Below, one piece after another: positions 1 through 64,000 of a stretch of 64,000 bases of DNA. The position numbers and the translations under genes are program-made. The stretch is taken from contig VUYT01000020.1 in assembly GCA_008802785.1 (NCBI GenBank), positions 341,258-405,257 of the forward strand, read 5' to 3'. Position 1 is the stretch's first letter, and every line of letters starts with the position of its first letter. This DNA is from Symmetrospora coprosmae (lineage: Eukaryota > Basidiomycota > Cystobasidiomycetes > Symmetrosporaceae). The notes under the pieces were generated by a model. That model worked only from the letters and a program-made list of their open reading frames with translations. It had not been told where the DNA came from and made no database searches.

Positions 1-3000
1 TCACTGATGAGTTCGCGCACCGACTTGTCGAGCGGGACAGGGAAGGAGAGCAGCATCTGGATAAAGTCGTCGACTAGGGAAGGTCAAGAAACGAGGTGCA
101 GACAGGTATGTCAGCGCAGGCGCTGGATGCAGAGCTGAGAGAACTGCTCACCCGGGATATCGAGACCCTTGAGAGCCTCCTTGCACCACTTGAGCAGATC
201 GGCAGACGCAGGAGCAATGTTCTCGTCAATCTTGCCAGCAGAGAGTGGTGTGGCGGAGCGGCCATTGCTGACAATAGACTTGACCACGGTCGGAGCAGCA
301 GCAGTCGGTCGGGGAGCAGCAGCGGGCGTCGAGGCAGCTGCTCCGCCAAGGCGGGAGGCCTTGCTAGAAGCAGGGACAGCGGTAGAAGGGACAGCGGTAG
401 AAGACCGAATCACTGCGGGCGCTTTTGTAGCAGCAGGAGCAGGAGCAGGCGTGGGAGCAGCCGCAGAAGTCGCCACTTTTGGCGTTCCGACAGTAGTCCA
501 GGCGCCGCCGAGGCCGGCAGATGCGGTAGCCTGCAGAGGGTCAATGCATGTCAGCAAAGCTCGGACGGATACAATCTCGGCATATGACCTCGACTCACGG
601 ATGCGGAGCGGTTCTGTCCGATGGACGTAGCGTAACCCTTGCTGAGTGCGGCTGATTGGGCCTGAGCGTTCGCAAGGGCTTCCTTCTTCTTGCGCGCCTC
701 CTCCTCCTGTATCTCTTTGAGCGTCCTCTTGACTGTGCCCGAAGCCGTCTTTGCGGCGGCGGCAGGTGCAGCGGGCTTTGCCCAAGGCGAAGCGGCAGGA
801 GACGAGGCTGCAGGCACAGGTGCAGAAGCGAGGTCGCCCCAGCGCGAGGAGGCCGGAAGACTGGCAGCCGCTTCCTTGGCGACTCTCTCGGCCTCGGCAG
901 CCTCTTCTGCAGCCGTGCGGGCAGCCTGCAGCTTCTTCTCCTGCGCACGCCGGATCTCGGCTTCCCTCTGCTCCTTTGCCTGGATCTCACGCAGGGATAG
1001 GGAGGAAGTGGATGTAGGAAGGGCGGACGGCGTAGCCGCAGCAGGTTCTTCGGCAGCACCGGAAGCCTTAGCCCACGGCGCAGACTTAACGGGCGGAGTA
1101 CCGGCAGAAGCGAGTGCCGAACCGGAGACGAGGGTGCTGAGTGAGAGCTCGTTCTTGGCTGCAGCGGACCCAGTCTGGGTCACAGGCTGCTCGCCCTTCT
1201 TCTGCTTGTCGAAAGCTTCCTGAGTTGCGGTCGAGACCTTGCCGGTAAGAGGTGCGGACGGAGTGGCCTTCTTGGCTTTCTCGGTGATGACCGGCGTCGA
1301 CGGTTTCTGTACTGTCGCAGTCTGAGCAGGTGGGGCAGGTGTCGCGTTCGTAGACCAGCCCTTCTTGTTGGAAGCAGCATCATTAATCCGCGTAGCCTCT
1401 ACTGCGGGAGCTGCCGGCTTCTCAGCAGCTAAGTCCGTCTTCTCTGGAGTCGGCACATCCTCAACAGAAGTGCTTGCCGGCTGAGTCTTCAACGCGTCCG
1501 CAGCTGCGGGTGCCGTGGCATCGCCCCACGGATCCGATGCGCCGACTGACTCGGGCTCTGCAGCGGCGGCGGGAGACTGCTGCTCCAGCGCTTCCGTCGG
1601 ATCGGCATTGTTGACGGCGCTGAGCACAGTGCCACGTCCGATGGGCGATGGGGCGGCCTCCCAACCCGCCGCAGCTCTATGGGCTGTCACGACAGGGCTG
1701 ATGGGACCCGGCACCTGCTGGGTCTGCGCAACGCGTCGGGCGATCTGATCGAGTGCGACGCTGTCTCCGCCCAGGGCTGAAGAGCCGCGCTGCACAGCCG
1801 ACGAGGCAGGGGCGGGAGCAGGTGACATGTCCGCCCAGGGGTCGAGACTGACTGTCTCCTGCTGTGCCTGCGTCGACACCTGAGTGGCCGAGTACTGCGG
1901 CTCAGAGTACTGCTGCGGGAAGCTGGGCTGAGGTGAGTATATGTGATTGTCCGGCTGAGGCGTGAGGAGGTCGCGAGCAATGGACCCAACGCCTTGCAGG
2001 CTGGAAGATGAGATTGAGGCATTGCGAGACGCGGGCTGGGAGCCAATGGCAGCACTCGGGGCGTGCCTGTACGCCTGCTGCTGTTGCTGGGTGTGCCACT
2101 GCGCGGGAGAGGCGGTTCGATGGACGAGCGGGGACTGACCGAGCGGTGGCTGACCGATCCCGATGCCGGGAGGAGCGTACATTTTCTGGACAGGCGCCGA
2201 CAGGAACGGCTTGTGCACGTCGCCGATGCGCGAAATGAGCGCCCCGAGTGTCTCAAAGTCGACAGACTCGACTCGCTTGACGAGCAGCGTCTCGGAGAAG
2301 AAGCCCTGTACGTACCAGTCCTGCATCTGCACGGCCGAGAAGGGGCCCTGCAGTTGCCCGGACGGATCCCGGTACTGCCAGAAGATCTGGTCGGGTGTCA
2401 GCTGAGGGCGGACCGGGGCTGGAGGGGGCGGGGTAGGTTGCGAGCGCGGCAGGAACTGCTGCTGCAGGTGTGCCATGGAAATCTCCTGGACAGGCGAGCG
2501 CCGCGCAAGGAGCTCAAGGCCCTCGACGGCGGCGGCGCGGGTGGGCGTCATGTTGTGTCCGTTCGAAGTGCCGGGCCTGCTGATGGAAGCACCAATGCCT
2601 GCCGACTGACCCGCTCGGGGGGTGCTGCCCAGGAAAGGCTCGTTCGCCGACGCGGTGCCAATGCTGAGATGGGACAGCGGGGCGGTGATGGAATTTGAGC
2701 GCGAGGAAAGGGCGGACGCGCTGTTTATGGCTGCAATCGCAGAAGGGGGAACATTTGCACCCGCTCTAGCAGGGCCAATGAGTAGATCATCGAGCAGAAG
2801 AGCGGGATTCGAAACTGAAGTAGACAGGCCCGGTCGAGAGCCCTCGACTAGGTTGGCCGCAGCAGTGCGTCCAGGAGCTGGAGATGCGTTGCGGCTCTCG
2901 CTTCGCGCTCCGGCGTCATGCGCTTCCTGCGCAGATATTGCCGGCTTCGCATCATCTGGGGCTCTGGGTCGCTCCAGCTCGATAGGGTCGCTCTGGACCG

Positions 3001-3707
3001 GCTTCCAAGTTGCGTTTGTCTGCCACGGATCGCTCTCAGGAGCGTCTTCGTTGGCAGGCGAGTTGCGCCCAGATGACGGCTGCGAATCGTCCTCTGGCTG
3101 AAGATGCCTCCACCTGTTGCTGGTCCACGAAGGCCCGGCTGACCTGGGCTGAAGAGGCTCGCGCTCCTCCCGCAGGTTTGCTCGCGAGTTCCCTCTGCCA
3201 ATGCCGAGCAGTGCAGGTCGATCGCGGTCGCGCTCTGCGCCACCACCTCCGCTGCGAGAGTAGGATTGCGTGACATAGCCATCGCTAACGGCGGGTGCTT
3301 CGCGTTCGTCGCTGCCGTAGGTGCCCATGCCGGGACGGCGTCGCTCAAAGGACGTGCTGCTGCCACTGAGGCCGTTGCCTATACCAGGCGACGCGACGCC
3401 CCCCAAGACTCCGCCTTGAATGCCATAGCGATGCTCCCCAGAGGCCGTTCGTCGCCCTCCGCCTAGAGCGCCGATGCTGCCCAGACCGCCGCCTCCAATA
3501 CCGTTGGCGTAATTCGCACTGCCTGGAAGACGGCCTAGTGCGCCATAGTCGTTATTGCTGCCGTGACCGCTGCGGCGTGAAGAGTTACCAGCCGAGCCTG
3601 AGGACAGCCCTCCAGCGCGTTCTCTGTCCTGGTTGCTGTGATAGTGGCTGCCGCCATGCTGATACTTTGGATTATCCATATGTTGAGACTGCTGCTGGTG
3701 GTGGTGG

Positions 3708-3748
<41 letters not shown>

Positions 3749-4439
3749 ATCTGGGGCCTGCAGCATGGAGGGATAGGTTCGCGATGTACGCACAAAAATT
3801 TAGCGGGCGGAGAAAGGGAACCGACCGGGGAGTGGCTTCGCAGCCTCGACAAGCATCGCGAGAGCTCACCTCGAATGCAGAGTAGAGCTCGTCGAGCTCA
3901 ATCTTTGCCTTGAGCTCGCTGCTCCAGAGCCTGAGCAGTGTGGGCTTGCTGTAGAGCCACTTGAAGCGCTGGACCTGGGCGGGTTCGGTCGAATCACTGG
4001 CAGCGGCAGCGTCACCCGTCTCGCCAGCACCTCCAGCAGGCGGAGACGGCTCTGACGGAGATGCTGCGGGGTCGTTCGCGCCTTCCTCCTCCTTCAACAC
4101 GGCAGCCTCCGTCCTGCCCTTGCTGCGCAACCCAGAGCTGGAGCTCCGTTCGCCCGAAGTCGTCCTCTCCCTCGCAGCCGAGAAGCCACTGCCAACTCCT
4201 CCTCCTCCTCCGATGCCACCGCGCAGCATCCCAAACACGTCTCCTGCAGTGTTGGCGCTGTGCTGCCTGTTGTGCAGATTCGGCCTGCCACTGCCGGTGC
4301 TGCTCGACGTGCTGTCGCGGAGACTGCTGCTGCCGTCCGTGCCTGCGGTGCCTGACCCCGCCGCTGCTGCTTTTGAGCTGCGAGTCGTCCCAGTCCGCCT
4401 CGAGCTGCCGCTGCTGGATGCTGCCGTAGAGTAATTCAT
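1..4439 (-). CDS. GYF-domain protein, Smy2/Syh1-like (C-terminus beyond window)
   Basis: Exons read 4439-3870, 3757-599, 530-152 and 73-<1; frames join exactly and introns begin GTGAGY. Start is the ATG at 4439. Residues about 640-700 form a GYF domain with FWQYRDPSGQLQGPFS, QDWYVQGFF and a following VES/IGD segment; GYF domains bind proline-rich peptides. The N-terminal 190 residues are Ser/Gly-rich and end in a short helical stretch (KWLYSKPTLLRLW). The region after the GYF domain is low complexity, with a charged helix (EIQAKEQREAEIRRAQ). The last visible segment, LKWCKEALKGLDIP then VDDFIQMLLSFP, matches the C-terminal helical region of Smy2/Syh1-type fungal proteins, which act in mRNA/ribosome quality control and COPII-linked traffic (family knowledge). 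The stop codon lies left of base 1. Confidence 0.85.
3710..3748 (-). repeat. CAG/CAA trinucleotide tract encoding 13 glutamines
   Basis: Thirteen consecutive Gln codons (CAG, last one CAA) start eight bases inside exon 2 of the GYF gene and are followed by four His codons. The tract lies immediately after the exon 2 acceptor (AG at 3759-3758), so the acceptor is surrounded by further in-frame CAG triplets. Confidence 0.9.
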
Positions 4440-5042
4440 GGTTTGATGCGCCTGTGAGGTGAGGGAATGCGTATTATTGCGCAAGTGTCGAGAGCTTTAT
4501 GTGTGTGTATGATGTGGGTATGGGTGCGAGAGAGAGCGAGCGGCTCCTCAAAGCTCGCAACGAGGCAGGCCAGGGTGGCAATCCGCAACATCGGCAGAAG
4601 CACGCAGAAGTAATAGCAGAGCATTCCATCGTCCTTCCTCGTAGAGTAGTCCGCTCTCTTCCAGGCGCACTCTCGGTCATAGAGAGAAGTCTGCAGCTCT
4701 GCATAAGCACGCGAGGGAGAGATCCAGAATAACGGGAGTCAACACATCCCCAGAAACCTACGAATACAGACTGAAGGAACTGCAGTATTAGACCATCATC
4801 ATCGTTAAGAGAGGTAAAGAGAGGTGAAAGATGGACGAAGGTAGGGCACCGATGAAAAGTAGCTGCGGGTGTTGCTTTTGCGGTGAGGAGAAGTGGCCAG
4901 ATGCCCAGCTGATGGTGGCACGACAATACTGAAAGGGTGAAGCCAAGAAAGTCGTAATGAAGTCGAATGTTGCTGGGAGTAGTCTCCTCCGGACGGCTGC
5001 ATCGCTTGCTGCGCCGGTGTCGCTGTGTCTGCAAATACCCCC
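4440..5042. other. Intergenic: GYF gene upstream region / BCK1 3' flank
   Basis: No convincing coding frame on either strand. The segment carries the upstream region of the leftward GYF gene and the 3' flank of the leftward BCK1 gene. A GT-rich and GA-rich run (4499-4545) is CT/CA-rich on the transcribed strand, as is common near fungal transcription starts. No clear TATA box seen. Confidence 0.5.
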
Positions 5043-8000
5043 CTAAGAAGTCATGGCTCTGCAGGTGCGGGACGGCAGGTTCAGCGATGGCGTTATCTGG
5101 CAGGGACGCTGCTTCCGCAGTAACTCACTTGTACAGCGCACTAGTGTGCCAGTCCCAGCTCTTGTCCAGCGTGAGGAACTTGTGGCAGAGCAGGCGCGAG
5201 GCCATGGGCCGCCTGTCCGGATCGCTGCACCCGGCAAATCAGACATCAGCCGTCTGCCGCAATCAAGCTGAAAAGTAGGGCCCGCTCACGCGTGGAAGCA
5301 CTCTTTGAGGAAATGACTGGACTGATTGGACAGGATCACATCCTTTGGGATGGGCGGCGCCAGTCGCTCTGCTCCGAGCTGTGCGAGGAAAGACAATGCC
5401 CCTCGGTCAGCTTGCCAGGCGATGTAGGCGGAAGAGCCCGACCCACCTTGAACATGGCCTGAATGGCTTCTTCAGAGTCCCAAGGGCGTCTGCCAGCGAA
5501 CATCTCGAGCACCACGCAGCCGATGCTGATGGCGTCGGGTTCACGTCAAATCCGCGAGCGACAGATGATACAGAGAGGAAAAGCACTCACGACCAGATGT
5601 CAATCTTTGCGCTATATCCCTTCCGCTGATTATGCACGACCTCAGGAGCCATCCAGAAGATGGAGCCCTGCATCGACATGTTGCTGTTGTTGTTATAGAT
5701 GTCGTTGCTCTTCTTGCTGATACCAAAGTCCGAAATTTTAACCGTTCCGTCCATCTTGACGAGAATGTTATCGGCTTTCAGGTCGCGATGCAGAATACCC
5801 CGCGAGTGGAGATACTCGAGGCCTTCGAGAATCTGCACCGTAAAGAACTGGATGACGTGCTCCTCAAACTTCCCGTGCTTGCGCAGACAGCGGCCGACGC
5901 TCCCTCCCGGAACATACTCTAGGAAAATCGACAGGTGCGAGCGCGACTCCTCGAAGCCCAGGTACGAGACAATCTTCTCGTGCTCGAGATCCTTGAGCAG
6001 CTCGATCTCGGACTTGAGCGCTTCGACTACGCTCAGCTGACGCGTGTCGTCCTTGTCCGAGGCTGTTCTTGGTAGCTCGACTTGCTTGACGGCTACCATC
6101 TCGCCGTTCGTTACGTTGAAACCAATGTAAACGTGGCCGTACGTGCCTTTGCCGATGAGCTCTCCCTTGACCCATTTGATGGGGGCGACTGCGCATGTGT
6201 GGGCAGACAATCAGTCAGAGCGCTGGCCGCGCTTAAGGGGGAAAGCCTGACTTACGCTCTTCCTTGTCGGCGCTCACGGGCTCTTTGGCCGACGAGAGAG
6301 CCTCCGCTTCTGCCGACGTGACCTCTTCGATCTTCCTGCCCCAAACTTTGGTGCTCTTCCGGCGGGCCAGCTTCTCCTTGATTTCGTCCTTGGCACCCAT
6401 GATGAGAGAGCGGGCGGCAGACTCCTCCTTCTTGAGCTTGCTCTTCCTGTCCTGCGCAACCATGCGGATCGACTTTCTGTTCGAGTTGAAGCGGCGGAAG
6501 AGCTCCTTCTCTGGCTTGCTCTCCTTGGCGGGCTGCTGTGGCTGCATGAGCTCCGGCTCCTCGTGGATGGGCGAGGTTGGATCGAAGCGCGGCATGGCAG
6601 GTGATGGACCAGCGGAGTCGAGAGCAGGCGACGAGACGGCCGAGCCTGGACCAGAGATGCCCGCATCCACTATAGGCTTGTCGAGATCGTGCCCAGGAAA
6701 GTACTCCTCCAGATTGTCGTACACCTGCTCGACTGGTGGTCGGTACAGCCACGCATTGTTGCTGAAGCTGGCTCTGCGATTCATTGGGTTGCCCCTCTCG
6801 CTGTCCGGGTTGGCACTGGATGTGCTGGCATCAGCGGCCGGAGCGGTTTTGCCACTGGCACTGCCGCCTCTGCTACCTGGCCGAGAATTGCCTTCATCGA
6901 TTGCAGAGGGAATGTCCTTGCTGGTCTGACGCGGTCGCCTAGAGATGGCTGAGCGCGGAGACGCGCTGCGCTTCTCGATGGCAGGAGACGGCGCCGAGAC
7001 ACCCGCTTTGATGACATTCCTTGACGCGAGCGCCTGCTGCTGCTTTTGCATGTCAGTCTGCACTCGGAGCGAAGGCTTTTCGTGCCGGGGTGACGAGAGG
7101 GGTGATTGCTCGAAGCCAGCAGCGGGCAGGGCAATGTGCTTTGGCGGGGCCTGCCGCGCTGCAGACGAAGGCGTCTCCGACGGAATCGCAATGACCTTGG
7201 GCTCAGTAGTTGAGGCAGCATTCGCTGGGGCTTTTGTCGGCTGCATCTGAACGGCCCAGGTCATGACTTCGTCGTCATCGTCCTCATCCGGATTGTACGA
7301 GAACGCCGGCGTCGGTACCTGGCTGGTCGCCGATGGCTTCTCCGTCGCTTGGCTGGCTGACCTTTCAACCAGATGGGTGGTATTCTGGGCGCCATCGGTA
7401 GACCTTGGTGGTGCTGCGGTCTTGCCAAGCGTACTGCTCTCCTCGTCAGAATCGCCGGATGCCAAGTGCTGTTTGGGCCCGTAGTGCTTCTTCCCAAGTG
7501 TGTCCTCATCATCGTTGCTACCGACGCTGCTGTTCGGGAGACCGACGAATAGGTTTGCCCATTCTCTCGCTTTGGCATCGTCACTGATGTCTGCGTCGGC
7601 CGTTAGGTATGGGGGGCCCGAAGCTCCCTTGCCTGTCACTGCTGGAGCGGGGCCGTTACTATCCTTGGGGATATCAGGCGTATCCTCCGTAGCAGCGTCA
7701 ATGGAGCCACGCAGGACTTCAACGCCCTGGTAGATATCGTCGGCGCTTGCCGTGTCGCCTTGATGGACAACATTGCTGACTTTCGCGTTGTCGGTCGTAG
7801 CCTTCTCGCCTGCCTCTGGAACACGCTGTAGAGCTGGAATCCGCGGCAGGAGGGAATGATCAGAAGATGGCGTCGCCAACTCTGTAGTGCTATTTGATGA
7901 CGAGAAGCTCGGTGGACGTTCCGCCGCCGCCCTGTCACTGAAGGGGCCGTCAGATGACGTAGACGGCCGACTTGAGCCAGGCGATCTCTGGTGGTGCTCA

Positions 8001-11000
8001 ATGGATGAGCTGGACGAGCGAGCGGAAGATTGTTTGTCGAACGATAACGAGACTTGCATAGGCGGCGAATGGTGCGCCGATGTCTGGGAGACGTGTGAGG
8101 GGTTCGATGGCGGCCGGTGAGTCTGGACGTAGTCGAGCTGGTGCTGGCGATGATCGTTCCGGCCCGCTGACTGAGCTGACTGAGAAGCCCCCTGGAAATA
8201 TGCCAGACTGTTCTCCTCCCCTTGCCCTCGGCTATTGCCAGGCCCCTGCTGCTCCGAATACTGTGCCGGCGGCGAGCTGGTGAATGGCACATCCTCGGCA
8301 AAGCGTTGTTGGCTGTGATATTGCGGCATCTGCGCCTCGGCGGGGCTGAACGCGCTGTACGGTCTCTGTTCGTATGATGCCGCACGGCCCTGTCGCGCGT
8401 GCATATTGTGGAGGTCCTGGGAAGGCTCGGCGAAGCCGCCCGGGAAGTGGCGGTCCTGCTGCTGTCCCTGCTGCCGATGACCGAGAGCATCCTGCAAGGT
8501 CTCGCCAGGATGTAGCGGCAGTCGCTGAGGCCCACCGACAGATTGTAAGGCCGGCGACATGACGACAGGCCTCTGCTGCCCAAGCATCTCGAAAGAGGGT
8601 CGTCGGTTGGCGGAAGTGGATGGCGGATACGAGGGACGACCTTGCTGCTGCTGCTGATGATACTGCCTGGCGTTGTTAGAGTCAAAGTGAGGGGAAGGGA
8701 AGGGAGATTGCTGCTGCTGCTGCTGATGGTAGCCTGAAGCCGAGGCGGGCCTCTGCACGTAGGGTGGGTACGAAGGCACTCTAGGACTGGTATTATTGAG
8801 CGGCGGGCTTCGGAGGTGATTGCTGGTGACTGGCGATAGCTGCGAGTTGAAGCTTTGCTGGCTGGGACCCCTACTCGGCTGCCTCGATCCGCTGGCTTCG
8901 TGACCGGAGGACCTGCCGGTCTGTCCCACTGGGGACGGGCGGCGGGCAATATCATCGTAAATCCTGCCATTGGCTGACGAAGTGCCGGGATAGCCCTGTT
9001 GACGTTGCGCAGATGCGTTGGGCATATGCGAGGGCATCACGGCACCGGAGCGCGGCGGCAATGCTGGAGGCTGCGAGGCCGGCCCTGCTGAGCGCAGATT
9101 GTCCATGCTCTTCGCCATGTGGATACCGCGCACACCCAGACCCGAGGTGGGCGGAATGCCTGGCTGGCTGCCTGGCGTCAAGCCTTGAGGGTGCTCGTGC
9201 GGCTGATATTGCTGCTGGACATGTTCGAAAATAGTTGGAGGGGGCTGAGCGTGTCGTATTGGCGGTGCGCCGTAGCCCGAGCCCGAGGCCGACCCAGACA
9301 TGCCTTGGTGATGAGAAGGCTGCGGGAAGTGCAAGAAACCGGACGGACCCAAGCTCGGAGGAGGTGCATTCCGGCTCGCAGGAGCTTTGGCAGTAGCCAT
9401 GGGCGCACGGCCGCCGTCCTGGTTCGTCGCGGAGTTTGCCCGCGGCCTGTATATCGGCCCTGATGGCCCCACACCCATGAGTTGTGGGCCGAGCGACGCT
9501 TGCGCGTTGCTGTGACTGCCGCTAGTGGACGGGTATTGTTGCTGGCGCAGCGGCATGTTCGGGTACGGCTGCTGCTGCTGCTGCCGGTCGTCCCAGGTCG
9601 ATCGCACCGGCGCCTCTGTCCTTGCTTGTCTGTCTCCTCTTCGCAAATGTCCGGGTCGTTCCAGAAACTCCGGATGACTCTGCTGATCTGACGAGCTGCC
9701 CGCACTCGAGCGTCGATCCCATGGGCTCCTCTGCGACGAGCTCTGCTCTCGATAGTCGGTAGGTGGATGCAGCGAGCCGCCAGATGAGCGGCGGTCATCG
9801 TCGAAGAACGGGGGATTGGGGGGCTGGCGGTCGAGCGGGGGCGAGTGATACGAGGATTGCCTCTGAGGCTGTTGAGCCGGGTCGCTGCGCTGGTGAGGGT
9901 AGCCGCTGCCTTGCGAGTGATACTCTGAATACGCCGGCTCATTCGATACAAGACTAGGTGACTCTTGCGGAGATGAGCGTCGACCTTGCTGTTGGCTGCC
10001 GTAGCCTCTCGGTCGGCTCAATGACGAGTTGCTCGATGTCTCGACCAAAGAGTCTGGACGCTGTGCATATTGTTGGTGCTGGTTATATCGCTCCCTATGA
10101 CTGTCTGATTGATTGGATAGCGGGGGCGGTGGGTAGCTGCCGCTATGAGGCGAGCGTGGTGGATGGAAGTCGGAGCCAGCCTCGGCAGCACCTGCTCTCC
10201 TGTCGCCCGTTCGAGCGTACCCGGCGTGGTGCGATGGAGGCAAGTGAGGCGAAACAGAGGATTGCCCAGACGACGGAGTGCCGGAGACCGCGAGCTGCAC
10301 GAAGAAGAGCGGAGCGGGGGTGATTTCGCCGCTCAAGACGCCCTGGCTGATCTGCCACAGCTCGCTGTCATCGAGCGGGGTGCCCGGGTCGCCCTGTTCG
10401 AGAGACGACAGATGGACTGTGCAGTGGCTAAAATCATCATCCGGTATGTGGGCTTTTGTGTAAAGGCGCTCGCGGATGGCAGCTGACGACTGCACGCCGT
10501 TCAGGTCGACGCGGCTAAGCTGCTCGTGGTCCTGCGTGACGAGGACGAACGTCGGCTTCTTCATTGAGGACGCTGCTGAGCTCGGACCTGGTCGAGAGCT
10601 GCTGCCACCGCTGTTGCTGGCGCTGCCAGAGTGGTGATGCGCCTGTGCGGGTCGCCTGCTGAGCTCGGTAACGGGCGTGCCGCTCGAAGACGACGACGGC
10701 TGAGGCGAGCCGAGGCCTTCCGTGCCTATTCCTATTCCTGCGCCGCTAGGTGCAGCACCACCTCCTGCTCCTCCTGCTGCGCTCCTGTGCTCCGACGAGC
10801 TTGCTGTAGTAGGCCGTACGCTTGCGCTCGCGCTCGGGCTTGCTGTGTCTGCTGGTATTCCTGATGATGATGATGACGATGGTGCGACAAGCGACTCGGT
10901 CGTCGGGGTCCGACTGAACGGCGGCGACGTCTTCAAGTCGGGCGATCTCTGCGCGGACGGATGAGTACGGGGAGCAGTCGGTGAATGCGGTCGATACACA

Positions 11001-11515
11001 CACGCGTAGACGCGAGTCGAGGGGTCGGAGAATCGTCCAGATCAGCGTCTACCGTCGCAATGAGCCCTCGTCTTCCAGGCCAGGCAGGCGGGCCATGTCC
11101 AAGTGCATGCACCCATCTCCTCCCCGGGCTTGCCAATATTCACAGCAGGACAACTCACAGGACCGCTCAAAGGCTGCAGCGACTTGTTGGAGCTGCTGCT
11201 CTTCTCCCTCTCGTGCCTCTGCTTCCTCGACAGCACCTCAAACCCCAGCTCGCGCAGTCCTCCCGATAGCCTATCTAGCCCGCGTCGGGTCCTGCTGCTT
11301 TCGGCAGTGGCAGCGGCGGTGGCAGCGGTCCCAGTCCCAGTGCTCGCAGTGTGCCCTCCTGCGTCCCCTGCACCCGTCCCCGTCGGCGAGGATGAGCCTG
11401 CAGCGGGTCCCGAGGCGGCTAGTGATGCAGCAGGGGCTATGGTGCTGGGTGAGGCAAGCGGGCTGACTGGGTGCTGGTGGTGACTGCCTCGACTCGCGTC
11501 ATCCTTGATGGCCAT
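5043..11515 (-). CDS. BCK1: MAP kinase kinase kinase, Bck1 type (cell-wall integrity pathway)
   Basis: Exons 11515-11159, 10948-6256, 6188-5591, 5525-5447, 5378-5290, 5224-5129 and 5058-5043 give 1975 residues. The first ~1680 residues are a Ser/Pro/Gln-rich disordered region. Inside it is a RA/ubiquitin-like block (about residues 260-340) starting FVLVTQDHEQLSRVDL, typical of fungal Bck1. The C-terminal kinase domain has GKGTYGHVYIG, VAVKQ, ILHRDLKADN, ISDFGISKKS, WMAPEV and DIWSIGCVVLEMFAGRRPW. Bck1 is activated by Pkc1 and phosphorylates Mkk1/2 in the cell-integrity cascade (family knowledge). The last coding exon is a choice: a good GTGAGT donor and CTGAAC branch site give an ending LYKAMTS, while reading through gives TGA at 5127 after LYK. 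Confidence 0.9.
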
Positions 11516-12240
11516 CCAGCCCGCAACAGCTGCTCCTTCCCTTGCGTGTGTTGGTCACAGTAGTATGCAGTGATTTAATACAGCATACAGTATGTGCTGC
11601 TTGATGATTTGAAACCCAAGCCCCAGCCTGGCTTCTCAGTCGTCGCTGTATGCGTGAGATGGAGAGAAGAAGCTCGTCCCCAGTCGGAGTCGCCGGGCTG
11701 TGGGAAAGGCTGCCGGCTACTGTATATTCCAGTCGCACAAACGCTTGACGGCGTCAGAAAGGGCTATTACGGGTAGATGGAGCAGTTGCAGACAGCAGCT
11801 GTAAGAACGTACTTTTCGAATCGTGCAGGTGAGACGCCAGGATGGGGCGGGGCTCCCCACCTTCGACTTCGCTGTCACGCGCTAATTGCCATGTCACACT
11901 CTTAAGCGCACCCGAAGGTACCCGTCCTGAGCTCGAGTAGTGCAGCGAGCAACGTGTGCTGCCGAGCAGCTGTGGCTCTGACTACATACCCGTATGCACG
12001 CGACGTAGCGCAATGGACGGAGGACGGTGCTTGTCACGACGTGGAAATCCAAGTACACATACACAAAGAAGCGAGGACGAATCTGACTAGGTCGAACAGC
12101 CAGGAGCGGCGAGAGGACCTGCCCGGCTTGTGGAGCAGGTTGTTCTCTTTTGACGTAATGAGTGCGTGGAAGAGCGGGGATGCGAGTCGAGAGAAAGGGG
12201 TTTTGGTGATACGGATGCTCTGCGGTCAGAAGGTGGGATT
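11516..12240. other. Intergenic: BCK1 upstream region
   Basis: 725 bp between the start of BCK1 and the stop of the next leftward gene. Frames here are short and unlike fungal proteins. It should hold the BCK1 promoter and the terminator of the gene at 12241-19216. No TATA box or repeat stands out. Confidence 0.5.
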
Positions 12241-15200
12241 CTACCACATCTGATTGCTGCCGCTGTACTGGTGGTGCTGCCCGGCAGTCCTCCGCACAAA
12301 GTTCGATGACGATCCGGCAGTCGTAGTGCCGGCGTTTGCGGCTGCATGTCTGGCGTGCGCCTGCCGATCGTACAGACCTGGCAGAGTGCTTTGTGGGGAA
12401 AACGCCGCTGCCGTGCCCGATGCTGCGGGTTGAGCGTAGGCTGCCGAGGCAGACCCGTGCTGGTAAGGGTGTTGACCGTAGTGATACTGCTGCTGGTATG
12501 CCTGCTCGTGTCCGGCTAGCGGTCCGCCGCCGGGGTACGCAAAAGGGTACGGCGAGGCGGCCTCCATGCGGACTGGGGTGGCTCGGTACTGGTATTGCTG
12601 CTGATACGGGTAGCCTGAAGATGCCTGCCTGCCCTTGTAGGAGCTCGACGCCGCCGAGGTAGGAACGGTCGAATAGGCCTGGTGGGGCGTGCCAGAGGAG
12701 GCAACCGATGGCGAGTACTGAGAAGCGTAGTGGTGCTGCCCGTTGGCCAGTTGCTGGCCGGGCACCTGCATCCAAAAGCTCTCACCACGAGTGCTGCGAG
12801 ACAGAAAGTGTCATTTAGCCGATGCCAAATTGTCCATTTCTCCGGACGGCGAGACTTACTCCTGCCCGGGTACAGCAGAGTGCCCAGCGGCCGGTCCACC
12901 AGCTACCGTGCTCGTTGGCGACTGCGTCGCTGACGTGAAGCCATGTGCATAGCCGCTGTGCGATCCATAAGCACCGCCCGCGTACATTGCCGAAGCCGAT
13001 ACCGGTTGCTGCTGCAAGTGAGCGTGCGAGACGGTGGGCGAATAGCCAGTGGCTGGAGCAAACGGCAACGAGGCGTGCACGTTATACGGCGAGGGAACGG
13101 AGCCATCGTACGACGAGTAGGCAGACGGGTAGCCATAGCTGCTATTCTGCCTCTGGACTCCCGCGGCTCCGGTGCTTGGCATCCGGGGGCGTCTTGGGTC
13201 GTTCAGCGGTAGGGGTGAAGGCGCCGAAACGATACGGTTCTTGTACGGCCCATCGAGCTTGTCGTCGCGCGTCTCGGCAGCGTCCCGATTCTTTCGATCG
13301 ACATCACCTCGCGGCTTCGCATCGGCTGCGGTAGCTCCCGCCTCACTCTCTGCTTTCTGGCTGGTCTGGTTCGCAGCTTCCGTCTCCGAGATGGGCAGAT
13401 CGAGGGCCGAGCTCGGCATCAGCGTGGGATAATCGTCCGCGATGCCGCGCAGAGAGTTCTCCTGCGCAGTCTCGCCCGCCTTCTCCTTTGCAGCAGAAGC
13501 CGCGGCAGCCGTCTCTGGCGTCGGCTTGGACCAGACCGACATGCTGGGGTCGATTGCGGACAGCGAGAACGCTGACGGTGCCATGTGAGATGCGACTCGG
13601 TTGGCAGTCGCCCATGGTGATGCGGTCCGCGCCAGGAAGTGGTTGGGCGAGTCGAGACGTGGCGCAACGGTAAGCGGGGTCTGATGCAAACCAAAGAGAG
13701 ATTGTCAGCAAAGCCGCACAAGAGGCGCATGCGACACGCCTGGTTCCAATATGAGGGACCCACCGAGCTGACAGCCTCGTTGAGCTTCTTGAGTTCCTGG
13801 AGGACGTGCTCTGGAATGGGATGCCTGACACTGGCCTCGAAGGTCGACATCGGGGCGGGCGATGAAGCCGACTTTACGCTGCGCGGAGACGGCGGGCCCG
13901 GCAAAAGAGGGTTCGCTCCGGGAGACAGTGACGGGAATGCTGGCAGCGTCTCCGATACTGCCCTCTTTCCCTCTTGCAAGGAAGCTGGAGTCGAAAGTCG
14001 ACCGCTGCCGACGCCAATGGCAGCAGAGATGGCCGCATCGCTCGATGGCCGGGGCTGCTCGAGCCGGGGAGTGTCAGCCTTCGCAGGTCCGCTGGGCTCT
14101 TTTTGCGGGAGCGGTGCATATAGACTCCTGTCGACAGCATCTTGCGGGGTGATAGCATCGCTCTTGCGGATACCCGTTCCAATCTCACTGGGAACGAAGA
14201 ACATGCTGTGCGCCTGAGCAGGCGTATCGCGCTCCGCCATGTCCGCCGCGCTGCTGTCGTACTTCGGCTCAAGAACTTTCGAGACATTCGTATCTGATAT
14301 CGCGCCCTGCTGGGTTACTGAATGCCGCGCCAGTGACTTTGGCAGAGAGACGCGGATGGCTGATGGCGGACCTTCCAGCAGCGCGTCTTCCCTGAAACTG
14401 ACGGTGGTGTAGTCCTCCGGCTCGGTGGGCGGCGAAGACATCATGTCTGGCGGGTCTTTGACGGTGATTGACTCCTGTGTGATCATGACCTGTACTGGCT
14501 GGGCGGGGCCTGTCGGGCCTGTCCCGCTGATGCTGACCGATCGCCAGCGCTCAGCATCTGATCTAGACGCCTTGGCATGGCTGTCTGGCGGACCTCGGCG
14601 GTCCTCAACACGTGCGATGACTATAGTCCCGCTCTTAACGGCAGCTTCAGCCTCGGCTGCCGATACTTCCACGTCCGCTGAAGGGAGATGAAGGGCAGAC
14701 ACTTTGACGCGAGGCCGCTGGCCCGCCGGCAAGGCTGCATGTAAGTGCTCCTCGAGCATCATGTAGCGAGGCAGATTGAGGTGCTTTGGCTGTGTCCAGC
14801 TGTTCGAGTAGATCGGCGGCGGTTTAGCCGGGTCGTAGAAGCTTCGCTCCTGCCGGGGCGCGATGCTTTGCAGCGATTTCTTGATCTTTGGCAGGCGGAA
14901 ATTGGGCTGGACCTTCCACGGATTCTTGGGCGTAGGAGGGCGCTCGGTCGAAGTGACGTCGAAGACTTCGGGCACAATGTGGATGCGAGGGAAAGGCGGC
15001 GGTGCTTGGGGCCGGGAGGCGGTTAGATGGGCGCCTGCTGATGCAGGAGAGCTCTGGTCTGCTCTGATTCCATCTCTCCGTGACTCCGGCTTCCTCGACG
15101 CCTGGGAAAGGTCGCTTCGAATGGCGCCCTGATCGGTCTTGAGGCCATCCTGCGCTGTCCGGACTGCCAGCATGATCTTGTCGATCGCAGACACGTCGAC

Positions 15201-18200
15201 GGCTTCTGTATCGACGTGCGACGGTGGCGCCAGCGTCGGGGCATAGGCGGCGTCGACCTTGACCCCGCCCGGCACGATGATCGTGGGCTGCGGGAAGGCG
15301 TGCGACAGGAGGATGGCCTCGTTGACCGTAAGTCCCGCCGCCTTTTGTGCCGATTTCCCCAGCTTTACCTGCGGCTGCGCTGCTTTTTGGGGCTGGACCT
15401 TGTCCGCGGATTTAGGTTGCGTGCTAGTCGTTGGCGCCTGCTCAAATGATGCGGGTCTTCGCGGCTGCAGAGGCGATACCGACTGCGAGGGAGGTGCGTT
15501 ACTACCCTGCTGCTGCTGCGATGGCCGCACTGGCGAGATCCGCAACGGCGCTGCATCCGTCTCAAGTGGAACGGAGTCAGATTTGGCAACGACCGGCTCC
15601 ATCGCTTCCACTGCAGTACGAGCTGCAGCAGGCGGAGCGGGGACGGCTCTCCTCCATGATGCACTCGTGATGTCTGCTAATGCGCTGAAGGCAGCCGCGG
15701 ACGGCGGAGCCTTGCCTGTAGATGCAGTGCCAACGGCAGGCTCTTTCTTGTTGACGTTCGCCGGTCCTGCCTTTATGCCCACCGCCTCGGCCGCTTTGAC
15801 TGCATCTGGTTTGCGGGGAGGTGGGTCCTCTTTCACAGTCTCTTTCGCCACTGTAGGCTGCCACAGCTTTCTTTGCGGCTCGGTGATTGTGGCCGTGGCC
15901 TCCGACGCGCTCGAACGCCGCCAAGCAGCTGAGCGGTCCGGCACTGGGCGTGCCAGAGCCGCTGAAGATTTGGAAGAAGCGTCTCTCTCGCTGAGCTGCG
16001 AGGGGTGTGGGCCAGTCTGCCGTGACGGGTTCGACGGGAGGGTGGGTGTCTGTGCTGATCCAGCGGGGAGCGGCGCCGTCTTTGCAGCAGAAGCGGTTGT
16101 ACTAGCGTTCGCGCCTTGAGCGGCTGGTGCGGCCGCTGCCGCCAATCTCGCCTCCAACTCCGCCATCCTCTGCTTCGTACGTTCCTGCGCCGCTTTGCTT
16201 TCAAGCTCCTCCTGCTCTCTTCTCTTTCGCGCACGTTCTGCAATGCCGGCCATCTGCCGCTTGTACTCTTCCTCCTGCTCAGCGACTGTCTTCGGTGCAG
16301 CTTGGCTCTGCTGCGGCGCGGACGTCGTCACAGGCAGCTCGACCTGCGGCTCAGTTTGCACGGCGGGTGCGTTGCTCTGCTGGGTACCAGGAGCTACGAG
16401 CCCTGCTGCGGCAGTCGACTGCGACTGCGCTGTTTGCAAAGACTGCGGAGCCACAGGCGGTAGCTTTGCCCAGGGCGACTTTGCTGGTGCTTGTTCTCGC
16501 TGCTGCTGGGTTGTAGCGGCGGTACCCTCCGTAGCGGACGGAGGTCCTAAAGCTGTCCGTGGCGTGGCAGCGGTGCCATTTACAGGCTTTTGCAGCTGCA
16601 GCGGCTGCTGCTGTTGACCACGAGGCTGTGTCCCTTCTGACGCGGAAGGACGACGTCCTGGCCCAGCTTGCCCCGGACGCTGCAGGACTGCCGGAGGCGA
16701 CCCTTTTCGATCCTTGCCCCTTCCAGCACCGAACGCTGGTGACTGCTTGCCTGCGTACGGCTCCAGCCGGCCCACCTTCTCGTTGTAGAGCGTTCTCGCA
16801 CTAGCCTGTCCATCCCTCCCGCTGCCGCCATTGGCCTGGTTCTGCTGGCCGGCCGCTGCGCCTGGCGCGCCCGACGTGCCTGCCTGCGCAGGCTGAGACA
16901 AGGGCTGCTGCACCCCAAGAGCACGCCGCGGATCGCGAGTCTTCCTGTCGAAGTCGTCTTCGAAAATCTCTGCCTTCTTGAGCGCGCCGGGGATCGAGTA
17001 GTCGACTTCGACAACCTTCTGCGCCGGGGCAGCGGCAGTACCCGGCTTGCCACCCGCTGCGTTTTCCCCGCTCTTCTGGCTCTGCAGCAGCTCAGCGGCC
17101 ACCTGAGCCTCGTACTGCGTCTGCAGCGCGGCTGCCTCGTGCTCCGCCTGCTGTGCTTCACGAAAGGCTGCCACTTCGGCGTCGGTCGGCGCGGCAGGAT
17201 GGCCTTGTGGCACCTCGTACCGCATCCCGTCTGCGAACTCGAGAACGTCATCCATGTCATCTTCTCCGTCCTGTGTACGACATCGGCACATCAGCGCAGC
17301 TCGCGCAAGGCCGGCGACCATATTGCCAGTGTACCGCACCATTTCGTCCCAGTTCATCCCGCCCGTCTCGCTGTGCACGCCCGAGAAGCCCTTGAGGCCT
17401 TCCAGCACGCGCTGATTGTAGGCGGCCTGCGCAGCCGAAGCCATTTGCTCGGCTCGCTCCTTTGCCGCAAATGCATTCTTGCGATTCTCCTCGGCTTGGA
17501 GCGGCCGTCGAGTAAGAAGAAATCAGCTCAGAGCCCTGTCGCCCTTGTGTCCAAAGCGACGGCCACCGTTCTCGCTTCCTCTCGCACTCACCCATGGCCG
17601 TCTCCTGGAAGCTCGGGAAGTCGCTCTGCATCCCTCTGCTCCCTGCCTCTCCCGGACCGCGCCCGCCCGCCCACGGAGCAAAGGGCATACTGCCGCGCCC
17701 CATGCCAGGCGCAGGTGCGAACGCTCCTCCTCTTGCGAATCCTCTCCCTCGGGCGAACGGCGCACCTCGGCCAGCTGGGCCAAAACTTGCTGCGTCGCTC
17801 ACGGGCGCGGCTGGGACAAAGCCGCTGCGCCCAAAGGATGTGTTGGTGCCTGAGCCAGCCGTGGGCGATGTGGTGCTCGCAGGGCCGGTGAAGGGGCCGG
17901 CAGGCCGACCCCAGGTGCCACTGCCTGGCCCGCCACCGCCAAAGGACGAAAGCGACGAGCCGCTGCCGTAGGCGCCACCGCCGCTCAGTGAGGATAGCTT
18001 GCCGGTCAGCAGTCTGGTGGAGGAAGGTAGGCCAGCGTTGGCTAGCGTGGGAGAGGGAGTGGAGGACGAGCCTGGCAGGGGCGCTGCGGGGGATGCGGAA
18101 GACGGCGAGCGTGCTGGTGGTGCGATGCGCGCATCAGCTGTATGTATAGGATGAGGATGAAGCCAGGCACGCTTCTGATCCACTCACCGCCTGCAATGCC

Positions 18201-19216
18201 CGCCTTGGCTAGTGACGGGTTTGCCGAAGGTGCGAGCTTGCCGTCGGACGCTCCGGACCTGACGAGACGATGGATCAGCTCCTGCTATGAGTCGAGCTGG
18301 GGGGAGAGAGAGGGAGGGTGACACACTTTTCGAGGAACTTCTTGTTCATGCTCAGGCTGCTTGTGAACTTCTTTGGCGGCGCTGCGGGTTTGGCGGGGGC
18401 TGTCGCGGCGGCCGACGACGACGAGGAGGGTCCTGCGGCACCGTTGGCCGAAGATGCGGACGACGTGGGCAGAGATGGGGACATGGACCGGGCTGCGCCG
18501 TCTGTCGTGGACGACAGCGGTGCTGCTGCTGCAGGAGAGGCGCCTGCATTAGGCGTCGCTGCCTCTGCCGCTCCCTCTGCGGCTCCACTCCCAGCTCCGG
18601 CTGCATCGGCGGATGTGCTGCTGCTCTCTGCCAGCCCCGGACCAGCAGGCGAAGCGGTGGCGGTTTTAGCTGCGTCCAGCGGTACCTCGCTTGAAGCGTC
18701 ATCATTGCCTGCTGCAGCAGAAGGTGCTGCTGTGTTTGTCGACGTGCCCTTGTCAGCCTCTGCCACAGTCTGTGTCCTGTCGCCGGCCTGGCCATGTGCC
18801 TCGGAGTCATGCAAGCTTGCGGAGGGGGATGTCGTGGCCTGACCGGATGCCGGCTTTGATGGCGATGGCTGCTGCTCATCGCCTTCCTCTGCTCCTCCTC
18901 CTCCTCCGCCTGCTCCTGCTCCTGCTCCTCCTCTTGGTGGTGCTGCAGCATCCTGCTCTGCTGATTGCAGCCGTGTCGCCGTCCCCGAGCCCTCTGCTGC
19001 ATGACCGGTCCCAGTCCCAGTCGAGGGCAACACCAACACCTCGTCTGCCGGGGCCTCTACCGTGACTGATCCTCCATCCGTGCTGGCCACGACCACCTGA
19101 GTGTGGCCCTGTTCTCCCGGTTCAGCGGTGGTGACGGTCCCCTCTTCCCTCTCCTCCCCGGTCAAAGCAGCAGCTGCGACGTGCTCATTGACGGTGCTGT
19201 CCTCATTGCTGCTCAT
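12241..19216 (-). CDS. Very large disordered protein of unknown function (2203 aa)
   Basis: Exons 19216-18327, 18258-18188, 18137-17592, 17494-13764, 13680-12860 and 12793-12241 keep frame throughout. The first ATG (MSSNED) was chosen; the open frame upstream of it has no matching codon bias. I do not recognise the family. Visible segments in order: acidic/Ala-rich N-terminus; a short ordered motif KKFTSSLSMNKKFLEK (about 282-298); Gly/Arg-Gly-rich stretch with ARGRGFARGG (about 420-450); a helical NAFAAKERAEQMASAAQAAY block (about 505-530); DDMDDVLEFADGMRYEVP (about 577-595); long Ala/Gln/Pro-rich coiled region; a possibly folded block around 1355-1440 (KNPWKVQPNFRLPKIKK, SWTQPKHLNLPRYMM); and a Tyr/Gln/Ser-rich prion-like tail. 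The RG and YQ-rich composition suggests an RNA-granule or scaffold protein, which is inference only. A 48- or 63-nt in-frame segment near 17266-17330 may be a further intron. Confidence 0.75.
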
Positions 19217-19924
19217 TGACTGGTTGGATGTTGCGCTCTGTCGGCCTGTTTCTTGTTGCGCGCAGGTATGGTGATGCGTCTTACGGGGTTGTCCTATACG
19301 GGTCGGCAGCGGAGAGACGCTGTAGCGTACTGCAGGCAAGGTCCGCACAGCTGAGGACGACGGGCAATGCGGCCAAGGCGAAGGCGAAGGTGAAGGCAAC
19401 CGGCCATAACATCGATTTGCAACACGCGCACGCACACGCATACGCATAGGCAAGGGACAGTGACAAAGAGAATGTAGATGCTACACAATTCTGCATGAAG
19501 GAGCTGTGGTAAGGTGGCATCTGAACGACGCCGCAGCATCCGGGCAGACTCAAAGTGCTTCCTGGGTTTTCGCGTCTCCGACCGCACTCGCTGCCGTATT
19601 CTCTGGAGGAGAACAGCGTCAACGTTGGAGAGACTGTTGTTCCAGTGTAGTATTGGACATAGGGGCTAGCGTGCCGCCCATGTCCACTGGAGCAAAACTG
19701 CGTCTACAATCCGGTGTGGTCGATGGGCAGAAGGGAGAGCTCGAGGGTGCGAGGACGGACGGACCGGGCGGGCCAGCAGGGCAGGCAGGGCAAGGGAAAA
19801 GGGGCAGGACATGCACCCTTTCATCCATCCATCCCCGAAGCAAGGCAGCACTACTCTTTGCAGCGATAATACAGAGGCACAGAGCTCGCTGTAACTGCAC
19901 TGCGCTCGTAGAAGCAGCACCGAA
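19217..19924. promoter_or_regulatory. Divergent promoter region between the 2203-aa protein and choline kinase
   Basis: 708 bp between two divergent start codons (19216 minus, 19925 plus), so both promoters must lie here. No clear TATA box; a CA/CG-rich alternating run sits at 19420-19450. Open frames on either strand are short and unlike known proteins. Confidence 0.45.
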
Positions 19925-22863
19925 ATGACGTCGCCGGCGGCGTCCAACCCGACCTCAAAGAGGGAACGCTTCCGCAACCTGTTCAGCGGCGGGGGCACAG
20001 GCACGGGCGCGGGCACGGGCAGCACCAGTGGCAGCAATGGCAACGGTAACGCCGCCGATGGGACAGCAGCGTCCACCACACCAGCAGCAGCAGCATCGTC
20101 GCCGAAGCCGCACTACCACCACAGCCACCTCCACCTCCACCACAAGAGCCATCCCCCGAGAACGAGGTCAGTCTGGCCGTGATCCGAAGTGCCAAGCTCG
20201 GGGAGAGGCAGCGGGCGAGGAACGTCACACAGGGCTTGTTCGACTGACGCATGCCAACGTCTCTATTGCCTCGTCCTCGGTCAAACACCTTGACGGCGAC
20301 CCCAGTCAAACGCGTCCCCTCCCCGGAGGCCTCTCCCTCCGCTCCCCCTCGCTCCGAGCAACCCCTGAGGACAAGCTGCAGGACGACCTGCCAGACGATG
20401 TCGACATCGAGTTCCTCTCGCTCGACAGCCCAAAGTACGACGAGCCGGACACATACCTCGACGAAGATCTCGGCACCATTGACGAGCTCCGGCTCGACGA
20501 GGAGGACGACGACAATGATATCGACGGAGAGGGCAGCGGGAGGAGGGCCGACGGATCGGACAATGACGAGGACGACATGAAGGACTGGCCGGAGGAGGAT
20601 GGCAGTGCACTCGTGGCAGATGAAGCGGTACACATTGAGGGAGTCCCCAGAAGCGAGATCAGGCTCTCCGCAAGGTGGGATCCATGCCTGGCTATCCAGA
20701 GGTGCCGCCCCCTCAACCGTGCTCACCCTCTCCTCCCCGTGCTTGCATTGCACAGACAGTACAAGCAGGATGACTTCTCCAAGTCCCTCCTCACGCTACT
20801 CAGAGACCAGCTCAAGGTTCCGGGATGGGCAGAGCTAGGGCCGGACACCCAGACGTCGCAGATGAACATACACAAGGTCTCTGGCTCGCTCACGAACGCA
20901 GTCTTTTTCATCTCGTATCCCGATCCAGCGTCAAGCAACGAGGCAGCGATGGAGCTGGGTGCGGCACCCTCAGCTACGAGTGGCGTGCATGTCGCCCCTG
21001 GTTCTCCTCCTCCGACCGTCCTTCTCCGCATCTACGGCCCTTCCTCCGGAAACCTCGTCTCGAGGAGAAAAGAGCTGCACGTCCTCTACACGCTCTCGGC
21101 ATCATATGCCATTGGCCCAGCCATCTTCGGCACCTTCGCCAACGGGCGTGTCGAGCAGTACTTTGAGAGCCGCGCGCTGTACAAGGAGGAGATGCGCGAC
21201 CCGCGCACATCGCGATGGATCGCGAGGAGGATGCGCGAGCTGCACCGCGTCGACCTGACGCTCATGGAGCTGCCGCCCGACCCGACGCGTGACCAGGGTA
21301 CTGCAGGCGCACGCAAGGGCTCGGTCGACTTCACGCCCAACTCCACACCCGGTGCGACACCCGGTGCCACGCCAGTAGGCATTGCAGGCTTTGGTCGGCC
21401 AGGCATGCCGTCCAACGACTCGGGCAGCTCGTACCTCTCCACCTCGTCCGCTTCGTCCGTCTTCAGCATGTCGTCCTTGTCCTCGTCCAGCGGAGGCTCG
21501 ACGATCGCCTCTCCGCGCCTCACCGCCCGCTCGTCCTCGCGCCCAGGCGTGTCGGAAGGAGCTGCGCCGCGCAAGAAGCGCTCGCACTCGAGCCTGGGCA
21601 GCCGGTCGAGCTTCAGCCTCGAGGGGGAGAAGTGGAAGCGGCCGCGCTCCATCATCTGGCAGAACGTGGACGACTGGTCCAAAGAGGCTAAGAAAGTCAT
21701 GCGCAAAGCGAAGAAGCTCGACGAGCTCATTGCAAAAATGGAGGCGGATGGCGTCACTGTCAACTCGGGTGACGCTGGTGTGCCAACGGACTCGGACATC
21801 CTCCTCGAGGTCAATCCGCTCGTCTGCCCTACCTTCCTCAAAGAGGCCAGGAAGCGCCTTGATCTCGGCAGATTTAGAAAGGAGGTCAAGCACTACCGGA
21901 AGTTTATCGAGAAGTGGGAGGCCAACAATGGCAAGAGCAAGCGTGTCTTTGGTGGGTGCTGCGGCCATGGCTGCCGCTCTGATGTCTGTAAGCGCTGACT
22001 GCTGGTGGATCTGGCAGCCCACAACGATGCACAGAGTGGCAATCTACTGCGCCTGACACCAGGCGGCAAGGACGAGATGGTTCCGGGCCTGCGTGCCCCG
22101 CATGAGATGATCATTGTCGTGTGAGTGGAGTTAGATTCCCCTTTGCACGTCGCCGAGCTAACATTGCTGGTGAGTTTGCAGGGATTTCGAGTACGCAGGC
22201 GTGAACCCTCGTGGACTGGACATTGCCAACCACTTCCTCGAGTGGCAGACAGACTACCATCACCCGACCTTCTCGCACTCGCTGTCGCGGCACGACCGGG
22301 GCCCGACGATCGAGGAGCGGCAGCGCTTCTACCGGGCGTACATCCCGTGCGACGGCGGGTTCGACGTCGGTGTCGAGGCGCCCATGCAGCCGCTGTCGAG
22401 CGACGACTCGCGCGTGCAGCGCCTCGAGGACGAGGTCCGCCTCTGGACGGCCGCGAGCCACGCCATGTACACGGTCTGGAGCATTGTGCAGGCCACGGAC
22501 GACATTGCGCACCGCATCGAAGGGTGGCTTGCGGATCCCAAGAGCGCACAGGAGGGCGAGGCGCTCGGTGCGCGCTTTCTGAAGAGGGACGCCGAGTCGT
22601 TGCACAGCAGGGACTCGACTGCGACAAAGAGCAATGGCAGGCCGCGCGTGCATCGCGGTAAGAGCGGAGACGAGATTGTCGAGTACCCGGCAGACGGCGA
22701 GACGGCACACGCTGAGGAGGCAGCGCATGCGGGCGAAGCGACAGAAGCAGGGGAGGAGCTCGAGGTGCCCATCATCGGGGACTTTGACTACATGGGCTAT
22801 GCTCTCGAGCGGGTCAGAATGTTTAGGGAGGAGTTGCAGATCCTCGGCTTGTCGAAGAAGTAG
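19925..22863 (+). CDS. CKI1: Choline/ethanolamine kinase
   Basis: Exons 19925-20166, 20306-20674, 20756-21951, 22018-22120 and 22182-22863 give 863 residues. It phosphorylates choline or ethanolamine with ATP, the first step of the Kennedy pathway. The Brenner phosphotransferase motif is assembled across the third intron as VFAHNDAQSGNLLRL (Asp606), and the second metal-binding motif MIIVVDFEYAGVNPRG spans the fourth. Upstream are KVSGSLTNAVFFISYP (ATP-binding region) and LLRIYGPSSGNLVSRRKELHVL. The ~200-residue N-terminal extension is His/Thr-rich then strongly acidic. A Ser-rich insertion of about 100 residues (21340-21600) interrupts the kinase fold, as in other fungal enzymes. The first intron uses GTCAGT and is the least certain junction. 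The second (81 nt) is in frame without a stop, so retention would add 27 residues. Confidence 0.9.
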
Positions 22864-23080
22864 AGTGCGGGAAAGGCGAGCGCAATATCAAGGGTGGCTC
22901 CCAGGAAAGCTGCAGTGCAATTCTATGGCCTTGTCGGATGTGGACGCTCCACCTGCGCATCGCGGCTTGCCCGTGTCGGTGAGAGCCTGTTGCTTCCGGG
23001 TGGCTTCCGCTTGAGCGCGAGCTGCAGCTGCGGGCGCGTTCGCCTGCTTACTCGCTGGCAACGCATGGCCTCAGCAAGCC

Positions 23081-24596
23081 ATGGTGAACACCGGTCGAAT
23101 ATGGTGCGTGCATTCCCTTCTGAAGCAGTCTGCGGCATTCGCATGCGAGCCCTCGCGCTGAAAGGAGGACCTCTGCCCGCTTTGGACGCGTCAGGCTCGG
23201 CGGGACCTTTTCGCTCATCGCATTCATTGCGTACTCCCCACAACTCGCTGGGCTCATGGCCGGCGCTTCACGGTGGCAGCTCGTCCTCTTCAACGCGCTC
23301 GTCCTGCTCATCTGGTTCAATTACGCCATGGTCGTGCGGACCAGCCCGGGCTATGTGCCCGAAGGGTGGCATCCTGGGACCGAGACGTGGGAACTCCGCT
23401 TTTGCAAGAAGTGCGAGGTACCGAAACCGCCGCGAGCGCATCATTGTCGGCACTGCAAGAGATGCGTGAGTGCGCGTGCGTGTTGACCTGACCATCCGGC
23501 AAGAGAGACTAAACAGAGGCCCGATACGTCCTGCGTCTCAGGTCCTCCGCTATGATCACCACTGCCCGTGCGCCCATGCTCACACTGCAATGCAGTCTCA
23601 TGCTTTCGAGCAGCATCTCCTAGCTGACATCGTGCCTGTCTGACGCCCGCTAGCTGGGTTGACAACTGCGTCGGGCACCGCAACTACCCTTACTTTCTCC
23701 GCTTCCTCCTCTACGTAGATCTGGCTTGCTCGATGCATCTCTACCTGATCACCACACTCGCCTTCTCCGAATCGAGATTCATGTGGGAGCCGACGCCTCT
23801 CGAGATAAGCCTGCTGGTCGCAAATTACGTCTGCTGCATCCCCGTGGTCGTGGCGGTCGGGCTGTTCAGCCTCTACCACTTTTGGAATCTGTCCGCCAAC
23901 GTGAGTAGCACGCCCAGAAGCTTCCTATTCATGCTGACACTGCGTAAGACAGACCACAACTATCGAGGGCTCGGAGCTCGATCGCGTCCGTAGAATGGTC
24001 AAGCGCGGAAAGATCAAGGAGGTCGGTCGGGTTATCCATGTCGCTCAGCATCTCGCCGCATCTTGCTGATGCTCTCGGCATGCAGACCAGGTTCCCCTTC
24101 AATGTGGGCATCCTGACCAATGTGACAAGCGTCTTGGGTCACACGCCCTTCGAATGGCTATTCGGCGGAGGAGGCTTGAGCGACGGCCTCTCCTTCCCGC
24201 ATCTGCCTGGCACAGGTTCGTGTCTGCACATCCAAATCGCCCGAGCGCAGCTCACAGTTGTGTCCTGCAGATCCGCTCCATTGGCCGCCACGAGACCCGT
24301 ACGACAGCCTCAAGGAGGTCTGGAACCGGGAAGCTCAAGTGCAGCAATCAAGCTATCCGCCGTACCATCCTTCGTACTCTGCTCTCGAAGCAGCGGAGGA
24401 TGAGGACGATGTCCCACTTGCCGAGATACGGAGCCGCTCGGTCAAGATCCGCAGAGGCAGCGAAGGCTTCGAGATACGGCCGCGAGGCCTGACGGACTCG
24501 GACGAGGACGAGGAAGCCGAGGAAGCGGGATCGGACTGGGAGGAGTTGTATGAGAAGCGCATGGCATTGTATGACTCGGCTAGTGATGATGACTAG
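23081..24596 (+). CDS. PFA4: Palmitoyltransferase, DHHC family, Pfa4 type
   Basis: Exons 23081-23103, 23195-23465, 23542-23567, 23654-23900, 23953-24021, 24086-24215 and 24271-24596 give 363 residues. The tiny first exon encodes MVNTGRIW and joins GTFSLIAFIAYSPQL, the first membrane helix. The cysteine-rich domain reads FCKKCEVPKPPRAHHCRHCK, then CVLRYDHHCPWVDNCVGH, with the catalytic DHHC split from the following Trp by an intron. Two more membrane segments follow (YVDLACSMHLYLITTLAF; ISLLVANYVCCIPVVVAVGL), then a TTTIEGSE TTxE motif. The tail is acidic. In yeast, Pfa4 sits in the ER membrane and palmitoylates chitin synthase Chs3 for export. The stop codon overlaps that of the convergent USB1 gene. 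Confidence 0.92.
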
Positions 24597-25456
24597 TGTA
24601 GCAGTTGTACTTTTGTGACATCCTGCCCAATCTTGACTTTAACGCTGTTGACGCGCAGCGCATGCTCGCGTAGGGCTTTGCTGTATTCGTCCTCGAGCTT
24701 TACGAGAGCTTCATCAGCCATTGCGAGAGCAGGCGGGAGCCACCAAGCGAGACTGGTGTGAAATCGCGGCTCAGCGTAATAGGTCGGAAGGTGGTCTTTG
24801 CGAAGGACGTCGTTGATGGCGGCCGTCAGATCGGAGAGCTGCGGAAGTATCAGCATCACGTCAGAAGGCTACGAATGGTCAGACTCACCTCGTCGTAGCC
24901 GTGTCCGATCTCGGCAGTCAGGAACGAGCGAGTCTTCTCGTCGTTGACAAGGCTTGTGAAGGTAGCTAGACTGATGGTGAAGCTGTAGATGCGCTGTGAG
25001 AATGCGAAGCGATGCAACGGGGGAGACTTCTCACCTTTGATGCACCTCTATTACACTACGGATGCTCTTGAGGAAGTCTGTGCGTTGTCCGCCCCAGAGC
25101 TGCAGCGGCCGTGACAGGCTGACGTGGAGGCTGTCTTCCACAAGGGAGTGTACCTCGCCAGCGTCCTTGACGACATCTCGGAGGGTTCGTCGAAGAGCAG
25201 GCGGAGCATCGACTGAGAGGGCGTCAGCGAAGGCGAGGGCAAGTCTAGCGCTATACGCACGCTCAAGGTACAGATGCGTGGACCATTGGCCCTGGAGGTG
25301 GGGTTTTGCCCGAACGCGGCCGTCGACCGATTCTGGAGCAGGCTGGTCGAAAGCGTCGCCTGGAGGTCGCAGTCGTCTATGCATATCGTGTCAGAAGAGC
25401 TCGTCAAATCGTTTATGCTTGCGGACGCACCGGCGCTTTGGAGGGGCCTCTGCCAT
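24593..25456 (-). CDS. USB1: U6 snRNA phosphodiesterase Usb1
   Basis: Exons 25456-25431, 25376-25261, 25212-25035, 24982-24889 and 24838-24593 give 219 residues, beginning MAEAPPKRR. Usb1 trims the U6 snRNA 3' oligo(U) tail and leaves a terminal phosphate. Both catalytic HxS/T motifs of this 2H-phosphoesterase are present: LHVSLSRPLQL and RFHTSLAWWL. The segment NDEKTRSFLTAEIGHGYDE matches the conserved stretch between them. The acceptor of the third intron was placed at ATCTACAG because only this gives the family's spacing (VHQSFTISLATF). The second intron is only 48 nt, in frame and without a stop. Confidence 0.9.
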
Positions 25457-27413
25457 GTACAGCCGGAAACGCGCCGAGTTGGGCGGAGCGAGAGGGGCGT
25501 CCAGTCGCGGAAGAGGAACGATAATTGAGTCAGGATGCGCTAACGAGATATTCTAGTCCTCCAGAAGCTCCGCTTGCACTTGCGCACAGATGTATGCTGG
25601 TCGTCGATGGGAGCACTCGATTGCGAGTACGGCTTCATCCACTTTCAGCGTATTGTGCATTGTTGCGGCCCAGCTACCAACTAGCGAAACGCTTCGATAG
25701 TCAATACATGCCATCTGTGCTGTCACACACCTACACGTAGTTCTCGCGAAGGAGTAGGAGCATGCGAGCTCAGCCATGACGCGCGACTGATATGTGGCGG
25801 ATTGCGGAGACGGGTCGCGCAGGCGCAGTGCGCATGCTAAGGTCCGAGACGCTACCGCATACAACAGGAACGACAAGCATACAAAGGTAGGACATACTTC
25901 CGGAATCATAGCGATCCTCCTCATTTCCGGCGAGCTTGGCCTTCGGTAGGCCGAAAGCAGCCATTGGACAGGCCCGCACATCGAAGAGGTCAAGTCATCG
26001 AGTTCATAAATCCCAGAGCGTATCGCACACGTGAGCAAGTAGACCTTCTTGCATGGTCAAGGCAATTCTCGGGACAGAGGGTGACCTTTTCGCCCGCAAG
26101 CAGGCCCCCGAGGCAGGAGTCGTGAAGGGGCCCAACCGCCATGGAGTTGGTTATTATTGACTAGCCAGACCCGAACAGCACAGGACGCGATACCGCCGCA
26201 TCCAGGATTACACGTCTCCTAGCCGCGTGGGCTGGGTCGCTGTTCACACGCCGCAAAAAAAGGGTAGACAGACGAAGCCTCAAAAACAGTCGCGAGACCG
26301 GCAATATAACGCCAACAAACGGGCCGGGAGAGCTCTGAAACTTTGCGTAGCTTACTACAAGATGTATTGCAAGTGGTTGAACCCGTAAAAAGTCCAAGAA
26401 GTCATACGCCGGACGAAGCTTCCTGGGGTCCCCCTCCCGGCAGCTCGGGCCTTGCAAACGGTTGTCCAAGCTGCAATCCGGCTCCGATTTCGAAAGAAAG
26501 AAGAGTAGTAGAAGGAGAGGAGAAAGAAGAGTAGTAGAAGGAGAGGAGAAGGGAAAGAGGAGGGAGGAGGAAAAAAGGGAAAAAAAGGATTGTTTTCCGG
26601 GCCCCCGGTCCGTTTGCCCGTTTTCCGCGATTTTTCGGAGAAGAGGAAGCGGCAATAAAAAAGTACGACGAGAGAGGTTCGACTGGGGTAATCGAAGATG
26701 TTGTCGTCTCGTCAGGATAATTCTTTGAGCAGGGCACAGCTTCGTGGCCACTCACACTCTCGCCAGTTTCCTGACCGGGATTTCCAGCGCTTGCGCGCCA
26801 AGTTTGAAGACTTGAATCCGGCGCCTTAGACCACCTGCGTTGCGGACTCGGTCAGAACGGGTACCGGTACCGAAAAACTTGCAAAACGGTAACCTACTCG
26901 GCCATCGTCGTCAAAAGTAGGTCCGCCAAGTGCCCTGGCACCGTATATATACGACTGCTGTTGCAAGCGTCCGACCTATCTCTGAGAGTCCAGGCGAGCT
27001 GTACATCATTCACCACACAACTGTCTTACTACAGGGCTCGAATACGATCAGCTTGGAAGGTGGTCCGGATATTACCGCTTACAGTCCAAGCCCCGCAATG
27101 TTCGCCACCCCTAAGACCCGCCAGGCATAGGCACACGGACTACGGCTCGCGTGGAGGAGAACAGAATGCACGTACGGAGCGGGGGTGCACCACCCTTTCT
27201 TTTGGATCTAGCTGTCACATACTAGGCATCGGATTATGACGGCTTGAAGCGAGACGCCATGTCGGCACATTTGCGCCTGCAGAGAAAAACGCGATGAGCC
27301 ACGACAAGCTCACATTGCCATGATCAGATGTGCAGTCTTGAGCGTGTATATTTCCAATGACACGATACAACAACGATGACATATTGAGAGGTGACGCCCC
27401 GATTCACGCTCGG
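25457..27413. other. Gene-free 1.96-kb segment with strand-skewed composition
   Basis: The longest stretch here without a supportable gene. Open frames are low-complexity or lack conserved motifs. Between about 26480 and 26590 the plus strand is almost pure purine (A/G), including a 26-bp tandem repeat. A palindromic GGTACCGGTACC lies near 26860 and a TATATATA element near 26944, with no coding frame following. It separates USB1 and RHO3 and contains both of their outer flanks. Confidence 0.55.
26495..26546 (+). repeat. 26-bp purine-only tandem repeat, two exact copies
   Basis: Copies at 26495-26520 and 26521-26546 are identical and contain only A and G apart from two T (AGTAGTAG core). The purine run continues to about 26590. 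Homopurine tracts of this size can form triplex DNA. Confidence 0.85.
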
Positions 27414-28667
27414 TCACCGCCTGAAGCACCCAAACAGGCGACCACCACCGCCGTGCCTGTCCCCATCATCGTGGTTGTCCGCACTCGTCCGTGTCTGACC
27501 CTTCTGCCCCGCCCGGATCGACACCTTTGCGGCCTCGTTGAAGACTTCCGTGACGCCTCTTCCGTGCTTTGCGCTGCATTCAAGATACCGCGACGCTCGT
27601 ATCCGCCGCGCAACGGCAAGACCCTGAACGTCCCGTCAGAACCACAGCCTATGCGGGTAATGCGAGCGAGAGCGAAGCTCACCTCCTCGTATGTTACTGG
27701 CTTCTCGTTCCGCGTCGATAGCTTCTGCTGTGTCGCCACGTCTTCGCGTAGATCGCACTTCAGGGCTAAGAGGGGAGGGTCAGCCAGCACGATAACCACC
27801 AGAGCGGCCTGACTCACCAACTAGGCACAGCTTCACCCCTGGGCACTGCTCGTGTATCTCTTCTAGCCACTTCACTTCCACGTTGTCCAGTGATGTTCTG
27901 CAGATGCATGCCAGACTCAGCTCGGGTCGAAGCGGACAGAGCGAGCACGCCACTCACGGCTGATCCACGGAAAAGCATAGCAGGATAACGTGCGTATCGG
28001 CATAAGATAGGGACCGCAGGCGGTCGAACTCCTCTTGCCCTGTGTGGTCAAGCCGGTCAGTAGCGTCCGATACATCGCTCGAATGAGCAGACCCACCTGC
28101 TGTATCCCAGAGTGCTAGCTCTATTGTCTGATCATCTCTGTTCAGATTAGGGCACGCAAGACGTCAGAGCAGCCACTCGCGCTTGTGGGCTGTACGGCGG
28201 CTCGCTACGAACACCGTGACGTCCTTGGTGTGGTTTTCAAAGATGGTCGGCTCGTAGACCGACTGGAGGGGCTGACGCGTCAGCAGAGCTCAAATACTGC
28301 CAGAGCGCACCGTTCGCTCACGGGAAACATCCCGCTAACGAAGACGTTCAAGCTGTTGCAGTGGAGCCAGTCGCGTCAGTCGGCCGGCCAGCGGGTCCGA
28401 GCGCGAACGCGGGCGATTCGCCTGGCGCGTCCGCCAGCTCCGAGGATGAGCAGCTGCTCACAGAGACGTCTTTCCGCATGCTCCGTCGCCTATGACTACG
28501 ACCTTGCGGTATATCTGTTGCTGTGCATGCACGTGGGGTGGTGGTGTATGTGCGGGTCAGTGTCGTCCCGTGATTCCGAGGCACGACACCCGGTCAGGGG
28601 CGGCAGCAGCAGCAGCAGCAGCCAGCGTTGTACTGACGGGGCGCTTGCTCGATGTTCGTGTAGCCAT
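27414..28667 (-). CDS. RHO3: Rho3-type small GTPase
   Basis: Nine exons: 28667-28590, 28514-28462, 28352-28322, 28262-28209, 28127-28097, 28039-27958, 27897-27818, 27765-27683 and 27623-27414, giving 233 residues. Motifs: P-loop [18 protein letters not shown], effector region [38 protein letters not shown] with the Rho insert, and [13 protein letters not shown]. The sequence around [17 protein letters not shown] and CPGVKL is that of Rho3, which controls formins and exocytosis at sites of polarised growth. The N-terminus has a poly-Ala run. The fifth exon's acceptor could also be placed ten bases earlier, but only the chosen one keeps frame. The C-terminus reads GCFRR, with Cys in the CaaX position but no aliphatic residues, which is unusual. 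Confidence 0.88.
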
Positions 28668-28860
28668 ATCAGAGGGATTGTGTAGACTGCTGCAGACGTC
28701 GTTGGCCTTCTGCAAAAGGTGCAAAGGCGGTGAGATCTCGCCTAGAGAGACGAGGATAGGGGTGCACCCATGGACCCGATCGACCCGCTCACAGACGCAA
28801 CAGCTCCATCACTGCATCTTTGTCTTTCTCGCCAACGCACACACGCAATCACTCGCTCCA
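28668..28860. promoter_or_regulatory. Compact divergent promoter, RHO3 / TMA16
   Basis: Only 193 bp separate the two divergent start codons, so the promoters and 5' leaders of both genes share this interval. No TATA box is evident. Confidence 0.5.
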
Positions 28861-29691
28861 ATGGGAGGGCGCACCATCACTGCGAAAGCTCTGCAGGGCA
28901 AAAAGGGCAATGGCTCGAAGGATCTGCACCCAAAGAGCCGGCGGGTGAAGCAGGCGGCTCGGGTCGAGCTGAGGACTAAAAAAGTGGCCGACGGCAAGAA
29001 GGAGCGAAAGAGCATTGAGGAGGACAAGAGTGGGTGATGTGAGGAGGCTTGTCGTACTTGTGCTCGATGTACTGACTTCTGGCCACCCTCTCCGCAGTCC
29101 GGCACCTCCTTTGGTTCATACAGAACATGGATTCCGCAAAGGCTCGCCTAGACCTGGCCGGTGTGCATGAGCTCTGCGAGAAATTCCTGCACAGGCTCGA
29201 CGATGAGCTCGAGAGCGAGCGCAAGCAGCGGCGCGAAGGACGAGCCATGAGCAAGCGGCAGGAGGAGCTCGAGAGCGCAAAGGCCAGGGAGGAGCAGGAG
29301 TACGGCAAGCAGGGTCTGCGTGAGTGCGGGATGTGGCGGGAAATGACAGGCAAGACGGATATCCCCTCACCTCCCGCTGACGCATGTTCACCGTCTTACT
29401 GCAGTCCTCCCGGATCTCACGGACGAGAAGAGCGTAGTGTCGTGCCGGTACTGGCTGACTGGCCTTCAGGGCAACTCTGGCTACTTTCGGTGAGCAGCCA
29501 CCACCTGCTCGCGCAGGATCCATCCGAAGCCAGCTGACCGCGACATACATTGTCTGCACAGTCGAGTGCGGCTCATTCGCGTCTTCAAAGGCTCTGACGA
29601 CATGCCCGTCGAGCAGGAGGGTGCATCCGAGCTGAGCAACACTGCGAAGGATGCCAATCTGGAAGTCGAAGAGGCCGATATGCAGGAGTAG
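28861..29691 (+). CDS. TMA16: Ribosome-biogenesis protein Tma16
   Basis: Exons 28861-29029, 29098-29319, 29405-29489 and 29562-29691 give 201 residues. The N-terminus MGGRTITAKALQGKKG with HPKSRRVKQAARVELRTKK is the basic leader of Tma16, a late nuclear 60S pre-ribosome factor. The core RHLLWFIQNMD and FLHRLDDELESERKQRRE, then LPDLTDEKSVVSCRYWLTG and RVRLIRVF, follow the family order. Length is close to the usual 180-210 residues. It lies divergent to RHO3. Confidence 0.88.
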
Positions 29692-30008
29692 CTTTCTGAG
29701 AGAGGGCTCAAACCGACGAGCCACTGCTCCCTGGTCTCATCTAGCTACGCGTAAACTCGTCGTTGTATCATACAGTTGCTCTGGTGCATCCTTTCTTGCA
29801 GCTCTGTTCCGACGTCTCTGCGAGCATCGCTCATACACTCCAAGCCGGCTCTCCCTGCCAGAGTGCCTCTTTCTCGTCTGTACGACACATAACCCAGCTG
29901 ACTTGATCGCCTGATCTTCGACGAGATACGGTAGAGCAGCTTTGGGAGGGAGCGCGCAGAGCGAGTGCAAGGGCGAGCCCTGTCGACGCCTCTAGCACCG
30001 GAGCGGGG
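29692..30008. other. Intergenic: TMA16 to BUD6
   Basis: 317 bp between two genes on the same strand, holding the TMA16 3' flank and the BUD6 promoter. I see no other element. Confidence 0.5.
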
Positions 30009-33000
30009 ATGGCCGCACCTCCTCCTGCAGCAGCGGCCCCATCACCACCACATTCGCGACAGCATCACCAGCTCCAGCAGTACCAGCAGCATGCTCATCA
30101 CGACAGTAGAGGGAGCAATGCGAGCAATATGAGCAACGGGAGCACCGGAGGAGGAGGAGGAGCTGGAGCTGGAGCTGGAGCTGCAGGTGTCAGTCAGGTC
30201 CCGCAGGCCCAGCAGCAGCAGCAGCAGCAGCACGCCGCAGGTCCGTCCTCCTCGGCGGCAGCAGTGGGCTACAGCGGCAATGCTGCAGGACAGCAGCAGC
30301 AGCAGCACTACCCATACGCACAAGGGTCGACCTCGTCCCGCAGAGCGCCGTCGACGAGCAGCATCGCGTCAAGCGGGACCGCCTACACGACCTCTGCCCG
30401 CGGGAGCTATGCAGACTCGACGAGTCGCGGCGCAGGAGGAGGAGGATCCTCCATCCACAGCAGCAGCAACGTCAGCGCGCACCTCGAGTCGACAGTGACC
30501 AAGCTGCTCGTGTCGACAAAGCAGCTCCTCGAAGGGCTGACGGACTGGAGTCAGGGCAAGATCTCCGAGGAGCAGGTCTCGGACATCTATGTCCGCCTCG
30601 GCAATTGCTTCAACTCTGCCGTCTCTGCATTCTCCAAAGAAGGCATCAGCATGAGGTCAGTGGATCGTCCAACGCAGCTGATAGAATGGCCTCCCTTGCT
30701 GACGTGCTTCCTTGCCGGACCCTAGAGATCTCAAGGAGGTTCCGCAGCAGCTCCGCATCCGCCTAGAAGCGGCCATAAATGAGGAGGCCTCGACGGCCAC
30801 ATTGAATGAGCACCTGCCAAAGATACGGCCTATCATTCTCGACCTGCTACGCGGGCTACGGGAGAAGCAGGACCAACACCAGGCCCTGCTCGCCTCTCGC
30901 ACGAAAGCGGAGCAGGATGGTGAACGCAGCGCGGCGGCATCGTATGCCGAGAGCAGCCGCTCCTCTTATAGCCAGTCTTCAGCAGCTCACCCTCGCCGGC
31001 AGGCTAGCCTGTCGGGTCAGGGGCAGGCCTCCTCGTCGAGCTCGTCACTCGGCAGCAGCAGCAGAGCACGGCAGCCGAGCATCGGGACCGGACATAGTGG
31101 CCGAGAGAGGGAACGAGAGCACGGACCGTCAAACGGACGATCCAGCCCGGCGCCGTCTCTTGGGTCGTCTGCCGGCAACGTGTCTCGACCATCGAGCAGA
31201 AACGCCCACCATGCTCAGCTCGACGAGAACGATCAGACTGGGCGGAGACCTTCGCATGAACAACACGCATCTTCGTCGCAAGGGTATAGCAATCCGCCTG
31301 CGCGACGACCGTCAAATACACCAGCCCACCCTCGCCCCAACTCCCTCGTCAAATCGCGCTCCTCCTCGTCACTGCGTCCTTCGGGTTCTAGGACCTCGGG
31401 AGGTGGCCCATCCGATACGTCCCCTCTTCCTCCTGAGGCACCACTGCCGCCAATACCTCCCGCATTATCAGTCGGTGGCCCGCCACTCAACGTAACACCC
31501 TCGGCTCGGTCGCCTCTCCCGCTACCGGGCGGTTTGCCTCCCAGACTGCTGTACCCGCCGGACGCCGCAGAGATCGCCACACCGCCAGTTCCCCGCATGA
31601 TGACCGTACCTCCACAAACTTCTTCTTCGGATCCTACGCTCTCAACCACGCCGCCTTCCCTTCAGCCACCTGTCTCGAACGCACCCTCGGCCTTTCACAC
31701 GCCTCCACGAAGCCATCTTCGGCCAATGCCGTCGCAGCAGGGCGGTCCGAGCGGTGGCAGCAGCGGGCAGCAGGACGACGCATCTCTGGAAGCCCTCAGG
31801 AAGGCCGACCCACTGGCGAGACGAGCGAGCAAGCGCTTCTCCGCCTACACCTTCAGCAAGATATCGTCGTCCAACTTGGCAGGGAGTGTCGGCTCGCCCG
31901 GCGGACTGGGGGGACCTTCTTCTCTTACGCCCAGCAAGTCGCATGGTGCGGCGAGCGGCTCGGGCTTGGGAGCGCCTGGCATGGAGCGGGATGATTCGGC
32001 GAGGGAATTCATGAATGCGAGTAGCAGTGACAGGTCCCAGCCCGCATCTTCAACTGTTTCATCGACCATTCGCAAGCCCTCTCGGAAGTCTAGGTCGCCA
32101 AGAAACGAAGAGCCGGAGCCACCCGTACCTGCTCTGCCGCCGATGGACGCTTTACCGATGCTGTCCTTCTCGCCAACGAAGGAGGAGGCGCCACCAGCTG
32201 CCCCGACATCGGGCAGGAAGAAGAGGGTGTCAGTGGTGGCTGAGGAGACGGAAGATCAAGTTGAAGCGGCTGAAAAGGGTCAAACGCATCTTCACCCGTC
32301 GTCATCGAGCTCCGCCTCGCTCACAGCGAAGGGTAATGACGGAGAGCCGCGTAGAGGTCTGCCTCGCTCAGCTTCCTCTACTTCTATCGCCTCGACCGCC
32401 TCTGCCTACTCCGCCAGCGTGCCAGAGTCCACGACTCAGCCTATGCCTAATGGCGAAGGCGGGCCCGCTACACCCATAGCCTCTACGTCCCCCTTGCCAC
32501 CACAAGCCAAAACAGTATACCTGCAGCTGGGAAGGGACATGAAGAAAGCCAAGCTGGACCCTGCCACTTCGCCGACGTTCGCAAGCCTGCGCATGCTCTT
32601 CACGGATCGCTTCGCCTACAATCCCGGATTGGCCGATTTCCCAGCCATTTACGTCCGCGACCAGACGAGTGGAGTGCAGTACGAGCTGGAGGACATGGAC
32701 GAGATCAAGGAACACAGCGTGCTCAGCCTCAATATCGAGCGTGAGTCTGCCTCGGGAGTGTCGGAGCGTTGTCACTAGCTTACACACCTATTCCCCGTGC
32801 CAGCTCTCGACCAGGTCAAACAGCACATCGACGAAGGCCTTGCTGCCCTTACACGAGAGCTGAAGGAGCTCAAGACTGCCATGAACAGCACAAAGCGCGC
32901 TTCCATGGCCTTGGTCAACGCTCAGAGCATCGCTTTGCCAGCCTCTACTCCTACAGTTTCGCCTTCCGCACGCCAAGACCCGACGGAGTCGCAGCTGCAG

Positions 33001-34267
33001 ACTGCTGCGCAACAGGTCTTGCAGATGAAACGGAAGCTCTCATCGGGCATGGCGATACCCACTCGCACAGAGGCTGCGATTGCAGACAACAATCTCGGCC
33101 TGGCGTCGCCGGCGCCCTCAACCGCCTCTGCCACAGAAGCTAGGGTGACTCGTCTCGCCGCTGAGCTCAGGTCGAGCTTCGACGAGATCAAGAGCGTTCG
33201 ACGCGATCTCGGCGCCCTCCGGCAGGTGTACACTGAGTTCCGATCGCAGTCAGCCAACATTATAGGTTCGCTGCGCGCGCAAACCGAACATGTCAAGGGC
33301 CTTGCCAACAGTCAGGTTGCCGGCTCCCGCGCCTTCATCGACACGGGCAAAGCCAAGCTTGACACCCGCAGCCAGGACCTCTTGACGAAAGTGGAGGATC
33401 TGCAGGATACGATCGACGACCTCAAGAACGATGTTACGTCACGTCGGATGCGGCCCAAACCTAAGCAGATGGATGCCATCCGAGCCACCATCAGTTCTAG
33501 CCAGGCCGAGCTTGACGATTTGACGAAGTACATCGCGACGGTCAAGCCAATGTGGAAGAAGACTTGGGAGGCCGAGCTGCAGAATATCGTGGACGAGCAG
33601 CACCTGCTGAACTACCAGGAGGAACTGCTTTCAGATCTCAAGACCGACCACGAGAATGTCGTGAATCTCTTCAACCAGATTGAAGAGTATTCCAGCTTAC
33701 AGCAGACGACGCGCGGTCGCAAACCCTCGTATCGCCCGCCATCACCTGAAGCTGGGCACGAGGGGTTGAGCACTGTCATGCTCGAGATCAAGGGCCGCCC
33801 GCAGGCGTCGGACAAGCGTCTCAAGGCAATTGAGCTAGCAGAGAAGCAGAGGCAGAAGGAAGCGGAGGACCGAACTGACGAGTTCGCAAGCGAGCTCAGC
33901 GGTTTCGTAGAGGGACGGAGATTGAAGAAGACTGGTACGTAAACGAGACTGTCTAGAAGAGGCACGCGCGAAAACCCTGGCTATACAGCTACTGATCCGA
34001 CAATCTCCGTGTCACCGTCTAGGCGGGGCTGAGGAGACGGAGCGGATAAGGCAGGCAAGAAGCGAGGCGTCTCTGCGAGCTATGTTCAGCGGACAGGCTC
34101 CGGTTACGCCAGCGCCGGCGGTGCCCATCCCGACCGGCTCAAAAGCTGCTCCTGCAGATGGTAACAGTGCTGTACCTGCTGCGGCCGAAGCACCGCAGCC
34201 GGCGCCAGATCTGCCAGCGGAAAGTGCTGAAAGTCGGTCCAAGGAGGAAGCCGTCTCTGAAGCTTGA
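30009..34267 (+). CDS. BUD6: Actin-interacting polarity protein Bud6/Aip3
   Basis: Exons 30009-30655, 30726-32740, 32804-33934 and 34023-34267 give 1345 residues. An N-terminal Gln/Ser/Gly-rich segment precedes a conserved helical block (SAHLESTVTKLLVSTKQLLE, then SEEQVSDIYVRLGNCFN and LKEVPQQLRIRLEAAINEEA), the Bud6 N-terminal signature. A long Ser/Pro-rich linker follows. The C-terminal AIP3 domain begins TVYLQLGRDMKKAKLDP and contains LRMLFTDRFAYNPG, YELEDMDEIKEHSVLSLN and extended coiled coils to KRLKAIELAEKQRQKEAE. Bud6 is a polarisome component that delivers actin monomers to formins. Intron 1 starts GTCAGT. It lies close to RHO3, another formin regulator. Confidence 0.9.
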
Positions 34268-34420
34268 TGCGGACCGCCCCCGGTATTGGTCGCAGCTAGA
34301 CATTCCAGTGTAACGACAAAGCCATGATAAGTGACGTGTGTCTAGTTGTCAAGGCTGCAAAGGCACACGTACATACCTAGAGCCTGGCAGTGGCGGGCCA
34401 GCTGTGAACTACCGCAATAA

Positions 34421-35204
34421 TCACGAAAGCGTCTTTTCATGCTGCTTGACGGCCCAATCGATGTCATAGCCTGAGCGAGATGTGCTCAGTACCACCGTCG
34501 TCGCCGCCCTGTGGCAGCCCAACTCACCCTCGAATACAAGGCCCAGCTCGTGTCGTGCAGAAGCCGGACTGTCGCTACCATGAAAAGCGTTTCGAGTGTC
34601 TGCAATTGACAAGAGGTAAGTTAGCTCGGATGCGACATTCTTCCGAGCGGGCACGTAGGAAGCTCCCACGCACCGCTGATACCATATCGCGCTCTGAGGG
34701 ACTCCGGCTTCTCCCAGGCCGCCTTGTAGACATGAGTAGGCCCGATGAGAGCACGCCAGTCCGCGATGGCATTCTCCTTGCCCAGCGCCAGCGCCATGAA
34801 GGGCTCGGACATCGCAAGAACCAGGCGGGGAAAGTAGAAGCGGCCTGAGCGGGGAATGGTCAAATGATCATGTTAGTAGCGGCGTCGAGCCTGGACAGGG
34901 GAAATCGGCGTGCCGCGGTGCTCGCTGTAGAATGCCTCCGCCTCCTCGACAGTCCAGTGCATGCGCTTCGTCCGGCATATCTGCATTGCAGCAAGGCTTA
35001 GCAGGCGTCGGAGTCATTAGAATCTCTGAGTGCTCTGCTCACATCGAAGCCTCTTGCTTTGATTATCCTTCGTGTGCGAATCGGGACCACATGCATATGT
35101 CAGGAATCGTCGCCACCTGCCTTTCGCGAGCGAACTGACCGCAAGACCTGCGATGTTTCAGGAGCCGACGCATATAGCGACGGCTTGATGAGACCGAGGG
35201 TCAT
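34421..35204 (-). CDS. NME6-like nucleoside diphosphate kinase
   Basis: Exons 35204-35140, 35067-35043, 34980-34914, 34844-34674, 34599-34528 and 34470-34421 give 149 residues, the usual size of an NDPK domain. MTLGLIKPSLY is the first strand and HxxKP-like region, EEAEAFYSEHRGRFYFPRL the Kpn-loop approach, and SDTRNAFHGSDSPASA carries the active-site His. The EHxGRFxxxRL and MGPT-like ALIGPTHVYKA segments and the DTRN wording resemble NME6 rather than the abundant Ynk1 type. NDPKs transfer phosphate to NDPs; NME6 proteins are often poorly active and mitochondrial (family knowledge). The third intron (34913-34845) can only be removed with a GC donor. The N-terminus could extend upstream of the chosen ATG. 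Confidence 0.8.
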
Positions 35205-35335
35205 CTCATACGGCTTATCCAGGCATCGCGAAGAGACTCGCATTTCCCCGGCTCGTGTTGAGTCGGAATGGAGCCGACCAGTTTACCTCGTCTCCTGGAC
35301 AACCTCCAGACTGATACACATGCGAACGGACGCTC

Positions 35336-37246
35336 ATGGCCTTCGATGATGGACACGGTAGCGAAGACGAAGCCGAACTCCGATATACTTCTCTGGACTC
35401 GGGCAGCGAGGAAGAGCTCGATTTCGGTGATGCGACTCGCGCCATGGACAGTCTGAGCGTTCGAACTCAACGCAAGCAGATCAGGCAGGAGCTAACGGAT
35501 CCGTCAGTCTCACAAACCGGCATGTCCTTCTGCAACCGAGACTTACCCCATCCACACGTTGCTAGATATAATCGCCTGCACTCGCTCGCACTCGATGCCG
35601 GATTCGTGCAGACGGTTTCGCAAGTGTACCCTGACTTTGCGGTCGTCGGTGCGCCCTCGCCTTGGCGATACTGTCGAAGACGCAACGAGAGACCGTCTCT
35701 GATCGCTCTGCACCCTTCAGCCAATCTTCGCTGCGGACAGTGGTACGTAGATCCCAATGGTAGACAGGTGCGCCACAAGGTTCCCCAGCACCTGCCTCGA
35801 AGGGCGCCTGACGAAAGGTGAGAAGTAGACCGTCAATCAGGACATCTACTTCAAGTCGATGGACGGGCATATTGGCGAATGGCAGTTCAGCCTTCGGAGA
35901 CCGAATCTTGGCTTGCTGCCGATCCTGCGGAGTTTCGGAGGGTAAGCCATGCTGTCTGTTGACGAGTGTCTGGATATCTGACCCAATCCTGCGCCTACCA
36001 GTGCCATCCTCGTGGACTCGACCCGGCGAGGCAAGAGCTTTCCCGATGCTCTCTCGAAGACCGTGCCAATCTGGTGCAGCGTAGTCAATCGAGCGATCTG
36101 CTTGCGCTATGACGGGAAGCAGTGGAGCGAGGAACAGCTCGACCTCTACGTAGCAGCAAGTATCAGCAAGTCGGAGAGGGCCCAGATACAAGATCTTTTG
36201 CAGGATTGGGCAGTCACCCTTGCGGTGAGGGCCGCTCGAGGTGTTTGCTGTTTGTCCATTTGCAGATGCTGAGCCATTGATGGACCGTTTTTCACAGGCG
36301 TCGACATACACATTGCCCAACCTCTGCAAGCCTCTCCGTCCTCTTCATCTCTCCCCTGCCAGCACACTCTCCGCCGTCCCTCTGCTCAAGTCCGACTTTC
36401 CAGCTTTCTACCCGGTGATTTGCTGTTCCGCTAGTCGTTGCACGACCGGCGGATCTGCAGAGCGACTCGGAAGCCTCAACTACGTACCTGGCAGCGGCGA
36501 TGACCACGAAGGCTGGGCTCCACCGGGCTTCTCGCCTGCGACCTTCTGGAAACATCGCGAGGCAGTTCTGCAGGCGAGCCGTGCCGACCTACCCGCGCTC
36601 CTCATAGCGCTAGCATCCGCAGAGGCTGTGACGAGCAGTACCGAGGTCGCGAACGCGTCCAGCCTCACGTGGATCGGTCGGACCAGCCTGGCGTTTGCCG
36701 AATCTATGCCGACAACGCCAAACGCATTCTGCGTGTCAGTCACGCCAGGCACCTCGAGCGAGCCCCTTGCGACCAACTGCACAATCCTGCCGACTCCGCA
36801 GGGGTCCAAGGCGCATCTACGTCCCTTTGTTGAGAACCTGTCCCGCATAGTTTCGAAAGTCGCGACTGTCTTGGACCAAGACCGCAAGATCGTCATTGTG
36901 CTCACACCGGCAAGCGGAAAGAACGGGCAGGATGCCGGGGTTGGTCTCGCCCTGGCGCTCTTAGGTGAGGTGGTGCAGATCCGACTATAGCCAAACTGTG
37001 TCTGCTGACGACCACAACTGCCAGCTCTGTACTACGACGACAACCAACAGCGCTCGAAGGGGAAGCCTGTTATCTGTGAGTCATCTCATTACAGTTTCCT
37101 TGTCCCAACATAAAAGGCTAACGCATCGGGTCACAGCGAAAGCTTCTATCTCGACAAGGCTGCAATGGATCATCGCCAGCACGGACGGACGCTTCAACCC
37201 AAGTCGAGACATTCTCAAGCGAGTCAATCGCTTTCTGTTCGGCTGA
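35336..37246 (+). CDS. RIT1: tRNA A64-2'-O-ribosylphosphate transferase Rit1
   Basis: Exons 35336-35502, 35566-35648, 35721-35767, 35841-35941, 36002-36224, 36298-36964, 37025-37075 and 37137-37246 give 482 residues. Rit1 adds 2'-O-ribosyl phosphate to A64 of initiator tRNA, keeping it out of elongation. Diagnostic stretches are DPYNRLHSLALDAGFV, VVANLRCGQWYVDP, DIYFKSMDGHIGEWQFSLRR, AILVDSTRRGKSFPDALSKT with VPIWCSVVNRAI, LNYVPGSGDDHEGWAPPG with FWKHRE, and the end RLQWIIASTDGRFNPSRDIL. The N-terminus is acidic. Only 131 bp separate it from the divergent NME6-like gene, so the two share a promoter interval (35205-35335). Confidence 0.92.
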
Positions 37247-37680
37247 CGCGCCGTGACAATCGACTGCCCCAAGCTGCGCCTGCGGTCTGAGCGCGTATCA
37301 GAATGATGTGCTAGAGGATGGACGGCGGCAGACAGTCGCGTGTATTTCCTGCATGAAAGCCGCGTACTGGACATGGGAAGACAGCGCTACATGGACAGAA
37401 GCGATGAGCGCTTCTGACTAAAACAGTCAGACAACAGCTACGACGGGAGTATGGTACGACACGAATAAGGTGAACGGAAAAGGTCATGCGACAAATGACT
37501 GCACGTTGCGACACTGCCGCCTTCCGTGTATTGGCTTCGTAGCTGCGTGGATGGACAGAGGAAATGGATAGGTTTCGCGACCTGCTGGTGTCATGGGGGC
37601 CGGTGTCTGCTGCAGGCGCACGGGGACGTCAGTATGGAGCCAACGAGTCGTGCCCAGAGCGTGACGTGACGTGAGCTCAC
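37247..37680. other. Intergenic between convergent genes
   Basis: 434 bp between the stop codons of RIT1 (plus) and the orphan gene at 37681-38388 (minus). It holds two 3' flanks; no gene or repeat seen. Confidence 0.5.
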
Positions 37681-38388
37681 CTACGCCTCCTGTTGCACCG
37701 GGCCTGTACTCTTGCCGCCACCTGACTTGTGCGGCTCGTTCAGGTGGAGCTTGCAGAGGTCCACGCTCGAGCTATTCTCGCTCGGGACATATTTTGGTGC
37801 TCTTGCGAGGCGCAGAGCCACCTCGGCATCGCTCTTTGCGCTGATATCGCTCTGCTTGGCAGGCGACGTGACTCTCTTGTCCGCAGGGGCGAGCAGGTGC
37901 GAGGATGAATGGAAATAGTCCATGTCCTCCTCGGACGGTGTAATGACGGCTCCGGGCAGAGGGCTCCTAGGTGCCTTGCTGCACACCCACACCAACGACG
38001 GGCTGTCCCTTCCTTCAAACTCCCTCACTTGCTTCTCCCTGTAGTGCCGCCGCCGACTGGGCTGCTGCTGCTGCTGCTGCTGCGCCCTAGCTGTTGATGG
38101 TTCGTCCGTGCTGGATCCAGACTCGGCAGAGCTGTCCAGGGAGGGGCAGTCATGGTCTGCCGCGCTGCTCTCGCTGCTGGTGTTGCTGCTCGAGGTGAAG
38201 AATGAGATGTCTGCATGTTCTCGGTCCTTCAGCTGCGCCGCTCTCTGTATACCAAACAGCCAAGCCAAGCGAGCGGACTCACGTGGAGAGGACGAGGCGG
38301 ACGAGGCGGACGACGTCGAAGAGGAGGACGCAAATTGCCCTTCTGAGCAGGATGAGGACGACGGCAGCATGATCCGGCTCGACATCAT
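37681..38388 (-). CDS. Hypothetical Ser-rich protein (235 aa)
   Basis: A single open frame from a double ATG (MMSSRIML) to TAG. I do not recognise it. Residues 10-40 are almost all Ser/Ala, an acidic Ser-rich stretch follows, then poly-Gln with a basic RRRHYREKQVREFEGRD segment. Short motifs that could be conserved are LVWVCSKAPRSPLPGAVITP and RLARAPKYVP. Composition indicates disorder. A GTGAGY-like splice donor overlaps the stop (TAG/GTGAGC at 37676), so a spliced extension cannot be excluded. Supported by frame length and codon use only. Confidence 0.55.
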   Translation of the reverse strand: MMSSRIMLPSSSSCSEGQFASSSSTSSASSASSSPRESARLAWLFGIQRAAQLKDREHADISFFTSSSNTSSESSAADHDCPSLDSSAESGSSTDEPSTARAQQQQQQQPSRRRHYREKQVREFEGRDSPSLVWVCSKAPRSPLPGAVITPSEEDMDYFHSSSHLLAPADKRVTSPAKQSDISAKSDAEVALRLARAPKYVPSENSSSVDLCKLHLNEPHKSGGGKSTGPVQQEA

Positions 38389-38822
38389 GTTGTGCAGAAG
38401 CCAGAGAGGGCCTTTCCCAGTCAGCAATCACGTCAAGCTCATCACCGCCCTGCCCTGCCCAAACCCTGCCCAAACCCCCTTTATCCGCTGACGGAGACGG
38501 AGACGCGGGCCCGCAGCCCCCTTAATTCAAGCTTTTCGGCCCAGTGACGCAAGGGACAGGAGGGCGACAGGGAAGCTGGGGGATCTGCACAGGGAGAGGG
38601 AAAGGCAGAGCATGCTGCGCATTGCACATCTCCCGGACAGCTCGGCCTGGCGAGCCGTATGGGCGTCGCTGTTCTTGTCGTGTCTAGCGATACATGTCTG
38701 TCGGCAGCGGCCAGAGGGGCCTGAGGTTCTGGAATGATACAGAAAGAGAGCGAGCAGAGTCACAGTGAAATGCGCGAGTAAGACTGCAGCAGAAGAGCAA
38801 AGAGAAGGATAGCGAAGCAATG
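38389..38822. other. Intergenic: orphan upstream / kinase 3' flank
   Basis: 434 bp between two leftward genes. Contains a CCCTGCCC-type short repeat (38450-38475) next to the orphan's start. Nothing else recognised. Confidence 0.5.
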
Positions 38823-41800
38823 CTAGTGAGCCGCTGCTCGAGCCCGGGCCTTTTCGGCCTTGATGAGCCCTTCGAGGTCCTTGACGACCTCGCTCATGTC
38901 CGGCCGTTGCTTGGGGTCTTGCGCCCACATTCTATCGATGAGATCGAGAGGCTCTCCACCCCACTGCCGGCGCATCGTCGCGGTCGAAGGGCGGAATTGC
39001 TTGCCCCCGACTTCGTGGTAGATGGCGTGCTCGTTCATGCCTTCGAAAGGATAGCGTTTCTGGGACAGGTGCCACTGCAGGCACTCCCAGAACACGAGGG
39101 CTGCCGAGTAGACGTCCACCTTCTCGTTGTATCGCGGGTGCGCTACCCACAGCTCCGGTGCCTGCCAGTTGACGGTCCCCACGAGAGACTTGATGATGGA
39201 TCGGGTCGAGTTGCGCACGCGCGCAAGGCCAAAGTCGGCAATCTTGGCAACACCGCGAGCGGTAATGAGGACGTTGCTCGACTTCATGTCTCGGTGGACA
39301 ATGGTCGGCTTGCGCTTGTGCAGATAGTCCAGGCCTTTCGCAATATCCAGCATGATACCGAGCTAGAGTGGGCAGACAGTGTCAGTAGATGAGCGCAGCA
39401 GGCGTAAAGGCGCTCCACTCACGATCTTCTCGAGCGGAGGAGGAGGCGTGTTGCGAATGTAGTCGAAGAGGTCGCCATTCGAGCAGAGCTCTGTGACGAT
39501 GCAGACTGGCACGTCCCTTTCTACGGGGATGACGACGCCAATGAAACGGACGACATTGGCATGTCGAAGATCCCGGAGCAGACCCAGTTCTTTCAGGTCG
39601 TTCTCGGTGAGATGCCCTCGAATATCGGCAAGCGCAACCTTGACGTTGCGATACTTGCCCTCATAGCTGTTCAGCACACAGAGCACGCGGCAAACTGTCA
39701 GCAAGGCCACTCCCTGACCTCGCTATGGACAGACCACTCCACTGACACATCTTTGAAGCCACCGCTTCCGATCTTCTCGCCCTTCTTGATCTTGTCAGGG
39801 TGGATCTCCTTGTCGACGAGGTTCAGGCTCTCCAGGTCGAGCTCAAGATCGTTATTCTGCTGGTCCCCGCTGCCTGGCGGGGTGTCAATCTTTTTGGAGT
39901 GCGGAGGATTATGGTCCTGCTGACTCTGCAGGAGGATAGGCTTCTGCTGCGATCCAGAATCGTACGACTGTCGCCTATTGCTGAGCTTGGCGAGCGCCTG
40001 TGTCTTTGTTTCGTTCCTTGCCCGGCGAATGGTCGAGTCGGAGCCGGCACTGGAGAGGGATGAGTCGGAATTCTCGGATCCCTCATCGTCCTCCTCGCGT
40101 TCTTGAGCGTCATCATTGCCATCGCCTGCCTCCTCGTCGCCCTCGGCGGAGACGACGGACATGTCTCCCTCGGCTTCCGATGAGTCCGGTGACTCCTCGT
40201 CGGCTTGGGATTGGTGCCACTTCAGCAGGCCGATGGCCATATCTCTCTTCGTTCCGTCCGTCCCGAGCTCGCGGTCTTCGCTGAGCTTGACCAGGGCGTC
40301 TCGCTTCAGCTTGAGTAAACTGCTAAGTGTCGCCTCTCCCAGGTCGAAATCTGCCGTGGAAGCGGCATCGTCTTCTTTCCCATCCTCGTCCTCCTCATCT
40401 TCCTCTGCGAAAGAAACCAAGTCGTGTTGACTTTCGCCTCGAAGGCTGCCCGCTCTGCTAGAACGGCGGCTCCGTCTCAGGCCGGTGGCTTGCGGATCTT
40501 CCTCCGGCTCCTGTTCCTCCTCCTCCTCCTGCTCCGCTGCACCCTCTTCTTCGCTCGTCAGCTCGACAATGCTACCACGCTTCTTTGCCTTCCTGGGCAG
40601 GGACACTTTGCGCAGCCGGTACTCCTGGTTTGGCAAGTCCTCATCATCTTCGTCACCAAAGCCTGCCGAGCTTGCTGACAGAGTCGATATGTTTCTGCGG
40701 TGCCTGGTCCTCCGGGCTACAGGCGTCGGCATGTCGTCCTCGTCCATCTCTGCTGTAGGCGCAGGTGCGGAAATCTCCTCATCCTGGTCAGAGGATGAGA
40801 GCATGGAGGCGGAAGAAGCGCGCAATTTGCCAGAACGGAGTCTGCCAGGCGTCCGGCTCGCGACGGCATCGGGACGTCCATTACCCAGGCCTGTAGCGCC
40901 CGCAGAGGCGCCTCTTCCGCTATTTGATGACCGCTTTCTAGAGTGACGCGCGGCGGGTGCGTCTGCGAATGGGTCTGCATTGTGCGGTAGCCTCGATGCG
41001 TCTCCAGCGTCGTCATCGCTAGACGAGGCTGCATCGCTCTGGTCAACGGGCGGATAGGATCGAGATCGCTGGTTCCGATGCGAGCGGTTCGTCCGAGGTG
41101 ACTTGCGGGGTGAGATCGACACGGGCGCCGAGCTGTATGCCATCGAACGACTCGATTGCCGACGCGTGCTGAGTGTATCCTCCTCCTCGTCCTCCACATC
41201 CTGCTCGTCTTCTTCGTCATCGTCGCCTTCGACAGAGGAGGAGCTGGATGGCTGATGCTGAAGCTCTTCTTCCTCCCCCTCTTCCGCGATCCGTCTATTG
41301 TCCAGGATGATCTTGACGAGGCCGTCTTTCGTGAAATCGACCCTGCTCTCATCCTCATCTCCGGACAGCTGCTCGACCAAGCGGAGCAGCTTATCCTTGC
41401 GCAGGCGATGAAGTTGTGCCATCGAGGCTGACTGCAGGAGATAGGCACTGTCCGGCTCCTCCGATGCGGAGGCGTTGCTGTCCGTTTCTTCCTCCTCCTC
41501 GTCCTGATCTGGAATCTCGTCGAGCGACATAGAGGCGATACTCCTCTCGATCGACTCCCCGTCACTGTCCTCCTCATGCCTCTCCACTCCCGCAGTCTCC
41601 AGTGTTTGGCCTTCTACGTCATCTTCCACCTCTTCCTCCCCGTCTTCCTCTTCCACAGGACTGTGCGATTCGCTGACAGGTACGCCAAGCCTCTCAATCT
41701 TCCTTGCTATCGAGCGCGTTCGGCGGAGAGGCTGAAAGCCAGCCATCGCTGCCTGGTCTGGCTCAGGAGCAACGGCGGGGCTCGCAGAACGCTGCAACGA

Positions 41801-42985
41801 CACGCGAGACGTGCTCCGAGACATCCGGTCCTTCTCCTCCCGCTTTCGCTTCCCGTTCAGGCTGCCGTTGCTCGTTGAGCCCGGGATGCGGACCGTATCG
41901 GACGCCACAGCGTGAGCGGGCAGGTCACTGCGCTTCCCGCCATTTGCACGCTGCATCACCTTGCCGGCGATCTTGCGGAACCCGGCCTGGAAGCTCCGTC
42001 CGACGTTATTTGAGCCGGTCGCCGCTGAGGGCAGGGTACGACTTGCAGCGCTGCCGAACGGTAGGTCCGGCCTGACCTGGAAGTTCCGGCCGGCGATGGT
42101 GCCGCTTGCGGCGTAGCGTTGGTTGGCGGGGAGGAGCTTGACGGGCGAGTTACTGAAGCGGGCCAGCGTATTTGCAAAGGGCATCTCTCTGCTGACGAGG
42201 AATGGGGAAGAGCAGGTTCAGTGACGGTGCTGCCCGCCGTTGCGTAAAGCCGCTCATCACGCGCGCCAAACGCACCTTCTGATCTTGGCAACAGCTGATC
42301 TGCCTTTCTTTGTCGCAGCAATCTGCGCAGCAGTCCCATTGCTGCGCCTGCGCTGCTTGCGCCTCGCTGCGTTGACTTCAAGCGGCGACAGTGGTTTAGG
42401 GGAGAGCGAGCTTCTGGCAGACGTTTCCGCGGCTGAAGAAGAGGTGTCGCTGTGCTCCAGCACAGAAGTGCGGCGCGCGCTGCTTCCTCTCTGATGTCGC
42501 TTTGCAGCTTTTGCATCGCCGCCACTCTTTCTGCTGGTACCGTGCTTCTTCTCCTTCGACGCGCCACCAGCCGCGCGTGGACGCGCCTCGTCCTCGGTGG
42601 TCGCCGTATTGACGTAGTCGTCATCATCTTCGTTGTCGTGCTCGTCTGAGCTGGACGACGACGAAGAAGGTGAGGAGAGGGACGAGTCCGAGCTTGCGTT
42701 CTCGTCTACTGTGCTTGCAGAGTGCTGGAGCAGCCTCCGTCGCTTGGTCGGCGGCTGCGACCTTCTATACCTTGCGCCGCCGTGACGCCCGAGCACGCCC
42801 ATGTCGTCCACGTCGTGCTCCTCCTCGTCGTCCTGCTCCTTCGCCCTTCCTTTCCCCTTGTCCTGGGTCGAGCTGATGTGGACGCGCCCACGACCAGCAG
42901 CCGCAGAGCCAGAGGTAGCGGCGGCAGCAGCAGCTCCACTACCGGCGCCAATTGAGCGAGTACGGGCCAGACGCAGCGAGGGCAT
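38823..42985 (-). CDS. Large nuclear-type protein with SAP-like repeats and a C-terminal TKL-like kinase domain lacking the VAIK lysine
   Basis: Exons 42985-42276, 42188-39747, 39666-39423 and 39362-38823 give 1311 residues. The N-terminal thousand residues are acidic/Ser-rich with nuclear-signal-like basic clusters (PPTKRRR, GKRKREEK). Two similar helical repeats occur, LHRLRKDKLLRLVEQLSG (about 490-535) and LLKLKRDALVKLSEDREL with GTKRDMAIGLL (about 855-895), resembling SAP/LEM-like DNA-binding helices. The kinase domain (about 1035-1305) has GSGGFKDVYEG, TELCSNGDLFDYIRN, VHRDMKSSNVLI (Asp1157, Asn1162), ADFGLARV (Asp1175) and WQAPELW. The place of the usual ATP-binding Lys is Ala1064 (VALADI). 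Lys1049 in the glycine-rich loop takes the position of the WNK lysine. Intron 2 (GTCAGT donor) lies inside this loop. Substrate and pathway unknown. Confidence 0.85.
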
Positions 42986-43877
42986 TGCGACGGGCCGCAG
43001 GGAAGGCTAGCGGGCAGGTGCAGCAGTATCTAGGATCTCGATCGAGGCTAGGACACAGGCTGCTGCTGTTGTTGTTGTTGATGTTCTTGTCGTGCAATCC
43101 AAGCGAGATGACGACCGCGGAGGGCTGAAAGGGCTGGCTGTCGCGGGCGAGAAGGGTGGAAAAGGGCGGAAACAACAACGAGCGAAGGGACTGCAGGGAG
43201 GGGAGAGGAGGTGATGAAGCTGAAAGTTGACCAATCTAATGGGACTCTGTGCGTGTGTGTAGATGCTGCTGGCTGCTGCGTGCGGTTTGTTGGTGATCAC
43301 AAGCGTGAAATGGGTTGCTCGAACGCAGCGAAGCTCGCAGTTGATGCTCGAGACGAGCCTGTTTGTTTGGCCGTACCCACACTCCCTCCTTCGTCTTCCT
43401 AATCAGCACACGGGAAGAACGTCGTGTAACAGTGCAGCGCTATTGTACAGCTTCATATCATATCCACAATCGCCTAATCTGATGCCCGCTTTGCCTGACA
43501 CGGCTGTATCGGGACGAGCCGTCCACTCAGCGCGTCGCATTCGGAACGCGACTCTGCCAGAGTCCGGCCGAAGCGAAATCTGCCAACAGCCTGAAAGTGC
43601 ACTTTAGCTTGAGTGCAGGTCGAGTGCACAGTGTCGAACCACTGTGCATGTAACAGAGACCGTTCTGCAGCTGCAATGATGTCCGTACGCGATGGCCCTC
43701 ACCAAGTACTGCATCAAGCAACGCGCAGATAGAGTTCGACGGACCGTGAATTACTGACAGACTTCCTTCCCACGACGGTACAGACAGGACTGCTTGGACT
43801 CATGTATGGAAACGAGATGGTACAGCGGCTAGACGCCAGGTCGGAGCACGGAGCGGAAGTGCAAGAGCGGTCGGGCT
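42986..43877. other. Intergenic: kinase upstream region / deacetylase 3' flank
   Basis: 892 bp between two leftward genes. A short GTT trinucleotide run lies at 43064-43082 and a GGAGAGG purine patch near 43190-43210. Open frames are short with no recognisable motif. Holds the promoter of the 1311-aa kinase protein. Confidence 0.5.
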
Positions 43878-44964
43878 CTAGCAGTGCCAGCTGGACTGTG
43901 CAAGCGGAAGAGAGGGATCCTGGTCAGCTTATTCAGTGCTGACGTACTCCTAGCCCACGCAACTCACGTCTCTGTTGGTCTTGCCGCCGACATACTCGTA
44001 TGCCTCAAGGCCAAGGCATTCGGCCACGCTGACAAGCTTGTACCCGTGCTCCTGGAGGACCTCCACTGCCTGCGGGACGACATCATCGGCAGTCGTGCGA
44101 TACGTCTCGTGGTTGAGGCCGATGCCGGGTGCCGGGTAGCGCGATGCCTGGTCCTCGTACTGCTTCCGCGAGTACGAAGGCCCGTGTCCAGTCGAGTCGC
44201 CAGAGTCCATCGACCACATGATGGCTGCGGGCGGGGGAGACGTCAGCTTTAGGAAGCCTTCTCGTGACAGGTCAGACGACTGAACTCACTGGAGTAGCCT
44301 CGCTGTGCGAGCACCTCTAGCGCGTCATCGTCATAATTGCCATAGGGCGGCCTGAAGAGCTTGGGCTTGATGCCGAGGATCTTCTTGAGCGCAACCTCGA
44401 CCTTCTCCAGCTCCTGGTTGAGTTGCGAGGCCGAGAGCTTGGTGATGTCGGCGTGCGACCAGGTGTGCGAACCAATGATGTGGCCAGCGTTGAACGTGTC
44501 ATTGAGCTCATCGGCCTTGTCGTATATGCAGTCATCTGTCAAGGTCGTCAACGTAAAAGCAAAGGGTCAGCTTGGCTATGAATTGCGTACTTCCGCACTT
44601 CTGGGAATGCAGGACTTGACTCACAATTGTTACCGTTGAGGAAGAATGTCCCAGTAGCACCATGCTTGTCAAGAGCGTCGACAATCTGGCCCTGGTAGTT
44701 GTACGGTCCGCTGCGGTAAGGGAGCAAGAACACCAGCATCAGGGACGAGCTTCCCCGGCATAGCATGGCATGACATAGACCCATGACTGACTCGTCAAAT
44801 GTGAGTGCGAACTGGCCAGAGTTTTTGCACTTGGTGTAGACCTGCGAGCGTCCGCCAGCTCGTGGCTTGATGTCTGCCGGGGCAGCCATGGTGATGGTAG
44901 CAGCGAGTGCGGCAGCCAGCACAAGGAACGAAGCCGAGCGAGATGAGCAGGATGCAGACAGCAT
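43878..44964 (-). CDS. Secreted polysaccharide (chitin) deacetylase, NodB domain
   Basis: Exons 44964-44792, 44710-44625, 44535-44290, 44224-43968 and 43895-43878 give 259 residues. Residues 1-27 form a signal peptide (SASFLVLAAALAATITMAAP). The carbohydrate esterase family 4 motifs are all present: TFDDGP (Asp57/58), SHTWSH (His110, His114), RPPYG, and LNHETY near the end. These enzymes remove N-acetyl groups from chitin or related polymers in a metal-dependent way, in the wall or outside the cell. The last exon is only 18 nt and gives the ending RDSSWHC, which I accept because fungal secreted members often end in such a Trp/Cys tail; without it the protein would end DVSCVG. No GPI signal is seen. 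Intron 1 splits the catalytic Asp codon. Confidence 0.9.
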
Positions 44965-45404
44965 GATGTGGAATATAGAAAAGAAGAGCTTGAATGGATT
45001 GGCGGCTTCCGAGAGCGGAACTGTTAACGAGTGTGGGTGCCGAAGAAACTGAAGCGAGAGGACCTTTGCGACAGGCTATGTCGATGTAATGAAGAACTGA
45101 GATGTTGGGAAGAGAGGACAAGGCCTCGGAGCATCCCTTCCTATATAGCCCCACTATTGCAGGCCCAATGCGCCAAAGACTAGCGGGAGTTGCCGTCCCA
45201 GCTTCGAGCGCGGTTCCGGTACGAGAGCGGGCATCCTGGCTGCGGTTGTAAGCATAGGCCGCAGCGCAGAAGTCCCGCTTGCGTCTGGTCGAGAATGAGG
45301 AATGGCCGTCCCGCTGTTTAGTGTGGTGGCGGTTCGTCCATGACTGCAGCCGGTATGGAATGTTCGTGCCGAACAAGTGCCGGTGAGCACGGCCCGACGA
45401 GCGA
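44965..45404. other. Intergenic: deacetylase promoter / HOS2 3' flank
   Basis: 440 bp, containing a TATA element on the minus strand for the deacetylase and the downstream flank of HOS2. No coding frame supported. Confidence 0.5.
45143..45148 (-). promoter_or_regulatory. TATA box of the polysaccharide deacetylase gene
   Basis: CTATATAG lies on the minus strand about 180 bp upstream of the deacetylase ATG, in an otherwise GC-rich region. Position and sequence fit a TATA-dependent, regulated promoter. Confidence 0.45.
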
Positions 45405-47410
45405 TCACGTTACCGAGTCCTGCTGCTTCATGACAGCATCCTGCGCGGTCGCTGTGGGGGTCGGTATCTGCGATGCAGTATCGGTTTCCTGCTGAGTCGC
45501 GGTGCTCCTCCGCTTTTTGCGCGCTGCAGCGTTCCTCGCTGCCTTCTTCTCATCTGCAGTGAGAGCAGTGGTACCTGCAGCTGCTTTGGCTGTTCTCTGA
45601 CCGGAGGGCTTACGGTTCGACGGCTTCCGCTGCACGGTCGAGGGCGCTGCTGCTCCGGCACCTCCATCGAGGCTACTGCGCCCAGCAGCGACCGCGGCAT
45701 CCGCTACACCCGAAGGACCGGCAAGCGCCCCAGCGTTGGCTTCGCTTCGGCCTTGATCATTCGACTTGTCCTCTTGCTCCTTCTCTTCTCGTTCTCGCTC
45801 CTCCTCCTCCGTAGCGAGCCAGGTGCTCAGATCTGGTGGGATCTGCTGCATGGCCACGCTCGGAGCGCCATGCATAAAGCGAAGCCTCTCGAGGATACCG
45901 ACGCGGATACGCTCCAGGTCTTTGCGCGTGTTCTGGTTCTCCACTCTGCCGGTAATGGGCGGATGCAGCTTGTAGTCGGGCGCAAAAAAGCTATCGTACG
46001 ATGTGGAAGGCAGAAAAGCAGACAGCTCCTGGTGCTGGCCGACCAGAACTGCAGTCTCGTACGTCCAGCATCGCGCGACGTTTTTGACGGTGTATCCTCC
46101 TCCGCCCAGGACAAGGAGAGGTATGTTGAAGGCCTTGATGAAGCGGACGCACTCGCCGTGAGCGGCGATGGACAGATTGAAGGCTCCCAACCTGTCACAG
46201 CCTAGCGAATCGGCACCGCATTGCAGCACAATGGCTGAAGGGCGGAAGGTGTAGATTGTGGGCTCCATGATTGACTTGAAGAGCGAGACGTACGACTCGT
46301 TGTCGATGCCGTCCTGAAGCGGAATGTTCAGGCTGAAGTACTTGCCGAGCTGGTTCCCGATCTCGTCGATATGACCGGTACCCGGGAAGAAGCTCTCTGC
46401 GTATTTGTGGAAGGAGACGGTCAGGACGCGGTTCGAGTTGTAGAAGGCTTCCTGACTGTGGGCAGCGAGAGGCACGATCAGTATGGCTGAGACGGGGCGC
46501 TGCAGATCGTTTCGCAGGGCCAGACGTACACCCCGTCTCCATGGTGGATGTCGATGTCGATGTAAAGCACGCGCGCGTGGACCCTGCATGCGTGAAAGCT
46601 TCAGCTCCTGATAGGCAGGCCAGGAGCACCTGTTCACAGACTCACTTGAGAAGCTCGAGGATGGCCAGTACGATGTCGTTGATGTAGCAGAACCCACTTG
46701 CTTCGAACTTCTTGGCGTGATGAAGTCCGCCAGTCCAGTTGATGGCTATGTCCGTCTGTCCCGAGGCTAGCTTTTTGCCAGCAGCTACCGAGGCGCCGGC
46801 ATACTGCTTGAAGTAGTCGTACATCCCGTCGAAGACAGGGCAGTCGTCGCCAATGTTGAACTTGGAGAGCACGTTGCCGAATTGTGCGACGTTCTGCGGC
46901 GTGACCCTCGTGGAAGCACAGAGAGCTAGCTGCTCAGCAATGTACCAGGATAGCTGAGGTCGCAGTGCTGAATAGAGACCTACTTGGAGAGAAAGTCGAT
47001 GTAGTCTTCCTCGTGGAATGAGTGCAGCTCGTCTTCGGTTGCCATGCGAGGCTGGTAGACGTCCATGTGCTTATGCAGGCCATACCCCAGCACGAGGTGG
47101 TTTGTGAGGGTCAGACGCTGCGGTTTCATCGGATGGCGTTCCTGCACAGATAGAGCTCGGGTTCAGCTGTGCTGTACTGTTTAGCAGTGTCCGGCAGCTG
47201 TACACACCCCGAAGTGGTATTCTCCGACGTCCTTGGGGAAGAAGTACGAGACCTTTGGCTTGTGCTGGAAGGCGGGTCAGGCAGCAGGCAGGCAGGCGTA
47301 AGCTTCGCACCACATTCATGTTTGCGCCTACTCACTGCTGTCGCTGCGCTTCCGCCCCGCCAGCTTGCGCCTTCCAGCTCATCGTCGGCCTTTGCCGTGG
47401 ACGTGACCAT
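45405..47410 (-). CDS. HOS2: Class I histone deacetylase, Hos2/HDAC3 type
   Basis: Exons 47410-47336, 47264-47208, 47141-46984, 46906-46646, 46583-46526 and 46451-45405 give 551 residues. Sequence marks include [39 protein letters not shown] with zinc ligands in [40 protein letters not shown] and [20 protein letters not shown]. The [10 protein letters not shown]-like [13 protein letters not shown] and [17 protein letters not shown] place it with Hos2 (Set3 complex) rather than Rpd3. A ~150-residue basic, Ala/Ser-rich tail ([15 protein letters not shown]) follows the catalytic core. The fifth donor is uncertain: GTC at 46525 gives DGVYEAFY, GTGTAC six bases earlier would give DGEAFY. Confidence 0.92.
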
Positions 47411-47667
47411 CCCTGCTGTCCCTGCTAGTCGAGGCCCCTCGCTGCGTGTCTACGTAAGAACCGAGCGCTGAAGCAGGAGACACCGCCAGGATAGAGAACT
47501 GGGGCAGGCCAAAGTGGTGTCGCCTGTCGCTGTTCGGGGATGTTGAAGGGAGTGCGTCACCAGGGGAGGTGCCTGCAAGCCGGAGCTCTCAAAGTCACGA
47601 GATTCTGCGCGACACCTCCGTCACTCGCATTCCTTACGCTCTTCTGATTGAGAGGCACATTGCTAGC

Positions 47668-49279
47668 ATGGTACGCAGTCGAGCTACTGGCACACTTCTC
47701 AAGCCGCTGCACAACGCAGCCCTGATCTCCCGGAGCCATGCACGCAATCGCAAGATCTGGACGGCGCGGACCGTGATTTCGAATGACCCGGAAGAGCTGC
47801 TCGCATCGCTCCCAGCTCGGGACAGCGAGCTCGCAACCCGCAGCACCGCCGCAATCTTCACCGTCTCACGCAGTGTCCCGCCTCCTGTCCTGTCAAAGAT
47901 CGTAGACTATTTCCAGGGCTTCCCTTCGCGAGCCATCGGCTGCCTCTCGCTCGGCAACGAAGATGGAACCGGGCCCTACACCCTCTCCCACGCGATACAT
48001 CGCTCGCCAGAGAACGCGCTCGAGCTCGTCATCCCTTTCCGTTCCGACATCGAAGGAGTGCCAAAGATCGCGCTCGGGCGAGAGGTCGGCCGCAAGAAGC
48101 AAAAGGTTCACCAAAGCGAATGGGCAGGCGACGGGGCCGTCGTCCCAGAAGGCTTGCCGGACGAATTGAGCTCGTTGGAGTGGGTTCCCCGTCTATCAAG
48201 CTCCTTCTTCTGATTCAGCGCGGCTGATCAGCACTGTCCTTTTCCGTCCAGCCCCAGCCTGGTCTCGCAGATCGTGTACTTTACCGATGAGCAGCCCCAA
48301 GGTCTAATGAGGGCGCTGGACGCGGCTCTCCCAGGAGCAGAGAAGGTGCGTCTCACTAACTCCCTCGCGCTGCCTCTCCCCGCGTTGACGATCGTCAGCG
48401 AAACAGCTCGGCCTTCTTGCATCCTCCACACCCTTCTTTACTGGACGTGCGCATACAATGATATCGGGCAAAGACATCTTTTCTAAGGGTGCCTGTGGTG
48501 TCGCTGTATGCCGCTATCCGGCGCAAAAGCCTTTTGGCATCAGTCTCGACTATGGCGCATTAGAGCCGCTAGGGGATGCGCTCGAAGTGACCGTGTCAGT
48601 CGCTTTCGATCGTGGCGACTTTTGCCGTGGTCGGTACTTGTCAGCTGAAGCAACATTCTCGCCCTGTACCCGCTACAGCGCTAAAGGCAACATCATCCTG
48701 GAGCTCGCTGGCACTAATGCTACTCGCTTACTGCTGGAGAGGATCCAGCAAGGCTTTGGCGAAGTCATTAGTAAGGAGCAAGGCTTCTACATGGGTATTC
48801 TCCCAGAAGGAAAGGTGAGTATGGCATGCCGATCCGAGTCGAGGCTGCGTATTGATGTCTGTGCGATCCAGAGCGAATCCTCCCTAGCGTCCATGGTTGC
48901 CGTCCGTCCCATCCTGGCTGGAGACCCTTCGAGGGGTGCACTCTCGCTGGACACAGAAGCCAACATTACGCCAGGACAATACGTCCAGTTCTTTCACACG
49001 CCGGCCACCTCGTCAGCCGACTCCCGCAAGAGATTGACGGCAGCGCTGACTTCCGCCAACCTGTTCGGCCCAGGCCACCTAGTCTTCCAGTCAGACGCGA
49101 GCGGCGGCACCGGTCTGTCGGTAGAGAACACAAAGGAGGCCGTACAGCCCTCTGCAAGGATAGACAACAGCTCAGCGGGCTTCTTTGCTGCGAGCGAGCA
49201 TGGGTACATCGTTGGGCGGCCGGGAGAGGCAAGCTGGATCTGCAGCGTCCAGTCGAGCACAGGGGCAGTCGAGCTGTGA
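47668..49279 (+). CDS. FIST-domain-like protein
   Basis: Exons 47668-48179, 48252-48345, 48407-48814 and 48872-49279 give 473 residues. The frame stays open for ~150 bp upstream without an ATG; a separate upstream ATG at 47540 reads another frame. Segments LGLLASSTPFFTGRAHTM, KGACGVAVCRYP and AGDPSRGALSLDTEANITPG with GQYVQFFH resemble the FIST N and C domains, which in bacteria and F-box proteins are predicted to sense small ligands. The N-terminus (MVRSRATGTLLKPLHNAAL) is basic and could act as a mitochondrial presequence. The fungal role is unknown, and the assignment rests on motif resemblance only. Divergent to HOS2 across 257 bp (47411-47667). Confidence 0.65.
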
Positions 49280-49604
49280 ACAGTGCAAAGGGGGATAACG
49301 CTCAATTACGTATCTGGCTATGGTCAGTAGACGGACTGTCGGAAGAGCCTCGGCCTTAGACAGCTTCGTATAGACGCGATGACTGGTAGCCGCGTGCAAG
49401 CCTGGAGTTTCGGACAGAAGAGACGGCCTTCAGTCTCAAGCGATACGCACGGCGAGACTTATAACGCCAAGCAGGATGAGTAAGATGCTGTGGCCGTCGA
49501 GCGGATGAGAGGCGGAGAAGGGGTCTCTACGTAGCCTTGAGAAACGTGACCAGGGCGAGGCCAGGCTGCATCTTGCCTTTGCATTGTAAGGCGTCAAATA
49601 CACG
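49280..49604. other. Intergenic: FIST-like gene to LCB kinase
   Basis: 325 bp between same-strand genes; holds a 3' flank and the promoter of the sphingoid base kinase. No other element seen. Confidence 0.5.
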
Positions 49605-51946
49605 ATGGCAGGCGCTGCGGACCTGCCAGCTGCGGTACTCGCATCGAATGAGCTGCTCGTCACTCTGGATGCCACTGAGCGGGCGACGAACTTCACCCTG
49701 ACTGAGGATGGGCTGCACCTCGTCTCGGTCGACACGAGTGCGTGCTGCGCGAACAGTGCGCTTCCGGCCAGACAGCAGGAAGAACGAGCTGACGCCTTCC
49801 GCTCTCTCGATTCTATCAGCTGTACGCTCGTGGACGAATGCCCTTCTGTGCCAGGGTTCGCGTTGGCTCATAACACAAAGGGTCTATAGAGCGCGTCACG
49901 CTGACACGCTACCGACGTGTTCACACATAATGCGACAGCACCGCAACCGGCACACAGGGAGTTCCCCTACCTCAACATCCTCGGCGCCGATCTCACCACA
50001 TCCGACAAGGACGGTCGTGCATACATTGAGATCCGCGCCCATGACCTCAAGCAGCACGAAGGCGTCGCCGTTGTCAGAGGGCTAGTTCAGAAGGATCAAG
50101 CTGCAGAGGCGGAGGGCTGGGTTGGCCAGCTGCTGGCAAAGGCTTACCGTGGGCCTTCTCGCATACTCCTTCGTGCTCGCGGAGGCTGCTGATGCACGCG
50201 CTTTCTGGACCGCCACCGACACGCAGCGCCCGGCACGTCCCGTGGCAAGCGTCTGCGCGTCCTCATCAACCCGGCAGCTGGTGCAGGCAAGGCGAAAGCG
50301 AAGTGGATCAAACAGGTCGAGCCCATCTTCCGCTCGGCTGGGTGCGCCCTCGATGTCACCTGTAAGCTCGAGCGCTCCCGCCTGCGCATTCAAGCATATC
50401 GACTGACACGCAGCGCCACGACCGAAGATACCACATCGAATGGTCACGCGACGACGATCGCGCGAGAGCTTGACCTGTCGAAATACGATGCCATCGTGCC
50501 TTTCAGTGGGGACGGTCTCATCTACGAGGTCGTGAACGGCTTTGGCGCTCGACCAGATGCCTGCAAAGCACTGCGAGAGTGCCCGATTGGCGTACTCCCT
50601 GGAGGTGCGTTCCACGCTCAGTGAGTATGCTGGTTTACGGGCGACGATCTTAGCTGTTACCCATCACAGGCTCCGGCAATGCGCTGTCCTGCTCGCTGAA
50701 CGGGCCGAAGCTCGGCGTGCACCTCGGTCAGGCAGCACTGACCATCATCAAAGGTGGGCGACGGTATCTTGGGCTCTGGTTGCTCTTTCAGTGTCTTTGA
50801 GGTGCGAACTGACGTTAGCGATGTCCGAGCAGGCAAGCCTCTCGAGATGGACATCTGCTCCATCACCCAGGGCGACCGGCGATCCCTTTCCTTCTGCTCA
50901 CAAGCGTACGGGCTAATGGCAGACGTCGACCTGGGCACGGAGAACCTGCGGTGCGTTCCGTCATTGCCTTCATGCGATTCCTGCACCTTTTGAGCCAATG
51001 CTAATTCCTTACGTCATTGCACGCAGATGGATGGGCGGAAACCGATTCATTGTCGGCTTCATCCAGCGAGCCATTGCTGGGCCGTACTACGAGTGCGAGA
51101 TTAGCATGCGAATCCTCTCCGGCGACAAGGAAGCCATGAAGGCTGCCACTTTCTCGCGGTCTGGCGGGCATCCTGGAGGGGCACCGGGTCCCGATGGCAA
51201 CCCTTTTACGGATGCCGCTGCATCAAGCCAGGAAGATTCTTTGCCTCCACTGAAGTTCGGTACCGTCAACGACCCCATCCCCAATGGACCGGACATCAGT
51301 GTCGTGTCCGAAAGCAAGGCGTCCGGGTGGACCACAGTCAATGCACCAGTCTGCACCATGTACGCCGGCACGATACCGTACCTGGCGAGCGATCTGTTGC
51401 AATTCCCCATTGCAACGGCAGGCGAAGGGAGCATTGTGGTCTCCATTCTACCTGTCGTCTCCACCGCGACTCTCCTTGGTGTGAGTTGGGCGGAGGCGCT
51501 AAGTCACTTTAAAGGGAATCGGCTCAAGGTGTTGTTCTGCACTCCGTAGGCAATGGACGGCGCCGCCAGCGGCAAGCATTACGATCTCGCTCAGATGGAG
51601 TACTACAAGGTCGAGGCGGTGAGACGCATTGTTAGGCAAAGTGCCATTCTTCCCTCTCGTGGCGCTGACTTTCGTCTGCGTGCAAACAGTTCCGCCTATC
51701 GCCAAAGCCCAACAAGACTCGCTTTCCAAACTTTAGTGAGTGTCCGCTTCGCTTGTGTGCTGGTGCTACCCGCAGCAGCCGTCTGACAGACGGCCTCATT
51801 CGACAGTCTCGATCGATGGCGAGCACACACCCTTTGAGCCGTTCCAGGTCGAAGCACACCCAAGACTCGGGCGTGTCTTGAGCTTGCGAGATAGCTGGTT
51901 CCTGCCGAAGGAATGGACGCAGTCGCCCGAGACCAGGTCTACATGA
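49605..51946 (+). CDS. LCB4: Sphingoid long-chain base kinase (Lcb4/Lcb5 type)
   Basis: Ten exons: 49605-49737, 49939-50148, 50227-50361, 50428-50604, 50670-50753, 50833-50950, 51027-51480, 51550-51618, 51690-51735 and 51807-51946, giving 521 residues. It phosphorylates phytosphingosine/dihydrosphingosine. The diacylglycerol-kinase catalytic fold is clear: RVLINPAAGAGKAKAKW, then YDAIVPFSGDGLIYEVVNGF (SGDG at 186-189), GVLPGGSGNALSCS and the substrate-side Asp region FCSQAYGLMADVDLGTENLR with WMGGNRF. The C-terminal strand FRLSPKPNKTRFPNF with SIDGEHTPFEPFQVE is also typical. The acceptor of intron 3 was placed at CCGAAG since only that restores VTYTTSNGHA. The insertion GGHPGGAPGPDGNPF in the C-lobe is low complexity. 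Confidence 0.9.
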
Positions 51947-52672
51947 TCCGGGCCGGTCTGCCATGGTCTGCACTTCCCTTCCACGGTGTTGCCGCTTTGG
52001 AGGTCTGCGAGGTTGTTGTTGTATATAGGGCGTCTCCTGCTGCGTTCTGCTAGGGGAGTTGCGGGTAATTCCGCGGGAAAAGAAAGCCAGCCAGGGACGG
52101 ACCCGCTGGACGTCGACGGAAGCCGCACTTCGAATTTCACGAAGGACGCCAGCTGCCTGCAGCACATTATTCATCAGGCAGCAGTATACATCAGGAGTAC
52201 GGTAGCTACACACTGGCCGCACAAGCGCAGAACGCTGCAAGTGAGAATAGCTTCCGCTCAAAATCCGTGCACGGAGCTCTGGAGCAGCCGCTCCGTCACC
52301 CCAGGCTCCTTCCTTGTGGCACTCAGACTGCCAGTGGCAGCGGCGGTCGCGGCTCCCACCCCCGCCCCTCTTCTCGTCGTGGGTCGGGTCGGCGGTTCGG
52401 GTCGGGCATACGCACCTGCAAGAGCCAGCTCCATTATACTGCGACAGCATCGATTTTTGTGCAGAGTGTGCCGGGAGCTCCCTCGCGAGTCTCGTTCACC
52501 TGGACAGGGCAAACGGAAAGGAAGGAGACGGCGGTGCGACGGAGTCACCTGCACAGGCAGGAAGGAGCCACGGACAGCAGAGAAGGAATAGCACCAGCAG
52601 GAAGAAGCCAGCCAGCTACAGCCCGACGGAAAGGCAAGGCAAGGGAAGGCCTGTACGGCATCTGCCTGTCAG
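51947..52672. other. Intergenic: promoter and leader of the GATA factor gene
   Basis: 726 bp. A GTATATAG element at about 52021 could be a TATA box for a long leader of the GATA gene; the segment 52300-52670 is purine-rich and has short upstream open frames. No protein gene supported. Confidence 0.5.
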
Positions 52673-55600
52673 ATGGAGTCGCTCGTGGGCGTGGACGAGA
52701 TTGACTTCAGCTCGTACCTCGTCGACATCGAGGATCCACCCTACCCTCCTCCATCCTCCTCGTCCTCGTTGCCAGGCGGCAGCAGGGGCAACTCGAACGG
52801 CAGCGATGGAAGGAGTCAGGCAGCGTACTTGAATGGCAGCGGCAGCAGCGGGCTCGATAACCTCTTCCAACCAGCGCCGTCGTTGTCTTCGTCGTTCACG
52901 TCGACCACCGGCTTTGTCCCGTTCGACGCTGCCGCTCTTCCCGCCTTGGACTGGTCTGCAGCTGCAGGACGACCACTGGGGAAAGCAGGAGAAGGATCAG
53001 CGACGGGACTTTCAGAGGCTGAAGGGTCAGGTCACACGACTGTCACGCCGTCATCAGCTGCTGGAACAAGTGCTGCAATCGCCGCGCTGGCTCGGACAGC
53101 GTCTGTCACCTCGAGCACTTCAATGACACCGGCAGCGTTCGCTACCGCTGGCATGGCCTCGGCTTCTGGTAACCAGCATTCAGGAGGCTTCAATGGGCCA
53201 GAGAGTGCACACTCCCGCACCCTTTCAAGCGGAGACGCTGCCGTCATGCAGAACACCCTCGCTACGACCTCTGGCAGTCGCAGGGGTAGCCCGGTCCAAA
53301 CATCGCCAGCTGCGCGCTCGCGGGCGTCTAAAGCCAGCGGTAGCAGCGGACAGACGTCTCCTAGCTCGGCATCTGCCGCGTCGCATGCTGGTCTGCCATA
53401 CAATTACGACTTCGCGCATGACCCGTCAGCGGGTAGCGCCAGCACGCTCTCACGGAGGAGGGGATCCGACAAGGGCAAGGAGCCGGCTGTCAACAATGCA
53501 GGTGCAGCCACATCTACTGTGCCTCTGTATTCGCCGCCATCTCTCCTGCCAGAGAATGCGCTTTCTCCAAGCTCGGGACCGCAGTCATCGGTCAGAGCTC
53601 ATCGGAGTCGCCACCCTTCCGTATCCACTCTATCCACGTCCATCCCTACTTCCTCCTCATCGTGGCACGGTATGACTGCTTCGCCTGTGCCGTCCCAGAT
53701 GGGCTCATCGATCCCGACGACGGCGCCCCTGCGCCAGATGAAACCATATAGCCGGCCGACAGACGGCGTCAATGGAGCCGGTACTTTGGCAGCTGGTAGT
53801 GGGATTGGCGCTTCTTCTGGTGCATCCCTGGCGCGGCGACCATCAGCGAAAAGAAAGTCGATGCACGGGTCCAGCGTCTCCGCCAATGCCGGACCCGCCG
53901 CGGGACTCAGCTTTTCGACGTCCAACCCCGCTGTCCAGCAGCAGCAGAGCTACGATCCTTCTCAATATCACCACATGACCTTCCCCTCAGGCAACTCGCT
54001 TCCCGGCTCATCGCATCCTTTCGCAAACTTGTCTGGTATCGCAACCCAAGCCACATACCGCGATCCGGATCCGAACATTCTCTCGCCTACATCGCCCTCC
54101 CTCGAGTCGTTCGCTGGCTTCAACTTCGCCGAGCTCATGAGCCCGCCGCAAGCCTCATCGTCCGCGCCCAGGAGCAGTCTTTTCACGTCAAATTCTACGC
54201 ACGCCTCGCCGGTCAACAACTCCACAGCACCTTCGTCCACATCCGCATCGGGCTCGACCCCTAGTGAGACATTGCTATCCGCTGTCAACGCACCATCTCC
54301 ATTCGATCCTCGCAACTTCACCGATCTTACAATCGATCCCAATACAGCCTCGCTGGCCCAGCCCGGCGCAACATTGATACATGCTCGCACAAGCGGTAGT
54401 AGTTCTATGACGCATGAGGAGGTCGACAAGGCCATAGCACTCTCTGGAGTCGGTGGGAAATGGTTCAATTGGGTGGATTCGCAGAAGGAGCCAGCGGCCA
54501 ATTCGGAAGCCAAGGCAAAGGCTGCCGTTATGCCGGCTGTCGTGTCCACAGTGCTCTCTGCAGAGCCCGTGCTGCCGGCGCCACTCAGCAGCATCCGAGG
54601 GCGGGAGATGTCGGTCGGTCCGGGTGTTGGCGACGACCTCTTCGACGGGGAGTCGCCGGAATCCATGGCGGCGAATGACCCGCTAGCGACGCAACTTTGG
54701 CGCATGTGTGCAAAGGCGAAAGCGGGTCTTCCGAACGGGGCGCGCATGGAGAACATTACCTGGCGCATGATGAGCTTGAAGCTGAACAAGCAGCGAGCTC
54801 TCGAGGCCGAGGCGAACTCTCAGCGAGCCGCGCGAGAGGAGGCGGCCAAGACTGCTGCGAAAGCTAGCCACGTGGAGTCGCTGCAGGCAGACAAGCCTGC
54901 AGAAGACACGGCTGCGCCTGCACCAGCATCGGGAGAAGAGGAGGAAAGGGGTCGGCGGGGGCGTTCGCCAGCGTCGCAATCGGTGTCGCCGCAGAATCAG
55001 TGAGTATCGTACTGAATTAGCAGACAGAACACCACACTGACGCTCATACGCAGCGATGATTTCGGAGATATGGATTGGCGGCAGCAAAGTCGTTCGCGCT
55101 CGCGTGCTCCCCACAACATGGCTATGGGCGGAATGGACTGGCGAGCGCAGTCCCGGTCTCGCTCACGGGCGCCAGGCTCGCGGATCTCGATGAATCGCGG
55201 CTCGTCTGGCTTTCAATTACCGACGTACATCGACACGGCTCAGTCTATGGCATCTGCTCAGCGGACAGATGTCTACGCCTCTCGGCCCAGCTCGGCTGCC
55301 TCGACGAAGCTCGCTTTCGACAAAGGCAGTGCGCCACCGCTTTCCAGCAATGCCCACCAGCCGAGCGTTTACAACCGTACGGCGAGCGGGACCGACAACT
55401 ATAGTTCAATCGAGGCTACGCTCAAGCAGCTTATAGCTAGCGCCGAGTCTCCGCCCAGTCAGTCTGGCAGCAGTGGCCGGAAACGGAGTTCTGCAACTCC
55501 CGAGGCAGCTGCAGCTGCAGCTGCAGGACAGACAAGTAAGAAGGGTCCCGAGACGGAGAAGAAGGCTTCGCCAGGAAGAACAGCTCAGCCTAGAGCGGCT

Positions 55601-56501
55601 GCAGCCGCAGCAGTAACTGCAACGCAAAGTACACCCGCAACGCCTGCGGTGCCTGCGGCGGCATTTGCCTACGTTCCGCCGGCCCCACTGGCCGCTGCCG
55701 ATAACACATGGCTGCAACCTATGCAGAGTCTGGCCGATACTCCTGCTTCTTCGTACACGCCATCAAGCTTGGCTCAATCCTTCCAATCTCCCTCTGCAAT
55801 CCCCTTTTCGACCGGTTCGACGATTGTCACCGAGGGCGACTCGGGCTCGCAATCTTCGCAATCGCAGACGAGCATGTCGCAGTCTATCGAAGCGTATCTC
55901 GCCTCGCTCGAGTACAACAATACGGTGGGACCTGCATGGATCGACCTACCGTCGCATCGTAACGCAGGCAGTGTGCCCGGACTATTCAACGAGCAGGCCG
56001 TGAAGCACAATCAGCATGCCGAGTATGGGTTCCTGCCGAAACTTGTCCGCAAGACCAGCTTCGATGCGTCATATCCCGCACAGCTGGCTCAGCGGCAACA
56101 AAGGCAGGAAACGCTCAAGGGTGGCCAAGCAGTGCAGGTGAGGACGTCCCAGGCTCACTTTGCTGGGCAACGACCCTGACGTGCCCCACAACCAGTCTCC
56201 GCAGGCTCCTACCGGAGGCATGCAATCCAATCCGCCGAACTTTGGTAACCAGTGGCTGCGTAGCACGGCTGCGTATTCCACACCCCCGAGCCCATCGCAT
56301 CTCCATGCAAACGTGCCCTTCAGCTTCGCCCCCAATACCGGCGTGCCATATAATGCCATGCCAGGCCCGAATTCAGCAGACCTTACGGGCTCAAACCAGG
56401 ATGCCAACAGTGCTGCCCTCGAGGCGATCAGGCGACTGCAAACGGCTCAGGCCATGCAAGCAGCAAACAACCGGCAGCAACAGCAGCACCACTACCAGCA
56501 G

Positions 56502-56533
<32 letters not shown>

Positions 56534-57406
56534 AATGCAGCTTCAGATGCAAATGCAAATGCAGATGATGCAAAATGCTGGGTTCCCATCCTTCGTCGAT
56601 CCCACCATGCTTGCGCAAAGCGCTCCAGCTTTGCAGTCGATGATGCAGAATATGGCTCATTCATATTCGGGTAACCCGACACACGTCACACCCGCGCAGG
56701 TGCTGGGATCACAGTCGGCCTTCCCCTCGTACAACTTCAACAGCGCTCAGCAAGAACAGCTTGCCTCGCCCTGGCCAGGTGCAGTGCCGTCAACAGCAAC
56801 CTCGCCAGCAACCGTTGCGAGCGGTACGCCGGAGGATAGCGCGCATCAGGAAGAGGCCCTCGCGGCTTCCTTGGCTTCGTCGCGGTCGAACAGCACGACG
56901 AATGTCGCAGGCCTTGCCGGTTCTACTGCTTCAGCAGCGAACTCTGCACCGAAGAAAAGTCATAGCCGGCAGGCGAGCGCTTCTGGCGCTGCCACCTATC
57001 CCGCGCCCCCCGCTGATGCTGGCGCCGTGACATCGTGCATCAACTGCAAGACGACTGTGAGTAGAAGTACAGCCTTGTCCTCGCGTTCCAGCGCGCTGAT
57101 CCCGTCCCGCCGCAGACTACACCCCTCTGGCGCCGAGATGAGAATGGAAATCCGCTATGCAATGCATGCCAGCTCTTCCGGAAGCTGCATGGCTCTGATC
57201 GCCCCGTATCTCTTCACAATTCCGTCATTAAGAAGTAGGTCGAGGCGCTGCTCGCCTCGCAAAGGCCGGGCTGACCTTGCTCTCGCCTGTCCAGACGCAA
57301 TCGTACACGTACCAACAAGGAAAGCGTGCCCAAGAAGTCTGGTTCTCGCGCCGGCCGCAGTAGCGCGTCTCAGGCAAGTGCCGCACCGGTAGCCCCACCA
57401 CAATAG
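52673..57406 (+). CDS. areA: GATA-type zinc-finger transcription factor, AreA/Nit2/Gaf1 type
   Basis: Exons 52673-54999, 55054-56137, 56196-57056, 57116-57234 and 57295-57406 give 1500 residues. A single GATA finger near the C-terminus reads [25 protein letters not shown], then QLFRKLHG (Cys1418, 1421, 1439, 1442; Cx2Cx17Cx2C), with a basic tail [16 protein letters not shown]. About residue 680-710, [20 protein letters not shown] and [11 protein letters not shown] match the conserved block of fungal nitrogen-regulatory GATA factors. These factors activate nitrogen catabolic genes when preferred nitrogen is short. The remainder is Ser/Ala/Pro-rich with an SRSRSRAP duplicated motif, a poly-Gln tract and a Met/Gln run. 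Introns split the finger after CINCKTT and the basic tail after VIKK. Confidence 0.9.
56496..56534 (+). repeat. CAG/CAA tract encoding 13 glutamines in the GATA factor
   Basis: Thirteen Gln codons of mixed CAG/CAA, preceded by a shorter Gln/His run and followed by alternating Met/Gln codons. Probably an activation or condensate-forming segment; mixed codons suggest it is stably maintained. Confidence 0.85.
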
Positions 57407-57645
57407 ATATCTCGTTCACAGTAGTCATAGTCTAGCGCATGGATCGCTTTATTCCGGTCGTATAGAGTATCGCGTTGTTGTATGCACGCAAGGAAAGCTT
57501 GTATCTGCATTGGAATATAACAACGACAGTCGCATCTTGTCAACTGAACAGAAGCTTGGCGTGTATATGTATACGTGTTTCTGCTTGTCGCATCGGCCTG
57601 TCTATAAGAACCGTGTCTATGTCCATCTAAGCGGTCCGGGGTGGA

Positions 57646-60058
57646 TCAGTCAAAGCACTGGCATCCGGTGACATTGTGATTGTCGTCGTGACATGTATCA
57701 GCGATACTGGGATCGTCACAGCCAAAGATGATCGGCCAGCTGCGCTCTAGCGCATGCCCCAAGTACGGGTTCATGGGACCAGGCCTGATCGGGAAATAGG
57801 TCAGTTTCGTAACATGGCATTGCTCTGAAGGCGGGATGACGCACTCTCCATGGTAGTGCCACCAGGTACCCTCTTGGTGTATCCAATGACCGGCGTCTGC
57901 CTCTAAGACGTCGTCCAAGGCCTTGTACTTGTGGTAAGCGTTCTTTACTGCATGAATCCCCGGTCATGGCTTAGCATGAGCACACAGGAAGGTCACCACG
58001 CCCACACGTCAAGAAACTCACGTATCCGCTTGCGCGACACGACGAATTGCGCAGAGTAGGCTCCGAGTTGCAAAGTTGGCGGGCAGAGCTGCAGCAGCAT
58101 GGTCGGACAGGTCAGCCGGTGCCACTATCGGCTTCGTCGCCCCGCCTACTCACCTCCTCCTTGAACGAGCTGTAGATTTGGGCAATACGAGGGAAGTCGC
58201 CATTGCCATTCAGGTCCTTGCCGCAATCGAGCTTGAGGTAGGGCGCAAAGTGGAGGTAGCCCGTGTTCTCTCGCCATAGCCACATCCTTTCCCTGGCAAT
58301 CCAGTCCCAGGCCAAGTGGTGCTGCATGAAGAGCGTATGGTCTGCCAGGCCAGCTGGCCGGTAGCCATGTCCAGCAACAGCAGGATCGGTAGACGCGTTG
58401 TAGTTGCGCAGAATGTGCTGCAAGAAAGTGCCGGCCTCCCTGCCCTTGTTGTCGAGACGAATAGCAACGTCTGCTCCAACAGACCGACGATATTCCTCCG
58501 CATCCGTGATGTTACCCTTCATGTAAAGAATGACGCGCGGATCGCGATTCTTGACCCAGGGATAGTAACGGATGGCAGCGATGTGGTTCCTAAGGGATGC
58601 GGCATCCTCGTTGAATGTCGAGATAACGACATCCACAGTTTTTGGGCGTGCCGAGACCGAGGGTAGCTGGCTGAGACTCGGCCAGTAGGCGGATCCTGGT
58701 ATGGCCTGACTCAATGCCCATACTAGCAGGGGCGTAAACGAAGCCGCGGCCAGAATGCGTATTGCGCGGCTGCTGAGGTGGAGGCTGCTTATCTCTGCGA
58801 GTCCGAATGCTGTCGGACCCGACAGCTTGTGGGAGTCGAGCACATCGTCTACGTGCTGGAAGGAAGGCTTGCGGCTCGGTAGTCGAGAGGGCGGCGCCGT
58901 CGCGGTCGATGCAGGGCGGGTGCTTGCGATGCACATTGCAATTCCCGCCAGTGCCAGTAAAGATATGAGGGCAAACTCGGCGGAGTGCAGCTGCGTGCCC
59001 ATGCCGTGCAGGAGGTTGACGAGTATGCCACGGGGTATTGATAGCAGGGCTACGCTGACGACGCTGTCGAATGTCGAGCTTGCAAGCAACGTGACATATT
59101 GGCTCACAAGCGAGAGCGGGATGAATGTCAGGATGTACAGTGGCCATTGGCGAGGTCGGTAGAGATCTGCCGTCGTGCTGAATGTGATGAGCAGGGGCAG
59201 CAGCACGGTGCAGGACAGGAGCAGCTGGACTGGCAGTGACCCCGCTAAGGTTGTCGAGGGTGAAGCGTGGTGGTGCGTCACCTGGTGACGCTTCGCGTGG
59301 GCGAGCTTGCCAGCCTCGGCAGCGATGTAGAGGAGAGCCGTAGGCAGAGCTGCCGCTGTGACGGGTAGCTTTGATAGAAAGCTCCCGTGGATGAAGGGGA
59401 GGGCTGCCGCAAATAGCAGCAGGAAACCGTGTGCCGGTATGCGCAGCTGCATGAGGGGGAGCAGCAGGAGGAGAGCTGGAGCAACGTATGTCTGCGTGTG
59501 CGCGCATCAGCGTACGTCAGCATGTGTCTACGACCCAAAGAGGCGAAATAGACTTACAGCCACCGCGGCTCCGATAACAGGCTGAAAGGCGCCCGCTTGC
59601 AGCGCCAGAGCAACGCTACTGACCACGATGCATCCTGCCAGAGGCAGCTCATCCTTCCAACGTGAAAAGCTACGCAAGGTTGGGCGAGTTGGCGCGCTTG
59701 TTGACTTCCATGTCAGGAGAATGCCAGCTGCGGTTCCAACAAAGGCTTCGCCGGGCAGCAGCGACAGGAGCATGGCGGCTGGCGCCCTGACTGACATCCT
59801 GAGAACTAGAAGGTGCAGAGCGGTGGTTGTGGCGATGTACAGCGCGCCTACGCGTGCTTTGTGCCGAAAAGTCGCAGCATCATCAATGGTAGAGACTGTT
59901 GGACCGCCCACCACCGTCGAGGCCGTACTCCCGAACTCCTCCTCGCTGTCTGGGCCGTATTCGACGTCCATGGCGGGCCACTCTGGTGTGTTGATGTCGA
60001 AGAGAGTCGTGCTTCTCCTCCTTGCGGCCTCGCTTTCATCGTCGTCCACCCGCGGCAT
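57646..60058 (-). CDS. Multi-pass membrane protein with C-terminal DUF3431-like domain
   Basis: Exons 60058-59558, 59491-58154, 58088-58022 and 57947-57646 give 735 residues. After an acidic cytosolic start (MPRVDDDESE) come about ten hydrophobic segments, for example LYIATTTALHLLVLRM, LAGCIVVSSVALALQAGAF, LLLLPLMQLRIP and FALISLLALAGIAMCIA. The C-terminal ~330 residues begin TVDVVISTFNEDAASLRNHI, a glycosyltransferase-like start also seen in DUF3431 proteins. They continue with RVILYMKGNITD, RLDNKGREAGTFLQHIL, MQHHLAWDWIARERMWLWRE, GAYSAQFVVSRKRI, HWIHQEGTWWHYHGEC and a Cys-rich end. I infer a Golgi/plasma-membrane glycosylation role; substrate unknown. Confidence 0.75.
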
Positions 60059-60190
60059 CGTTTGAAGATCCTGTCCGCAGTGACGCTGCGCAGCGATCAG
60101 TTGGTGACTCGCAGCAGAGGTGGGCGGCAAGCAAGGGGTCGAAAATAGAGTCTTCACACAAATCAACGGGCTGCGGAGGCGCGGGTGCAC

Positions 60191-60232
60191 CAAACTTGAC
60201 AGTCACCAGGAGAAAGCGCAGTGAATGCGCAC
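60191..60232 (+). repeat. 42-bp direct repeat, copy A
   Basis: Begins CAAACTTGACAGTCACCAGG and ends GTGAATGCGCAC. Identical over 42 bases to copy B at 61075-61116, in the same orientation; the flanks differ. Confidence 0.92.
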
Positions 60233-60432
60233 GTCAGCCGGAAAGGGGTTATCATAGGCACAGGCCCCGTACCAAACCAACCCCCTTTATTCCGTCATTA
60301 ACGGATGCGAGATTGAGGCGGAGGTTACCGCGATCACGTGCTGCGCCTGTGCCTGTGCCTGGCCGCGTCCCCACAAATGTACAACAAGCAATTACTACCG
60401 GGATGAGGAACGTAGGGTACATTAATGATATG

Positions 60433-60472
60433 TTGTTCACTTAGATACCTGCTTGTTCACTTACATACCTGC
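60433..60472 (+). repeat. 20-bp tandem repeat, two copies
   Basis: Copies at 60433-60452 and 60453-60472 begin TTGTTCACTTA and differ at one base (G or C). Confidence 0.85.
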
Positions 60473-61074
60473 TTGAAAGCTTGCCAAATGCCCAGGTTTG
60501 ACCTGCGACGATTGGTACCGGTATGTCTAGCACGTAAGCGCGAATCTGCGGAGCTGCGCATGTGCACGACACCTTCATTCACGGTTTTTCGGGTAAGTAC
60601 TCGCTCTGGTACGACCAGCACAAGCCTAACATGATTGTGCTCTGTACTGGTCGCGCCTCACTCGCGCATTGTCGGGCCTCCGGTTTCGGCGGGACACAGC
60701 ATTCAGAATCACGAGAGGCCGGTGAAGGCAGCAGTTTACTCAATTCAGGGCTTTGAGGGTCGAACAGCGTCGTCTCGCGAGCCCCTGTTTTCAACTTGAC
60801 AGAGCCCGCCTTTCTGTCCTCTGTAGGTGCCAGGGCCTGGCCTGTTCATACCAGGACATGTACAAACACCAAATGAAGTCAGATAATTCTGAAAGAGCCT
60901 TGATAGACTCGTAGAGATGAGTACTACCGTTCTGTATACTTTTCTTTACTCGTAAGGGCTTATTGCGGACCCCGGCGGTGGCGGAAGCGGAGATGGCGGC
61001 GGGGAAGCCCCGCAACCGTCTACAACGCGGTATAGAGTCACAGGAACGTCGCAGAGCATTCAAGGGGTTTTTTT

Positions 61075-61116
61075 CAAACTTGACAGTCACCAGGAGAAAG
61101 CGCAGTGAATGCGCAC
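61075..61116 (+). repeat. 42-bp direct repeat, copy B
   Basis: Exact second copy of the element at 60191-60232, 884 bp downstream. It follows a run of T and lies 36 bp before the possible 3' end (61153) of the leftward gene. Confidence 0.92.
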
Positions 61117-61152
61117 AAGCTAGCTGTGTACAAGGTTCTGAGGCCCAGACGC

Positions 61153-61392
61153 TCAGAAGCACTTAGTGCCGTCTTGGTGGTTCTTCAGTCTGGTCGGATC
61201 ACCGCATCCCTGGTTGCAGATCCACTCTCGGGTGCCCCAGGTGGCCACCACATCCTGGCAAACGAACTTGCCCTCTCCCGGCAGAGTGTAGCGCTTGCCG
61301 GCGCCCTTGCCCTCGCCGATGCCGTTTCGCTTCTTGTAGTCGGCCGAAGGCTGCTTGTGCGACGACGACGTGTGGCTCAAGGACTCGGCCGT
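61153..61392 (-). other. In-frame 80-codon continuation beyond the TAG of the orphan gene
   Basis: Directly after the TAG at 61393 the same frame stays open for 79 more codons. They encode a Gly/Lys-rich stretch and a Cys-containing segment (KFVCQDVVATW, WICNQGCGDPTR, then TKCF) with a zinc-finger-like look. No intron boundaries would remove the TAG. It may be a read-through tail, a former coding end, or chance. Confidence 0.4.
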
Positions 61393-62108
61393 CTACAGGA
61401 GCGCCTTCATGCCGTTCACGTTGACCTCGCCGATCTCCATCAGGGTGTTGGCGGACATGATGGCGGATTTGAGAGCACCTGCCTGGAGGCGAACGTGCCG
61501 GAACTTGACGGCCCTGATGCCGTCGAAGTACTGCAAAAACAGCCGCTCCGCCTCCGGGTTGTCGCTGGCCACGACGGCCTCCTCGCTCTCGCCGTAGGAG
61601 GCGTGGTGAGCCACCGCCAGGCTCTCGCGAAAGCCCATTTGGGCCAGCATCGCGGCGAGCGTGTGACCGACAGGATCATCGTCATCCTGCCTGCCGCCCT
61701 CGACCAGCGCCTTCTTGCGCTGGCCATTGACCCGCAGGGCCGCCGCGTGAGAGACCTTGAGGGCCTCGTACCTCGTAGAGAAGGCCCTGGCTGCGAGCTC
61801 CTTGGCTCGCATGTCCGCAACGACGGCGGCGGCTGTGAACAGAGAGCAGGGAAGTCAGTATACCTGCAGGGCGAAGCCAGGCAGGAAGGAAGCAGCCAGA
61901 CGCCGCAGGAAGACTCACGGGCGTTCTCGTCGAAGAGCAAGGGTCCTGCGTACTCCTTCTCGTCATCGCTCGAGGGGTGAGCTCTCTTGCTGCCCCGCTG
62001 TCCCTGGCTGGAGCGGCGGGGCGATAGGAGGTTGGCGGTGGTGGAGGAGGTACTGGGTCGTGGGGGAGATGAGTGTGTTAGGTCGATAAAGGTTCCTTTG
62101 CTCGACAT
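61393..62108 (-). CDS. Hypothetical protein (209 aa) with possible read-through tail
   Basis: Exons 62108-61919 and 61832-61393, with clean GTGAGT donor and TTCACAG acceptor. Not recognised. The N-terminus is Ser/Pro-rich (MSSKGTFIDLTHSSPPRP) with a basic KRAHPSSDDEKEY patch. The second half is helical (MRAKELAARAFSTRYEALKV, PEAERLFLQYFDGIRAVKF, LMEIGEVNVNGMKALL). IDLTHSSPP has the form of a SUMO-interacting motif (hydrophobic core flanked by Ser/acid), a hint only. It sits in the repeat-rich right end. The TAG may be a true stop or an interruption, as the frame continues to 61153. Confidence 0.5.
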
Positions 62109-62746
62109 CTTTGGCTTGTTAGAGGTTGCGGTGTGGATGCAAGACGGCTCAATAGAAGTGGAAAGAGAGACAACAGCCAACGCTGGACAGGCAGCAGCAG
62201 CATCCTAAGAGCAGCGGCAGTGATCCCCTGTCCGCCCGCAGCCATGGGCAACCTCCTTGCATGTTTGGGCGACGAAGTGAGACACCCCCTGGCCTCGGCC
62301 TCGGCCTCGGCGCCAGTGTCGCGTGGCATGCAGCTGGAGCGAACAACAGCGGACGCTCTCCCGTCCTAGACTTGGTGAACGCATGCTGTATATTGCGACT
62401 TCGATGCAATGCACTGGCTGCTACCAACGGAGAGGGGTCATGAAGCTGGCTCCTGATGGAGGCCGAAATCGGGCAGCGAGTCAGGCCCAGGGCCGGTGGC
62501 AAATCCCAGTCAATCAGTAGTGTAAAAAAGTTACTGATACAACAGCTAAGGACTCTCTAGCTCAGTGGTAGAGCGTGCGTTCCTGAAGCCCTTGCGATGT
62601 GTGTGTGTTCAATCCCTAACCCGTTGATTCCATTAGGTTCGACTCCAGTCCCCTGGGAATGCGATCGATTGGTCATCTGTGAGTATCCTCCTCTGGAGCA
62701 TACGGCTCCTCTCAGCAGATGTACTCACGCCGTTGCTTGAATAGGT
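62109..62746. other. Intergenic with a tRNA-like element
   Basis: About 640 bp upstream of the 209-aa orphan and downstream of the next leftward gene. Apart from the tRNA-like A-box/B-box pair, I see no gene. Short plus-strand frames here lack motifs. Confidence 0.5.
62551..62655 (+). other. tRNA-like element with A-box and B-box, no proper cloverleaf
   Basis: TAGCTCAGTGGTAGAGC (62558-62574) is a perfect tRNA D-arm/A-box with a GCTC/GAGC stem. GGTTCGACTCC (62636-62646) is a perfect B-box. Between them lies TGCGTTCCTGAAG, like an anticodon arm, then a GT repeat and a second weaker B-box-like GTTCAATCC. The presumed acceptor strand GACTCTC finds no partner downstream and the T-arm pairs poorly. 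A degenerate tRNA, or the head of a tRNA-derived SINE, fits better than a working tRNA gene. Confidence 0.4.
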
Positions 62747-63658
62747 TCAATCCGGATGAGGGTCAACTTTTTGCCTGTGGCGAGTAGGCCTCGTCGTCGC
62801 TGTCAGACTCGTCCTGCTCGACGAAGTCGTCATCGGAGGTACCCGCCATCTCGGACGGTCCGGAGCTGAGAACCTCGACGTCCTCATCCTCGCCGTCGCT
62901 GCTCGCGACGCTCGGAGCGCCACCGCCAGCTCCTCCTCCTCCGTTGCCAGGAGCGGGCAGGCCGCCGGCAGAGCTCCTCCTCCTCCTCCTCCTCCGTTGC
63001 CAGGAGCGGGCAGCGCCCCGGCGACAGCTCCGAAGCCTTGAGGTGCAGCACCCGGTGCCACTGCTGCGATGACGGCGGGGTGTGCAACCCACATGGCTGT
63101 AGAGAAGACGCGGAAGACCTGGGCTGTTCCCCAAACCACGATGACCATGCCGGTGAAGGGAGGTCGAGGGTCGTTGAGGCGATTCCCGGTCAGGAGGCGA
63201 GTGAACGAGTCAACATCCATGGAAGAGCCCTGTCTGACGATCAAGTAGTCATAGGTGTGGAGGGGGCGATAGACTTCGTGGAGCATACGACCCTGCCAGG
63301 AAGCGATGCTCAGGAGAAGCCGATGAGTCACGATGACGGGAGTGGTGTTGACCGTGACGACGGGGAGACCCAGGCGGGCGCGGGAGAGATTGATGACATG
63401 GCGCGCCTCCCTGCGCAGCTCGTTCGCTCTGGCGGTTCGTGCGGGTCCTTCGGGCGTGTTGTGACGCGTAGAATAGCGGTCGAAGGAGAGAGCTCGTCGG
63501 ACCCTGCGTACGCGATTAGAGCCGGCCCTGTGCTTCTGAGCAGTGGATCGAGCAGTGCAAGCGCTCACAGATCGTCCGGAACGGCGTTGTTGCGCCTGAT
63601 GCCTGCCATTGTGTCCGTTAGATGCGGTTGTGTTGTCGTCCGGTTGGTCTCCGGTCAT
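62747..63658 (-). CDS. Hypothetical protein (303 aa), C-terminal frame altered by an internal duplication
   Basis: Open from ATG at 63658; not recognised. The N-terminus is Arg/Ser-rich. A more ordered middle reads RREARHVINLSRARLGLPVV, THRLLLSIASWQGRMLHEVY and MVIVVWGTAQVFRVFSTAMW. The C-terminus after ALPAPGNGGGG continues in a Leu/Arg-rich frame to the stop at 62747. The other frame downstream encodes an acidic tail (SSDGEDEDVEVLSSGPSEMA, EQDESDSDDEAYSPQAKS) ending at 62763. That tail has the look of genuine coding sequence. A 53-bp tandem duplication explains the switch. Confidence 0.5.
   Translation of the reverse strand: MTGDQPDDNTTASNGHNGRHQAQQRRSGRSVSACTARSTAQKHRAGSNRVRRVRRALSFDRYSTRHNTPEGPARTARANELRREARHVINLSRARLGLPVVTVNTTPVIVTHRLLLSIASWQGRMLHEVYRPLHTYDYLIVRQGSSMDVDSFTRLLTGNRLNDPRPPFTGMVIVVWGTAQVFRVFSTAMWVAHPAVIAAVAPGAAPQGFGAVAGALPAPGNGGGGGGGALPAACPLLATEEEELAVALRASRAATARMRTSRFSAPDRPRWRVPPMTTSSSRTSLTATTRPTRHRQKVDPHPD
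62929..63013 (-). repeat. 53-bp-spaced tandem duplication in coding sequence
   Basis: The 20-base core ending in GGAGCGGGCAG occurs at 62941-62960 and 62994-63013, each preceded by a CTC repeat of different length. The spacing of 53 bp is not a multiple of three, so the two copies are read in different frames by the gene on the minus strand. Confidence 0.85.
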
Positions 63659-63870
63659 GATCAAGTGGCAACTGAGGACCTACGGTCATTTCCAGTCGGC
63701 AAAGGCATGAGCATCTAATACAACAAGGGTACAAAGCTACGAATCCTTATTTGTACTGGCTTTCCTCGATTCTCCGTCAAGCTGTTTTCAGGGCTACTTT
63801 AAGGACTACCTCCGGTTACGCATCCACAACTAGCGTAAATTACAATTCAGCTACCTCCCACTATCTTGCC

Positions 63871-64000
63871 TTACTCGACACCCATCTTCTCCATCCTCTT
63901 TGCCAATCTCCTGACCTTTCCTCTCAAGCTATGCACAGCGTTCGCCCGCTCGGTCAGCCAGAGCTTGACCTCCATCCTACCGATCTTGAGCTCGTCAAGA
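63871..64000 (-). CDS. 3' end of a gene continuing beyond the window
   Basis: The minus strand is open from the window edge to TAA at 63873, 42 codons: LDELKIGRMEVKLWLTERAN, then AVHSLRGKVRRLAKRMEKMG and VE. The sequence is basic and amphipathic, compatible with a coiled-coil C-terminus. No family recognised; too short for certainty. Confidence 0.4.
   Translation of the reverse strand, partial: LDELKIGRMEVKLWLTERANAVHSLRGKVRRLAKRMEKMGVE

What the first reader, a model, noticed from the sequence alone, without database searches (positions are those of the whole stretch)
38823..42985. Kinase without the VAIK lysine but with a WNK-like lysine in the glycine loop
Seen: the spliced domain has GSGGFKDVYEG and VALADI, so the normal ATP-binding Lys is Ala1064, while Lys1049 sits in the G-loop strand. 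HRD, the Asn and DFG are intact, so the domain is unlikely to be a dead pseudokinase. Known: WNK kinases lack the VAIK Lys (Cys250 in WNK1) and use Lys233 in the pattern GxGSFKTVY. The rest of this domain looks TKL-like, not WNK, so the relocation may be convergent or mark a fungal kinase family.
Basis: partly seen in the sequence, partly recalled or inferred. Interest (0 to 1): 0.75.

Follow-up and report, generated by a model that had tools for sequence, protein, structure and literature searches.

The report
Fungal kinase with a relocated lysine
A fungal gene encodes a protein kinase that lacks the usual ATP-gripping lysine but carries a lysine at the spot used by the human WNK kinases, on a kinase that otherwise looks like another kinase group, so the same trick may have evolved separately.

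Summary
The minus-strand gene 42985..38823 (four exons, 1312 aa) ends in a complete kinase domain. The other canonical residues checked are intact. Of 72 donor/acceptor pairs tested around the intron beside the loop, 30 keep the frame open, none makes a VAIK lysine, and only the proposed one gives a full loop. The domain is TKL/TK-like: CTR1 leads by sequence (130.6 bits, WNK1 96.6) and fold. The three trees drawn put it with TKL/TK, away from WNK (support 80/93 to 95/96), but AU tests do not reject a joint WNK clade (p 0.12-0.34). None of 63 bacterial, archaeal and viral kinases has this lysine. Best reading: an active Ser/Thr kinase of TKL type with a WNK-style catalytic lysine, probably gained independently; WNK1 and POMK are published precedents. 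No fungal orthologue could be reached, so conservation, and with it the idea of a family, is untested.

The parts
42276..42985 (-). exon 1, from ATG at 42985
   Evidence: gene model
42192..42275 (-). intron 1 (84 nt, GTGCGT..CAG)
39747..42191 (-). exon 2: low-complexity Ser/acidic/basic region and the start of the kinase domain, up to GSGGFKDV
   Evidence: no Pfam family at E 0.001 in the open frame that holds this exon
39667..39746 (-). intron 2 (80 nt, GTCAGT..CAG), splits the Val1052 codon two codons after Lys1050
   Evidence: alternatives listed
39423..39666 (-). exon 3: YEGKYRNVKVALADI.. through the hinge
   Evidence: PF07714 1.4e-09 on the open frame that holds this exon
39363..39422 (-). 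intron 3 (60 nt, GTGAGT..TAG)
38823..39362 (-). exon 4: C-lobe, stop codon ends at 38823
   Evidence: PF00069 1.1e-30
38874..39790 (-). protein kinase domain, residues 1038-1296 (introns 2 and 3 inside)
   Evidence: PF07714 E 1.7e-44, PF00069 E 2.1e-43; AlphaFold2 model of residues 1030-1312, pLDDT 89.5, pTM 0.90
39752..39754 (-). Lys1050 codon (AAA), third-glycine position of the G-loop, start of beta 2
   Evidence: beta 2 starts at this residue in the model
39627..39629 (-). Ala1065 codon (GCC), VAIK-lysine position in beta 3
39588..39590 (-). Glu1078 codon, alpha-C glutamate (same alignment column as a WNK1 Glu; its WNK1 number 268 is recalled)
39273..39296 (-). HRDMKSSN, catalytic loop, residues 1156-1163
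39228..39236 (-). DFG, residues 1176-1178

Best explanation
The gene encodes a 1312-residue protein: a long low-complexity N-terminal part followed by one C-terminal kinase domain of tyrosine-kinase-like (TKL) type. [quoted passage not shown] The small Ala1065 leaves room for it. The relocation was most likely gained on a TKL background, independently of WNK. Shown here: the sequence, the gene model, the alignment positions, the intact remaining motifs, the predicted fold and the TKL/TK affinity. Inferred: activity, the salt bridge and convergence. Not shown: conservation in other fungi, and any substrate or pathway.
For: Lys1050 and the WNK1 G-loop lysine share one alignment column, as do Ala1065 and the WNK1 cysteine (the WNK1 letters equal PDB 6cn9_A over 268 residues). 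Of 22 positions listed, the only two that depart from the canonical kinase are Lys1050 and Ala1065, so the site is not decaying at random. Best solved relatives: CTR1 130.6 bits, ZAK/MLTK about 120, WNK1 at best 96.6. The N-lobe alone is nearest to SRC-ABL ancestor and CSK, with no WNK in the 60 rows shown of 500. C-lobe alone: CTR1 97 bits, WNK3 65. AlphaFold2 gives a confident kinase fold, with Lys1050 as the first residue of beta 2 and Ala1065 in beta 3. The fold search is led by CTR1, FES, TNNI3K and ZAK, with no WNK in the 50 rows shown of at least 2000. Trees: the query is on the TK/TKL side with 80/93, 95/96 with the columns around the two trait sites left out and 94/99 with 23 rows, same columns left out. 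Precedent: a beta-2 lysine, and loss of activity on its mutation, in WNK1 and POMK (PMC10211241, passages).
Against: One sequence only: no orthologue was found, so neither the lysine nor the missing VAIK lysine is shown to be conserved. AU tests do not reject a query+WNK clade (p 0.326, 0.124, 0.177, 0.344), and the query is a long branch. No activity or RNA data. TKL is the group with the most pseudokinases, predominant in plants and fungi (PMC10211241, passage), so loss of the VAIK lysine could simply mean a dead kinase that happens to carry a lysine there. The AlphaFold2 alignment was made of bacterial, archaeal and viral kinases at 21-32% identity, and the coordinates could not be measured.
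Confidence: 0.6

Rival explanations
1. It is a pseudokinase: the VAIK lysine was lost and Lys1050 is incidental. The domain binds partners, perhaps nucleotide, but does not transfer phosphate.
For: VAIK lysine absent. [quoted passage not shown] No activity data.
Against: HRD, Asn, DFG, alpha-C Glu, APE, the F-helix Asp and the last Arg are intact, and a lysine sits at a position proven to substitute in WNK1 and POMK. Among 63 background kinases with a residue there none has lysine (60 Gly, 2 Ser, 1 Ala), so a chance lysine is uncommon, at least in that mostly bacterial sample.
Confidence: 0.22
2. It is a divergent member of the WNK family whose remaining sequence has drifted towards TKL.
For: Same two positions changed as in WNK1. 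AU tests do not reject the joint clade. WNKs have been reported in microsporidia, described there as fungi-related parasites in a listed abstract (PMC4280135, passages; PMC2078597, listing).
Against: CTR1 beats WNK1 by 34 bits over the domain. N-lobe and C-lobe each prefer TK/TKL. The three trees drawn put it with TK/TKL (the fourth tree, with all columns, was not drawn). DFG rather than DLG, GTVNWQAPE rather than GTPEFMAPE, KSSN rather than KCDN.
Confidence: 0.1
3. Another basic residue in the N-lobe, such as Lys1061 (RNVKVAL, same face of beta 3), does the work, and Lys1050 only shapes the loop.
For: Lys1061 lies four residues before Ala1065 in beta 3 (beta 3 spans this stretch in the model).
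Against: By general knowledge of kinase structure (recalled) that position points to the solvent end of the adenine pocket, not to the phosphates, whereas a beta-2 lysine is a proven substitute in WNK1 and POMK.
Confidence: 0.05
4. Gene-model or sequencing artefact: another exon junction restores a VAIK lysine.
For: No RNA data; the donor GTCAGT is not the commonest form (recalled).
Against: Of 72 GT/AG pairs within 39800-39600, 30 are open, none gives a VAIK-like lysine, and only the proposed one gives a full loop. Ala1065 is the 13th full codon of exon 3, and GCC to a lysine codon needs three changes.
Confidence: 0.02

Closest known systems
WNK kinases (WNK1, PDB 6cn9)
   Same: Lysine at the third-glycine position of the G-loop, small residue at the VAIK position, alpha-C Glu kept, HRD and Asn kept.
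   Different: WNK1 has DLG, GTPEFMAPE and HRDLKCDN, and groups with STE and other kinases in the trees drawn; the query has DFG, GTVNWQAPE and HRDMKSSN and groups with TKL/TK.
POMK / SGK196
   Same: VAIK lysine missing and supplied from beta 2 (PMC10211241, passages).
   Different: POMK also lacks the canonical HRD and DFG aspartates and phosphorylates a sugar (same passages); the query keeps HRD and DFG.
CTR1-type TKL kinases (PDB 3ppz) and ZAK/MLTK
   Same: CTR1 is the best match by sequence and fold; 36% identity to the CTR1 region, 37% to MLTK.
   Different: Both have Gly at the loop position and the VAIK lysine.
FslK, fungi-specific kinases related to tyrosine kinases (PMC3937382)
   Same: Fungal, TKL/TK-like, no AARN motif, predicted active.
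   Different: Most are reported to conserve the residues for ATP binding, and the lineage to be lost in Ustilaginomycotina and Pucciniomycotina (parts 1 and 2 of 3 of the text read). No FslK sequence was available to compare.

Membership tests
WNK kinases | no lysine at the VAIK position | tested here: met
   Ala1065 aligns with the WNK1 cysteine
WNK kinases | lysine at the third-glycine position of the G-loop | tested here: met
   Lys1050 aligns with the WNK1 G-loop lysine
WNK kinases | phylogenetic place within the WNK clade | tested here: inconclusive
   trees drawn put it with TK/TKL (80/93, 95/96, 94/99), but AU p 0.124-0.344 does not reject query+WNK
WNK kinases | DLG in place of DFG and the activation-segment letters of WNK1 (one WNK of known letters compared) | tested here: not met
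   query DFG and GTVNWQAPE against DLG and GTPEFMAPE
WNK kinases | chloride/osmotic regulation and SPAK/OSR1 substrates | not testable with these tools
   biochemistry only
TKL group | nearest solved relatives are TKL/TK | tested here: met
   CTR1 and MLTK lead by sequence, CTR1 by fold; PF07714 152.5 bits against PF00069 149.1 is only a slight lean
TKL group | tree place with TKL/TK rather than STE, WNK, AGC, CMGC | tested here: inconclusive
   met in the three trees drawn (95/96 at best), but the AU tests leave the WNK alternative open; place within TKL unresolved
TKL group | Ser/Thr-type KxxN in the catalytic loop | tested here: met
   HRDMKSSN
TKL group | CW(x)6RPxF near the end, shared by TKs and TKLs (PMC3937382) | tested here: inconclusive
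   MWAQDPKQRPDM: W(x)6RP kept, C and F replaced by M
FslK | tree place with FslK sequences | not tested
   no FslK sequence in the collections at hand
POMK | HRD and DFG aspartates missing, sugar substrate | tested here: not met
   HRD and DFG intact; substrate not testable

The most novel reading that the evidence does not exclude
A so far undescribed fungal TKL kinase family has moved its catalytic lysine from beta 3 to the G-loop independently of WNK and POMK and stayed active. The vacated beta-3 pocket next to the new lysine could then serve, as in WNK, as a site for an anion or another small regulator.
Probability: 0.4. Interest if true: 0.65.

Novelty: new variant of a known kind. Interest (0 to 1): 0.5.

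Why it matters
The VAIK lysine is used routinely to call a kinase dead. A TKL kinase that keeps everything else and has a lysine at the WNK spot would be a further, probably independent, case of the same relocation. It would show that beta 2 is a repeatable alternative, correct activity calls for fungal kinomes, and offer a natural test of whether the relocation brings WNK-like ion sensitivity with it.

Tried and rejected
Own genome: none is held for this window. Relatives in viral contigs with the kinase domain: no pattern match. In genome contigs: 6 stretches matched a pattern, none a relative. With alignments A1 and A2: 2 and 1 viral loci and 70 bacterial and archaeal loci, useful only as background and as an alignment for folding. 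DNA patterns in viral contigs: NWQAPELW gave 0 stretches; GGFKDVY gave 3 stretches whose open frames have no phmmer match to the kinase, which shows that the seven letters alone are not diagnostic.

SAP-like modules: I read two N-terminal stretches (about 490-545 and 855-900) as possible SAP modules. Pfam lists no SAP match even with max E 10, though its filters drop most weak matches, and BLASTP finds only a six-residue match between the two, so this is dropped.

First structure job: the N-lobe alone, folded without an alignment, gave pLDDT 41 and is not used. The second job (A3, 39 rows) is the one reported. Coordinates were not in the Python box, so the lysine-to-phosphate distance was not measured.

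Literature: nine searches of the PMC CC library; in the rows they listed (for only 20 of 167 and 25 of 94) I saw no title or abstract start describing this lysine in a fungal TKL kinase. The motif string GGFKDVY is in 0 papers. Passages of PMC2838846, PMC12599244, PMC1420674, PMC11588334, PMC5052723, PMC3682881 and PMC7586955 were also seen and name no such case. Subscription papers are mostly not in that library, so this is not proof that it is unpublished. From memory, not from a call: I believe similar GGFKDVY..VAI(S/A) kinases are annotated in mushrooms.

Dropped rows: 9 of 73 loci (L001-L073) gave no hit at 1e-5 and are not among the 64 background rows; one of the 64 (L065) has no residue at the loop column. 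A3 used 38 of the 61 rows kept.
Full report
What was checked. The minus strand from 42985 to 38823 holds four exons, three introns of 84, 80 and 60 nt with GT..AG ends, and a single frame of 1312 residues plus stop. Pfam finds one domain region, PK_Tyr_Ser-Thr PF07714 (1.7e-44, 152.5 bits, residues 1038-1296), with Pkinase PF00069 close behind (149.1 bits, families up to E 1). The three stretches sampled from the first 1000 residues are low-complexity: Ser 14-16%, acidic 11-24%, basic 13-17%.

The odd site. Of the 22 positions listed (the freely varying gatekeeper among them), only these two depart from the canonical kinase; HRD, catalytic-loop Lys and Asn, DFG, APE, the F-helix Asp, the last Arg and the alpha-C Glu are there. 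In an alignment with WNK1, CTR1, MLTK and the CSK N-lobe, Lys1050 stands in the column of the WNK1 G-loop lysine and Ala1065 in that of the WNK1 cysteine. CSK aligns without a gap through both sites, so the register is safe.

Is it an artefact? Intron 2 begins 5 nt after the Lys1050 codon. I listed GT/AG pairs within 39800-39600 (introns of 40 nt or more): 72 pairs, 30 with an open frame, 17 of these with VALADI kept, none with a VAIK-like lysine, and only 39746/39667 with an intact GSGGFKDVYEG loop. GCC to a lysine codon needs three changes.

What kind of kinase. Against all PDB chains, CTR1 scores 130.6 bits, ZAK/MLTK about 120, an EGFR construct 118, the SRC-ABL ancestor 116, TNNI3K 113, DLK 112 and WNK1 at best 96.6 (60 rows shown of 2615). 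The N-lobe alone, which holds the odd site, is nearest to the SRC-ABL ancestor and CSK, with no WNK in the 60 rows shown of 500. The C-lobe alone gives CTR1 97 bits and WNK3 65 (60 rows of 2530). An AlphaFold2 model of residues 1030-1312 with 38 bacterial, archaeal and viral kinases as alignment reached pLDDT 89.5 and pTM 0.90, with Lys1050 as the first residue of beta 2 and Ala1065 in beta 3. Foldseek ranks CTR1, FES, TNNI3K and ZAK first, with no WNK in the 50 rows shown of at least 2000.

Trees. With 18 comparison kinases the query falls on the TK/TKL side (branch support 80/93). With the columns around the two trait sites left out this is 95/96. With three bacterial TKL-like kinases and a recalled plant WNK added it is 94/99, trait columns left out. 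A fourth tree (all columns) was tested but not drawn. Against the reading: the AU test does not reject a query+WNK clade in any of four tests (p 0.326 and 0.124; 0.177 and 0.344). Its place inside TKL is not resolved and its branch is long. Convergence is therefore the better-scoring reading, not a demonstrated one.

Background. In 64 bacterial, archaeal and viral kinases aligned to the query, none of the 63 with a residue at the loop column has lysine there (60 Gly, 2 Ser, 1 Ala), and 63 of 64 keep the VAIK lysine, the other having Arg. These were gathered with patterns that allowed K as well as G at that position in part of the search. They are mostly bacterial and many are close to each other, so this is a rough yardstick, not a census of eukaryotic TKLs. 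In the 23-row tree alignment only WNK1 and the recalled plant WNK share the trait.

How it most likely works. In WNK1 the lysine comes from beta 2 instead of beta 3 and mutating it abolishes activity. POMK does the same from beta 2, and restoring the usual arrangement there even improves activity (PMC10211241, passages; WNK1 also in PMC4718504, passages). [quoted passage not shown] By analogy Lys1050 would hold the ATP phosphates and pair with Glu1078, with Ala1065 leaving room. KSSN rather than AARN in the catalytic loop predicts Ser/Thr rather than Tyr specificity (motif from PMC3937382, parts 1 and 2 of 3 read). Chloride sensing as in WNK is not implied: the query has DFG where WNK1 has DLG; the role of the DLG leucine in the chloride site is recalled, not looked up.

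What could not be done. No eukaryotic collection was at hand. Scans of viral and prokaryotic contigs found no orthologue. FslK, the fungal TK-related lineage, is reported as mostly conserving ATP-binding residues and as lost in Ustilaginomycotina and Pucciniomycotina; whether the query belongs there was not tested.

Verdict. A real feature: a new variant of a known trick (WNK-type lysine relocation) on a kinase of another group. Interest is moderate until orthologues and activity are shown.

Noticed in passing
L004:1483-2265, L005:1480-2250, L006:1483-2304: Bacterial MAGs, one named Candidatus Amoebophilus, encode TKL-like kinases (L004: PF07714 7.2e-68, 115 bits to the query, and a WQAPE motif like the query's), possibly acquired from a eukaryotic host.
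   Followed up: partly
window 30703-33942, + strand: Two adjacent open frames (691 and 387 aa) together match Aip3p/Bud6 N-terminal and AIP3 domains, probably one spliced Bud6-like gene.
   Followed up: no
window 45405-46745, - strand: Open frame matching the second half of the histone deacetylase profile (PF00850, 4.1e-41), so probably part of a spliced gene.
   Followed up: no
window 44249-44566, - strand: Polysaccharide deacetylase match (PF01522, 9.4e-22), chitin-deacetylase-like, next to the kinase gene.
   Followed up: no
window 37681-38427, - strand: 248-codon open frame with a run of seven glutamines and Ser-rich stretches, no Pfam family at E 0.001, just downstream of the kinase gene.
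   Followed up: no
window 6233-11041 and 13419-17522, - strand: Very long open frames (1602 and 1367 aa) without a Pfam match at E 0.001.
   Followed up: no
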